64,000 bases of DNA. It comes from Siphonodentalium dalli. Taxonomy: Eukaryota; Mollusca; Scaphopoda; Gadilida; Siphonodentaliidae. Under the pieces are notes generated by a model. The model had not been told where the DNA came from. It did no database searches and worked only from the letters and a program-made list of their open reading frames with translations. Numbering within the stretch: position 1 is the first letter of the stretch; each line of letters opens with the position of its first letter. This document shows, piece after piece, positions 1 through 64,000 of the stretch. The DNA is taken from positions 111,083,195-111,147,194 of the forward strand of contig CP136065.1 in NCBI GenBank assembly GCA_032622095.1, read 5' to 3'. Position numbers and translations under genes: made by a program.

Positions 1-1118
1 ATTTGACGACACGGTTGGGTGGCCCACCCCAAATGCCCCTAGAAACACACCGACCCTCGCCCATCACCACCGAGGGTGCCATCTGAGGGGGTAAGCATGG
101 GGAATGGACCATTTCGAGAACGGTAAAGATTTCGACCGATTTGACGGCATGGGTGCGTGACCCGCCCCAAATACCCCCTAGAAACACCCCGACCACACCA
201 TCACCCACGGTGGTGCGTCCCCGAGGGTGTGAAAATGGGATATGGACCATTTTCGAGAACGGTGATGATTTCGACCGATTTGACGGAATGGTTTGGTGGC
301 CGCCCAAAATACCCTTTAGAAACACTCCGATCCACACCCATCACATCCGGGAGTGCCATCCCGAGGATGTGAACATGGGGATTGGACCATTTTAGAGAAA
401 TGTAAGGATTTCGACTGATTCGACGGCATGGGTGGGGCCCCGTCCCAAATACCGCAAAGAAACATCCCGATCCCCCCTATCACCCGAGGGGGTGAAAATT
501 GGGTATGGACCATTTTCGAGAACGGTAATGATTTCGACCGAAATGGTTGGGTGGCCCGCCCCAAATACCCTTTAGAACACTCCGACCCACACCCATCACC
601 TCCGACACCACGACCCAAATACAACAACACCAGAGGGTGACACCCGTGGGTGAACATGGGGTATGGACCATTTTCGAGAATAGTTAGAATTTCGACCGAT
701 TTGATTACATGTGTGGGTGGCCCACCCGAAATATCACTAGTAACACCCCGACGCCACACATCCGCTGGGGTGCCACCCCGAGATGGGAAAATAGGGTATG
801 GGTCATTTTCGAAAAGAGTAAGGTTTTCTACCGATTCGACTTCACAGGGGGGGGGGGGGGTCCACCCCAAATACCACATAGAAACACCCCGACCCCACAT
901 ATCACACCAGGGGTGCCACGGTAAGAATTAAGACCGATTTCATGGCATGTGTGGGTGGCCCCTAGAAATACGCCGACCCCCGACGCATCAACCCGAGGGG
1001 GTTCCACCCAAGGGGGTGAACATGGAGTATGGACCATTTTTGAGAACGGTAAGGATTTCGGCTTTCCCCAAATACCCCCATATGAACACCCCGATACCAC
1101 CCATCACCCCGGGGGTAT
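1..1118. repeat. ~140-bp minisatellite array (about 8 diverged units)
   Basis: The landmark GATTTCGACCGATTTGACGG recurs near 128, 267, 407, 529, 688, 824, 924 and 1049, giving spacings of 100-159 bp and mostly about 140. Each unit also carries a GGACCATTTTCGAGAACGG word and a C-rich AAACACCCCGACC stretch. Units differ by many indels, so the array is old. Open frames on both strands follow the repeat and shift between units, so none is a credible gene. The array starts before the window edge, so its true left end is not seen. A 14-base G run sits at 847-860. Confidence 0.9.
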
Positions 1119-4100
1119 CAACCCCTCCCCAACGCATATCAGATGATTCGCCTCGTTCGTCATACCTACCGAAAATACTTCTGTGACAAATGGAACCGAC
1201 GGAAATGAAGAATATGGTGCTAAACATATTAAAATGGCGACTAGGGGTGTTTTTTTATTATTGAGTTATAACATGTAAGTTGACTTTTTACGAGACATAA
1301 ATCCCGCTGTGAGCTCTCTTGGGATCCCATGACAATTATCCTGTCTGTGCTACCATGCGTGTCAATTAGCTTAACCGATTTAAAGAAAAAAAAATTATTT
1401 TGGATGTTTTTGGTTTGCCGGAAAATCAATTTCTTGCCAGGCGACGATATATCGTCGTCTACTTATTCTCCGTTTTCTTCAACCCCCTCTCACGGCCGCA
1501 TCCCTGTCGATTTTGTGCTTGATTTCAGCTCGAATATTTCTAGTGCATCCCTTATATTGATAGCATAGCACCAGTCAGGTAAACGCGCCTCAATTTGTAT
1601 GGATACCGAGCCTGGAACGGTCTGGAACGACCTAGAATGGAATTTCGTCTACTTTTCTCTCTATCTTTCAACCCCTCCCCTACGCATGTCAGATGATTCG
1701 CCCCGTTCGTCATACCTACCGAAAATACTCCTGTGACAAATGGAACCGACGGAAATGAAGTATAAGGTGCTAAACATATTAAAATGGCGACTAGGGGTGT
1801 TTTTTATTATTGAGTTATAACATGTAAATTGCCTTTGTACGAGACATAAATCCCGTTGTGAGCTCTCTTGGGATCCCATGACAAATATCCTGTCTGTGCT
1901 ACCATGCGTGTCAATTAGCTTAACCGATTTAAAGAAAAAAAAATCATTTTGGATGTTTTTGGTTTGCCGGAAAATCAATTTCTTGCCACGCGACGACATA
2001 TCGTCGTCTACTTTTTCTCCGTTTTCTTCAACCCCCTCTCACGGCCGCATCCCTGTCAATTTTGTGCTTGATTTCAGCTCGAATATTTCTAGTGCATCCC
2101 TTATATTAATAGCATAGCACCAGTCAGGTAAACGCGCCTCAATTTGTATGGATACCGAGCCTGGAACGGTCTGGAACGACCTAGAATGGAATTTCGTCTA
2201 CTTTTCTCCCTATCTTTCAACCCCTCCCCTACGCAGGTCAGATGATTCGCCCCGTTCGTCATACCTACCGAAAATACTCCTGTGACAAATGGAACGACGG
2301 AAATGAAGTATAAGGTGCTAAACATATTAAAATGGCGACTAGGGGAGTTTTTAATTATTGAGTTATAACATGTAAATTGCCTTTTTACGAGACATAAATC
2401 CCGTTGTGAGCTCTCTTGGGATCCCATGACAAATATCCTGTCTGTGCTACCATGCGTGTCAATTAGCTTAACCGACTTAAAGAAAAAAAATTCATTTTGG
2501 ATGTTTTTATTTTGCTGGAAAATCAATTTCTTGCCAGGCGACGATATATCGTAGTCTACTTATTCTCCGTTTTCTTCAACCCCCTCTCACGGCCGCATCC
2601 CTGTCAATTTTGTGCTTGATTTCAGCTAGAATATTTCTAGTGCATCCCTTATATTGATAGCATAGCACCAGTCAGGTAAACGCGCCTCAATTTGTATGGA
2701 TACCGAGCCTGGAACGGTCTGGAACGACCTAGAATGGAATTTCGTCTACTTTTCTCCCTATCTTTCAACCCCTCCCCTACGCAGGTCAGATGATTCGCCC
2801 CGTTCGTCATACCTACCGAAAATACTCCTGTGACAAATGGAATCGACGGAAATGAAGTATATGGTGCTAAACATATTAGAATGGCGACTAGGAGTGTTTT
2901 TTATTATTGAGTAATAACATGTAAATTGCCTTTTTACGAGACATAAATCCCATTTTGAGCTCTCTTGGGATCCCATGGCAAATATCCTGTCTGTGCTACC
3001 ATGCGTGTCAATTAGCTTAACCGATTTAAAGGAAAAAAAATCATTTTGGATGTTTTTGGTTTGCCGGAAAATCAATATCTTGCCACGCGACGACATATCG
3101 TCGTCTACTTATTCTCCGTTTTCTTCAACCCCCTCTCACGGCCGCATCCCTGTCAATTTTGTGCTTGATTTCAGCTCGAATATTTCTAGTGCATCCCTTA
3201 TATTAATAGCATAGCACCAGTCAGGTAAACGCGCCTCAATTTGTATGGATACCGAGCCTGGAACGGTCTGGAACGACCTAGAATGGAATTTCGTCTACTT
3301 TTTTCCCTATCTTTCAACCCCTCCCCTACGCAGGTCAGATGATTCGCCCCGTTCGTCATACCTACCGAAAATACTCCTGTGACAAATGGAACGACGGAAA
3401 TGAAGTATATGGTGCTAAACATATTAGAATGGCGACTAGGAGTGTTTTTTATTATTGAGTAATAACATGTAAATTGCATTTTTACGAGACATAAATCCCG
3501 TTGTGAGCTCTCTTGGGATCCCATGGCAAATATCCTGTCTGTGCTACCATGCGTGTCAATTAGCTTAACCGATTTAAAGAAAAAAAAATCATTTTGGACG
3601 TTTTTGGTTTGCCGGAAAATCAATTTCTTGCCAGGCGACGATATATCGTCGTCTACTTATTCTCCGTTTTCTTCAACCCCCTCTCACGGCCGCATCCCTG
3701 TCGATTTTGTGCTTGATTTCAGCTCGAATATTTCTAGTGCATCCCTTATATTTATAGTATAGCACCAGTCAGGTAAACGCGCCTCAATTTGTATGGATAC
3801 CGAGCCTGGAACGGTCTGGAACGACCTAGAATGGAATTTCGTCTACTTTTCTCCCTATCTTTCAACCCCTCCCCTACGCAGGTCAGATGATTCGCCCCGT
3901 TCGTCATACCTACCGAAAATACTCCTGTGACAAATGGAACCGACGGAAATGAAGTATAAGGTGCTAAACATATTAAAATGGCGACTAGGGGTGTTTTTTA
4001 TTATTGAGTTATAACATGTAAATTGCCTTTGTACGAGACATAAATCCCGTTGTGAGCTCTCTTGGGATCCCATGACAAATATCCTGTCTGTGTTATCATG

Positions 4101-7100
4101 CGTGTCAATTAGCTTAACCGATTTAAAGAAAAAAAATTCATTTTGGATGTTTTTGGTTTGCCGGAAAATCAATTTCTTGCCACGCGACGACATATCGTCG
4201 TCTACTTTTTCTCCGTTTTCTTCAACCCCCTCTCACGGCCGCATCCCTGTCAATTTTGTGCTTCATTTCAGCTCGAATATTTCTAGTGCATCCTTTATAT
4301 TGATAGCATAGCACCAGTCAGGTAAACGCGCCTCAATTTGTATGGATACCGAGCCTGGAACGGTCTGGAACGACCTAGAATGGAATTTCGTCTACCTTTC
4401 TCCCTATCTTTCAACCCCTCCCCTACGCAGGTCAGATGATTCGCCCCATTCGTCATACCTACCGAAAATACTCCTGTGACAAATGGAACCGACGGAAATG
4501 AAGTATAAGGTGCTAAACATATTAAAATGGCGACTAGGGGTGTTTTTTATTATTGAGTTATAACATGTAAATTGCCTTTGTACGAGACATAAATCCCGTT
4601 GTGAGCTCTCTTGGGATCCCATGACAAATATCCTGTCTGTGTTATCATGCGTGTCAATTAGCTTAACCGATTTAAAGAAAAAAAATTCATTTTGGATGTT
4701 TTTGGTTTGCCGGAAAATCAATTTCTTGCCACGCGACGACATATCGTCGTCTACTTTTTCTCCGTTTTCTTCAACCCCCTCTCACGGCCGCATCCCTGTC
4801 AATTTTGTGCTTCATTTCAGCTCGAATATTTCTAGTGCATCCTTTATATTGATAGCATAGCACCAGTCAGGTAAACGCGCCTCAATTTGTATGGATACCA
4901 AGCCTGGAACGGTCTGGAACGACCTAGAATGGAATTTCGTCTACCTTTCTCCCTATCTTTCAACCCCTCCCCTACGCAGGTAAGATGATTCGCCCCGTTC
5001 GTCATACCTACCGAAAATACTCCTGTGACAAATGGAACCGACGGAAATGAAGTATAAGGTGCCAAACATATTAAAATGGCGACTAGGGGAGTTTTTAATT
5101 ATTGAGTTATAACATGTAAATTGCCTTTTTACGAGACATAAATCCCGTTGTGAGCTCTCTTGGGATCCCATGACAAATATCCTGTTTGTGCTACCATGCG
5201 TGTCAATTAGCTTAACCGATTTAAAGAAAAAAAATCATTTTGGATGTTTTTGGTTTGCCGGAAAATCAATTTCTTGCCAGGCGACGATATATCGTCGTCT
5301 ACTTATTCTCCGTTTTCTTCAACCCCCTCTCACGGCCGCATCCCTGTCAATTTTGTGCTTGATTTCAGCTCGAATATTTCTAATGCATCCCTTATATTGA
5401 TAGCATAGCACCATTCAGGTAAACGCGCCTCAATTTGTATGGAAACCGAGCCTGGAACGACCTAGAATGGAATTTCGTCTACTTTTCTCCCTATCTTTTA
5501 ATCCCTCCCCTACGCAGGTCAGATGATTCGCCCCGTTCGTCATACCTACCGAAAATACTCCTGTGACAAATGGAATCGACGGAAATGAAGTATATGGTGC
5601 TAAACATATTAGAATGGCGACTAGGAGTATTTTTTATTATTGAGTTATAACATGTAAATTGCCTTTTTACGAGACATAAATCCCGTTGTGAGCTCTGTTG
5701 GGATCCCATGGCAAATATCCTGTCTGTGCTACCATGCGTGTCAATTAGCTTAACCGATTTAAAGAAAAAAAAATCATTTTGGATGTTTTTGGTTTGCCGG
5801 AAAATCAATTTCTTGCCAGGCGACGATATATCGTCGTCTACTTATTCTCCGTTTTCTTCAACCCCCTCTCACGGCCACATCCCTGTCAATTTTGTGCTTG
5901 ATTTCAGCTCGAATATTTCTAATGCATCCCTTATGTTGATAGCATAGCACCATTCAGGTAAACGCGCCTCAATTTGTATGGACACCGAGCCTGGAACGGT
6001 CTGGAACGACCTAGAATGGAATTTCGTCTACTTTTCTCCCTATCTTTTAACCCCTCCCCTACGCAGGTCAGATGATTCGCCCCGTTCGTCATACCTACCG
6101 AAAATACTCCTGTGACAAATGGAACCGACGGAAATGAAGTATATGGTGCTAAACATATTAGAATGGCGACTAGGAGTGTTTTTTATTATTGAGTTATAAC
6201 ATGTAAATTGCCTTTTTACGAGACATAAATCCCATTTTGAGCTCTCTTGGGATCCCATGACAAATATCGTGTCTGTGCTACCATGCGTGTCAATTAGCTT
6301 AACCGTTTCAAAAACAAAAAAAAATCATTTTTGTGTTTTTGGTTTACCGGAAAATCAATTTCTTGCCACGCGACGACATATCGTCGTCTACTTATTCTCC
6401 GTTTTCTTCAACCCCCTCTCACGGCCGCATCCCTGTCAATTTTGTGCTTGATTTCAGCTCGAATATTTCTAGTGCATCCCTTATATTGATAGCATAGCAC
6501 CAGTCAGGTAAACGCGCCTCAATTTGTATGGATACCGAGCCTGGAACGGTCTGGAACGACCTAGAATGGAATTTCGTCTACTTTTCTCCCTATCTTTCAA
6601 CCCCTCCCCTACGCAGGTCAGATGATTCGGCCCGTTCGTCATACCTACCGAAAATACTCCTGTGACAAATGGAACCGACGGAAATGAAGTATAAGGTGCT
6701 AAACATATTAAAATGTCGATTAGGGGAGTTTTTAATTATTGAGTTATAACATGTAAATTGCCTTTTTACGAGACATAAATCCCGTTGTGAGCTCTCTTGG
6801 GATCCCATGACAAATATCCTGTCTGTGCTACCATGCGTGTCAATTAGCTTAACCGATTTAAAGAAAAAAAATTCATTTTGGATGTTTTTGGTTTGCCGGA
6901 AAATCAATTTCTTGCCAGGCGACGATATATCGTAGTCTACTTATTCTCCGTTTTCTTCAACCCCCTCTCACGGCCGCATCCCTGTCAATTTTGTGCTTGA
7001 TTTCAGCTCGAATATTTCTAATGCATCCCTTATGTTGATAGCATAGCACCATTCAGGTAAACGCGCCTCAATTTGTATGGACACCGAGCCTGGAACGGTC

Positions 7101-7560
7101 TGGAACGACCTAGAATGGAATTTCGTCTACTTTTCTCCCTATCTTTTAACCCCTCCCCTACGCAGGTCAGGTGATTCGCCCCGTTCGTCATACCTACCGA
7201 AAATACTCCTGTGACAAATGGAACCGACGGATATGAAGTATATGGTGCTAAACATATTAAAATGGCGACTAGGAGTGTTTTTTATTATTGAGTTATAACA
7301 TGTAAATTGCCTTTTTACGAGATATAAATCCCATTTTGAGCTCTCTTGGGATCCCATGACAAATATCGTGTCTGTGCTACCATGCGTGTCAATTAGCTTA
7401 ACCGTTTCAAAGAAAAAAAATATCATTTTTGATGTTTTTGGTTTGCCGGAAAATATTTGTTTTGCCACACAGCTTGGAATCGGCGACGACATAACGTCGC
7501 CTACTTATTCTCCGTTTTCTTCAAACCCCTGTCACGGCCGCATCCCTGTCAATTTTGCGT
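1119..7560. repeat. 549-bp satellite array (about 12 units)
   Basis: The word GATCCCATG(A/G)CAAATATC recurs at about 1323, 1872, 2421, 2970, 3518, 4067, 4616, 5165, 5703, 6252, 6801 and 7350, a period of 548-550 bp with one 538-bp unit. Units are about 90-99% alike by eye. Each contains a short palindrome GACGATATATCGTC (or a near-palindromic variant with GACGACATATCGTCGTC) and the phrase GGAACGGTCTGGAACGACC. Recurrent 79-codon (+) and 105-141-codon (-) frames lie inside every unit. They have no recognisable domain, and the reported starts drift with small indels, so I do not call genes. The last unit decays after ~7440. Confidence 0.95.
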
Positions 7561-8040
7561 TGGAATTCATTGTTGATACTCATAACGAACCCCTTCCGTC
7601 GACAACGTTGCGTTTTTCCGAATAAAGTGTCTCGTTGCCTGGATATCGAACCCGGAACGGGCCGGAACGACCCAGAACGGATGGAAAAACGGCGAATTTC
7701 GAGTGACAATGCAAATTTTACTCGGGAGAAAACAATTTCAGGAAGTTTTTTTTTCGAAACGTTAGTTAGGTCGAGTTTGATGCTCTCCATCAACGGTTTT
7801 TTTTTTCAGTCTGCCATTGTTCGTTCCGGAACGAGTAGGTACTTCCACCCTCGTTCCGGACTTTCGGACCCCCGGAACGACCGGAAAAAATAATTTGCCG
7901 CCAAAACGGTTGCCAGTTTGTCACACTTATTTTTCGAGTTCTTTCAGATTCCGTCGAAACCCCGAAGTTGGAAGTTCTGTATATACTTCCTTGGTTACAC
8001 CATGGAAGTATAATTATTAATAAAAGATTATTGAATCAAT
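7561..8040. repeat. Non-tandem flank related to the 549-bp unit
   Basis: The phrase GGAACGGGCCGGAACGACCC at ~7656-7675 matches the GGAACGGTCTGGAACGACC block of the 549-bp units, but the surrounding sequence is single-copy here. Further on, CGTTCCGGAACGAG (about 7830) and CTCGTTCCGGAC (about 7850) form an inverted pair. This may be the terminus or the unexpanded remainder of the element from which the satellite arose. No coding region is supported. Confidence 0.45.
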
Positions 8041-9573
8041 AGACAAGTCGCATCACATGCAGAGCTGACCAGCCTCCAAATAATTAAGAGCCACATCATC
8101 TGTGCATGTTATTTGAATGTTTAAGTTGTTCAAAAGTTCCCTTATTAACTATATGATATCAATTGCAAATCTTAAATGTCAAGTAGTTGGAAATGATGCC
8201 TATTAGCTAACATTAACTAAACATTGTGTGTTAACTACCATTAAATATACCATTGCAGCTATGAAATGTATTTATCAATGGATAAGAATGAAATGACATC
8301 CATGTAATGTATCGACTCTGGTTTGAATCCTAAAATATATCCATACATTGGGAGTAAATTAGACAATGACACAATATTCTGATCCGATTAATGTTTTATT
8401 TGTTGCCTCTGGTTGACACATGTGAATGAATCATAAAAAATCACAGGAGAAATTGTCATATGTGGAAATTGAAAGTTCAATATCAAAACTAAATTAATTG
8501 TACAATTATAATTAGTTGGTTTACAAACATTGTTTAGACTAACAGTTCACCTCTATGCAACTTCCTTACAGATTATATGAATTTAAACATTTTAAAATGA
8601 AAAGGGTTTAAATAACATTGGAGCATCAATCATATTAACGAGAGGCCGATCACGATCGGCAGGTGTTAACCCATCCATTGGCGATAGTAAATTACTATGA
8701 TCGGAATCATAAATGAGAGTTTTGGTGTTGAATTATAGAGTATACTGTTATGTACTATTATAGACAAATGTACATAACACAAATTATTGGAATTTATGGG
8801 TCACTCGCATTTATATAAGAGAATGCATTGGTACAGCTAAAGCACCACAGCCTTGGGTTAAATGTGAAATGTGGCCTGGACATAGTTAACTTGGGTTAAG
8901 AGAGTCCAATTTCAGTTTACAACAATAATGTATCAAATTATACCAAATCACAAGAATGTTTATGTTGAACACTAACCACTATATATGAACACTTTTGAGA
9001 AGAAATTCCAAGTCGAAAATGGCAAAAATAATCTATTCAGCAACATTCCAATTTTGGTTGTGATCAAATTATCCTTACTCCAGTTATCGATTGGAAACCA
9101 ATATGTTATTGGGCAGAGGGATAAGACGCCCTGTTATGTATACAAACTCAAACAAGGGCCGTAACTCTGGTATAAATATAATTTGATGAAACATGTAGTA
9201 TGTGACATCACCATACGAATGGAGAATAACATCTGATGACACCCGAGGTAGAATAGGTTCGTACAGGCACAAAATTCAAAAATTTTCAAATCAAATAAGG
9301 GCCATAAATCTGCTTTTTTGTGTGGACAAAACCTATAGTTTGTGGGTATCTTTTTCTCCAAGCTATGCTATCACCATGCCAAAGGGCAAAACTCTGATAA
9401 ATAACACCCAAATTACAAGGTGATATGTTTGGATGGACATAATTTCCAAGTCAATTAAGGGCCGTAATTCCAGGTAACTCTGGTAACAACTTATAGATGA
9501 CACCTGTAATATGTCGGTATCCTTTCCTGCAACCCTTGCTATCACCAAACCAAAAGACAATAAACCACGATAA
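8041..9573. other. Intergenic DNA with diverged 'GGGCC(A/G)TAA' repeats at 9140-9520
   Basis: AT-rich sequence with no supported gene. At 9140-9520 the phrase AAGGGCCGTAACTCTGG and two diverged relatives (about 9300 and 9459) recur at ~160-bp spacing, with a TATGTGACATCACCATACG-type segment between them. This phrase is common in dispersed bivalve repeats. A 7-bp-arm hairpin GCCGATC-AC-GATCGGC lies near 8645. Confidence 0.5.
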
Positions 9574-9577
9574 TTAA

Positions 9578-9819
9578 CCCTTTCATGACGGGAGCTGCAG
9601 GGGTGCAACATTAAAGGCCCTGTGCAGAGCATTCTCATATATATGCGAGTCCCCCATAGGAAGGCTCACATAATAAGAGAATGTGCTAGCCTACGCGTTG
9701 ATGTAACTATCATAAGGACAAAGCATTGTCTTGTATATTTGCCAGGCACCCTATATAAGATAATCCATTAATTATTGGCACAGGGTTTTCACCGAATTTC
9801 AGCTCCACTCATGAAAGGG
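9578..9819. mobile_element. Short non-autonomous DNA transposon, family P1 (piggyBac-like ends)
   Basis: The left end is TTAA (9574-9577) followed by CCCTTTCATGACGGGAGCT. The right end reads AGCTCCACTCATGAAAGGG followed by TGAA. The ends are inverted copies, and TTAA is the expected target duplication, degraded on the right. At 242 bp it has no coding capacity. Relatives lie at 17289-17541 and 21370-21506. TTAA targets with C-rich ends fit piggyBac-type elements; the assignment is an inference. Confidence 0.75.
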
Positions 9820-10571
9820 TGAACACCCAAGATACAAGGATTAGGCGACATGTTCGGACAAATGAACGGACGTCTGTTTGTAAACCAACTAATATAATCT
9901 AAATTAAAAAATTAAAACAATTTCCAATGAAACCAAAAGAAGCAACCAGTAGATATTCCAGCATGCAAAACCAGGCGGATCTCCTGGGAAAAGCTAGGAA
10001 TACCTACATGTATAACTAGAGACAAGTTACTAGTACATAAAGAAATAATATTTTTATATACATTGTAAGTGATAAACATGTTTAGAGCACAATCCCATTG
10101 CAAAAACGAACCGTCGCGTGACTTTTAAATGGCGATTCTATTGGGTTTACTCACTGTAGCGTCTAGATTTTGATGGATATTAGTAACTAAACTAACGATA
10201 TGATGATATGAAACCTGATTTGTCACGGCAATTCCGTTTGAATGCCCAAACACGAAGAAAATCTCGTTTGTCGCCGAAAGCGAACCGTCTCGTTTATCGG
10301 ATTTCCACCGTCTCTTTATATCGGAATGCCACCGATCCTCAAATATGTCTAGCTAATCCCATTGTGCATGGTCAATACGATACACATGCTGTGTGACAGC
10401 GTATCGCGATGAATCGTTGCAGCCCTACAGAGCATGCAAATAGTTCTTCGCCAGAATAAATCTTATCAACGATGTGATTGAATCTGGTAAAGAACTATTA
10501 TTGTGCTCTAACTCTTATGTAAAGTGATAATCAAAATGATCAATAAATGAAAACAATAATATGTGCATTAT
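9820..10571. other. Intergenic stretch, no supported feature
   Basis: AT-rich DNA without a recognisable gene, repeat unit or terminal repeats. Short open frames at 9912-10103 (-) and 10208-10396 (+) show no domain, no coding-like composition and no splice context I would defend. Confidence 0.4.
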
Positions 10572-11043
10572 AGATGCACAATCCGATTAAACACCCCTAA
10601 ATTAATATTTCTTTGGCTTCGGGGGTCAAAAATATTTGAATCAAGTCGAGGAACCCACCCTTTAAAGCTCAGAGTTATTAGATATCCATTTTTGAAACCT
10701 GCTAATTTTCACCACATCGATTAAATGCCGCCTGGCAATAGATACATCGACCGTCTATCAGACACAGACCCCGTATGCGCGCGCACCGTTACGCAAAGTT
10801 ATTTCTCCAGTGTTCTCGATTTACGATGTGCGTGCATACCGAGAGTGTGTCTGATAGACGATCGATGTATTTATTCCCAGGCGGCATTTAATCCATGTGG
10901 TGTAAATTAATAGATTTATAAAATCGATATCTAATGACTAAATGAGATTTAATGGGTGGGTTCCTTAACTGTAATATATATTTTTTTTATCCCTGAAGCC
11001 AAACAAATATTAATTTAGGGGGGTATAATCGGATTGTCAACCT
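10572..11043. mobile_element. 472-bp fold-back element with ~200-bp inverted arms, family F
   Basis: The left arm (CAATCCGATTA..., CTAAATTAATATTT, GGAACCCACCC, ATTAAATGCCGCCTGG, GTCTATCAGACACA) is mirrored on the right arm from ~10840 to 11043. It folds into one long hairpin around a central ~60 bp. The right end is followed by TTAA (11044-11047); the left flank has TTAT. The outer ends resemble the element at 16751-17132, which has perfect TTAA flanks. The element ends exactly where the 90-bp satellite begins. Confidence 0.85.
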
Positions 11044-11047
11044 TTAA

Positions 11048-12738
11048 CATGCAACCACCATGTTTAGGATTCTGCACACAAAAATATATAGGAAAATTTG
11101 AAGCGATCTGGCAAAGGGCGATATCACCCTTCCATGACCACCTACATTTTACTCGCGCGTTCACCGTTCTGCAAAAAAAACTATATGGGAAAATTTGAAG
11201 CGATCTGGCAAAGGGCGATATCACCCTTCCATGACCACCTATTTGCGCATTTAGGATTCTGCACACAAAAATATATATGAAAATTTGAAGCGATCGGGTA
11301 AAGGGCGATATCACCCTTCCATGACCACCTATTCGCGCATTTAGGATTCTGCACACAAAAATATATAGGAAAATTTGAAGCGATCTGGCAAAGGGCGATA
11401 TCACCCTTCCATGTCCACCAATTCGCGCGTTTAGGATTCTGCACACAACCATATATAGGAAAATTTGAAGCGATCTGGCAAAGGGCGATATCACCCTTCC
11501 ATGACCACCTATTTGCGCATTTAGGATTCTGCACACAAAAATATATATGAAAATTTGAAGCGATCTGGTAAAGGGCGATATCACCCTTCCATGACCACAT
11601 ATTCGCGTGTTTAGGATTCTGCACACAAAAATATATAGGAAAATTTGAAGCGATCTGGCAAAGGGCGATATCACCCTTCCATGACCACCTATTCGCGCGT
11701 TTAGAATTCTGCACACAAAAATATATAGGAAAATTTGAAGCGATCTGGCAAAGGGCGATATCACCCTTCCATGACCACCTACATTTTACTCGCGCGTTGA
11801 CCGTTCTGCTAAAAAAAACTATATGGGAAAATTTGAAGCGATCTGGCAAAGGGCGATATCACCCTTCCATGACCACCTATTCGCGCGTTTAGGATTCTGC
11901 ACACAAAAATATATAGGAAAATTTGAAGCGATCTGGCAAAGGGTGATATCACCCTTCCATGACCACCTATTCGCGTGTTTAGGATTCTGCACACAACCAT
12001 ATATAGGAAAATTTGAAGCGATCTGGCAAAGGGCGATATCACCCTTCCATGACCACCTATTCGCGCGTTTAGGATTCTGCACACACAAATATATAGAAAA
12101 ATTTGAAGCGATCTGGCAAAGGGCGATATCACCCTTCCATGACCACCTACATTTTACTCGCGCGTTGACAGTTATGCTAAAAAAAACTATATGGGAAAAT
12201 TTGAAGCGATCTGGCAAAGGGCGATATCACCCTTCCATGACCACCTATTCGAGCGTTTATGATTCTGCACACAAAAATATATAGGTAAATTTGAAGCGAT
12301 CTGGCAAAGGGCGATATCACCCTTCCATGACCACCTATTCGCGTGTTTAGGATTCTTCACACAAAAAATATAGGAAAATTTGAAGCGATCTGGCAAAGGG
12401 CGATATCACCCTTCCATGACCACCTATTCGCGCGTTTAGGATTCTGCACACAAAAATATATAGGAAAATTTGAAGCGATCTGGTAAAGGGCGATATCACC
12501 CTTCATGACCACCTATTCGCGTGTTTAGGATTCTGCACACAAAAATATATAGGAAAATTTGAAGCGATCTGGCAAAGGGCGATATCACCCTTCCATGACC
12601 ACCTATTCGCGCGTTTATAATTCTGCACACAAAAATATATAGGAAAATTTGAAGCGATCTGGCAAAGGGCGATATCACCCTTCCATGACCACCTATTCGC
12701 GCGTTTAGGATTCTGCACACAAAAATAGGAATCTGGCA
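11048..12738. repeat. 90-bp satellite array (about 19 units)
   Basis: AATTTGAAGCGATCTGGCAA repeats every 90 bp (for example 11199, 11289, 11379, 11469). Each unit carries the near-palindrome GGGCGATATCACCC; one unit (~11940) has the perfect form GGGTGATATCACCC. A longer variant unit with CATTTTACTCGCGCGTT recurs near 11142, 11779 and 12148. Because 90 is a multiple of 3, long 30-residue-repeat frames stay open in several frames on both strands (for example 11015-11764 minus). I read these as a by-product of the period, not genes. Confidence 0.95.
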
Positions 12739-13215
12739 AATGAATTTTATTTCAAAGTAATTCTATTAGTTCTCCACGTTCTGAATTAGGCCATAACATG
12801 GATTCCATTTGGCCAACTTGATAACATGAAGAAATAATCCAATTATTCGATTACTCTCATTTTTGTGCTGAAATTTTGTTGTGTTGAACACTGCACACCA
12901 AGAAAGGTACATATAACTACCAAGATCGTGACATGATACCGAATCTCTTTTAGTGTTTACAGGGTGCAATCTCTGCATGACTAAGCGTTGTGGCACATAA
13001 TAAGTCATTGATATACATGGGATGTCTCCAAATGTAAGTTATACTGGATATGTACATGTATAAACACTATATGATGAGTCAACAAGTGTGTTTGTTCATT
13101 TGAAATCCAGCCTTATTTTTAAACGAAAATTCAGAAAAAAATGTATGGGTCCCATCTAGGGGCCACCCAAAAATCCATATGAAGCTTGGCGATGAATGGA
13201 TGAGATGTGACACAT
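12739..13215. other. Intergenic stretch, no supported feature
   Basis: Sequence between the 90-bp array and a duplicated segment. No domain-bearing frame, terminal repeat or RNA gene was recognised. Confidence 0.4.
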
Positions 13216-13218
13216 ATT

Positions 13219-13500
13219 GTGTGATATAGGAAATTGTTGATGGCTGGCAGACACCAACCATGGCAATAGCTTTGTCAAGTTGAGCTAAAAAAAAGAAGAC
13301 AGTTCCGACCCTACCAAACTGATTAATTTAGTTAATTTTTCTAATGACTGACATATCGAGTAGATATCTTATAGGAAATTGTTGATGGATGACGGACAAC
13401 AACCCATGGCAATAGCTCAAACTTGTCAAGTTGAGTTAAAAGAAGACAGTTCGGACCCTACCGAACCGACTAATTAATTTAATTTTTTCACTGACCAATT
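13219..13500. repeat. Tandem pair of a ~170-bp bivalve-type repeat
   Basis: Two head-to-tail copies begin with TAGGAAATTGTTGATGG, continue through CCATGGCAATAGCT and AAGAAGACAGTTC(C/G)GACC, and end in AATTAATTTAGTT-like sequence. The phrase CCCATGGCAATAGCTCAAACTT recurs at ~20660, showing a dispersed family. Non-coding. Confidence 0.7.
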
Positions 13501-13576
13501 GTTTTAGTACAGTATATATCTTCAGCTAGGACAAATCTCTTGACAGAAGCATGTTTTTATGTTTTTTTGTTTGGCT

Positions 13577-16212
13577 TTAGACATTCAACCCATTATTTAA
13601 AGGGCAAACAAAACAAACTGATTTATTCTGAACATTTCCATATGAAGGAACAAATTTGCAGAAAATCCGCTGTATTGGCATAAAAGAACTGGCACCATGT
13701 ACATCAAATATGTTTCCTTCCCATACTTGTATTGGAGGCCCACAATAGGTTTTCAGTTCACTACTCACAGGCATGAGCCAAGACATTTTTGCAAAAATGT
13801 GTTTTGTGAGTCTTATTAATGAAAAGGCTATGTTTGAAATAGAAAAGAACTTGGCCCGGCCTGAGATCACACGCTATTCCGTCAGATAAAATTTGCCCAT
13901 TCAGTTCAGTTTCATTAAATTCAAAATGTTTGGAAAAATCACCATAAAATTCTGATGGCAATTTCACTGATTTCACAAGGACATTTCGGGAGAACCGCCT
14001 CATCATTTGAACTTCAACAGATCGATTATTGTTTGGTAGTGATCCAAGGTAACCATTATACCTCTCAAAACTGAATAGCCAGAAAGAATAAACAGGCCCA
14101 TAATCCCTTACACAGTTAGCCAAATGACCATGAAGATGCATATTCGGTGTTACTTTTTCATTTCCATATATTTCTTCAAATTCAATACAGAAATTGAGGA
14201 TAAGTCTTTCAAAATTAAGTATTTCAGGTTCAGAAATGAACTTAGAGCAGATGAGCCGTGATGCTAATACAAACTTTCTCCAATTGTTTAAATAAGCATC
14301 AGGAATGACCCCTTTCAATGCATAAATGGAAAATATATTTGTCCAGTTTTTCCACTGGTCGGCAGTAAACCCACTGAATGATGATGCAATTTTACGTGGA
14401 ATAAGACCAACAGAACTAGTTACATCGATGGAGTCCACTCTTTCTTGAATAATTTGTAATTTATCTTTATCAATGATCCTATCTCCCACCCAAATGTTCA
14501 TCATATGCTTTGCAGTTCCTTGGAACAGGTTATGCATTGGTCGATAATTGAAAATCGCACAGTATCAAAATGTGGTAGTCTGTTAAACTGAGAATACCTC
14601 ACACCATACTGATTCAAGGGATGTTTTTTTGGTCTTAGTTGTAGCTTTTGTGGTCTTATATGCTTGGGCTCTTACTTCAGATGTAGTCCTTGGTGTCCAA
14701 CTATCCACATCGAAGCCTGAATAATCTTTTTCACCAACACCCCCAGGAAATTGTTTTTTGCACTTCGAGCAACCCAGTGTTGCAGCATGGCCTAAGAAAC
14801 CACATATTTTACGAGATGCAGGTATATCACATCCAACACACATAACTGCTGCTTTTATTGTAAGAATCTTCCCAGTTTCACCTTCTATACTAATTCCTTC
14901 GTCCCAAAGAACTTTCATTTCATCAATAAAAGGTTCCAAAAAAGTATTAACTGGAGGTTCCTTTGACATATCTGGTATGATTCCAATTAAAATTAAGTTT
15001 TGCATTTTAAACCGTTCGCTTCGTGGCAAGTTCAAAATTACCCCATAGAGAACACCAACTGAGTACTTAACATGTTCAAAAGGTTGAAACCAGTCGAGAT
15101 TAATCATCAGTCCAAAACTGTGAGGATTTTTCAAAAAAATCCCTAACTCATGTGACTTGAAATCTTCCCAGACTTTACCATCATAGATGTCAGAAAACAT
15201 TCTACTTTTGTTTGCCTTGAACGCCACAACTGACATTTAATGAGGAAATCATCTATGAGAATAAGGCGCTTAAGAGATTCACTGATGGACTTGTAGCAAT
15301 ATGTTTTATGTGGATACAGTTTTTTATTTCCTGAAGGTAGATTAACCAGTTTCAGTAGTTTTTCGCCACAAGGTTTTCTTCGGTATTTTTGAGAGTGTCT
15401 GGGAAACTCAATAAATTTGCATGATGAAGAAACTGCTTCCCCATTTTCTTTGATAATGCAGTCCCATATTTGTAAAGAGAAATACAATTCATACAAACCA
15501 CATATTTTCTGAAACAGTCCTTCTTAAATCCCATTTGTTTCCATAGTGTATAACCACTTTTAGGAAAAATGCTCAAAACCGGTTTAAGCAGTGGCAATTT
15601 TTCAGTCAGTTTACTCATGAAAGTGCAAAGAAAAGATATCAGACAATTTATAGCAGAGTCAGTAATATTGTAAAACACCTGCCATTTACAGATGAATGAA
15701 AACAACCACACAAAAATGCTACTAAATAAAAAGCCGTCATCAGTGTCCATTAAATCTGAAGATTGATCCGTGTCAAGATCAGCATTAATTTCTTCTTTAG
15801 ATTCATCCCAATTTTCTGCAACATTACTGAACCCAGGTTCAAGAACTTGATCTAAATCATTGGAAGGAATAGACAACTCAACCAAGTGTCTAAGTTTACG
15901 CCTAAATGTATCACTTTCACAATCAGATTCATTATCATCGGATACATTGGTTGCTCCTTTATCATTGGATGCATTACTTGCTGCATTTATATCAAGTTCA
16001 AAGGTCTCTGGAGGGCACTTTCTTTTCTTAATGGCAGAGTCTGGAATATTGTCATGTATACCCTCGCAACACATCCATTTCCAAGCAATTAGATTAAGTT
16101 TCCGATGCCTATCAAAATACTTAGCATCATACCAACAACTGCACCCAGGACATTGCCTTCTCTTCTTTTGGTTAATTGTCCAAGCTAACTTCAATGGCAA
16201 GGTATTTGACAT
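13577..16212 (-). pseudogene. Decayed EnSpm/CACTA-type transposase (Transposase_21 / tnp2 family)
   Basis: A single transposase can be followed through overlapping minus-strand frames at 15352-16212, 15143-15496, 14583-15236, 13761-14537 and 13577-13870. The order is an N-terminal CxxC region (CPGCSCWYDAKYFDRHRK), an acidic linker, then SVGVLYGVILNLPRSERF, DIPASRKICGFLGHAA and MHNLFQGTAKHMMNIW. The C-terminal part includes ASSFMPIQRIFCKF. These are characteristic blocks of animal EnSpm/CACTA transposases. Frames break near 15450, 15215, 14610, 14539 and 13830. At 14539 one base is missing just before the MHNLF block. Total length (~880 codons) fits the family, so the copy is near full length but dead. 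I could not find CACTA-like terminal repeats. Family assignment is strong from motifs; mobility is excluded by the breaks. Confidence 0.88.
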
Positions 16213-16746
16213 ATTGTCTGAGTTTATTAGGGATGAGTTATTGTGTTTTTGTTGAGATAAGATATAAATATCAGTGTTCCAGATTATATGCCAAAATTAT
16301 CACATCCCATGTTGAGTGTTAAAGCAAATAAATTCCAATATAAATGACTAGAGGTGACATTACAAATTTGCTCAGAATGAAAGTGATGTACATGTACACT
16401 ACACAATAATTTAAAATATGTACATCTTGATGTATCTCAACATTCCATACTCAGGTTTCACCGATGGTATTTCCTAGTTGCATCTTCTATTACAAAACTG
16501 CAAAAGAAGGAAAAGCTAGGTAAGAGCAGGGAAAAATAACTATGTTTCATACATGGAACTACCAGTAATGGATCTGATTCTTTAACAAAAAGCAATTTCT
16601 ATTTGAATGACCTCTCAACAACATTCATCAAAGACCAATTTCTAATCAAATGGCTTCTACTAAAATTCATCAAATTATTGTTATGTAATCTCAATTTCCA
16701 TAATCTGGGACCAGATTTATTTATTGGAAGCAATAATTTATGTCAC
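16213..16746. other. Intergenic stretch upstream of the transposase remnant
   Basis: This would hold the 5' end and terminal repeat of the EnSpm-type element if they survive, but no CACT(A/G)-starting inverted end matching the other side was seen. No gene supported. Confidence 0.35.
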
Positions 16747-16750
16747 TTAA

Positions 16751-17132
16751 AGGTACTCAATCCGATCAGAGGGTCTCCATCTCAACATATTCCAACAACA
16801 ACAAAATTTTATCAAAAGTCACTTTAGTTATCAGAATCGATTAACTATCCAACAATAATGCTAACGAATGTGAACTATCGTAGATAATTGCCCAAAATGT
16901 GTATAGCAACAGTTTGTTCAGTGGAATTTAGTATCGAGAGTATGTCGGTTGGCTTTTTCGGTGAACTTCTGGGACAGAAAGTATTCCCAATAATGAAAAA
17001 TAATTGATTTCTAAAATCGATATCTAATAAATCTGAGCTTTGATGGGTGGCTTTCTCGACTCGAATCAAATATTTATGACACCGAAGCCAACGAAATAGT
17101 AATTGAGAGGAGTTTTATCGGATTGAGTACCT
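16751..17132. mobile_element. 382-bp non-autonomous TTAA element, family F
   Basis: The left end AGGTACTCAATCCGAT starts at 16751 right after TTAA (16747-16750). The right end is its exact 16-bp reverse complement, ending at 17132 and followed by TTAA (17133-17136). The last ~120 bp (TCGATATCTAAT, GATGGGTGG, GCCAA, ATCGGATTG) match the right arm of the fold-back element at 10572-11043, so both belong to one family. TTAA duplications fit piggyBac- or Kolobok-type transposases; no transposase is encoded. Confidence 0.88.
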
Positions 17133-17288
17133 TTAAATAAGAGGTACCTGTATATTTAGTTTCAAATTTCAATAAACATAATGAAAGTGTGCAAGCACTG
17201 TTGCACTAGATGTTGGTTACATTTGAGAAATGAAGATTGCATTCATGTACATGTCAAACTTTACGAGTACCCAATCAACAATTTGTAA

Positions 17289-17541
17289 TCCTTTCATGAC
17301 TGGAGCTGCCCGAAAAAATCTTGTCCAATGCATTCTCTTACATATGTGAGTTGCATACACATGTAGATATACCTGTATAAGAGAATGCATTGGCCTACAT
17401 GTAACGCAATTTACCTTGACCGTGTAAGCCAGTGCATTCTCTTATCAATTTGATGTTCCCAGTGGGAGAACCGCATATATAAGATAATGCACTGACACAG
17501 GGTCTTTATGCTGCATCAGCACAGCTCCCGTCATAAAAGTG
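17289..17541. mobile_element. Short non-autonomous DNA transposon, family P1
   Basis: The left end TCCTTTCATGACTGGAGCTG and right end CAGCTCCCGTCATAAAAGTG are inverted copies, and TTAA follows at 17542-17545. Internal phrases GAATGCATTGGCC and CATATATAAGATAATGCACTG match the relatives at 9578-9819 and 21370-21506. Non-coding, 253 bp. Confidence 0.72.
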
Positions 17542-17873
17542 TTAAGGGACATATTTTTTAATATTCTTTCTGCTTATTATAACCCTGAATACATACTTAA
17601 AGCACCTCGTAATGTTCAGCCCTAAACATATCCCAAGTAATTTCTCGCGTTTGTCACGTTCTTTTGGCTAAAAAAGGTCAATAAATACATACAGTACTGA
17701 TATACAGACTCTATTTGCTTCGGAAAGGAGTAATGAAGTCAAAGAAATTATCGCTTCGAAAATATTTTACGGGCTCCCTATAATAAAAATAACAGTTCAT
17801 TTGTGAACAGGCATTGATAATAAAACATCATTCGGCATCTTGTATAATTTATTTGGACCGAATAACCTGCATA

Positions 17874-18395
17874 GTGTTCGCGCTGGACCAAAAAAAACTT
17901 TAGCCAAATGAAAATTCTTTTAGCGAAATGAATTTTTTTTTAGCCAATGTTTTTTGGCCAAATTAAAAAAACAAATTTGGCCAAATTAAATCATCGTTTT
18001 CTGGTCGGTTCACTATTAATGACTGAAATATTTGTTTTAAACATTATTTGTTATACTCAGAATGAAAACCTGAAACGAAATTCGCAAACATGAAACTAAC
18101 ATTCTATATAATTATAATCACAGAAATCCGCTAAACTAATTGTAACAACTATGTCGTTGACACTATTGACACCATGGCCGCTAACAATGGCTTATTATAG
18201 TAAGGTGTTGAATATCTATTCTATTGAAATCTTCCGGTAATTATCCTTCTGACACCATACTTTCCGTCTCCATTCAGGGTTAAAAAAAAAGTTTAGCCAA
18301 ACGTTTAGCCAAATTAATTTTTTGTTAGCCAAACAGAGCCAAATGCGAAAAATATTAGCCATTGGCTAATTTGGCTACTGACAGCGCGAACACTG
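17874..18395. mobile_element. hAT-like non-autonomous element, family H
   Basis: The ends are GTGTTCGCGCTGGACC at the left and GACAGCGCGAACACTG at the right. Subterminal stretches are rich in TTTAGCCAAA/TTTGGCTAA words. The flanks CCTGCATA and TCAGCATA agree at 6 of 8 positions, compatible with an eroded 8-bp duplication. The same ends, with a perfect 8-bp duplication, occur at 42385-43547 in the opposite orientation. CAGTG-type ends plus 8-bp duplications point to hAT. No transposase inside. Confidence 0.75.
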
Positions 18396-18504
18396 TCAGC
18401 ATATATCTGTGTTTTGAAGCTTCATTATTCAAATGGTATGCAGATTAATATAGTTTATAAATAATATAAATTTAGGGCTGAACATTACGTGGGGCTTTAA
18501 ATAA

Positions 18505-18972
18505 TCACTCAAGATCAACTCCTGTCAAACCAAACGTAATGTCATCTGACATATTGGAAAGATTGGAGTGAACTTTTTCAAGACGGCTTATATATTTTTT
18601 AGCCTTATGTAAACATAAATAGGCATAGTCCTGTACCTTATATCTTTTTTCCCGCTCTTCTTCAACTATTTTGTGAGCCTTTATAAGTGAGAAATCTGAT
18701 GGCGGGAAAAAATCTGAAAATTTAGTTTTCTTCTCACTTGAATGCCCAATATTGTCCTGCATATCGATACACAGATCAGACTCAGTATATACTATGTCAT
18801 TTGTTATACATGGCGTATCTGGAGAGGTTTTTGTAGTATTAGGTGGTGGTGGAGGAGAAGAGATGCCTCCATTGACACTCTCTTGGGAAACTGCCTTACT
18901 TTTGGCCCGTTTCTTGTCACGATTTCGCCTCCGCCAACGACGCTTCTGCTCATATGTGTGTTTTCCTGGCAT
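18505..18972 (-). CDS. Hypothetical 155-residue basic/coiled-coil protein
   Basis: An uninterrupted frame starts MPGKHTYEQKRRWRRRNRDK and ends TGVDLE. The first ~30 residues are strongly basic and look like a nuclear or nucleic-acid-binding signal. A PPPPP tract lies near residue 40, an acidic middle follows, and residues ~95-140 are rich in E, K, R and L with coiled-coil character (KIVEEEREKRYKVQDYAYL). I do not recognise the family. It sits 110 bp beyond a hAT-like element and may be either an exon of a host gene or part of an unrecognised element. No splice sites were needed to read it. Its existence as a gene is an inference from length and composition only. Confidence 0.4.
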   Translation of the reverse strand: MPGKHTYEQKRRWRRRNRDKKRAKSKAVSQESVNGGISSPPPPPNTTKTSPDTPCITNDIVYTESDLCIDMQDNIGHSSEKKTKFSDFFPPSDFSLIKAHKIVEEEREKRYKVQDYAYLCLHKAKKYISRLEKVHSNLSNMSDDITFGLTGVDLE

Positions 18973-19419
18973 GAACTAGGATAAGAGAAAAGACGATAAA
19001 TCTTAAGTTAATGATTGTCTTAAATACGATAAGCATTGTTTGGGGACACCTGCTTTCTGACCGTGAATGCCATAGGCCTGAAAGTTTTGAAAACGACATG
19101 CATTGAGGAAGAATATAAGTCTATCTCAGCCTCTCTGACTCAATATTTTGGAGGTGAATTAATAAGGACAGTCATTAATATTAACTTTGAAATTCCAATA
19201 ATTAAAAATGTATGCTTTGGGGCTGATAATGGTACTATATATGTACGGCGCACAAAGATGATTGATCAGATTATTAAACTGTAAATATTATGATACTGAC
19301 ACGGGTACTACATGTAGTTTATATTTAGTCGAAGTCAAAGACGAGTTAATACATACATAATGGTCACTCTACTCGAGCTCGGTTCACTCAATTCAATAAA
19401 AAGTTATCGTCAGGAAACC

Positions 19420-20075
19420 TCAAATCTGGAGAAATCTAAGTTGAGATCAGGGGCATAACTCGACTGAACCCAAATTCGAACTTGACCTTTGTTTTGTCGC
19501 AGGAAAGTATAATACCAAATTTGGCTTCGATAAATTGATCGAAGTTAAAATTATAATTCGGAAACCAACACATTGGGAGTTTTCCATGTTGAATAAGGGG
19601 TATAACTTTGTCCCTAATTATACGCTGAACCCAAATTAGAACTGACCTTTGATTTGTCGCAGAAAAGTCCATTACCAAATTTGGATTTGATAAATTGATC
19701 GAAACTCAAGTTATCATCCGGAAACCAAAAATTCAGAGTTTTCCGAGTCGAATAAGGGGCTTAACTCTGCCTCTAATTATCCGGCGGAACCCGAATTCGA
19801 ACTTGGCTTTGTCGCAGGAAAGTCAAATACCAAATATGGATTCGACAAATTGTTCGAAACTCAAGTTATCATCCGGAAACAAAAAATTCAGAGTTTTTTA
19901 AGTTGAATAAGGGGCATAACTCTGCCCCTAATTATCCGACCGAACCCGAATTCGAACTTGATCTCTGTTTTTTGGCAGGAAAGACACAAACCAAATTTGG
20001 TTATGATAAGTTAATCGAAACTAAAGTTATCCAGAAACCATTTCCGGATGCACTGACGGACGGACACCGGCTCTT
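19420..20075. repeat. Four ~150-bp units of a bivalve-type repeat
   Basis: AAGGGGCATAACTCTG, CCCGAATTCGAACTTG, GTCGCAGGAAAGT, ACCAAATTTGG and GTTATCATCCGGAAACC recur in this order about every 145-150 bp from 19440. The block ends in GACGGACGGACACCGGCTCTTTT and then resumes at 20408 as TTAATAGTCCCCCG, because another element is inserted between. Non-coding; such GGACGGAC...AATAGTCCCCCG repeats are widespread in molluscs. Confidence 0.75.
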
Positions 20076-20079
20076 TTAA

Positions 20080-20407
20080 CCTCTTCGCTGCTATGACGTC
20101 CGTAACTATTACGGACGTAAAAGTGCACGCCGTGTGCTATATGGTCCGTAGGTACTACGGACCTACTTCAGCACACTAGAAGTAGGCCATTATACATAAC
20201 TGGAACTCAGAGATTAGTGCATCGGAATAACTGTATCTCTACGTTTCAAAAAGTGTATGATGTCCCACGATTGTGAACGATAATAGCTTTCAGCTGAGTC
20301 AGTTGTATGGTTCTTGTGACATTCCCGCTATATTTTCCCATTAGAAAATGCCAATAACCTCAACAGCCCAGCACACGACGTCATAACGTCATTTAGCAGC
20401 GAAGAGG
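20080..20407. mobile_element. 328-bp piggyBac-like MITE, family P2
   Basis: TTAA (20076-20079) is followed by CCTCTTCGCTGCTATGACGT. The right end TTTAGCAGCGAAGAGG is followed by TTAA (20408-20411). That gives a 14-bp perfect terminal repeat (CCTCTTCGCTGCTA) and a perfect TTAA duplication. It contains two internal hairpins, ACGTCCGTAA-CTA-TTACGGACGT and GTCCGTAG-GTA-CTACGGAC. Removing it restores TTTTAATAGTCCCCCG, the normal end of the surrounding repeat. Confidence 0.88.
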
Positions 20408-20411
20408 TTAA

Positions 20412-21284
20412 TAGTCCCCCGAAATGTTTTTTTGGGGGGGGGGGGGGGACAAATGAAAGTGTCAATGACACTGCAGCTCAACTTAGGTAGGGGAATAATT
20501 TAATGGTTGACAGTAAATGGAGGAATAGGAAAGGTGAAATGTTTAAGAAAGACAAGATGTACATGTCAATATCAAAATTCATGACAAGTTTCATAATGAT
20601 TGGATCAGAGATGTGGTGAGTATGGTATGCCAAAGGATTTAGTGACAACGGACGCTAACCCATGGCAATAGCTCAAACTTACAAAGTAAGTTGATCTAAA
20701 AAAAAAGTTTGGTGAAATTTGGTCAATTCTTTCAAAATATCAATAATACATAGTATATTTTTTCTTTTGTCTAACGAAAGTTAAATGTTGCATCAATTTT
20801 ATTTAATTGAGCTGATTTTCCGCAGTTTTCCCAGCCAATCACTCTTCATCAGAGATATACTAGTATGTACCACACGGTAGTGACTGGACACTAACATTTG
20901 AATTTTTCAATACAACAGTATACATGTACAATATACATCAGTCAGACTGTCAGTACTCACAATATTGGTAGTATATTAATGTGGCTGCAAATCTCACCGA
21001 GTTTGTCTGAAACAAAAATTATGGGATAATTTTAAAATCAATGTCTTTAGTCTCTTTTACAAAAAAATGTTGCCTTTTAGTACCATAAAGTACCATGTCA
21101 GAAGGTTTTAGAAATACATTTGGACCCGGCCCCTCCCCGTTGAGTAGGCTACATGTAAAAGGCCTTAATAACGCATGTTTCATCATGCTTCGGAGTTCCG
21201 TTTGGTTTCCTGAAAGAGACAGTTATTTATTCAATACTTTCGAAAATGATATTTCTTAGTACCGGTATGTTAATAGAGAAACAC
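20412..21284. other. Intergenic stretch with a 15-base G run and one dispersed repeat copy
   Basis: The G run is at 20434-20448. GACAACGGACGCTAACCCATGG at ~20641-20662 is a single copy of the repeat duplicated at 13219-13500. No gene supported. Confidence 0.45.
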
Positions 21285-21369
21285 TTGCAATTTTGCCAAA
21301 TGAAATTTTTATTTGCCAAAATTTAATTTGTTCTTGCATTTGGCAAATTTGGCTCACGGCAGCGCGATC
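21285..21369. mobile_element. Relic of hAT-like family H
   Basis: TTTGCCAAATGAAATTTTTATTTGCC, then TTTGGCTCACGGCAGCGCGATCCTG, resembles the subterminal TTTGGC words and the CAGCGCGAACACTG end of family H. Both ends are eroded and no duplication is visible. Confidence 0.4.
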
Positions 21370-21506
21370 CTGCTTGTACATGTAAGCCAGTGCTTTCTTA
21401 AGTTATATATGCCAGGCTCCCTATGGTTGACTCGCATATATAAGAGAATGCACTGCCACACACAGGGTATTTAATATTGCACCCATGCAGCTCCCATCAT
21501 GAAAGG
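21370..21506. mobile_element. Truncated copy of family P1
   Basis: The segment TAAGCCAGTGCTTTCTTAAG to CAGCTCCCATCATGAAAGG matches the right half of the 17289-17541 element. TTAA follows at 21507-21510. The left half is missing. Confidence 0.6.
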
Positions 21507-21996
21507 TTAATTGCATATACTAAGATGCTTGTCTCGCGATCGCGACCGCCACATGGAGAACTTTATTTCCACTGACATTGCCGTTAACTTATGGAGTTTC
21601 ACTATCGAGCCATCAATTTAAAAAAACGTAGATACCCAAATATAAATAAGCAGCATGCAGGATTTTTTCATAAAGTTAGTAATCATAAATGTATGCTTAT
21701 ATTTATTTGGCACCCCCCCCCCCCCCCCGCGGCCACCCATAATGCTACCCCTACTCAAAGTCCAGGGGCAAATTATGGGCACAAAGACGGAAAACACATG
21801 TACGGTAGTAACATATTCAAATTTAAATTTCTACTCTGACAAGGTCCTAAGCATAACTCTGGTAAAACAAGCAGATTACCTGTACCCATACATGTAATTA
21901 TTAACCTGACCGCCTGAAAACATGTGCTTTTCTCTTGAAAAGAAAATTCATCTCAGCATAAAATGACATTCAAACCGAAACACTAACCTCTATCTT

Positions 21997-22617
21997 TTAA
22001 AATCTTGACGCAATATTTAACACTGCTCCCCTAATTGTTGATACACATTGCAACATGCCCTTTTCATTGAAGTGAACACCATCACTCAACAAATGTTCAT
22101 GATCTTTAGGGAATTCACAATGTTTCCAGAAAACAATCCTTGATGAATTGTAACAAAGGGAACTCAAATCGATATTGATAATATCCACTGCAGAATTAAA
22201 CTCCTCAATTGACATCCTGTGTGTGTTGAATTTTGTTTTCAAAACAGAGCGATGAAACAATTCCACAATGAAAATCACTTTAACAGGTGGTTGATACTTT
22301 AACAAGCAAAGAAGGTCAAATAACTGGCAAACAACAGTTTTAGCAGGTTCAATTTTGCACTTAGTGATGTCATTACTTCCACATTGCAAAATGATGGAAT
22401 CAGGTTGAAAGTCTTCGACTGCTGACAGTGTGGTAGCAGTGATTGTATCAATATCAGCTCCAGGCAATGCAACTATTTTAATCTCAACATCTATCAAATC
22501 TAACCAAAGATAGGACGAGAAGTCTGTCAAAGGTGGAAACCATCTGCGGTCATCATCTAACCGAAAATTGTACAGGAATGCCCCAAGTCGATGCATAAAC
22601 GAATGTCCAATTAACAA
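21997..22617 (-). CDS. SGNH/GDSL-hydrolase-like ORF, 5' end uncertain
   Basis: The 206-codon minus-strand frame has the classic block order of SGNH hydrolases. LLIGHSFMHRL carries the nucleophile Ser (residue 6), LQCGSNDI supplies Gly80 and Asn82, and SDGVHFNEKG gives the Asp179/His182 pair. This family hydrolyses ester or acyl bonds. In animals it also occurs inside mobile elements, for example the esterase ORF1 of CR1-type LINEs. The frame begins at a TTG codon, and an in-frame TGA lies three codons before it. No splice acceptor lies between. So the copy either starts at internal Met8, which loses the catalytic Ser, or is broken at its 5' end. It is probably a transposon-derived or pseudogenised domain. 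The motif call is firm; the role is unknown. Confidence 0.6.
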   Translation of the reverse strand: MLIGHSFMHRLGAFLYNFRLDDDRRWFPPLTDFSSYLWLDLIDVEIKIVALPGADIDTITATTLSAVEDFQPDSIILQCGSNDITKCKIEPAKTVVCQLFDLLCLLKYQPPVKVIFIVELFHRSVLKTKFNTHRMSIEEFNSAVDIINIDLSSLCYNSSRIVFWKHCEFPKDHEHLLSDGVHFNEKGMLQCVSTIRGAVLNIASRF

Positions 22618-23288
22618 GACACGTCAGCCCATTGTGAATATTCAAACTACAATGTAGGATTATCTCTCCAAAGGCCAAGCCTATGTGCCCATCAATCGAA
22701 GGACGAGTCGACACAATGTTTAATATATTTCCAAATTACCAAGCCCATATTTTGTGAATTACAATGGCCAATGCATACATACAAGTATGAAACTCATAAA
22801 TACTCACATTTGATTGAACACGATACGGCTATGGTGTGTCTGTGGATGTTTAATTTGATTCTGTGACTACGTTGAACATGGAAATTGTAGAGGCGTAATT
22901 ATCATCAAAAGAAGAACAAAGAGACTGGCGCGAAATCCTAGATCGAACGGATTATCCGCCAGTGAAAAAATACTCCGATAGAAAAATGAGGACGAAATAA
23001 TAATCATTACCAAGCCTAACAAATTAAGTGTTAGCAAAGACGATGAAGGGTGGGATTTTCGTGCCCAGGCTTGTTAAATATACTATCGAATTAATTTTCT
23101 TCAAACAAGTTTTTACCGTGAAATTATTTGTTTTGCCACGATTGTGTAACTGTAAGGCACTCTGCGAGTGCGGATGTATTCGCAGACGGTGTCTTATTAC
23201 AAGCCAAACAACAGCGCGCGCTTTCTTGTGTTCATAGTAATTTCGCAAACAGCTAACTTCAACTCTTAATATTAAAATTTAAATCACT
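22618..23288. other. Stretch between the SGNH ORF and the candidate exon
   Basis: It separates a minus-strand ORF from a plus-strand candidate exon, so it could hold a divergent promoter, but no clear core-promoter motif was seen. Frames at 23024-23248 (-) and 23028-23237 (+) overlap each other and show no domain. Confidence 0.35.
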
Positions 23289-23453
23289 ATGGCTAATTCA
23301 CAAGAGATTCTTTTGAATTTGGAAATGTCTGACGCGGAGTCTGAGATTGAGAAGACTGGACCACCATCGCCGAAGAGGAGAAGGGAGTCGAGTGCCACAC
23401 CGACATCTCGACTTTCTAATTCTACAATGAATTTGAAAGAGTTAACAGATGGG
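23289..23453 (+). CDS. Candidate first coding exon of an unknown gene
   Basis: ATG at 23289 (context CACTATGGC) opens a 57-codon frame beginning MANSQEILLNLEMSDAESEI. It is acidic at first, then has the basic patch PSPKRRR (a possible nuclear signal) and a Ser/Thr-rich tail ending NLKELTDG. A consensus splice donor GGG|GTGAGT follows at 23454, and the frame stops two codons into the presumed intron. Codon use looks more protein-like than the flanks. I found no matching downstream exon in the window, and a K-family element and LINEs follow. The protein is not recognised; this could also be a chance frame. Confidence 0.4.
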
Positions 23454-23903
23454 GTGAGTTGACAACCATTGAATTATGATGATATGATAATAATAATTAT
23501 TATTCATGCCAAATTATGAGGAAACACTTTTTATACTCATCATAGTCTCGTGTAACTCTTCTTGACAAATGTTTTCGCTTCAATTTTTTTTTATAATATA
23601 ACCCTTGAGCCTGAGGCTTGACAAGTCTCAAAATGTCAAAATGATACTGTATGCATCAAGTGCTGACCATTTCAGAATGGTCACAGTGCCTATCAAATTT
23701 TCAAAATTATGGAACATATGAATTATGATTTCATGGCTTTCTCAATTAAGGGGGAGACGCACGTTTTGCATAAATCACAGTACAGTAAATCCAGCCAGAA
23801 ATTGCAAGTGATTTTCAACAAAGAATTCTCTGGATCTATCTGGTGAAAAATCTTGAATATTGCATATGAAAATTTGTATTGTATATAGAATCAGAGCAAT
23901 TAA
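23454..23903. other. Possible intron / intergenic stretch
   Basis: Follows the GTGAGT donor of the candidate exon. It is AT-rich with no further exon recognised, up to the TTAA preceding the K-family element. Confidence 0.35.
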
Positions 23904-24195
23904 AGACACGTTGGCCTTGGTGGTGCGTATCCTGTGAAAATATCTCCACCCGTCAAAAACCGCCACAAACAGAAAGAACATCAAAATGTAGATAGACTTT
24001 GTCCGTATACAAATAAGAAATATCGCATAAACAGTATGTTATGGTCATATTTTTGACCATTGTTATGTAAACAACAGCATAAAAAGTTACTTTTCTGGTG
24101 TTTGTTTATATTATGACGGTAAACATAAAGAGCGTTCTTTGTTGGTAAATACCTGATATTGAATTAATTAAGAGCGTTTATGCCAACAAATACTT
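23904..24195. mobile_element. Truncated TTAA element, family K
   Basis: TTAA (23900-23903) is followed by AGACACGTTGGCCTTGG. Then comes the family K body: CACCCGTCAAAAACCGCCAC, AACATCAAAATGTAGATAG, ATATCGCATAAACAGTATG and TAAAGAGCGTTC. It is in reverse order relative to 30787-31280. Homology stops near 24190, so the second terminus is missing. Confidence 0.7.
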
Positions 24196-24389
24196 CGCCA
24201 CAATAGGTCAGAATACCGCTGCAAAGGTTGAACAAATTCAGAACACACATCCCCTTAACTATATGAAAGAAAAAAAATCAAAAAAACTGTTTGTTTTTTC
24301 AACTGCTGAAATTGTATCAACATGTGCTAAATTATCCAATAAATGTTGCATCGATTTTTCAAATATATCTATGAAACTGGTGAAATTTA

Positions 24390-26103
24390 CTATAAACGAA
24401 ACGGCTTACGCACTTTAAACAATTTGGATTCAGAGAAAATCACTCGACAACACATCCCTTAATGCATCTGTTAAATCATGTTGCTGAAAACAACAACAAA
24501 AAGACCAGATACTCGACTCTAGCCATTTTTATCGACATATCCAAAGCATTTGACACGATTAGCCATGATATACTGCCTCAAAAACTTGACCACTACGGCA
24601 TTAGAGGAATTACTAAAACCTGGTTCAAGAGCTATTTAGAGGGGAGGAAACAATATGTTGAAATCGACAATAAAAAATCGAACATGCTCGATATCACCTG
24701 TGGTGTGCCTCAAGGATATTTACTAGGACCCATTCTATTTCTTATATATGTCAATGATATGCCCAATAGCACATATTTAAATCTCCTCTCTTTTGCGGAT
24801 GATACGACTCTTCATATATCTGGCAACAACAATCGGCAATTTGAAAAGAAAGTTAATTCGGAATTGATCAAAATCCATCATTGGTGTTGTAGCAACAAAT
24901 TAGCAATTAATGCATCCAAAAGTAAATACATGTTAATACATCGCACCAGTAACGATTTCAAATGGAATAATCTTAAAATAAAATTGAATGACAAGCCCTT
25001 AACGCGAGTAGGCGATGCGAGATCTGAGCAATCTCTAAAATTTCTTGGCATTATAATTGATGAGAATCTCACCTTTAAACATCACATATCTATGCTAAGT
25101 AAAAAGATCCAATGTATTATATTCCATAAATAAGGTAAAAACATACTTCTCTCTAATCCACAGTCATCTCATCTATGGTATGTCAATTTGGGGTCATGTC
25201 GACACAGGAGGCACTATCTTTAAACAGAAAAGAGCAATCAGAATTATATCCAATAAATCATATAGAAGTAATACAGAACCCATTTTTCTGTCTGAAAATA
25301 TTTTGAAATTCCACGACTTATATCAACTACAAGTTGCAACGTTTATTTTTGACTGGACAAGAGGAAATCTTCCAAAATCGTTCAATGAATCATTTGATTA
25401 TACAACTGCCAATACCCGACAGGCATGCAATCTAAAATCATCAACTCCTAGAACTGCTTTTAATTCTGTGTTACCTAAGCACACATTCCCTGATATATGG
25501 AACTCATTGGATAAAAATAACAAGATAATAACCTTTCGAAATAGATTTAAAAAGTCATTGATAAAAAGTTATATATCGCGATACTCGATCGTCACCAATC
25601 AAATGCAACAGTTTATTTTGTCAAGATTGTACAGACGCGTCAAATGCACGCCATGAGCTCCGCCATTGAAATATATATACTTGCTATTAAAAAAAACCTG
25701 GTATGTTCACCTTACATTTTGGCTGAAAGATACGCAAAATTAGTCTTTACAATCAACCGAGTAAGAACAAAATGAAAAGCAACATTAAAAGACCCTTTCT
25801 CTGATCCTGTCTAAAGACATCATACTTCAGCCAGACTCCGCACCTATGATAAAGTAATATTGAGCCCCGTGCATGGTAAAACCGTCATGCATGTACACAA
25901 TGCAATCAGTTTGGATACACCATTCCGTCATTTTAAAATATTATCCCACTTCATGTTGTTTTATGACTTGATTTACATATATAGGGTTGGCAGGAAGACG
26001 GCCCATTTGGACATGCCGCTCCTGTACAATATACCTGTTTCTTTTTGAATATTGTATTGTTATTATATGTCCATATATATTGTACAAATAAATACTACTA
26101 CTA
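24390..26103 (+). mobile_element. 5'-truncated non-LTR retrotransposon (Jockey/CR1/L2-like)
   Basis: Reverse-transcriptase homology begins near 24395 (KQFGFRENHSTTH in frame) and runs to a 3' untranslated region with GGTTGGCAGGAAGACGGCCC. It ends in AAATAAATACTACTACTA at ~26103, which looks like a short 3' tail repeat. A similar GGCAGGAAGACAG phrase is in the 3' UTR of the LINEs at 37895-38157 and 48127-48400, so they are related. Truncation at the 5' side is typical of LINE insertion. Confidence 0.85.
24396..25656 (+). pseudogene. LINE reverse transcriptase, C-terminal part, frameshifted
   Basis: The frame 24462-25133 holds RT motifs: FIDISKAFD (catalytic Asp25), YGIRGITKTWFKSYL, GVPQGYLLGP (Ser to Tyr after Gly) and FADDTTL (catalytic Asp pair at 113-114). 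A frameshift near 25125-25135 moves the frame to 25180-25656, which carries the post-RT region (WGHVDTGG, QKRAIRIISNKSYRS). RT copies RNA into DNA at the nicked target. The N-terminal half of RT and the endonuclease are absent. Confidence 0.85.
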
Positions 26104-27362
26104 ATGGGGACTTCTGTGGAAGCCCCCGACTTAACTTTTAAACAGGATCCAATCTCATTTGTTGAAACACATAAACACCTCGGTCTGGAACTCAAAGCTA
26201 ACTTAAATTGGAATAATCACCTAAATGGTATAAAAACAGAATAGCCTCACGCTTAGCTATGCTCCGGAGATTTAAGTATCAGCTTGACCGAAGATCGCTT
26301 GAAAGCATTTATAAAACTTTTATCCTACCACTATTTGATTACTCTGATGTAGTCTGGTATTGTGCCCCCAAATACCTAACCGAGAAGCTCGACCGATTAC
26401 ATTGCGATGCCGCCCGAACAGTTAGTGGCCTCACACGATCAGTGTCCAATCTAAACCTCCTAAATGAAGTTGGCTGGCCAACACTGAGCAAGAGAAGAGA
26501 GATCCATAAACTACAAGCAATGTATAAGATAGTAAATGACGAAGCCCCCGAATACCTACAAAATCTAACACCTAGATCATCTGAAGTCTCTGGATATAAC
26601 TTGAGAAAACCGGGAAAATTCTTACTTCAGTAACACCGAACATTTAAAAAAATCATTCTTCCCCGCTACTTTAAAATCGTGGAATGACATACCCACATAA
26701 GTAACCGATGCCGAATCTATCGCAGACTTCAAATTTTATCTCGAATTAATAGATTCTACAGTAAAACCACCATCATACTTCTATATATACAGGCCGTAGA
26801 ACGCTTAATGTTGCCCATGCCAAATTGCGTAACAAATGCAGTAGCCTACGTTCCGATATGTTCCAAAATTATATCTCTGACAGCCCCCAATGCCATTGTG
26901 GAAATCCATGCGAAGATACGTACCACTACCTATGGACGTGTCCCCTATTTCACACCGAACGAATGGAAATGTGTCAAAAATTATACCAAGGACTGAAAAT
27001 TACACATATCAATGATTTACTTCTCGGAATTCCCGATATCTCAAACAGAAGAAACAAAATTCTCTTCAAAATAGTCCATCGATATATAACAGTGACTAAA
27101 CGATTCGAGGTCGGATAATCAAACGCATTTCAGAATAGCCACAAAAAGCAAATTAGTCACAAATCGGTTTTGGCACCACCTCCCACCCCAAACCCCGAAC
27201 CCACTCATTTGTAAATGTAAATATGTTTAACCTATATATGATTTTGAATCTTTCCTTCGCCATTTTGTATGAATAAATATTATTGTAAACAAGGAGAGGG
27301 GCAAAGTAAGTTTTGTAACTTGTCCCCAATCCCTTTTGTATTATTCGATATACAAATAAAAT
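26104..27362 (+). mobile_element. 3' fragment of a second, different LINE
   Basis: It starts abruptly at the 3' tail of the previous LINE with frame FVETHKHLGLELKANLNWN, the end of an RT domain. A post-RT domain (26259-26633, VSGLTRSVSNLNLLNEVGWP) and a terminal zinc-knuckle-like segment (26825-27118, CHCGNPCEDTYHYLWTCPLF) follow. Frame breaks are at ~26240 and ~26633, with stops in between. The 3' UTR ends near 27362 (ATACAAATAAAATATG). This is a dead copy, probably the target into which the upstream LINE inserted. Confidence 0.8.
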
Positions 27363-28017
27363 ATGTTTAAAGTAAACAAAACAAACAAAATTGCCAACTG
27401 TTGGAACAAAGAGCCACATGTTTAATATCCATCTTGGCACGTCCCGTTATCGTAAAGTGTATTTATCGACATGTTTTGATTCTGGCAACGTCCATCGGCT
27501 TTTCAAAAAGACTAGGACACGCTATTCATCGGGAAATACTCGACATAGTCGTCAAATACCTTCACCTGCTTTCAAATGTTCTCACATAGCTAACAAAATA
27601 ACGCTCTTTATTGTTACCATATCAGGAAAAGACTTACATGAAACGCTCTTTATTATTTAAATTGAACAAAGAAGAGTCCAGTGTATTATTCTCAAGCCGC
27701 GTTCACAGACCTGCGGTTGACCCATGCGGCCATTGTGTTTGCGCGCGGCTATTGAATTAGGAGCAACGTTTCAAACCACACATATGTCACTGTGGTTGCG
27801 GCTGTAAGCATCTTGATGCGATCGATACTATACCTTCAATAAGTGTTTCCTGGGATACATGTTATACTCTTTGCCTTTTAGTGAGAACTGCATGGTCAAT
27901 AAACAAGTCATCGCTGACAGGAGAAACTGGAATGATGTAGTTGGGGTGTCTAAAATCTAATTAATTTTCAGCATACGTTAATAATAGTAATTTATACCCT
28001 GTTTGATTCACTTACCC
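27363..28017. other. Intergenic stretch; ~27590-27660 resembles family K fragments
   Basis: AACGCTCTTTATTGTTACCATATCAGG near 27600-27625 resembles the middle of family K elements (GCTCTTTAT...CCATATCAGG). No terminal repeats remain and no gene is supported. Confidence 0.4.
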
Positions 28018-28229
28018 TTAAAGACACGGTTGGCCTTGGCGGTGGGTATCCTGTGAAAATATATCCACCCGTCAAAAACCGCCACAAACAGAAAGAACAT
28101 CAAAATTTAGATAGACTTTGTCCGTATACAAATAAGAAATATCGCATAAACAGTATGTTGTGGTCATATGTTTGACCATTGTTATGTAAACAAAAGCTCT
28201 TTAAAATTGGATTTTCCGTAAGTCACTTA

Positions 28230-28272
28230 CTTGTGGGTTGCAGCAACCCACAAGGTTGCTGCAACCCACAAG
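28230..28272. repeat. Perfect 19-bp-arm hairpin inside the K element
   Basis: CTTGTGGGTTGCAGCAACC (28230-28248) is exactly complementary, in reverse, to 28254-28272, with the 5-base loop CACAA. It lies between the K left end and the tandem units. Confidence 0.85.
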
Positions 28273-28345
28273 TCAATCAAACAAAAGATCGCACCTCACA
28301 AGTATACTCACGTCGGTCCGCCCGTCCGTCCGTGCGTCCGTGCGT

Positions 28346-29065
28346 CCGAGATTGGGTACCTTCATGGTGTAATCAACTCCTCCTACAGTTTTAAACGTAG
28401 ATATTTGAAACTCTGGGATATTGTTCCTAACATGTTGGTGATTTGCAACATCTATATAGCTAATCAAAAATATAATTTTTTCCATATTTGGGGGGGGGGG
28501 GGGGGGGGTTCGACTTAGAAAATTTGGAACATTTTTGCCTTTTGGATGAGATTGGGTACCTTCATGGTGTAATCAACTCCTCCTACAGTTTTAAATGTAG
28601 AGATTTGAAACTCTGGGCTATTGTTCCTAACATGTTGGTGATTTGCAACATCTATATAGCTAATCAAAAATATATTTTTTTCCATATTTGGGGGGGGGGG
28701 GGGTTTCGACTTAGAAAATTTGGAACATTTTTGCCTTTTGGATGAGATTGGGTACCTTCATGGTGTAATCAACTCCTCCTACAGTTTTAAACGTAGAGAT
28801 TTGAAACTCTGGGATATTGTTTTCTAACATGTTGGTGATTTGCAACATCTATATAGCTAATAAAACATATCATTTTTTCCATATTTTTGGGGGGTTTTCG
28901 ACTTAGAAAATTTGGAACATTTTTGCCTTTTGGATGAGATTGGGTACCTTCATGGTGTAATCAACTCCTCCTACAGTTTTAAATGTAGAGATTTGAAACT
29001 CTGGGATATTGTTCCTAACATGTTGGTGATTTGCATCATCTATATAGCTAATACAAAAATATCAT
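28346..29065. repeat. Four ~195-bp tandem units inside the family K element
   Basis: GAGATTGGGTACCTTCATGG recurs at 28348, 28548, 28744 and 28936. Each unit has CTCCTACAGTTTTAAA and CAACATCTATATAGC (CATCATC... in the fourth unit). After CCATATTT, units 1-3 carry G runs of about 19, 14 and 6 bases; unit 4 has none. Confidence 0.9.
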
Positions 29066-29720
29066 TTTTTTCGCGTTTGCATGCGTTTGTTCATCGGGTT
29101 GTTTTGTCCAAGAAATTTTGCGGTGGTTTGCAACATCTATATACTGTATAACATTGTTGCAAATAGTATCCTTCTAACAAATCCAATCATGAAGTTTACC
29201 ACTCGAGTCGGGGGGACATGTGGTCTGCGACCTTTTATTCTGTTTACGGTGATTGGAACAAATATGAATATTTTCGACAATTAAGGCCGCACGTGCCTTT
29301 AAATAAACGGACATACAATACAACTACGCATACCATGTTATAACTTTTAACGATGGGCGACTTATATAAACTTGATGGCATTGGATATCTGCCATATTTG
29401 CCAACTTTGTATGTTCCCTGGGTATCTCTCATGAGACGGAATGTTTGTCGTAGAAGGAAGCACTGGGGTCATGGACAGTATGAGGACTACACTGTAAGAC
29501 TCGATCTCAATGAACCAAATTAAAGAAAACTATTTGCCTTTCCCAAATCTCAACATCGGCTACAATAATGATAGATCATGCACAAATATGATAATGTTCT
29601 AGTAATCCGAGTAGGTTTGAAAATTCCAACTCGACTGGGCTGGTGTCCACGTTCGAAAATGCCCTGCTCTGCATACACATGTGTCACATACGGTAAAGTG
29701 CCGTAATTCATAATCCCAAA

Positions 29721-31494
29721 GATGCTCGTAGCCCGTGTATATATAACCATGGGTATATGCGAAAAATACACAACGAAAACACAATCCACAGTTTGGATTG
29801 ATAAGTCTTGCCCTGTGTATTTTGATGTTGAGTTTTTTGACAATCGGTCTTCCGTGTCATTTCTACAACACATTTATCGTCTTCCTTGCAGCACGACTTT
29901 ATCGTGTGATCGTCACGGAAGCGTTTTCTTTCAGAGTATGGTCAATACATTGCTGCCGGTGAAGTGTATTCTCGGATAGGAAACAAATATAGGCCTATGC
30001 CGAGGGCAGAAACTAAGTTGCGAGGGGCACCCCTGGTTGAGTGTGGGATATTTGGCACTCGAACTTGGTTAGAGGGTTTTCGTTGGGGTGGTCTCGACCT
30101 TGGAATTTCCAACTGCATTGAACCACAGCAAACTCACGCCCATTTAAGTTTGCGTAAATCAATTTGCACCCCCCCCCCCCGTGCATTTCCCAAATGTTCC
30201 CTCACAGACTACTAGATGGTAGCCTATTCTAAACGAACCAGTAATATTGTGGTCAATTGTCATGCAGGGGGGTGCATGGTGAAAAAGATGGTTCGGCCCA
30301 GTATGAGATTAAAATATCTTAACATCTAGTGGTATAACACCACACAAATTTACACCCCGATCTATTTTTTCTTAAATTAACTAGCAGTTTTTGACTGACC
30401 ACGGGGGAGGGACCAGGACACAAACTTTCCAAGTTTTGGAAATTTCCTACCTGTAATCCTCCTAAGGTTGGAAATTTCAGACTGATGACCATTTCAGTCC
30501 AAAATCGTTACCAAATATAGGAAAATATGCCAAATAAATTGTTTGACTATCAAACTACAAGAACATTTTCAACTTAATGTTAATGTGAAATTTCCAACTA
30601 ATGTTTTGGCAGGTATGAACTTTCCAACTGTTTTTACCCCCCCCCCCCCCCCCGTCGCCACGTCTCTGTCTATATCATATAAATACTTTTTCTAAAACCC
30701 CTTAAACCAACTCGACGTGCGATTTCCCTGCGCTCCTGTTGCGCAAATTCTAGTATAAAAAGTGCGTCTATTTCAGACGAAGTTAAAGGCACGTGAGGCC
30801 TTAGTTGTCGAAAATATTCATATTTGTTCCAATCACCGGAAACAGAAAAACATTAAAATGCATACAGTTTCGTTCATATATACCATGACTATCGCGTAAA
30901 CAGCATGTTATCATAAAGACCTACTATATTTTACCTAAGCAAGAGCCTGATTGTGTTACAGACGACAGCACAATGCTACTGGCTAATCACACAAAGATTG
31001 CATAAACGCTCTTTATTTGTTCCATATCAGGTATTCACCAACAAAGAACGCTCTTTATGTTTACCATCATAATATAAACAAACACCAGAAAAGTAACTTT
31101 TTATGCTTTTGTTTACATAACAATGGTCAAACAAATGACAATAACTTACAGTTTATGCTATATTTCTTATTTGTATACGGACACAGTCTGTCTACATTGT
31201 GATGTTCTTTCTGTTTGTGGCGGTTTTTGACGGGTGGAAATATTTTTACAGGATACCCACCGCCAAGGCCAACCGTACCTTTAAAACAGTAAATATGACC
31301 AGACAAGACATAGAAACCGCTAATCTCATATTACCAATCTAACAACACCAGTCGAACATGATTACCTTTCAAAACAATAATACCGGGCACCATGTTACCA
31401 TGGATAAATACACGATCAAAAGAACGGTGTTTTTGTGTACGGATATATCTGGCATAATATACCCATGGTTATATATAAACGGGGTATGAGCATC
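29721..31494. mobile_element. 1.77-kb element with 38-bp terminal inverted repeats
   Basis: The 38 bases at 29721-29758 (GATGCTCGTAGCCCGTG... to ...CCATGGGTATAT) pair with the reverse complement of 31457-31494 with only three mismatches. Outside the two ends the 1.7-kb repeat unit resumes (CATAATCCCAAA left; TTTACCGGCACC right), so this is an insertion into one unit. No clear target duplication is visible, and no transposase is recognised. It contains C runs at 30171 and 30637 and a nested family K element. Confidence 0.65.
30787..31280. mobile_element. 494-bp TTAA element, family K
   Basis: TTAA (30783-30786), then AGGCACGTGAGGCCTTAG; the right end is GGCCAACCGTACCT (to 31280), then TTAA (31281-31284). 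It is nearly the same length and sequence as 45278-45770. The terminal repeats are imperfect (AGGCACGTGAGGCC versus AGGTACGGTTGGCC). No coding capacity, and it is nested inside the 1.77-kb element. Confidence 0.9.
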
Positions 31495-33084
31495 TGACCG
31501 TAGGTGTTCGTTGTTTTGTATTTACCGGCACCATCAATATTTAGAGTGAGTTTTTTGGACAACATGGCAATTGTTCTAAAATTTGCAGAATTAATCAGTT
31601 CACACAATAATCCAATCATATTGGGGGAGTTTCTTTTGTGTCACAATGTTGAGTTAATTTTTTAATTGCATGATAAAACACCAATCTCCCATATATTACA
31701 GCGAACAATAAGGCAGTTTGTATTTCAGTCCAATAAAAACTGATATTAAACTTCAGGCTGGTCGCCAAATCATTTTGATTAATCTATTCATGATCCATCT
31801 TTATATATATAAACTTCACCTTTCAAAAACGCGCATGTTAAAGTAGCACAAATTAAATTATGTTTCAAATATTGTATCACAAAATATAGCAAAGAGAAAT
31901 TCCATACCTATTTTGCAAAAAAAACAAAATATATTTTGAAATATCAGGCAATTTTGGCAAAACATGCATCGGGCCATTAACTCACTCTTTCTAGTTATGG
32001 GCCAGTAACAGGTCCCATGATACTTTTTCATAATCAAAAGATCAATGAAATTATATATACTAAGTTTATGTTATGTAATATGGTACTAAAAGCAACCACC
32101 AAAAACTACTAAAACCCCATATATGAGTAAATTGCAGTATTTTATAATTATAGTCAGGAACCATATTATGGCAAACATATTTTTCTCGTTAATTAGTAAT
32201 AGTATATATTACCTCCCTCCTCTCTCCCCCACGATCATGTGTTGTCAGATTGTGTAGATGTACACACATAACACAAGGGCATTCCTCATGTGTTCCATTT
32301 TCAACTCTACAGCTATTGGTCCTTGTTTAAATATTTCAGTCAATGATTATCAGATCTCAATGTTGACCATCACATCTCAAGTGTCTGCAATTAAAAGGTG
32401 GATTTTTAAAATAGCCAATAACTCCGTGGTTACAAATAGCTGTTTATCAACCTTATGCTTTGACAACACAGACTGGGTGTCATTTAAACCCATTTCCCCA
32501 TGCGATGTCCCATTTTACCAGGGTGGTGGTGTGTGTAATAGTCCTAATGGATTAAAGATTAATGAATGAATGTACAGTTTATACTTCTATAACTACTTTA
32601 TTCCCACACCATGTTGCATTGTGTGAATTGATAGACAAATATTTGTCGGACATTCATTTAACAAAAATACCAGCATTTAACCGTTTCCTTACCACATCAA
32701 TAAATTTATAAGTTCAACAAAATATATTTATATATACATCGCCATACAAATGCCTGCTGATTTAACCACTCTGTATAGAAATGAAGTTTAGAACTTCCAA
32801 CATAACTAATTATAATTTCTTTGTAAATTAAGTACCAACCACTAGATGACCTATGTATCCTCATATCATGGATATAGATCCAGCATGCAGTGAATTCAAG
32901 CTGGAGAAGATGAGCTGTACGTGGCTTGTATATTGCATTACCCATTGGTGAAGCGGTATGGAGATATCACCATTTGGCAAGGGTCACAAAAGAACTGATA
33001 TTGGGTCAAACATATAATAATTCGACACCATAAGCTGCAGACGTATGTTCACCGACTAGTTTATATTTTAGTCACGAGTGACAC

Positions 33085-34457
33085 TTAAGCATGTATGTAG
33101 GTATCAAGGGAATTCTAGGGATGAACACATATTCACCCTTGGCGCACCCGGTAAAAATCTCGGCCTCAATAAGATGAAGCATTATTTTCCTGATAAGGAG
33201 CCTGGTGCCATTGCAGAGTTTCGGGGGTTCCATATTCCTCAACAACATGATCGGAACACCCTCTTTCAGGAAAAGCTCGTGCGGTGGCATACCAGTGGGA
33301 CTCAAAGAATTGAGAAATTCGGTAGGATAGTTGACCACGTCACTTGGATCTGGGATATTGAATCTATAGAGTTGGATGCACGGATCTCTCCAGGTACCAT
33401 TGCCAGCATCTTACGATTGATTGCGTCAACGGTGTCACTCTTAGGAGAATTGCTCTCCCACATAGCCAGGTGGAATCACTCATGTTGCTGACCAGATCAC
33501 CGAAAACTGCCCCAATCAATGCATCACAACTTCCGACACAACAACAGTCGGTGCATTCAGATAAATTTATGCTACCGTGAAATCGCCATTTCCAATGTGA
33601 AGCAAATCACTTGCAAATGAGGTGGCCATATCGTCGTTATATGAATGGACTCTCATGTGGTTGCCAGGTGCAGGGAGCGAACACTCCGCCAAGATAGAGA
33701 CACCTGAGAGATGCGCGGACCATGTCGGCCCTCGTTCCCCGAGGGATAACAGGGAGCGTTTGTCTGAAGTCTCCGGACAGGAGCAATGTTACACTGCCCA
33801 TGATCGCATTACACTCACGAATGTCCTGCATGTCCTGTCCAGAGCTGCGAAAGCATCTTTGTGAGACATGGTGCACTCATCCCAAACAATCATTACACAA
33901 CTGCGGAGTAGACGCGCAAGCCCTGTACATTTTGCTATATTGCACGTCGCCAGGTCATTCACTGTTACGTCCTACCACCCGGGAGCAATGTCGCAGCGAT
34001 CCGCATGACGCAACTGCAATGACAATTTTCCCCTGAATCCCGAATCCTGGCAAGAATTAAGTTTATCAGAAACGTTTTACCAGTACCACCTGGCGCATCT
34101 AAGAAAATATACCACCGGCACCGTTTACAGAACCCATAATTGTGTCAAAAACATGCCGCTGTTCTGGCAATAGTTTCGCTTCTCTTGAAGCGATGACATC
34201 AGCAAGGATATCTCTATCAATGTCGTCTCTCTAAGTATTTCTCTTGGTTGTTGAACAGTTTCAATCCTGGTAGTCGGGGAAGTCCGAAAGTGTGCAATTC
34301 AAGGCCTCCATGGGCTAGCATCTTGTCTTCAATAGCCACGAGAGCTGATTGAAAATATCTTCCTTAAAGGCGACCTGCAACATCTGGGTTGAGCCTCAGC
34401 TGTCTCCAGCGGAAGTCTTCAGACATATCCTCTCTGAATTGCATCCAGAGACCATTA
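33085..34457 (-). pseudogene. Helitron helicase (Pif1-like) domain, broken
   Basis: Reading the minus strand from 34457: FREDMSEDFRWRQLRLNPD, then LAHGGLELHTFGLPRL and LLPEQRHVFDTIMGSVNG. The Walker A motif DAPGGTGKTFLINLI (GKT at ~34073-34090) follows after a one-base frame slip. Then come LLSGDFRQTLPVIPRGTRAD (33637-33876) and the C-terminal [25 protein letters not shown] and [15 protein letters not shown] (33072-33338). These are hallmark blocks of Helitron Rep/helicase proteins, which drive rolling-circle transposition. Stops and frameshifts are frequent, so it is dead. The lower end abuts the 1.7-kb repeat at ~33085. Confidence 0.87.
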
Positions 34458-35221
34458 TTCTAATTTCGGAGGGAAGCCCGATTTTTTGCGGATTTGTATG
34501 TAGGGCATGGTGTCTGCCTTGATTGATCCCACCACTTCTGCGTGACTCGTCTGCCAGACACGGAGGCGGTGCCATCATACCAAAGGTCAGAAATCTGACC
34601 GAAAATCGGGGTGTTGAAACAAAGAAGTGTTTGCCTCCAATACCGGGGCCATAAGGATCTTGGGGTGTGTTAAAATACAGACTGATTAATTGGGGGGGGG
34701 GTCATTCAGTAGAGAATGGGATATATAAAATCGATCCAGGCGTGTATGAATATTACGAGAATGTCTGGTAGTGTGTACTCAGGCGGGTGACCGAAAGTGA
34801 TAAGTTTTTGATGCCATTCTTTAGCGAAGAGGGGAATGATTGTCGTCCACCAACTTTGTCATAACGAGCAATCAACTTTAAAATTAAAATCCCCACCTAC
34901 AATAATTACGCGACTGGTGACTAGATAAGGTATCAATGTTTGATCGAAAGGTTGTGGACCAGGAAAGGAAACGGAAGGCCGCTCCGGAGATGTCTACATC
35001 GACGCCCGCGAAGTGGCCCGCTATGTCCGAAAAGGATCGCACAACATTTAGTTGAAAAGAATTTCGAATTAAAATTGCCGCGCCGCATGAGCGGGTTGTA
35101 CCAAATGAAAAAAATCCTTGACAATCTAATTTATAATTTAGGCCTTGACCATCTTGATAATTGTCCGCGTGCGTTTCCTGAAGGAAAACCACGTCGACCT
35201 TATAAAAAAGGAAAATATACT
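34458..35221 (-). mobile_element. Tx1/L1-like LINE fragment, copy A (endonuclease region)
   Basis: The minus frame 34884-35192 begins with VFLQETHADN, the AP-endonuclease start motif of LINEs, followed by SFGTTRSCGAAILIRNSFQL. The remaining ~420 bp matches copy B (36543-37233) base by base with small indels. It sits exactly between two Helitron coding segments and carries neither RT nor a 3' tail. Confidence 0.75.
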
Positions 35222-35862
35222 TAATTGCCTATACCGCATTTTGATCTCGAAGACCGCACGTCTCTTTTGGTACCGATACAACTTGTGCCGCTGTTTGTTT
35301 GGTGAAGTACACTCTGACCATTGTCTAAATGCACAGCAAGTCGAAGGACGGCAAGTCGAAGGACGGCTGGGTGTCTATCGTGGATGGGGAAGTCAAAAAT
35401 GCGGCAAAACGCTTCATTGTTACTGATGTACCTACCCATTTGAAATTGACTCAACTTGTCAGAACATGTCTCGTAGGGCGAACATCGCCGCATCTGATCC
35501 CTTATTGGTGTATTTGCATACATACTTTATAGCTTTTACAGAGTTGCAAAACTCAACGTTGATGTGTGCGTTGGAATATTTCTGATAACATGATACAATA
35601 TGGAACAACCCACCTATTGTCTGCAACATTTTTTAGTTTGATATTGGCGACATTTCCACCATCTGGCGATCTCCTCCTGTAAAGTGGGTAGCCATCATGG
35701 CCAGTTTGTGATTCTAAGAGGAACGCCCGAGGGTACGGCTTCGTACATTGTCCATCTGTCATGCAGGGTGAATTGAATGGACCACATGGCTCGTGTATCA
35801 TCTGAGCCTTCACAGTCTCGAACAATTCTGGATCCTCATCAGGATCAGGGTACATTTTTCCG
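35222..35862 (-). pseudogene. Helitron protein segment between Rep and helicase, broken
   Basis: The minus frame 35553-35855 gives MYPDPDEDPELFETVKAQMI, CMTDGQCTKPYPRAFL, TGHDGYPLYRRRSPDGG and DNRWVVPY. A second frame (35221-35523) gives QFQMGRYISNNEAFCRIFDF and HDRHPAVLRLAV. Both are typical of the region following the Helitron Rep domain. AVLRLAV is tandemly duplicated. The segment continues in protein order towards the helicase at 34457, with LINE copy A intervening and an estimated 150 residues missing. The HUH Rep nuclease core is absent. Confidence 0.85.
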
Positions 35863-37235
35863 TTTACAATAATCTTGAATATTGCGTAATAAATGTAAAT
35901 TATCTATAATTGTGCGACCAGGGACGCCACATGTTTGGCCTTCCTGAACGATAGAAGATATAACTAGTTTGAGCCGATTGCAAAGTGATTGTAATAAGCG
36001 ATGTCGGCTGTGATAAGGGCAATTTATCCTGAAAACAGTTGTTAAAAAGTTATAATAAACGGGGCAAAATTTGGGGGGCGAAGGTCTTGTAAAATTCAGA
36101 GGGGATGCCATCAGGACCAGGGGATTTGCCTGAAGCCATGTCTGAGAGAGCCTTATTTAATTCATCGATGTGAAGAGTGGCTGACATTATGTAGGTCATG
36201 TAGAAAGTACTCAGCTGCATGATGGTCAGTGGTTTCTGTAGTGAATAGCTGAGACCAGTATTCAGTAAATTGAGAAATAATGTCCGGAGTAGATGTATAA
36301 GTGATACCTGCAGTGGTGATTGAAGAAATATATTTTTTTGCCCTGCGAGTACGTTCTAAGGAGTGAACAAATTGGGCTGACCCGTCATGAGAATTTAAAA
36401 TGGTAGAATGTGATCTGATGTATGCCCCTTCTGCGCTAGCTGCATGGAAGGATTTAATGCTATCACGGATAGCAGCAAGTTGGACGGTATATTGACCAGG
36501 ATATTGTTTCTCTGCTTGAAGTAAAAGTTTGTAATCTTTTTCTAATTTTCGGAGGGAAGTCCGATTTTTTTGCGGATTTGATGTTGGCATAGTTTTGTAT
36601 GTAGGGCATAATGTCTGCCTTGATTTGATCCCACCATTTCTGCGTGACACGTCTGCCAGACACGGAGGCGGTGTGATCATACCAAAAAGTACATAAATCT
36701 GACCGAAAATCGGGGTGTTGAAACAAAGAAGTGTTTGCCCCCAATAACCGGGGCCAATAGAGGATCTATGGGTGTTGTTAAAGTTTGGGGGGGGGGGGGG
36801 TCATTCAGTAGAGAATGGGATATATAAAATCGATCCAGGCGTGTATGAATATTACGAGAATGTCTGGTAGTGTGTACTATGGCGGGGTGACTGTCGATAA
36901 AATCAACGAGACCGAAAGTAATTAGTTTTTGATGCCATTCTTTAGCGAAGCTGGGGGATATGATTTCGTCCACCAACTTTGTCATAAAGAGAATCAACTT
37001 TAAAATTAAAATCCTCACCTAAAATAATTACGCGACTGGTGACTAGATAAGGTATCAATGTTTGATCGAAAGGTTGTGGACCAGGAAAGGAAACGGAAGC
37101 CGCTCCGGAGATGTCTACGTCGACGCCCGCGAAGTGACCCTCTATGTCCGAAAAGGATCGCACAACATTTAGTTGAAAAGAATTTCGAATTAAAATTGCC
37201 GCGCCGCATGAGCGGGTTGTACCAAATGAAAATGT
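35863..37235 (-). mobile_element. Tx1/L1-like LINE fragment, copy B (endonuclease to RT)
   Basis: Minus-strand order: endonuclease (37251-36942, SFSDIEGHFAGVDVDISGAA, with the EDFNFKVDSL block where GDFN is expected), LITFGLVDFIDSH and RLDRFYISHSLL. A linker (SAKKSDFPPKIRKR) and a pre-RT frame (36162-36680) follow. RT block QTCGVPGRTIIDNLHLLRN (35845-36111) comes last. GVPGRTI...DNLHLLR and ARLDR-type motifs place it in the Tx1/L1 group. RT is cut off at ~35862, where Helitron sequence starts without any 3' tail, so the junction arose by deletion or rearrangement. Many stops. Confidence 0.8.
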
Positions 37236-37860
37236 TCTTGTTCCGGATCAAGAAGTATGATCCGAATCATATGCCTTCCATTTGCTATGACTTGGCCTGC
37301 GGCCTTGAACGATTCGTATTCTATCTCTTTCCCTTCGCCATACTTGGTTGCCTGAAAGATGACCTCGGAATGTGCACACACAAAGGCAGTATGAGCACAT
37401 TTCTCGACATTTCAGGAACAATCGAAAGGCCTTCCGCTGGAGTGAAGTTGGGATCAAGATTGCGAAAAGTCTGAACGAATTTCTTGTCCTTGAAAACAAG
37501 TCCATTTACTGCTATCTTGGCTTCTATAAATGGCTGTAATTCCCAGAGGGCATTCGTACCGTCATTTTGTCAGCCAGTAATTGAGCGTTAACTCTCACTG
37601 GGCGCGCTCCCCGTATTGAATATATCAAGAGTTATTTGGTACAAAGATTGTTTAATATCATCTGGGATAAGAGATGAGTGGTCCTGGTAAGTCCCACTAT
37701 ATGGATCCAAAGGATCCACAGAGTTAACTCGGAAGATGCAGCCTGGAGAGTCGGTAACGGTGGATTCAGTAGATGGTGGCTGTTGTGCAGTTTGGCTAAC
37801 CTTGGCATCGGGAGGTGAAGTTGTATCAGATATATAATGTTTTGCTAACAAATATCAAAC
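37236..37860 (-). pseudogene. Unrecognised degenerate coding-like segment
   Basis: The minus strand reads IAVNGLVFKDKKFVQTFRNL, DPNFTPAEGLSIVPEMSRNV and, in another frame, SEVIFQATKYGEGKEIEYES. A frame 37588-37851 carries a proline/serine-rich stretch. The text is protein-like and broken by frameshifts, directly joined to LINE copy B. It may be an ORF1 or another transposon gene. I do not recognise it. Confidence 0.4.
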
Positions 37861-37894
37861 AAACAAAAAGAGTATGTTCCATGTAGGTGCCTTT

Positions 37895-38157
37895 ACATAT
37901 GAACCACTCTTCGTACCATCGCCCTAACATAGCCTATTAAAAGACACAGTCTGCACACGATGAACGTAACCCAAAAAACAATCAAATTCATTCTGCCATC
38001 TACATCATATAATCTGTCGTCACATTCAGGGGTGGCAGGAAGACAGTCATGACTATATCACCCCTAGCAATTTTCATGTGTAGTCTTAATATTATATTTA
38101 TTTGTAATTGTACTTTCCATGTGTGTATATTGTAAATACAATTATCCTATCCTATCA
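37895..38157 (+). mobile_element. 3'-UTR fragment of the same LINE family as 48127-59787
   Basis: CGTACCATCGCCCTAACA, CAGTCTGCACACGAT, GGCAGGAAGACAGTC, ATATCACCCCTAGCAAT and the tail AATTATCCTATCCTATC match, in order, the reverse complement of 48127-48400. The copy is about 260 bp, 5'-truncated, on the plus strand, and ends in the same (TATCC) tail. Confidence 0.88.
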
Positions 38158-39480
38158 GACATACCTTTGTTACTTTCTCCTCTCGGATCCATCTCCAAAC
38201 AGCATACAATACAAAATATAAACGGAAAAATACGTTGACACCCTGGAGCAGGCTGACGGTATTATTGCCTGAAAGCGTTAGAAGTATATCCTAATGATTT
38301 TCGTCAATATGACTGATCATATAATAACATTTACTATGCCATTAAATTTTCAACGCTCGTGGCTTTTGCATGAGGTTATCCACCTTTTGTGTTATTTCGG
38401 TGATCAGCACTTCGATTGAAACACTATGAGTTTGTGGTCTGTTCGAATGTGTATGCTCACCTGGTCAAGAGTGTCAATGCTCCTTGTGGTTCACGTCCGC
38501 CTGCGACCCGATACATGTACGTTCACGGCCAGATGTGTCATGATGTAGCTCTTGACACCATCTTAACATTGCCCCATCATCATTCTGTCTATCAAGATCC
38601 GCTCCTCGTAGATTGGTGACATTGCAGAGGGGAGAGAACGGAAGCGCCCAGTTCTTTGTTCTGACAGAAGACCGGAAGATGTGTAGTGCAAAGCCAAATG
38701 TCCGGACTGCATTGAACATGACGAGGTTGTTTTCATTTTTCACTCCAGATAGCCCCGAATAGGAATCCGATGTTAGTGGCTGCTCTTTCTTGTCACGTCT
38801 CTGCAAAAGAGAAGTATGCAACATCTGCCGCGACTTATGGTGGTTTGTTGCTGCTTGAAATATGTTCGGAACATGTGTATATCTATGTGGTCTAGCCCTC
38901 GATGACATGGAGAACATTACCGAAAGCTCGACGTTTGTTTATCTTCTGCGGAGTAGTCAGTCGACATGTGCGTTATAAAATATTTATCACCTGTGATGGT
39001 TACATGTATACCTATGTTACCGTCCACGCATCGTATACATATGGTACAGCATCCCCAACGATGGTCCATTCTCTGTCGCTGAGAGTTCTTTGTTGCACCA
39101 GGAGAACCAATCTGATGGTGTCGTATAGTTCGGATCATTGGATCCCCCATTGTGTTTTGCAGTTGATGTCTGACCACCTGCTGGTATAAATGAATGAGGA
39201 TCCTTTGGTGTTTGATATGTCGGAGAGTTGTCGTTATGTGTTAAGATACCATTACACCCATCGTCTCCTGTCCATTGGATTGCTGCGGAAATAGCTGTTT
39301 AATTCCATGCGAACCGAATCAACTGAAGCAGACGGGAGTGTTTGAATAACTTCAAACTCCCTTGGGTTGACCCGAACCCGTGGTGATAGTGACGGATTAT
39401 CTTGGAGCTGGTTGTCATTCTGTGGGATTAAATGAAGGTGGTAATTGACGCACATCTCCCACTACAACTCTCCGGCGATT
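38158..39480. other. Unassigned, possibly transposon-derived
   Basis: Minus frames 38474-38917, 38917-39177 and 39252-39455 are abutting and on the same strand as the Helitron remnant, but show no motif I can name. They may be a decayed N-terminal part of the Helitron protein; this is a guess from position. Confidence 0.3.
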
Positions 39481-40640
39481 TGATAGTACTTGGGTATTGT
39501 CAAAACATGTCACAATGTCAACAGATGCAAGACAGGAGTGGTTATGTAGCATCTTTCTACACCAAAACCCTGTGACATCTCATAGGTAACAGTTACCTTA
39601 CCAATAAGAGATCAGAATACCAACTGAATGTGACCAGCCAATGTCTCACCATATGACCTCAGGCAGTCTGGGGATTAGCTGCATGGGCAAGCTTAATTGT
39701 GCCACACTCTCGAAGATTATAACCCCCACTTTATGCTAAACCAGGTCGGGGGAAACTGATTGCTAATTGTCCCAGATCTGGGCCAAACCATTAGACATGA
39801 AGCTATTTAGCCCCTGTTTGAGGACACACTGACTGGACATTAGAATGTCTCAGAATAACTGATTCTGCTGGGGAGAGAAGCATAAGCTCCAGAGGGTTCA
39901 AATTGTGAGTTCAAGTTGGTGATGGTTTTGCTCCTAGTCACGCAATATGCCATGTGTTTACAGGGCGAATGGTGTAGTTAAGAATTTTTGGTATGCAGTA
40001 GATATTTATTGGTTAGATGGAGGTTGTTTAGTTTTTAGCTAGTACTGGTTTGTTTAGGTAGTTCTGGTTTGACGATTTTTCAGTTCAGATCATGGGAGCT
40101 AACCAGTGTGGAATTGAACAGATCGCACTGCCCCAACACGCTGCTATCTGTTGTTGGAACATAATGTACCAATTTATTCATGTGGGAGTCCCCAAAAATG
40201 TATATATTTAAGAAACAACGCCGTGCTACAAATATAAATCATCGACCCCAGTAAGCAATTGATAGAATCGACCAAATACATTATGGTTGCCTTCTCTTGG
40301 TGAATTATGCAACTCCGCATTCGTAATTTCTCTAAATTGGATGGCTGCGTAGTGCATCTCACCGACTGGTGGGGATAGGTTTAATTATTTAAGACATGTG
40401 ACTTCCATTCTCAATAGCACTGCTGTTCAACATGTCTGTCCATGCTAATTTATAACCGATAAAGGCTGAAAACAACATTTAGGCCAACTTACACTTATAC
40501 AATTATTAAGTTTATATCTGTTTCTCTAACAATATTTTGAATCTCATGTGTTTCATTTATTTTGAACCATTTAACTTGTGTCTGTAGCGATGACCACACG
40601 ACTAACACAGGTAACTGTTCGATTTCCCGTCATGCTAAAA
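39481..40640. other. Intergenic stretch, no supported feature
   Basis: No domain, terminal repeats or satellite unit seen. The 1.7-kb repeat resumes near 40640, with a local duplication of ~180 bp (40643-40820 versus 40825-40990, both starting at CAGTT(C/T)ATGA(T/C)CCATGTAT). Confidence 0.4.
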
Positions 40641-41345
40641 TCAGTTCATGATCCATGTATATAAAAATCTTCCAAAAACTTATATTGTAAATAGTTCCAA
40701 TTAAATTGCGTTAATAGTTTCAAACACTTCATCACAATAATAGCAAAAAGAAATTCCAATCATGTTTTGTAAAACAGTTTATATTCCAGTCCAATAAAAA
40801 CTGGTTGCAACTCATTTTTGATTGATCAGTTTATGACCCATGTATAAAAACCTTTCAAAAACTTATATTTTACAATAGTTCCAATTTTATTGGGTTAATA
40901 GTTTCAAATACTTCAACACAATAATAGCAAAAAAGATATTCCATACATATTTTGTGAAACAAAATTTCATCTGGAAATATCAGGAATACTTACCTTACGT
41001 TCTAAGTTTAATGTAAAATGGTACTAAAGGCAACCATCAAAAACTACTTAAATCCCATACATGAGTGCATGGCATTAATTCATATTTATCTTAAATTAGT
41101 ACTAGCATATATTCCCTCTCTCCAACTACTATGTGTTGTCCGATTGTGTCCATGGACATCCATAACACAAGGGCATTCCGATGTGTTAAATTTTCAACTC
41201 TACAGCTATTGGTCCTTGTTTAAATAATTCAGTTAATGATTATCAGATCTCAATGTTGGCCATCACATCTCAAGTGTAGATCTTTGCAATCGAAATTATT
41301 TTTAAAATAACCAATAACTCTATTGTTACAGATATGTTTATCAAC

Positions 41346-41593
41346 ATTGGTTGAAGCGGGTTGGAAATTGCACCATATGGCAAGGGCCACAAAAGAACCG
41401 ATATGGGGTGCTAAATATAACAATCCGACACCATAATCTGCAGCTCCATGTTCATCGACTAGTCTACATGTTAATGATGGGGGACAATAACCTTGATGAC
41501 ATGGATATCTGCCATCTTTGCCACCAAAAACTTTGTGATCTCTCTGGGCACCTCTCATTTTTGGAACCTGGAACCAATACAATACGAAATGCC
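41346..41593. repeat. 248-bp ectopic block of the 1.7-kb unit
   Basis: This block is the A-D part of the 1.7-kb unit, matching ~42113-42360. Here it is placed inside the B region of the same copy. It is bounded by TGTTTATCAAC at 41335-41345 and 41594-41604. Other copies read straight through TTTATCAACTTTATGC at this spot. Confidence 0.7.
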
Positions 41594-42384
41594 TGTTTAT
41601 CAACTTTATGCTTCAATACAGCCACGGTGCCATCTAAACCCCCATGCGATGTCCCATTGTACCAGGGTGGTTGAGGTGTGTGTAATGGATGAAAGATTAA
41701 GGAATGAATGTAAAGTTTATACTTATATAACAACTCTATTCCCACACCATGTTGCATTGTGTGAATTGATACACCATAATTATTGGCATTAGCTCCCCTT
41801 ATTTGTTTCTGACATTCATTTAACAAACATACTAGGATTTAACCCTTTCCATACCAAATAAATAAATGTATAAGTTCAACAAAATAACATCGCTGAACTT
41901 AGTATCTGAACATTTCCGATGAATTCACGTTTGAGTACTTGTATTATATATATATCGTCATACTAATGCCTGCGTCGATTGAACCACTCGGTATAGAAAT
42001 GGAGTTTAGAACTTCCATCATAACTACCTATGCATACTCATATGATGGGTATAGATCCAGCATGCAGTGAATTTTAGCTGGAGAAGAGGAGCTGTATGTG
42101 GCTGGTATGTTGTATCGCCCACCTTTGTGATGCCGGTTGGAGATAGCACCACATGGCAAGGGCCACAAAAGAACTCATAATGGGTCAAACATGAGAATTG
42201 GACACCATAAGCTGCAGACGTATGTTCACCGACTAGTTTATATTTTAGTCACGGGGGACTCTAAGCTTAGTGACATGGATATCAGCCATCTGTACCACCA
42301 AAACATTGTATGCTCCCTAGGCATCTCTCACTAAAGGAATCTGGAACCAATAACAGACGAAATGTATGTCGTAGAAGGAAGCAC

Positions 42385-43547
42385 CAGTGTTCGCGCTGTC
42401 GGTAGCCAAATTAGCCAATGGCTAATCTTTTTCGAATTTGGCTAATAAAAATTTCATTTGGCTAAACTTTTGGCTAAACTTTTTTTGAACCCAAATGGAG
42501 ACTGATAGCATGGAGCCAGAAAGCTAATTAATAAAAGCGCTCAATAGATCGACATTCAAGACGAAGTTAGGTGACGAAAGCATTTCATTATTGTCGTACT
42601 TATGAAATATCGTACAAAGGGAAACCCGATCGACAACTCTATCAACCAAGCGATCATAAAGTGATATGCAATCATCTTTAGTTTTCACAAGACGGACAAA
42701 CAAAGACGCATGGACATTAAACCGACCGTGGTTGAATTATGACAATGTGAAGAAAGCAATGTTTTGTAAAGTGCATTGACGCCGGTATACAAGCAATTTG
42801 TTCGTAACATGTGCAGGCTGTTTTAATCTGGAGAAAGATTACGTCACTCTGCACGAAGCAGCAAAAGGTCATTATTAATTTTTACATTTAATCCCCTAAT
42901 CCCCCAGTCAGCCCATTGTCTGTCTGGTCACTCACGGCGCGCCTGTACAATGCATGTTTATGATGACATTGTATTTATGACGGTCGATGTTTATGAGCAC
43001 CAAGTGTAAGACAATAGCTTAATCAGCCAAATGTGAATCACGACAGATATTTTGTGGCTATTTATCGTCAATACCGATACAGTCAAAATAATTTGCATGC
43101 TTTTATGACAGATTGTAATTTGATGATGGCGTAACAATAGATGTCACTTAGATATTTTCGCAAGGATAACTATTTAATGATTTAAAAATAGATATTGATA
43201 TAAAACAAAACAAAATGACATTAAGAAGGACAATACCGGGTTACCCCCCCCCCCCCCCCAAATCACTCTTTCACATAAAGATTAATAAATTTTTAATAAA
43301 TGATATATATAAAAATACTTGTAGTTCATCAAAATTATTTAAACTATTGTGTATTTTACCTTTGTCTGTTAGATTTTACGTTTTAGTCATTAATTGTGAA
43401 CCGACCAGAAAACGATGATTTAATTTGGCCAAAGTTGTTTTCAATTTGGCCAAAAACATTTGGCTAAAGTTTTTTTCATTTGGCTAATAAAATTTTCATT
43501 TGGCTAAACTTTTGGCTAAAGTTTTTTTCGGTCCAGCGCGAACACTG
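42385..43547. mobile_element. 1163-bp hAT-like non-autonomous element, family H
   Basis: The ends CAGTGTTCGCGCTG and CAGCGCGAACACTG are perfect 14-bp inverted repeats. The flanks are an exact 8-bp direct repeat GGAAGCAC (42377-42384 and 43548-43555), and removal restores the D landmark of the 1.7-kb unit. CAGTG ends plus an 8-bp duplication are hAT hallmarks. Subterminal TTTGGCTAAA clusters lie at both ends. No transposase frame is present; a C run lies at ~43245-43259. Confidence 0.92.
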
Positions 43548-45095
43548 GGAAGCACTGTTGGAGTCGTGGACAGTATGAGGATTGTATACTGTAGGTAGAT
43601 CAGTTTAGGCACGAAAATTAAAACTGGACATTGGACTGGTGACCACATGTCCTGCTCTTCTTGCAAATAATGTCACGTAATTCATAATCCCAAAGAAACT
43701 GTTATCCGCTTGCCAAATATGTGCTTCAACGTCGAATGCCAAATCAATAATTTCACACAATCAAACCGTCTTCATGTAGTTTTATTTGTGTCGTAATGTT
43801 GAGTTAAATTTTTAGTTGCATGGTATAACACCAGACTCCCATGCTACAGTGAGCAATAAAGCAGTTTATACTCCAATCCAATAAAAAGAAATATTATATT
43901 TCAGGCTAGTCGCCAACTCATTTTTGATTGATCAGTTCATGATCCATGTATAGATAAACTGCACCTTTCAAAAACTTATATTTTACAGTAGTTCCAATTA
44001 AATTGGGTAAATAGTTTCAAATACTTCATCACAATAAGAGCAAAACAAAATTATGAAAATATCAGGATTACTTACGTTAACTTATTGTAAAATGGTACTA
44101 AAAGAAACCATAAAAAACAACTTAAATCACATACATGCGTACATGGCAGTATATAATAATGATATATAATCGGGAACCATATTATGGCGGATAGTTATAT
44201 TTCTCTTTAATTAGTACTGGCATATATTTCCTATCTCCCACTACTATGCGTTGTCAGATTGTGTAGAGGTACACCCATAACACAAGGGAATTTCGCTGTG
44301 TTCAATTATCAACTCTACTGCTATTGGTCCTTGTCAATGATTATCAAAATTATTTTAAAGATAAGCAATAACTCTATTGTTAGAAATATATGTTTATCAA
44401 CTTTTTGTGAATTGATAGACAGTAAATATAGCCATTCCCTCCCATCATTTGTTTCTGACATTCACTCAACAAACATGCCAGCATTTAACCCTTTCCATGC
44501 TAATTAAATATATTAACAAGTTCAACAATGTTGATTATTATGTGAACATTTCCCACGAACTAATGCTTCAGTACTTGTATTGTTTGAACTATATTATCGT
44601 CATACAATAGTCTGCTAATTTAACCACTCAGTATAGAAATGGAGATTATAACTTCCAACGTAACTAACTATATTTCCATTGTAAATTTAGCACCAACCCG
44701 CGTTTGGACTACGCATCCTCAGATCATGGGTATAGATCCAGCAGATATTGAATTTAAGATATCTGAAGAAGAGGAGTTGTTTGTGATTTACATTCTATGT
44801 TATCCACATTGGGTGAAGCGAGTTGGGAATTGCAACATATGGCAAGGACCACAAAAGTACCGATATGGGGTCATAAATATAACAATTCGACCAGTTTATA
44901 TGTTAGTTATTGGGGACCATAACCTTGATGACATGGATGTCTGCCATCTTTGCCACCAAACACTTTGTAATATCCCTGGGCATCTCTCAGAGGAATCTGG
45001 AACCAATAAAATATGACATGTCTCGTAGAAGGAAACACGGTGGCGGTCATGGATTGTATGAGGACTGTCCTGTAATTGTCAGTCTCAACTGAACA

Positions 45096-46190
45096 AAACA
45101 AGAGGTGTGCACTCGAGTGCTGGGATACCCTCACCGTGGCAAATTCAACCCGCATTATCTGTAAACCCAACAAAAAAGATGTTTAACTTTAAAGAAAACT
45201 TCGGACTAATTATATCGATATGGTGTCACAAGAAGCTTGTACAGAAAACATTATTCAAATTGGTTCATATTTGTTAAAGGCACGTGTGGCCTTAGTAGTC
45301 GAAAATATTCATATTTGTTCCAATCGCCGTAAACAGAAAAACATTAAAACGCAAACAGTTTCGTTCATATATACCATGACCATCGCGTAAACAGCATGTT
45401 ATCATAAAGACCTACTATATTTTACCTAAGCAAGAGCCTGGTTGTGTTACAGAAGACAGCACAATGCTACTGGCTAATCACACACAAATGGCATAAACGC
45501 TCTTATTAGTTCCATATCAGGAATTCACCAACAAAGAACGCTCTTTATGTTTACCATCATAATATAAACAAACACCAGAAAAGTAACTTTTTGTGCTTTT
45601 GTTTACATAACAATGGTCAAATATATGACAATAACATACTGTTTATGCGATATTTCTTATTTGTATACGGACAAAGTCTGTCTACATTTTGATGTTCTTT
45701 CTGTTTGTGGTGGTTTTTGACGGGTGGAAATATTTTCACAGGATACCCACCGCCAAGGCCAACCGTACCTTTAAAGTTATTAAGTCGGATAGAATTTTCT
45801 AAGTCAAAATAAGTCGAAAATGAAGTGTAATATTACGAAAAAGTCTGAGCTGCATCACGTAGAGAGGGTATTGTGAGAAGCATGTATACCGAAAATTATT
45901 GAAATCGGTTCATATTTGTTAAAGTTATTAAGTCGGACAGAATTTTCGAAGTCAAAATAAGTCGAAAATGATGCGTAACTTGAAAAAAAATAAAAGTCGG
46001 ACCGAACCGCAATTTAGCATCATGCAGTCTTAAGGAGATTGCATACCAAAAAATTATTGAAATCGGTTCATAGTTGTTCGAGTTATGAGGTCGGACGGAC
46101 GGACGGACACACGGAGGGAGAAAGCTTGACGGACGGACGGACGCAGTCAATCCAGTATACCCCCCATTTTCTTCGAAAGTGGGGGTATAA
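45096..46190. repeat. Bivalve-type dispersed repeat with terminal hairpin, inserted in the array
   Basis: It begins AAACAAGAGGTGTGCACTCG and ends in GACGGACGGACG runs and a hairpin, ATACCCCCCATTTTC-TTCG-AAAGTGGGGGTAT. Inside, a TTATTGAAATCGGTTCATA phrase with TTAAGTCGGA(C/T)AGAATTTTC recurs at ~45895 and 46054, and in part near 45249. A family K element is nested at 45278-45770. The 1.7-kb unit resumes at AATTAAAGAAAA. Non-coding. Confidence 0.65.
45278..45770. mobile_element. 493-bp TTAA element, family K
   Basis: TTAA (45274-45277) then AGGCACGTGTGGCCTTAG; the right end GGCCAACCGTACCT (to 45770) is followed by TTAA (45771-45774). It is highly similar to 30787-31280 throughout, which suggests recent spread of this family. 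No coding capacity. Confidence 0.92.
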
Positions 46191-48591
46191 TTAAAGAAAA
46201 ATATGTGCCTTTCCAATATCCCACTACTGGCCACAGTAATGATAGATCGTGCACAGATATGATATTGTTCTCATAATCAGATTAGGTTTGAAAATTCCAA
46301 GGACACTGGGCTGGTGACCACGTTAGAAAATGTGATGCTCTTCATGCACATAACATTTAGAGTGAAGCGCCGTAATTCAAAATCCCAAAGACACTAATCC
46401 ACATGCAAACTGAGGTGTTCATTTTCGAATATTTACCAGACAAACTGGGAGTGTCATAAAGTTGAGGTAATTTTTAATTACATGATATAACATATGATAT
46501 AACAACTCCCGTATATTACAGTGAACAATAAATCAGTTTATATTTCAGTCTAATAAAAACAAATATTAAAATTCTGCCTGCTCGATAACTCATCGTGATC
46601 CATGTATACATAAACTGCACCTTTCAAAAACGTGTACTTTACAGTATTGCAATTAAATTGGTTAAGAGTAACTCATCACAATAATAGCAAACAGAAATTC
46701 GATACATATCTTGTAAAACAAAATCGAATTAGAAATATCAGGAATACTTACTTTACGTATTAAGTTTCATGTAAAAATGGTACTAAAATCAACCATCAAC
46801 AACTACTTAAATCTCACACATGAGTACATGGAAGTTTTTAATAATGATAGTTAATCAGGAACCATATTATGGCAAATATATATGTTCTCTTTAATTAGGA
46901 CTAGCGTCTAATCCCACTACTATATGTTATAAGATTGCAGATGTACACCCATAACACCAAGGCATTTCGGTGTGTTCAATTTTCAACCATATAGCTGTTG
47001 GTCCTTGTTTAAATGTTTCAGCCAATGAGTATCAGATCCCAATGCTGGTCATCATATCTGAAGTGTAGATCTGCAATCAAAAGGTGGATTTTGAGAACAA
47101 CCAATAACTCTTTTTATCAACTTTATGCTTTGACAACACAGCCATGGTGTCAATTAAACCCATTGCCCTCATGACATGCCCCTTTTCCAGGGTAGTGGAG
47201 GTGTGTGTGATATCAAATATTTTGGAATACTAATAGAACTACTTTATTCCACACCATGCTGCATTGTGTGTGAATTGTTAGACAATAAATATAGGCACTC
47301 CACTCTCTCCCTTCATTTGTTTCTGACATTCACTTAACAAATATGCCAGCATTAACTCGTTCCATACTCTATAAATAAATAAATTTATAAGTAAAAAAAA
47401 TGGCCATGTTGAACTTATTTGAACATTTCCCATGAATAAATGCTTCAGTAGTCGTAGCATGTGAATTATATTATCGTCATACCAGTGTCTGCTAATTTAT
47501 CTACTCAGTATAGAAATTTTGAACTTCTAACATGACTAACTATATTTTCCTTGTAAATTGAGTAACAACCACTATTTGACCTATGCATCCCAATACCACT
47601 GGTATAGATACATTAGTGAATTTAGCCTGAGAAGAGGAGCTGTATTTGTCTTACATTCTGTATTACCCACCCTGGTTGAAGTCAGTTGAAGAATACATCA
47701 TATGGCAAGGTTCACAAACGTACCGATATTGGATCATAACTATAACAATTCGAAACCAAAAGCTACAGACCAATGTTCTGGAAAAACAAGACGAAATAGA
47801 TGTCCTAGAAGGAAGAACTGAGGGCCATGGACAGGACGAGTACTGTAAAAGTTAGTCTCAACTGAATGAAATTAAAGAACAATGTTTGCCTTTCCCATAA
47901 CCCCAACATTGCCACAATAATGATAGTTCAGGAACGAATCTGACAATGATATAGCCATTCACTCCCTTCGTTTGTTTCTGACATTCTTATAGCGAACATG
48001 CCAGCATTGAATAACCCTTTCCACACACAATAAAATAAATTTCTAAATACAACAAAATGACGATGTTGAACTTAATATCCGAACGTGTCCAATAAATTGA
48101 TACTTCAGCACTTGTATTATCTGTATAGGATAGGATAGGATAATTTTATTTACAATACACATACATGGAAATAAATAAATATAATATTAATAGACTATAC
48201 ATGTATATTGCTAGGGGTGATATAGTCATGGCTGACTGTCTTCCTATCACCCCTGGATGTAGTGACAGATTATATGATGAAGATGGCCGAATTAACTTGA
48301 TTGTTTTCAGGTTACGTTTATCGTGTGCAGACTGGGTTTTTAATATATAGGCGTTGTTAGGGCGATGGTACGAAAAGTGGTTCATATGTATGTATGTATG
48401 GGTACCTACTTGGTCGATATAATGAATGATTACTATGAATATACATGTGTGAGTGGAACCGAGTAGGAATAATGTGAGTGAGGTTTTGGGAATTTTTTTT
48501 GTTTCTTCTTTTATTTTTCAATTAACATGCATACTAGAGTGAATTTTGTTTTGTATTGTTTGTTTGTTTTGTTTATTTTGTTATCAGAAAA

Positions 48592-51500
48592 TTATGTATC
48601 GTTTGTGCAATCAGGGCATCTTCGGTTTTTGCATCGCACGCTCGCTGAATAGGTATTAATGATATCCGTTTTCAAACGTTTTCGGAACACATGTCTTGAT
48701 TGTTTAGAGGTATATTTACTTTCTAGGGAATTCCACATAAAGGGGAATGAATGGTATGGGAGAACTTTAGAAAAAGAGATGGTCCTGAATTTTTTTTGTA
48801 CTATAGGATTAGGTTGTCGTCTATTTGGTTCTGCTCTCTTGTCATACATACCAGAAAAAGACACCGGTAAGCGATCGTAGTACCAATCATGCATGAAAAT
48901 GGATGTATGTAAATCTATTTTAAAAATGTTTTCTTGTTTGAAAAGAGGATCGGTGTGACTTCTATATTTTTTGTTACATATAATTCTGATGGCTCGTTTT
49001 TGTAATAAATATAGTTTCTTCACTGCCGATACATGTCCCCATATTTGGATGCCATAAACTAAGTGGCTTTGAATTAGGGCGAAGTATGTTTTGAGAGCCT
49101 TGCTCGGGAGAATTTTTTTAACTTTATTAATGCAATAAATTGCATGTGCCATTTTTGAGCATACAATAGAAATGTGTTTATTAAAGGTCAGGTTTTCATC
49201 TATATGGATACCTAAAAACTTGGCAGACGATTCGTTCCGCATGTTCCCTATCCGTCGAAGTTCGGCTCCATTGAGATATATTTTAATTGTATTCCATTTT
49301 TTGTCATTGTTTTGTGGATGCAAGAGCATATAATTGCTTTTGTTAGCATTGATGGCTAGTTTGTTGCAGCAACACCAGTCAGATAGATTTCTTAATTCGT
49401 TATTGACATAACTTTGGATTAACGCTTCATTTTGTCCACTGGCCATAAGGGTTGTATCGTCGGCATATGATACGAGATCCATAGTAGTTGAATTTGACAT
49501 ATCGTTCACGTAGAGGAGAACAATTATGGGCCCGAGTAAGGACCCCTGAGGAACACCACATGATGTTTTAATGAGATTTGACTTGCTTCCATTGAATTCT
49601 ACGTATTGTCTCTCATTGAGATAGCTTCGAAACCAGTTGTTTGCCATGCCTCTAATTCCATAATGTTCAAATTTTGTAAGTAAGATTTCGTGGTTTATTG
49701 TGTCAAAAGCTTTGGACAGATCAATAAAAAGGGCTACGGTGGAATCTTTCGTGGGCTTGTCGTTATTTTTCACAACATGATCCAGTAGATGAATGATGGG
49801 ATGAAAAGTTGAATGGTTTGGGCGAAATCCGTACTGATGTTTAAATAAGATGTTCGATTCATTAAGAAAATCAACTAAACGTTTTTGCATGAGTTTTTCG
49901 AGTAGTTTAGAAAATGCGGGAAGAATGCTTATTGGACGATAATTGTTTATATCCCCATTGTCACTATTTTTCGGTATTGGTACAACTTTAGCTATTTTCA
50001 TTTTGTTGGGAACATGACCTTGTTTAAACGACAAGTTGAATATATGCTTTAATGCTGGTGCTACAGAAAATATGGTTTCCTTCATCAGTTTTGTAGATAT
50101 TCCATTGAAGTCACTGCTGGTTTTTCCATTCATTGAGTAGCAAGTTAAAATAACCTCTTGGATTGTGGTGGGCGTAATATTTAGCTCGTTGCTTTGTCTA
50201 TTCGTTAAATAATCGAGGAAGTTTACATCTGTGTGATTTTCAATAAGTTCTGTGGTTTTTTGACCTATATTGGAAAAATAGTCATTAATTTTTTCAGCGA
50301 TAGTGTCAGGATTTGTAAACTGTATGTTGTTATCATGTAGAACATTCGGGTATCCGTCCGTATTTTGTCTCGTTTTATTGCACCTTTGAGGGTCTTCCAT
50401 GTTTCTTTTAAACTATGCTTATTCTTTTCTAATATTTCACAGTAATACATGCTTCTACTTTTCCGGATAAGTTTGTTATATAGTTGTCGATATTTGAGGT
50501 AGGAATTCGTATGGATGGAGGAAGGCGAGCTTAGTTTACGGGTATATAGTTCTTGTTTCTTAAGTGAAGATCTTATTAATCCGGTGGTCATCCATGGGTC
50601 GCGTTTGATGAATTTTTTGGGTATGTTTCGGGTAATGGGCGGAAAAGCTACGTAGTATGCTGTCAGATAGATATCCAAAAAGTTTTCGTATGCTTGATCT
50701 ACATTATTACAATCACAAACCGAATGGAAATTACACGATTTAAGAGTATTGTTGAATTTATTAATATTTTCTTGGGAAAAGTTTCGTCGGGGAGTGCGCA
50801 TGGTTTCATGTGGGGTTTTTAATCGGTTATGACCTTCGGTGTCAGTGAGAAATACCCCAAAGTGATCGACAAATCACATGTAACTATACCAGAGCAGTGC
50901 TCGTTTCGAAGATTATTTGTGTATATATGATCGATAAGGGTCGCTGAGTGATCGGTCATTCTTGTCGGTTTTGTTATCATGGGCACGAATCCTCGTGTGA
51001 ATACATTGTTTAAAAAGTCGTTTGTTTTATTGTGCGCATCGAAATTTAGTAGATCGATATTGAAATCACCGATTATATAAGTCTTATGATTTTTAATTAT
51101 ATCTAAGATTTCGTCGAATTTAGAGGCAAACTTGTCAAAGTCAGCTTTTGGTGCCGTGTTAGGTCTATAAATACATCCTATGATATATATTTCATGTTTT
51201 CCGAATTCAAGCTCAATGAACACCGTTTCAATAACATGTGGGATAAATATTGATAGATCGGGTCTATTTTTATACGTAATAGTGTCTCTTATGTAAATAC
51301 CAACACCACCCCTACCATCATCGTGATCAGGCCTTGATTTAAATTCTATGGGATGATAACCGGAGAGTATAAAGTCCGATGCTTGATGTATTTTAAATGT
51401 TTCGGTTAGCGCTATTATATCAAGATTGTTGTCATTGATTTTCATGTCACATAAAAGATTTTGTAAATTTTCAAAATTTGCATTGATGCTTCTGCAGTTA

Positions 51501-51722
51501 AGACCAAATATTGACAGTTTATTCTTCTAGACCAAATATTGACAGTTTATTCTTCTTGTTGAGAATATATTTTGCTTGTAAAGTTGAGAAGTAACGGCAA
51601 TTGTTTTTATCAAAAATGGACAAAGTTGGTTCTTCGTCTTCCTCCAGGCTAGCCCATTTGGCGGCAAGATCGAAATTAGGCGCTTCCCTAACCTCACTCA
51701 GTGTTACGTTATTTGTGGCCAT
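48592..51722 (-). pseudogene. LINE ORF2: AP endonuclease + reverse transcriptase, three frame lesions
   Basis: ORF2 starts MATNNVTLSEVREAPNF at 51722. The endonuclease follows (51445-50819: IALTETFK, RGGVGIYIRD, IIGDFNIDLL, DHSATLIDHIYTN). RT (50400-48592) has FIDLSKAFD (Asp227), HYGIRGMANNWFRSYL, GVPQGSLLGP and SYADDTTL (Asp314/315). The C-terminus has a CxxxxCPDC knuckle. Lesions are a 28-bp tandem duplication (51501-51556), one missing base inside the endonuclease SDH motif (~50866) and a slip near 50365. The apparent Met at 50400 is out of the true frame. RT itself has no stop, so this copy is fairly young. The protein nicks target DNA and reverse-transcribes its own RNA there. Confidence 0.9.
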
Positions 51723-51756
51723 TATGTGGTTTGATGATATTTGATATAACATATGT

Positions 51757-53934
51757 GCCCTTGTTCAAATTAGTTAGCATATACCCAGGGGGGGGGGGGG
51801 GTCTGCAAAAAAAATCCGTATATATGGCCGGGGTGGGTGGGTGGTACAGAGGCGGAAAAAATGGTGCTTGTAATTTTTTTCCAAAATGGGTTTTTTTCAA
51901 ACAATTTACAAGTACTGACCACGTAATGTTGTTTGTAAGCATGTTATTACCATGCTTGTTGGTATAGGGCTATTTAGGCAGTTAAAGTGACTCTTTAGCC
52001 TGAGATTTAGCAACATTCTGGATTTCACAGTATCCCGGACCACTTCACAGTGGACCACCGTATTAACGTTCAGGAAACTTATGATCAACGGAAGAAATAT
52101 TTAGTAACAAAATTAATATATTACCCAGTTGTATTCTCTGAATAAAAGTAATAAAACAAAACAACTCTTATCACAAATTGGATACTACATGGTGAATACT
52201 CAATTATGACTACTAGTAGATATCATTAACCTGATTGTTGCATAACATGAAATTGAAAAGGGTACACATGTATCTCATAAGTTTCTAATGTCTGAAATAC
52301 TGTCTTGTTCTGGCATGTAATCAAATTAATTTCTTCTGGTTATTTCTCATCTTGAATGATTGCTAGTAATGTTAATTTGCAACAATTATCCAAATAAAAC
52401 TGAATTGGTTATGATGAATGACATTACTGTTTACTGCTCAGACAATCCCAAATGAAGGTGACGCTATTCTCATTGAATTTCCGAACTTCATCTGGGAGCT
52501 TTACTGCTCAACAAGACGAAAATACTAATTGTATACTGTTATCACTTACAAATAGATGAACTGAAATAATGTGATGCATTCAGATGCATTGAGAAATGAC
52601 ATTCAATTCTTCATTCTGGTCTATCACCATACCAAACCACATCAAAATTTGACAACCGACACTTAACTTATATTGCAAAATCTTTGTATGGACTGAATTT
52701 CATAAAGTCGAACAGGGCCCATAACTCTGGTAGGCATTGGTGGTCACAACCCGCGATATTATGCATATTCGTCCCCCATTTCTGGTCCGTCACCATGCCA
52801 TTGGGCATCAAATATGACAACTGACTCTTGAGTTAAAATTCAAAATGTTTGTACGGACAGCCGGCTCGAGACGTCAACTATATACCCGCCGACTAATATC
52901 GGGTAGTATAATAACCATATATCTATGTGTATACCTAACCAAAAAACAATTCCCAGGCCTCCCCACCCCATCTCGTTGGATAAGACTAAAGAGTTCTTTG
53001 ATCATGCACATATAATTGTGGAACCCCTGACCTGTTTACCACTATTTACACTGGCCAGTGTTCTCTGTCAGACACACTCGATATATTAAGGCTATAATGG
53101 GGTCTAGGGCAATTTGTGACATAGTGTACCTATATACACAATGCTTAATTAATATTGTTGTTAGATACTGAAAACACCAGGAAACACATGGAGATACAGT
53201 ATATTTTTCGTTTTTCTGATCTGTGTTTACCAATTAGTAAGGCAGTTAACACAGTTATTGAATAACGGCTAAAAAAAACCTCTGAAATTTTGATAAAAAC
53301 ATGAAACAGGGGGGTGGGTCCCCAAAATTTTGGAGGAAAAAAATATTTTTTTTGCAAAAATGGGGTGGTGGGTCCCTCGAGGTCGGAAAAAAACTTTTTG
53401 GGCCCTATATGTGCAATTTTTTTCCAGACCCCCCCCCTGATATACCCGTGGTTTAAGTACGGTCTGCACACGACGTTGCACCTGAAAATAAATTTAGACA
53501 AGGTAAGATGCATTTTATTTTTCATGGGAAGAATTTTCTTTCGTGGGTACTTAACACTGTGAACTCGGGAAATTGATTGCAGTATTTCAAGTTGTTTAGG
53601 GGAAAGAGTTTTCGAATTGAATTTAAAGCTAAAAACAACGTTTATTTCTGTTAGTGACCACGGATTTTCCCAAGTTCACGGCGCGAATAACGAGGCAAAT
53701 TTCCATTTATAAGCTAAATGATAAGAATGGTATAAGTACTTTGGCATCATTTTGATCAGGTGAGCATTTATGGAAAAAAAATATGAATTGGGTGGGAACT
53801 GAGATATAAAGAGTCAGAGTATGTCGATACAGAGCAAAATAACAACAGCAATAAAGGTATTAAAAAGGACAAATTATGGTAAAAGTTCATGAAGTATGTT
53901 AGATTTGTGCAAAGATTAATATGTGTCTATAGAG
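51757..53934. other. Insert between LINE ORF2 and ORF1, left part; no gene
   Basis: AT-rich and low-complexity DNA with G runs (51788-51801) and a poly-A/G stretch at 53300-53420. One GGGCCCATAACTCTGG bivalve-type repeat phrase lies at ~52717. Overlapping frames on both strands at 53145-53562 reflect low complexity. No domain recognised. Confidence 0.5.
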
Positions 53935-54056
53935 CTGAGCGATGGGTGCTTTTGATGGGTGGTGCGTTTATATAATTTACTATTTAAATAATAGTTTACA
54001 CAATTTCGTATCATAGAAACACCATCTTTTTGGTCCATGGACGATTGATTAAAGAG

Positions 54057-54425
54057 AAATTATAAGTGTCTGTTAAGTAAGTTCTGCTAATTACTTAAAC
54101 TGAACCAGACGGGAAAGGGTGAATTTAAATTATCATGCGGATCAGCTATCAAAATTGAATAAGCAGTCAGTTTTGGCGCTTGCTGTACGAAAAATATTAT
54201 GAACGCACCCATCGTCATTGCGATGAACTATTGAACTCTGCAACAGAAATTATAAGTGTCTGTTAAGTAAGTTCTGTTAATTATTTAAACTGAACCAGAC
54301 GGGAAAGGGTGAATTTAAATTATCATTGAATAAGCAGTCGGTTTTGGCGCTTGCTGTACGAAAAATATTATGAACGCACCCATCGTCATTGTGATGATCT
54401 ATTGAACTTTGCAACATAATCTCGT
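54057..54425. repeat. Tandem duplication, ~190-bp unit
   Basis: Two copies of TATAAGTGTCTGTTAAGTAA...CTGAACCAGACGGGAAAGGG...GAACGCACCCATCGTCATTG start at ~54060 and ~54249. The second lacks ~20 bp (GCGGATCAGCTATCAAAA). An inverted relative of the GCACCCATC end lies at ~53945-53970. Confidence 0.8.
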
Positions 54426-55010
54426 GCGAAGAACGACCTCGACACCTGCAAGAGATGCTTGGCTAACTGATTTTGATTTTTTTTGTAGTTTCCGCGACGT
54501 TGTTCTTCGGATATTTATGACTTCACGCATGTTTGACATATCGAAGAAAGTATTATATTTATTAATTCCTCGCGGATTGTGTCTGGAATCACTAAAAAGA
54601 ACATTAAAACTTAAACATGTGCACCGTGGTATTCCACTTGGATTCACCAGTTTACTTTCTATTGTGAATGTGAGAATAACATGTTCAATTTTTGGAAGGC
54701 AAGTTGAACCAGCACAAATATGACAAATTTCATTGAGGTGATATAAATGGTCAACAGCTGGTCAAGGTAAGTTTCATTTATAGCATTATCCTTGAAAGTG
54801 TATGTGAGGGGGGGGGGGGCCCGCAAGTGACAAGTCCTGGATTACCTCTCCATGCATATTGTCACAACAAAAGTTACACAATTGCGGAAATTGTTTTGTA
54901 GGTAATTAGTTCCATTTTATTAAAAGTTTATTTATCTTTGAATGTTATACTGATATTTCAAAGCTTGTTCAAGTTCCAGGTATTCCTGTAAAAAGACAAG
55001 TTCTAAAGAA

Positions 55011-55120
55011 TGTGAATTCATAGCTGTGATTTACAATTTACCCAATCCAGAGTTAAATTTATGAATGTGAATTCATAGCTAAGATTTACAATTTACCCAA
55101 TCCAGAGTTAAATTTATGAT
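55011..55120. repeat. 55-bp tandem duplication
   Basis: TGTGAATTCATAGCT at 55011 and 55066 begins two near-identical 55-bp copies (GATTTACAATTTACCC, AATCCAGAGTTAAATTTATG). A cluster of (A/C)AAGTGATACC / AACTGATACC words follows at 55140-55215. Confidence 0.85.
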
Positions 55121-55230
55121 ATAGCTGCTTGGGTGCAGGACAAGTGATACCCAAACCAACTGATACTCTCGGAAAAAATTCAAGTGATACCTAATCTCGA
55201 TTCAACTGATACCTTCTTTTCGAGTCAACA

Positions 55231-55373
55231 TATCCAGACAGACATCCATAACAAGAATCCATATGACACCCACTGCAAGGAACATACTAGCTGCTTCAGT
55301 TCGTAGGCTTCTACTGTATGTTCCTTGCAGTGGGCGTCATACAAATTCCTGTCATGGATGTCTGTCTGGATAT
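55231..55373. repeat. Long imperfect hairpin (~57-bp arms)
   Basis: The left arm 55232-55288 (ATCCAGACAGACATCCAT... to ...CACTGCAAGGAACATAC) pairs with 55314-55372 with about 7 mismatches and a ~25-base loop. It could be a fold-back element or a transcribed hairpin. No terminal duplication is evident. Confidence 0.8.
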
Positions 55374-56424
55374 CAACATCCGAAACTAGTCACTTAGCCT
55401 TCCGATCTCGTTATTATAATAATACTATTAATAATCGATTCCTCAGTCATCACTACGACATATGATGATAGACATTTATGGGTTGGTTAATCATAAGTTT
55501 TATGTATTTATTATAAAAGGATCTAACTATTTGCACTGGTAGATATATGTAATAGTTTAAATACTAGTAATGGGGGGGGGGGGTGTGCAAACTTTTAATA
55601 ACCACTCATATGTAGTTGTACCGTTACCGTAGTATGCAATAGATATAATTAGTTCGGGGTGGGGTAGTCAAATGAATTTGAATTTTTTACATAATTTTCA
55701 GCCTGCTGAGATGAAATAACATTTCTCGATTATTTACCCTTATTTTCTTATGACCACTTGGTTAGGCAACACCAACTTCTTAAGTCTGGTTTACGAACAT
55801 GTGGGGAGAAAAAAAGGAGATGCAGGAAGGAAAAAAATTAAAATAAAATTAAAAAAAAAATCCCCCCCTCCCAATTTATATAAAGTAAATCATGGAATTT
55901 TACATAAATTTGACAAAAATTGTGAAATAATGTTTTTGAATGAAATTCTGAACCAAACAAGACATATCTTGTCATGAAATACATGAAAATATGGATCTGT
56001 GAATGATCATAAGCAGAACCGGGTGCGACAGCACATGAAAGTCAGTACTCTTGTAAACAATTTTGGGATTTTGTTTTAGTTTTTTTTTTGGGAAAAAAAG
56101 TTGTAAGAGGTGTTCGTAAACCAGACTCAAAAACTGGTGTCGGCTTACCATGACAAAAAAATGCTTGTATATGAGGCAATTCTGAGCTCGATTAAATTAT
56201 TCAATCCAAAATTGAACTGGTGGAATGGATGTCTTTGATGAAAACATCAGATGATCATCATTACATATTTAAAGCCAATCCACACTCCATGTATACATAA
56301 TTTATTACACCAAGGTGACCGACCATGCTATTTAAGATAGTGAAGGCAGAAAAAGATTCAATTGTCTAACTGTATACCATACATATCCCAGTTTTAGATA
56401 CATCTAAGACTAACTAAATTAAAC
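55374..56424. other. Intergenic stretch, no supported feature
   Basis: AT-rich with a G run (about 55573-55583) and poly-A tracts. ORF 55750-55977 (+) is lysine-rich because of the A runs, and I do not support it as a gene. Confidence 0.4.
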
Positions 56425-56605
56425 AAAAGCAGAACCACGGACAAACCCTCTGGACCCAGTCGGAAATATGGCCCGCCGCCATCCATCAGAAAGCTCTCGG
56501 TGAGAGCTTTCCGATGAATGGCAGCAAGCCACACCCCAACCACACTCCTAAAAGCCACCCATAACTCTGCCGTGGCTCAGGAGTCGATTAATTAGAGCAC
56601 CACTG
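56425..56605. mobile_element. Truncated TA-target fold-back element, family T
   Basis: CTGGACCCAGTCGG, GCCGCCATCCATCAG, CTCTCGGTGAGAGCTTTCCG and GGAGTCGATTAATTAG match, in order, the complete relative at 57244-57457. The right end CACCACTG is followed by TA. The left terminus is missing. Confidence 0.65.
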
Positions 56606-56709
56606 TACAATATGTTTATATGCTCATCATCCAGCTTGGTTTCATCTTAGCCACATTCAAATTTGGTAGCATGGTTTTCTGGACATGGAATTGTCTTACT
56701 TTAGCTTAA

Positions 56710-57036
56710 AGGCAAGGGCGGCGTTCGCTGCGGAATATTCATAATTGTTCAAATTGCCACTAACAGAAGAAATATCAAAACATGCAATTGCCAGACATAA
56801 TCAGCGGGTAACAGTATGGTAGTGTCGTCAAGACATACGATGGTGTATGTAAACAAGAGCCTGCTTATGTTACAGAAGTTTTGCTTCTGTTTAGTCTAGA
56901 TGACACAGTGCAATTCTATTGGTTAATCACACACAAGTGGCAACTGATATAAACGCTCTTTATTTATTTAAAAAATTTATGACGGAGGTTAATATTTTAA
57001 CAGTATATATACCCACTGCCAACACCGTCCGTATCT
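56710..57036. mobile_element. Internally deleted family K element
   Basis: TTAA (56706-56709) then AGGCAAGGGCGGCG. The right end CCGTCCGTATCT is followed by TTAT. Internal phrases GAATATTCATAATTGTTC, GGTTAATCACACACAA and AAACGCTCTTTATT match family K. At 327 bp it lacks the central ~160 bp and is more diverged than the other copies. Confidence 0.72.
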
Positions 57037-57243
57037 TTATTTTGCAACTCAAATAATTTTGTTTCTGGAAATTTGTCTTTTTGACTTAGACGATGGCTTT
57101 GTTGATTGTTGATCGCAAGGTGAGAATGCCGTTTCCTCATATTTAGGTTGTTCCATTGAGAGGTCTTTACATATTAGCAATATGGGTGAAGGGGGAGGTG
57201 GCATTACTTGTTATAATTAAAATATAGTGCATATACTGTTATA

Positions 57244-57457
57244 CAGCAATGCTCCAACCAATCGACCCCACAACCACACCAGAACGATGGGCAACTCTCC
57301 AGAACCCAGTCGGGAGTATGGCCTTCCGCCATCCATCGGAAAACTCTCGTCGAGAGCCTTCGGATGAATGGGCAACCGGCCACACCCCCGACCAAATCCC
57401 GAAAAATCACCCACAACTCCGCCGCAGTTAAGGAGTCGATCAATTAGGGCATTACTG
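57244..57457. mobile_element. 214-bp TA-target fold-back MITE, family T
   Basis: TA precedes CAGCAATGCTCCAACCAATCG. The right end CGATCAATTAGGGCATTACTG is followed by TA, giving inverted ends and a TA duplication, as in Tc1/mariner-type elements. The centre is a strong hairpin (CCATCCATCGGAAAACTCTCG against CGAGAGCCTTCGGATGAATGG). Opposing ~60-codon frames at 57204-57443 are a result of the palindrome. Confidence 0.75.
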
Positions 57458-58574
57458 TATGGTACCTGGATATCACTGAATTATTATATATTAGTAAGAG
57501 TATCATACATCTAATATGAAAATAGTGAAACGTATATATTCAAACACATTATGAAATTCCGCATAATTATACATAATTTCGCTTCCATTTTTTGAATTTG
57601 ATATAGATTCAGTCGCAGCATTAGTATACACATTTCATTACCATTCATTGAAATTGGGTTTACTCATTCTATCACATCACATGAAGGTTTAGCACAGTTA
57701 TACATGGATTTGTTCTCCAATGTTATCGCAGTATGCTCTACTCTGAGGTTGTGACTAAGTTAATGCCACAGTTTATTGGATATATATTATACATAAGTGC
57801 ATTGTTTATATGCATACATGTATGTTTTATTTTTCCTGCCAGATTATAACTATATTAATATTATATAGTTACGATCGGATAAAAAAGAAAAGAAAAAAGA
57901 ACATGTATATATTAATTTACTTGATGCATTTATACAGCAAAAAAGATGACTCAGTATTAATGACGCAGTTGATTATATACATATATATATATTATATATA
58001 TATATATTATACATAAATGTTTATATATTAAATTATTCCTGCCCGATCATAACTATATTATATATATTTATGATTGACCAGTAACATAACAAGTATATAT
58101 TAAATTTGCATGATGCATTTATATATCTAGTGCACATGTATCTGCGTGATATCAAGGGTGAGGTCACAGTGTGTGACGTTGTACATGTACATACATGGAT
58201 CAGATTGAGCTGTTTGTCCATTCTTATTGTGTTTTCTGAACTGCAATATGAGTGCTCTTGAGTGAAAAATGATTGTGAAGGGTTTAATTAAAGCAGAATT
58301 CACTCTATCGTTATCATTATGTCATAATTGGCACTATCATTTGGCACCCTGGAGCAATCAAGAGCAGTACCGAGAAAAAGTTAAGGAGCGCTGTTACATG
58401 TACATGTATTAGAGAAATGTTGCACATATACCCATATACAGTTATTCATTTAGATAATTAGGATATTTGGATTTGTTCGAGTATTTAACAAGTTCGCACA
58501 ATGGTGCGATATATGAGTTTGTTGATAAACCTATTTGGTACTCCGTAGCAAAAATTTGCAAATATTTACATTAT
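57458..58574. other. Intergenic, TA-rich; right part of the insert in the LINE
   Basis: Runs of (TA)n lie around 57980-58012, and similar TATATATTATAC blocks recur at 57780-57870 and 58030-58070. ACATATGT at 58575-58582 also occurs at 51749-51756, the other side of the insert, and could be an 8-bp duplication. It is palindromic, so chance is possible. No gene. Confidence 0.4.
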
Positions 58575-58620
58575 ACATATGTAATCATGTTTGTGGTTAA
58601 TATTTCAATAGTTCACTTTG

Positions 58621-59578
58621 TTAAACATCATTAAGGGTTTTGATCTGTTTGATTTTCTTGTCTGGACCAGTGTATTTAATGTATATTTTCCCTCCAACAG
58701 ACCATGAGTCATCGACCCTAGCAAGCTCTTTAGCTTTCTTCATGAGGGACACATTAATGTCCGTAAGGTCTTCCTTGATCACACGCCCGGTTCCTTTTAG
58801 GTTATTTCTCTCTTTAATTACAGCATTTTTCATTCTCCTGGATACAAATTTGCAGATAATACTTCTGGGGTTTGTCTGGCCCTTTCTAAATTTTCCAATT
58901 CGGTGCGCGATACTTATGTCTACTTGTTTCATTGGAATTGACAACTTCTCGTTTATTAATTTCACACATTTCTTTTCACATTCATCAAGACTTTCCTTCT
59001 CGCTGTCATCTTCCAGTCCAAATATCCTTATACTTTCTTTTCTTGTCTGTTGTTCCAGATGGGTTGTTTCTGTCACTTAACTGATTAACTTCTGCCTTAA
59101 GTGCCTTAATTTCTGAATCCCTGTCTACGGCCTCGAGCTCCATTTTCTTCATGTTGTTATCTAGCTCATCCATTCTCACTTCCACATCAAACACCCGTCC
59201 ACAGCATTCATCTTTTACTTTCTCCACTTTCTCGTGAAAATCTGTTTTTAATTTGGTAACAATTTCTTCCAAGTTTCTCTGTTTTTACTAAGGGTTCCAG
59301 ACTTCTTTCAAAGTCGGTCTTTGTGACCATCATGTCTAATTTAGTATTTATTTGAGCTAAAGCCTTCTCCATGGAACTGTTATGTAGGGCATCTGAATCC
59401 ACAATGGATGATTTATCTGAGGCAAAGTTTATTTTCTGTTGTGCACCTTTATTAGTAAATTGAGTCTGATGTTTTCATTTTCTTACTTTGAGCAGATCAT
59501 CTGTTCTTGTTGTGTGGATTTTTCGCTGGTGCTAGATGTGGAATTCGCTGCAGGACGTTTCTTATCTGGCCCAGGCAT
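58621..59578 (-). pseudogene. LINE ORF1 protein (coiled coil + L1-ORF1-like RNA-binding region), frameshifted
   Basis: ATG at 59578 opens MPGPDKKRPAANSTSSTSEK. After a slip near 59485 the frame continues INFASDKSSIVDSDALHNSS and MEKALAQINTKLDMMVTK. After ~59280 a coiled coil follows (VEKVKDECCGRVFDVEVRMD, MDELDNNMKKMELE). After ~59060 comes the RRM-like/C-terminal part (RIFGLEDDSEKESLDECEKK, AHRIGKFRKGQ, RSIICKFVSRRMK, NNLKGTGRVIKEDLTD). This layout is that of LINE ORF1 proteins that bind the element RNA. About 315 codons, three lesions. It lies upstream, on the same strand, of ORF2 across the 6.8-kb insert. Confidence 0.82.
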
Positions 59579-61970
59579 TCGTTAATAGATTTCGTAATTG
59601 ACACGAAGTTGTGCAATCCCGTTTGAACTGTGTATATGTCGCTTTATCAAACTTACTTCATTCTATCGTAATAACTAGCCGATTATAGACATATTCATAA
59701 TAGATAAGTGATCTTAGTGTGGTGCCGTTATAAAATGGATTATTTGATTTTTTCCCACTACGCATTTAGTCCGACATCTTTGATACCATTATCTGTATTA
59801 TATTATCGCCATACCATTGTCTGATAATTTATCCACTCGGTATAGAAATGGAGTATTTATTGTAAGTTGAGTTCAACCACTATTTAACCTAAGCATCCTC
59901 GTGTTATGGATATATCCAGAAGACAGTGAATTTAAGCTATCTGGAGAAGAGGACATGTATATGGCTTACATTCTATATCACCACCTTTAATTAAGAGGGT
60001 TGGAGATTGCACCATACGGCAAGGGCCACAAGAGAAACGATATGGGGATCATAAATATAAGAATTAGACTAGTTATTAAGTTAATGGTGGGGGACTATAA
60101 CCACATTGTCATGGATTTCAGCCATCTTTGTCACCAAATACTTTGTATGTTCCCTGGGCATCTCTCAGAAATCTGGAACCAATACAAGACGAAATGTCTC
60201 GTAGAAGGAAGCACTGTGTGGTCATGTACAGTATGAGACTGTATAATGTAAATGACAGTCTTGACTCTACCAAATTAATGAAAACTATTTGCCTTTCCAA
60301 AATCCCAACATTGTCCACAATAATGCGAGATCATGCACAAATATATTGTTCTGATAATCAGATTAGGATTGAAACTTCCAACTGGACAGTGTGCTGATGA
60401 CCACGTTAGAAAATGTTCTGCTCTTCATACACATATGTGTTACATTGTGTAAAGCGCCGTAGTTCATAATCCCATAGAAACTGTAATACACATGCAAATT
60501 ATGTGTTTCATTGTCAAATATTTACCGGTACCATACACATTGGTTGATTGTTTTTGGACCACATGTCAATTGTTCTATTTTTTAATTGCATGATATAACA
60601 CTAAAATTACATTAAATTACAGTGAACAATAAAGCAGTTTATATTTCAGTCCAATGAAACATTAAAATTCAGCCTGGTCGCCAATTCATTTTTGATTGAC
60701 CAACTCATAATCCATGTTTAAATAAACTGCACCTTTAAAAACTTGTAATTTACAGTACTTACCCTTTCCAGTTATGAGTCAGTCATAGATTCCACTACTA
60801 ACTTTTACACAAAATATCAATGAAATTAAATATACTTAGTTTATGTTCTGTAAAATGGTACTAAAAAGCAATCAAAAACTACTAAAATCCCATACAAATG
60901 GCAGTATCTAATAATAATTAGTCAGGAACCATATTAAGGCAAATAGTTGTTATGTTTCTCTTTAATTACTACTAGCATATATTCTCTCCCACTACTATGT
61001 GTTGTCAGATTGTGCACATCAATAACACAAGGTCATTCTGGTGTGTTCCATTTTCAACTCTACAGCTATTTGTCCTTGTTTAAATATTTCAGTCAATGAT
61101 TATCAGATCTCAATGTTGGACATCACATTACATGTGTATATATTTGCAACCAAAAGGTAGATTGTAATAGTTTATAACTATTGTTACAAATATATGTTAA
61201 TCAACACAGCCGTGGTGTCAATTAGTGGTGCCCCATTGGGTTGTGGGGGTGTGTAATGGATGGAATGTTAAATAAAGACTACAGTTTATACTGATAGAAC
61301 TACTTTATTCTGCACCATGCTGCATTGTGTGTGAATAGACAACAAATATAGCCATTCGTTCCCTCCATTTGTTTCGGACATTCATTTAACAAACATGCCA
61401 GCATTTAACCATTTCCATACAAAATAAATTAATTTGTAGATACATGACCATGTTGAACTTATTATCTGAACATGTCCCATGAATTAATGCTTCTGTACTT
61501 GTGATATCTGTATTATGTTATAGAATTGTCTGCTAATTTATCCACTCAGTATAAAAAAGGAGTTTAGAACTTCCAACACAACTAATTATATCTCCATTGT
61601 AAATTGAGTAACAACCACTATGGAACCTATTCATCATAGCATGGTATATATCCTGCAGACACGGACTTTAAGATATCCGGAGAAAAGGCGCTGTCTGCGG
61701 CTTACATTCTATATTACCCACCTTGGTTGAAGCGGGTTGGAGATTACACCATATGACAAAAGCCACAAATGAACCTATATGGGGTCATAAATAGAATTCG
61801 TGACCATAAACTGCAGACATATCTCCACCGACTAGTTGATAAAGATGGGGGACTATAACCTTTATGGCATGGATTTCAGCCATCAAAATCTTTGTATCTC
61901 TGGGCATCTCTCAGAGGAATCTGGAACCAATACAAGACGAAATGTCTGTCGTAGAAGGAAGTAATGCGGG

Positions 61971-64000
61971 GGTCACAACGTTCCAATGAAATAAAAGTAA
62001 ATCACAAGAGTCAGTTGTCTATTATTTTCGCCATAACAAGACCATACCATTTGATGGCATAATAGTTAATAATCACGTGTACTGTGTATCCAACGAACCG
62101 GAAGTAAAACCTATCGAATATGAACTCTAATAATCGACCAGTTGAAAAGTAGGACATTTGTCACAGCCAATCAAATATCAACATCGATTTCCAGAGTTGC
62201 CGTCACTATAGCGATTTGAAGTAAACATTGTATCTGAATCCTAATTAATACATATAACATATAGGAACTTTGAAATATTTTGACTATGGTATAGATAGGT
62301 GAATTGGAAAGGGGATTAAACAACACGCCCAGGGTATTTCATTAAGTTTGCTCTTATGACGATCGCGCTTCGCTATCAACTTCTCAGCCATTGTTTACAA
62401 TCAAAAGTACCAGCAGTATGCCACACCAAAATAATACGACACACACATTGTATGGTGTTTAAAAGTTGTATACCAATATGTACCGTTACTGACAATATTC
62501 CGTTGCTAACAATAAGCCGTAATACTAACACAGTACCACTAATATATCTGGGACTTTCTCATGATCACAGTGGATCAACGGACACGAACCAAAACCGGAA
62601 GTCGTAGATTTCGAGGTGGAGAAATATCAGTCGACAAATATTTGTTGACATTTTTCGACGGTTTTTTTGGGGAAAATAAACGCTTGGATAGCATATCTGA
62701 CCAACTGAAGGTGAGTGAATATTTCTTCACTAATGTTCGGACACCGACGATCAATTTAAGTGTTGTCAGTGTTCTATCGCCGAAAAAATGCAATTTAATC
62801 ATCGCCACGAGACGATTTGTTCCCCAAAATATCCCAGAAAATCATGCTTTTCACATTCATCGCAGACAGCTGTCGCAACAACCAATATACCAATCGAAAG
62901 GGCTGTCCCTCCACGAATGCATATTTTGAATATTTTCACAGACTGTCTCAACATTCCAAATTTCATCCTTTGATGCGGGTACCCACCTCGAAAATACTGT
63001 CCGGTTAGTCCCGAACAATTTAATCATTAGTTGTAAACAATCTGTCCGCTTAGTCGTGATTTTGCTGAAGTCTGCCATCTTCAATTTCTGGTCGAAAAGG
63101 CAACTTTGCCGCAGATGATGGGCGTTTCATTTGACTTTTGCGTTGCCACAATGGTTCTGGGTGTTCATAATGTTGTATGTCTCCTGTGACAACATAACAT
63201 CCAGGTGGTGTCTTATATTTAGAACTGAACTGTAACCTGTAACTGAAATCCAACCACGAAGTACATGTTTGGTTAACATAATTATAACTTTTGATGTATG
63301 TCATATTGTTAACTCTGACTTGTCATCACTCTCGGAAGGGCGACATAAAAAAAATGTTAGATTTACATCCATTTTTTTTTTCAAAAACAAATTCCAGGCA
63401 CGTATGATGGGCTGGGTGGGTGTCTCTCGGGTCCGAAAAGCATTTTTTTTCCATGTGCTAATATCTTTTCTATTTCTGCTATTGAGTCTTATTTTGATGT
63501 GTTTTGAACAGAAACAGGTCATATATTGTTAATAGCAATGCTATATAGTAGGTTATCAGAAGTTGGATCAGTTGCACAATGGCCAACAATAACCCAAATT
63601 CAACTTGATAGAACTGCGCTATTAGAAAAATAAAAAGGATTCCATCTACTGATACAACAAAATAAGAATAACTATGCAGAAAAGTCAGCTGAAAATAAGC
63701 AATGCAATGAAAGCACACTTGACCATATGTGACATGGAAATAAAGATATAATAAATAACGGAATAAAATAGACTTTTGACAACGAAAAACATAAAATGGA
63801 CCAGCTTGTAATGTTAACAGTAACAAAGATTTTATCGTCACTGATATCGTGAGCATAAAAGAAGTGAGATTGGGCTATCCATCCATATGTTATTCCCAAT
63901 TATTACGAAGCCTATTACTTCAGGCAGTGGCTACCAGCCTGCCATTAGACACTATAACATGTTTCCTCAGTTCTGGTTTCTGAGAAACCACAAGAAGAGT
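61971..64000. other. Right edge: intergenic, no supported gene
   Basis: After the last 1.7-kb unit no repeat, terminal repeat or domain is recognised. The best frames are 62561-62929 (+) and 62857-63084 (-). The first contains ACTGAAGGTGAGTG, a plausible splice donor. The second opens with a good start context (AAGATGGCAGAC) and reads MADFSKITTKRTDCLQL. Neither is recognised and I do not call them genes. Confidence 0.45.

Follow-up and report, generated by a model that had tools for sequence, protein, structure and literature searches.

A two-ORF LINE of Siphonodentalium dalli with a very long non-coding spacer between its reading frames

A single LINE with two open reading frames, degenerate in the sequence studied here, belongs to a lineage in which 5-7 kb of spacer DNA separate ORF1 from ORF2. 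We analyzed a stretch of 64,000 nucleotides of the scaphopod Siphonodentalium dalli (the window; contig CP136065.1, positions 111,083,195 to 111,147,194, assembly GCA_032622095.1). The lineage is a variant of a known LINE type. A non-coding stretch of some 5,000 bases is unusual at this place and raises the question of how ORF2 is expressed, which is directly testable. From sequence comparisons, we tentatively regard a short RNA of its own as the most likely source of ORF2. The parts of the window copy are listed in Table 1.

Table 1. Parts of the LINE insertion, with positions in the window
Feature	Positions	Strand	Basis or remark
Left copy of 11-bp target-site duplication	48116-48126	.	Window search and empty site
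3' UTR ending in (TATCC)n tail, adjoining left duplication	48127-48591	-	Same tail in other copies
ORF2, APE endonuclease and reverse transcriptase, four aligned pieces	48592-51722	-	Alignment, domains
28-bp tandem duplication within ORF2	51501-51556	-	
Inter-ORF spacer, 6.9 kb here, about 5.2 kb intrinsic	51723-58620	-	Copy A 93-98% identical in pieces; no codon periodicity
ATATACC, left target duplication of nested transposon	51779-51785	.	
Nested non-autonomous inverted-repeat DNA transposon (CAGGGG...CCCCTG)	51786-53439	.	Absent at site in copies A-F
ATATACC, right target duplication of nested transposon	53440-53446	.	
Most conserved non-coding part of spacer, adjoining ORF2	53440-54226	-	82% identity between two subfamilies
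Stretch matching 5'-end cluster of ORF2-only copies	53509-53585	-	Mapped onto window by eye
Second spacer copy of dispersed 219-bp repeat	56422-56606	-	
Dispersed, partly palindromic 219-bp repeat, copy in spacer	57242-57460	-	
ORF1, predicted L1-type (type II) coiled coil-RRM-C-terminal domain protein, three aligned pieces	58621-59578	-	Start codon read by eye
5' UTR	59579-59787	-	5' end with AAAGATGTCGG at 59771-59781
Right copy of 11-bp target-site duplication	59788-59798	.	Window search and empty site

The borders of the insertion are marked by the 11-bp sequence ATTATCTGTAT, which occurs at these two sites of the window and at no others. Dinucleotide shuffles gave 0.09 matches on average, and none of 100 contained two. 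The 11-mer is common genome-wide (2530 + 2343 matches), and the empty site is therefore the stronger proof. The interrupted host sequence is a degenerate 1.7-kb repeat unit, 72% identical to another unit over 1674 columns. In the sister unit, positions 47949-48126 align to 61346-61513 and 59790-60211 continue at 61505-61961, so that the two flanks are contiguous there, with an overlap of about the length of the duplication. The duplication thus bounds a single LINE insertion at 48127-59787 on the minus strand. An earlier note on this DNA had claimed such a duplication at the interruption of the 1.7-kb unit, with a LINE 3' tail touching its left copy and ORF1 just inside the right one, and both claims were borne out. 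At the other end of the element, AAAGATGTCGG corresponds to AGATGGCGG in copies A-E found elsewhere in the genome.

ORF2 matched the Pfam families PF03372 and PF00078 both in the window and in copy A, where it forms an open frame of 1057 codons from stop to stop, and LINE-1 ORF2p and R2 led its sequence matches in the PDB. An RNase H domain found no Pfam match, which is an absence of match only. ORF1 had no Pfam family above cutoff. Its predicted structure (mean pLDDT 62.5) was compared with known structures, and the top five rows were human L1 ORF1p (Z 7.9-8.9), the next row scoring 5.8; L1 ORF1p was only at rank 23 (E 0.056) with Foldseek alone, and came first in the second comparison. ORF1 is, by its predicted fold, an L1-type (type II) protein with coiled coil, RRM and C-terminal domain. 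Since it lies in three aligned pieces in the window, the 151-aa ORF1 of the earlier note comprises the C-terminal part only.

The element is a two-ORF APE-type LINE, with APE and RT in ORF2, a target-site duplication and copies that are anchored at the 3' end and variably truncated at the 5' end. By its anatomy it is CR1/L2-like (Jockey superfamily), combining a type II ORF1 with a 3' end in short tandem units, (TATCC)n, a tail that is also present in copies A, C, D, E, F and in a copy of a related family (family 4, L044). CR1/L2 lineages typically end in short tandem units and not in poly(A). The L1 clade does not fit: there is no poly(A) tail and no short inter-ORF spacer.

The ORF1 at 58621 and the ORF2 at 51722 are parts of the same LINE, as the earlier note had proposed. 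Copies elsewhere hold both in the same order and orientation as the window, and none of the genomic copies assigned them to different families. The note had also expected uninterrupted copies to join the ORF1 stop to the ORF2 start, an expectation that failed at all 22 ORF1 places compared. An ORF2 junction lay downstream of 15 places, at 3.3-5.6 kb in 10 and at 9-37 kb in 5, never nearer than 3.3 kb; at the other 7, none was found within 60 kb. Three of these 7 (L028-L030, L028 at the DNA level only) were followed for 1.8-2.8 kb downstream, and ORF2 was not met. The 22 places are those of this family among 45 matches, after removal by eye of extra pieces and other families; 40 of 82 candidates were scored in the search, and distances start at the end of the matched stretch, in some rows short of the end of ORF1. 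A more distant ORF1 (L045, 50-64% aa identity) had no ORF2 within about 9 kb, which speaks neither for nor against. All ten examined ORF2 copies without an ORF1 match align up to ten different points inside the spacer, indicating that the spacer is copied along with the element.

Three further families, with ORF2 about 64-66% identical at the amino acid level, are also long-spaced (4.9 kb in family 2, 7.2 kb in family 3 and 5.15 kb in family 4; the family in the window is family 1). Their spacers are mostly unrelated and have little in common beyond dispersed repeats, so that no common promoter is visible. Coding content of the spacer was considered and rejected: no long frame is preserved in all copies, and chi-square values for codon periodicity were 0.3-3.6 in spacer matches versus 70.8 in the match holding ORF1 (without indel correction of the frames). 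Some frames of about 100 aa, around 5.1-5.3 kb of copy A, do recur in part. The 5' part of copy F is inverted, and copy B contains foreign sequence in ORF2.

Within the family, the two halves of the element have different histories. Two subfamilies differ in ORF1 with dS 1.26 and dN 0.137, and in ORF2 with dS 0.06 and dN 0.012, and the identity between them climbs at the ORF2 start from about 80% to 94.4-99.6%. These comparisons show that the ORF1-spacer block has been exchanged between subfamilies at the start of ORF2. As to the route, a complete ORF2 with its own leader could be copied without ORF1, and for this reason the ORF1-spacer and ORF2 blocks may act as exchangeable modules. Next to ORF2, the final 0.8 kb of spacer is conserved between the subfamilies to the degree stated in Table 1, whereas synonymous sites of ORF1 differ at 61%.

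ORF2 copies that lack ORF1 start preferentially in a short interval. In family 1, 18 of 72 junction copies lacked the upstream 20-mer; 12 were counted, five of the remaining six extending beyond with an altered 20-mer and one, L072, stopping about there, at a gap edge. All 12 counted 5' ends cluster within 77 bp (in copy C, 126-202 nt upstream of the ORF2 ATG; P 4e-5 for the cluster, or 3e-4 if L072 is counted), eight of them at 145-180 nt before the ATG. This interval was noticed in family 1 before testing and was fixed beforehand for family 2 only. Of the 40 ORF2 matches listed there, 35 were excised and 20 of these counted; 7 with a common flank upstream, 6 that continued through the stretch and 2 at its edge were set aside. 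Five of the 20 ends fell in the family 1 interval (P 0.004 under constant hazard), three pairs of 5' ends coincided (P 0.003), and insertions with different flanks began at the identical nucleotide. This excess of 5' ends, present in two families about 150-175 nt upstream of the ORF2 ATG, hints at a separate ORF2 RNA. In both families an acceptor-like AG follows shortly after the cluster, and splicing products could therefore also explain it. Part of the family 1 interval is A-rich, a place where reverse-transcriptase stops could pile up.

Some of these 5' ends may not be original, since border duplications are often missing. Of 21 copies tried, 19 were testable (L069 had no flank, and the excised piece of L066 no tail). 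Three of the 19 had exact border duplications, 11, 28 and 37 bp long, and a fourth had an imperfect one (L018, with a 15-bp exact part 43 bp from the border). Sixteen, including all four family 2 copies, had no exact border duplication of at least 11 bp. An 11-bp match in copy C lies away from the borders and was left uncounted.

Shared 5' and 3' termini, the target duplications of some copies and 5' truncation at many points of the spacer suggest that the element moves as one RNA. It would start at AGATGGCGG, run through 5' UTR, ORF1, spacer, ORF2 and 3' UTR, and be copied by target-primed reverse transcription from the (TATCC)n tail. For ORF2, the most likely messenger would be a shorter RNA with its start about 150-175 nt upstream of the ATG, which the conserved final 0.8 kb of the spacer would drive, rather than a 10-kb bicistronic RNA. 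Expression might then be split, the long RNA serving as template and ORF1 messenger and the RNA from the spacer promoter providing reverse transcriptase and sometimes being copied itself, with the spacer as exchange region; in this full form we consider the scheme doubtful.

Two other views of the architecture can largely be set aside. The earlier note took the 7 kb between the ORFs for an interruption, so that ORF1 and ORF2 would normally adjoin and 51760-58575 would be a nested insertion. One such insertion is real: a 1.65-kb inverted-repeat transposon entered the spacer later, just before ORF2. It is missing at this site from copies A-F (letters compared for A-D). There were 2626 first-look candidates for further copies, and of the 39 other long matches, 36 extend close to both of its ends. 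It is the only large interruption. About 5.2 of the 6.9 kb are intrinsic spacer, carried at the same place by copies A-F, and the other families have long spacers of their own; for this part, we give the nested-insertion view practically no credence. A chance juxtaposition of two elements, one contributing ORF1 and spacer and the other ORF2, would fit the twenty-fold difference in synonymous divergence between the subfamilies. We reject it as highly improbable, as a single duplication encloses the entire element, unlinked copies show the same junction, and truncated copies continue uninterrupted from ORF2 into spacer sequence.

The main rival to a separate ORF2 RNA, in our judgment unlikely, is that the spacer is an intron: full-length RNA would be the template, and splicing would bring ORF2 near ORF1 or the cap. 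An acceptor-like motif, TTTTCAG in A-type and TTTACAG in C-type copies, precedes the ORF2 ATG by 98 nt. Family 2 has TTACAG, its sole occurrence in the 4.9-kb spacer, 106 nt before the ATG, and in families 3 and 4 it falls within the final 200 nt, at 19 and 159 nt, although the motif was selected after being seen and the best near-ORF2 acceptor of family 4 is a different site (rank 5). Three donor-like GT sites of copy A are aligned in copy C (two within ORF1, one 55 nt past its stop), and a lariat branch could stop reverse transcriptase at the clustered 5' ends, which precede the AG by about 27-104 nt in family 1 and 40-70 nt in family 2. By a simple score, however, the acceptors rank only 16th to 43rd of about 180-270 spacer AGs and the donors after ORF1 10th to 114th. 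Spliced L1 RNAs leave copies, yet the 22 ORF1 places had no ORF2 junction nearer than 3.3 kb, a weak argument given the few full copies. Alternatively, reinitiation or internal entry might allow translation of ORF2 from full-length RNA, with the spacer as tolerated, repeat-collecting ballast and the clustered ends as reverse-transcriptase stops. In human L1 a single RNA is translated into both ORF products, the spacer here does hold dispersed repeats (and a tandem array in C-type copies), and the cluster is partly A-rich. This possibility, too, we judge rather improbable: at about 5 kb the spacer far exceeds that of human L1 (63 bp; PMC5860796), its final 0.8 kb is conserved beyond ORF1 synonymous sites, and differently flanked family 2 insertions share an exact 5' nucleotide.

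The element resembles human LINE-1, the most thoroughly studied LINE, in its two ORFs, its ORF1p fold and, presumably, a YY1-type 5' end. It differs in its spacer and tail, about 5 kb and (TATCC)n, as compared with 63 bp and poly(A) in human LINE-1 (PMC5860796). The same source describes genomic retrocopies of spliced L1 RNAs, SpIREs, the trace expected of a spliced-out spacer, of which there were none among the 22 ORF1 places compared. The gastropod non-LTR families, including Kiri, are likewise invertebrate LINEs, with different tree patterns for ORF1 and ORF2; unlike here, no long inter-ORF spacer is described in the accessible text (PMC11203168). We found no description of such a LINE in the open-license literature as far as its texts were available, and one may exist in print elsewhere. 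Repeat annotation would tend to split these LINEs into separate 5' and 3' families, a risk that the earlier note had recognized. CR1/L2 elements of the Jockey superfamily share an APE and RT ORF2, may have a type II coiled coil-RRM-CTD ORF1, and show reticulate ORF1 versus ORF2 histories; the available excerpt mentions no 5-7 kb spacer (PMC4120745), whereas the exchange seen in the present lineage involves close relatives and extends to the spacer. Hybrids have been proposed to arise through insertion of a copy, truncated before ORF2, between the two ORFs of a different element (PMC4120745), and long-spacer LINEs would offer a physical basis for the ORF1/ORF2 reshuffling inferred there from trees.

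The 11-mer that an earlier note had reported on both sides of the LINE was found at 48116-48126 and 59788-59798, two occurrences in 64 kb against 0.09 expected. Genome-wide matching showed that this 11-mer is frequent across the genome, and the key evidence for the insertion is therefore the empty site. Both flanks of the split match one and the same sister repeat unit, where the left flank ends at 61513 and the right flank resumes at 61505. The (TATCC)n tail of the LINE adjoins the left duplication.

Following the alignment to other copies proposed in the note, six genomic relatives (copies A-F) were cut out of the genome. Searches with the ORF1 part and the ORF2 start gave 45 and 41 matches, respectively, scoring only the 40 best of 82 and the 40 best of 922 first-look candidates; gaps may hide copies. 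The 5' UTR, ORF1, the spacer between the ORFs, and ORF2 of copy A all align with the window, in pieces of 93-98% identity. The one large difference is segment 51786-53439, missing from copy A, which begins with CAGGGG, ends with CCCCTG and has ATATACC on both sides. The segment is one copy of a repeat with many members in the genome (2626 first-look candidates); among the 39 other long matches listed, 36 extend close to both ends. The nested interruption previously proposed between the ORFs is thus borne out as a later insertion for 51786-53439, but not for the remaining 5.2 kb, which are present in copy A.

Uninterrupted copies had been expected to join the ORF1 stop to the ORF2 start, which was the case at none of the 22 ORF1 places compared. 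The ORF2 junction was sought on the ORF1 strand up to 60 kb downstream, as a 20-mer with at most 2 mismatches, and followed 15 of these places, ten at 3.3-5.6 kb and five at 9.1-36.8 kb. No junction was nearer than 3.3 kb, and within 60 kb it was absent for 7 of the 22. All 10 examined ORF2 copies without an ORF1 match stop aligning inside the spacer, each at a different point, as expected if the spacer belongs to the template. We also note that in L059 and L113 an ORF2-only copy sits mid inverted repeat, its two flanks being near reverse complements.

Exact border duplications of at least 11 bp were present in 3 of 19 copies tested (window, 11 bp; L057, 28 bp; L022, 37 bp), and L018 has an imperfect one. 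Identities of 99% between some copies (C with F, L022 with C) show that movement was recent. Copies A-E start with AGATGGCGG, preceded by one or two bases, a motif resembling the 5' end of human L1, which is of the YY1 type. Families 2 and 3, which are related LINEs, have similar motifs (TAATGGCGGC, AAGATGGCGA) upstream of ORF1.

Location of the LINE, its relatives and other repeats (plain coordinates refer to the window; amino acid identities of families 2-4 are to copy A)
Feature	Location	Strand	Identity	Details
LINE insertion	48127-59787	minus		flanking duplication, empty site
Family 2	C6:53.02 Mb		ORF1 53%, ORF2 65% (aa)	ORFs 4.9 kb apart
Family 3	C7:6.80 Mb		ORF1 54%, ORF2 66% (aa)	spacer 7.2 kb
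Family 4	C7, two near-identical copies		ORF1 60-61% (partial), ORF2 64% (aa)	spacer 5.15 kb in L044
Older related LINE, ORF2 piece	24185-25587	plus	37-59% (protein)	
Older related LINE, 3' end	37894-38156	plus	83% (DNA)	
Dispersed repeat, 219 bp	57242-57460, 56422-56606			partly palindromic; 3208 first-look candidates genome-wide; also in family 2 and 3 spacers
Array in C-type spacers	copy C 3848-5414 (from L005)			tandem units of about 143 bp, copy-variable
Tandem array	1118-7569		about 95% between units	units roughly 549 bp
Satellite, 90 bp	11061-12727		90% between copies	about 17 copies

Long spacers also occur in the three related families. ORF1 and ORF2 of family 2 lie in order at 4 places that occur in two match lists, one of them that of the ORF1 search, at distances of about 5.0, 5.5, 10.1 and 13.0 kb (subtracted from the listed match coordinates), and the ORF2 frame of family 4, 1063 codons, is open in both copies. 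When spacers of different families are compared, a dispersed repeat and short weak matches are all that they have in common; the long-spacer architecture thus predates the sequence of the spacers. At L045, with a related ORF1, no ORF2 was found within about 9 kb. On several contigs, seven copies of family 2 (L100-L104, L106, L107) have common sequence upstream of where their match to L023 stops, reflecting either duplications or a subfamily whose spacer is different. Two ORF1 copies of equal score, 9.4 kb apart on the same strand (C4:135900597 and C4:135910010), are possibly a duplicated element.

Copies A and C, representing two subfamilies, differ strongly in ORF1 (dS 1.26, dN 0.137, 317 codons) and little in ORF2 (dS 0.06, dN 0.012, 1046 codons). 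In 250-column steps, identity is 66-81% over the 5' UTR and ORF1, 42-81% over the spacer, and 94.4-99.6% from the ORF2 start onward. This pattern indicates that ORF1 and the spacer swapped partners as one block. In the last 0.8 kb of the spacer, 137 of 761 aligned sites differ (18%), compared with 61% of ORF1 synonymous sites; this low divergence reflects either constraint or a different exchange history.

A pattern census identified 72 copies with a 20-mer about 100 nt before ORF2 (3 matches for the reversed control pattern), 54 of which also contain another 20-mer, located about 250 bp upstream of the first. Of the remaining 18, 12 copies of the window LINE's family (family 1) end between both 20-mers. 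These ends occupy a single 77-bp stretch, 126-202 nt upstream of the ATG (for uniform placement in the gap, P = 4e-5; counting a thirteenth end, which lies at the edge, gives 3e-4; the interval had been seen before being tested). Eight of the 12 ends lie 145-180 nt before the ATG. With this interval fixed beforehand, 5 of 20 counted family 2 ends fell inside (constant-hazard P = 0.004). Three pairs of family 2 ends coincide to the nucleotide despite differing flanks (P = 0.003). The simplest reading is that a separate RNA may start at these clustered ends and serve ORF2. Two observations speak against such a start: the end-cluster stretch is partly A-rich, and none of 4 family 2 copies checked has a border duplication of at least 11 bp.

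Splicing out of the spacer would be another route and is the main rival, which we consider less likely. In each of the four families, the 200 nt preceding ORF2 contain TTACAG or TTTCAG (98, 106, 19 and 159 nt before the ATG in families 1 to 4), but this motif was chosen after being seen. The TTACAG near ORF2 is the only one in the spacer of copy C and of family 2, and copies A and C share three donor-like sites at corresponding alignment positions; the general scores of these donor- and acceptor-like sites are, however, middling to poor. Moreover, a close ORF2 was seen at none of the 22 ORF1 places compared, though few full copies exist. Splicing therefore keeps some probability, below that of a separate ORF2 RNA.

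ORF2 contains APE endonuclease and reverse transcriptase domains, and ORF1 matched no Pfam family above the cutoff. An AlphaFold model built from six ORF1s (mean pLDDT 62.5) comprises a long helix, an RRM-like part and a C-terminal part. The top five rows for this model in VIA-align were human L1 ORF1p (Z 8.9-7.9; next row 5.8), and the predicted fold identifies ORF1 as type II.

Type II ORF1 has been reported for elements of the L1, CR1, L2 and R1 clades in a paper by Metcalfe and Casane (PMC4120745), which also describes reticulate ORF1 evolution. The authors suggest that hybrids form by insertion of a copy, truncated before ORF2, between another element's ORFs; the 5-kb spacer and the ORF2-only copies would be the ingredients required by this proposal. 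The accessible parts of the literature searched yielded no description of a LINE with a long inter-ORF spacer. Human L1 has an inter-ORF spacer of 63 bp (PMC5860796), in contrast to about 5 kb in the element described here.
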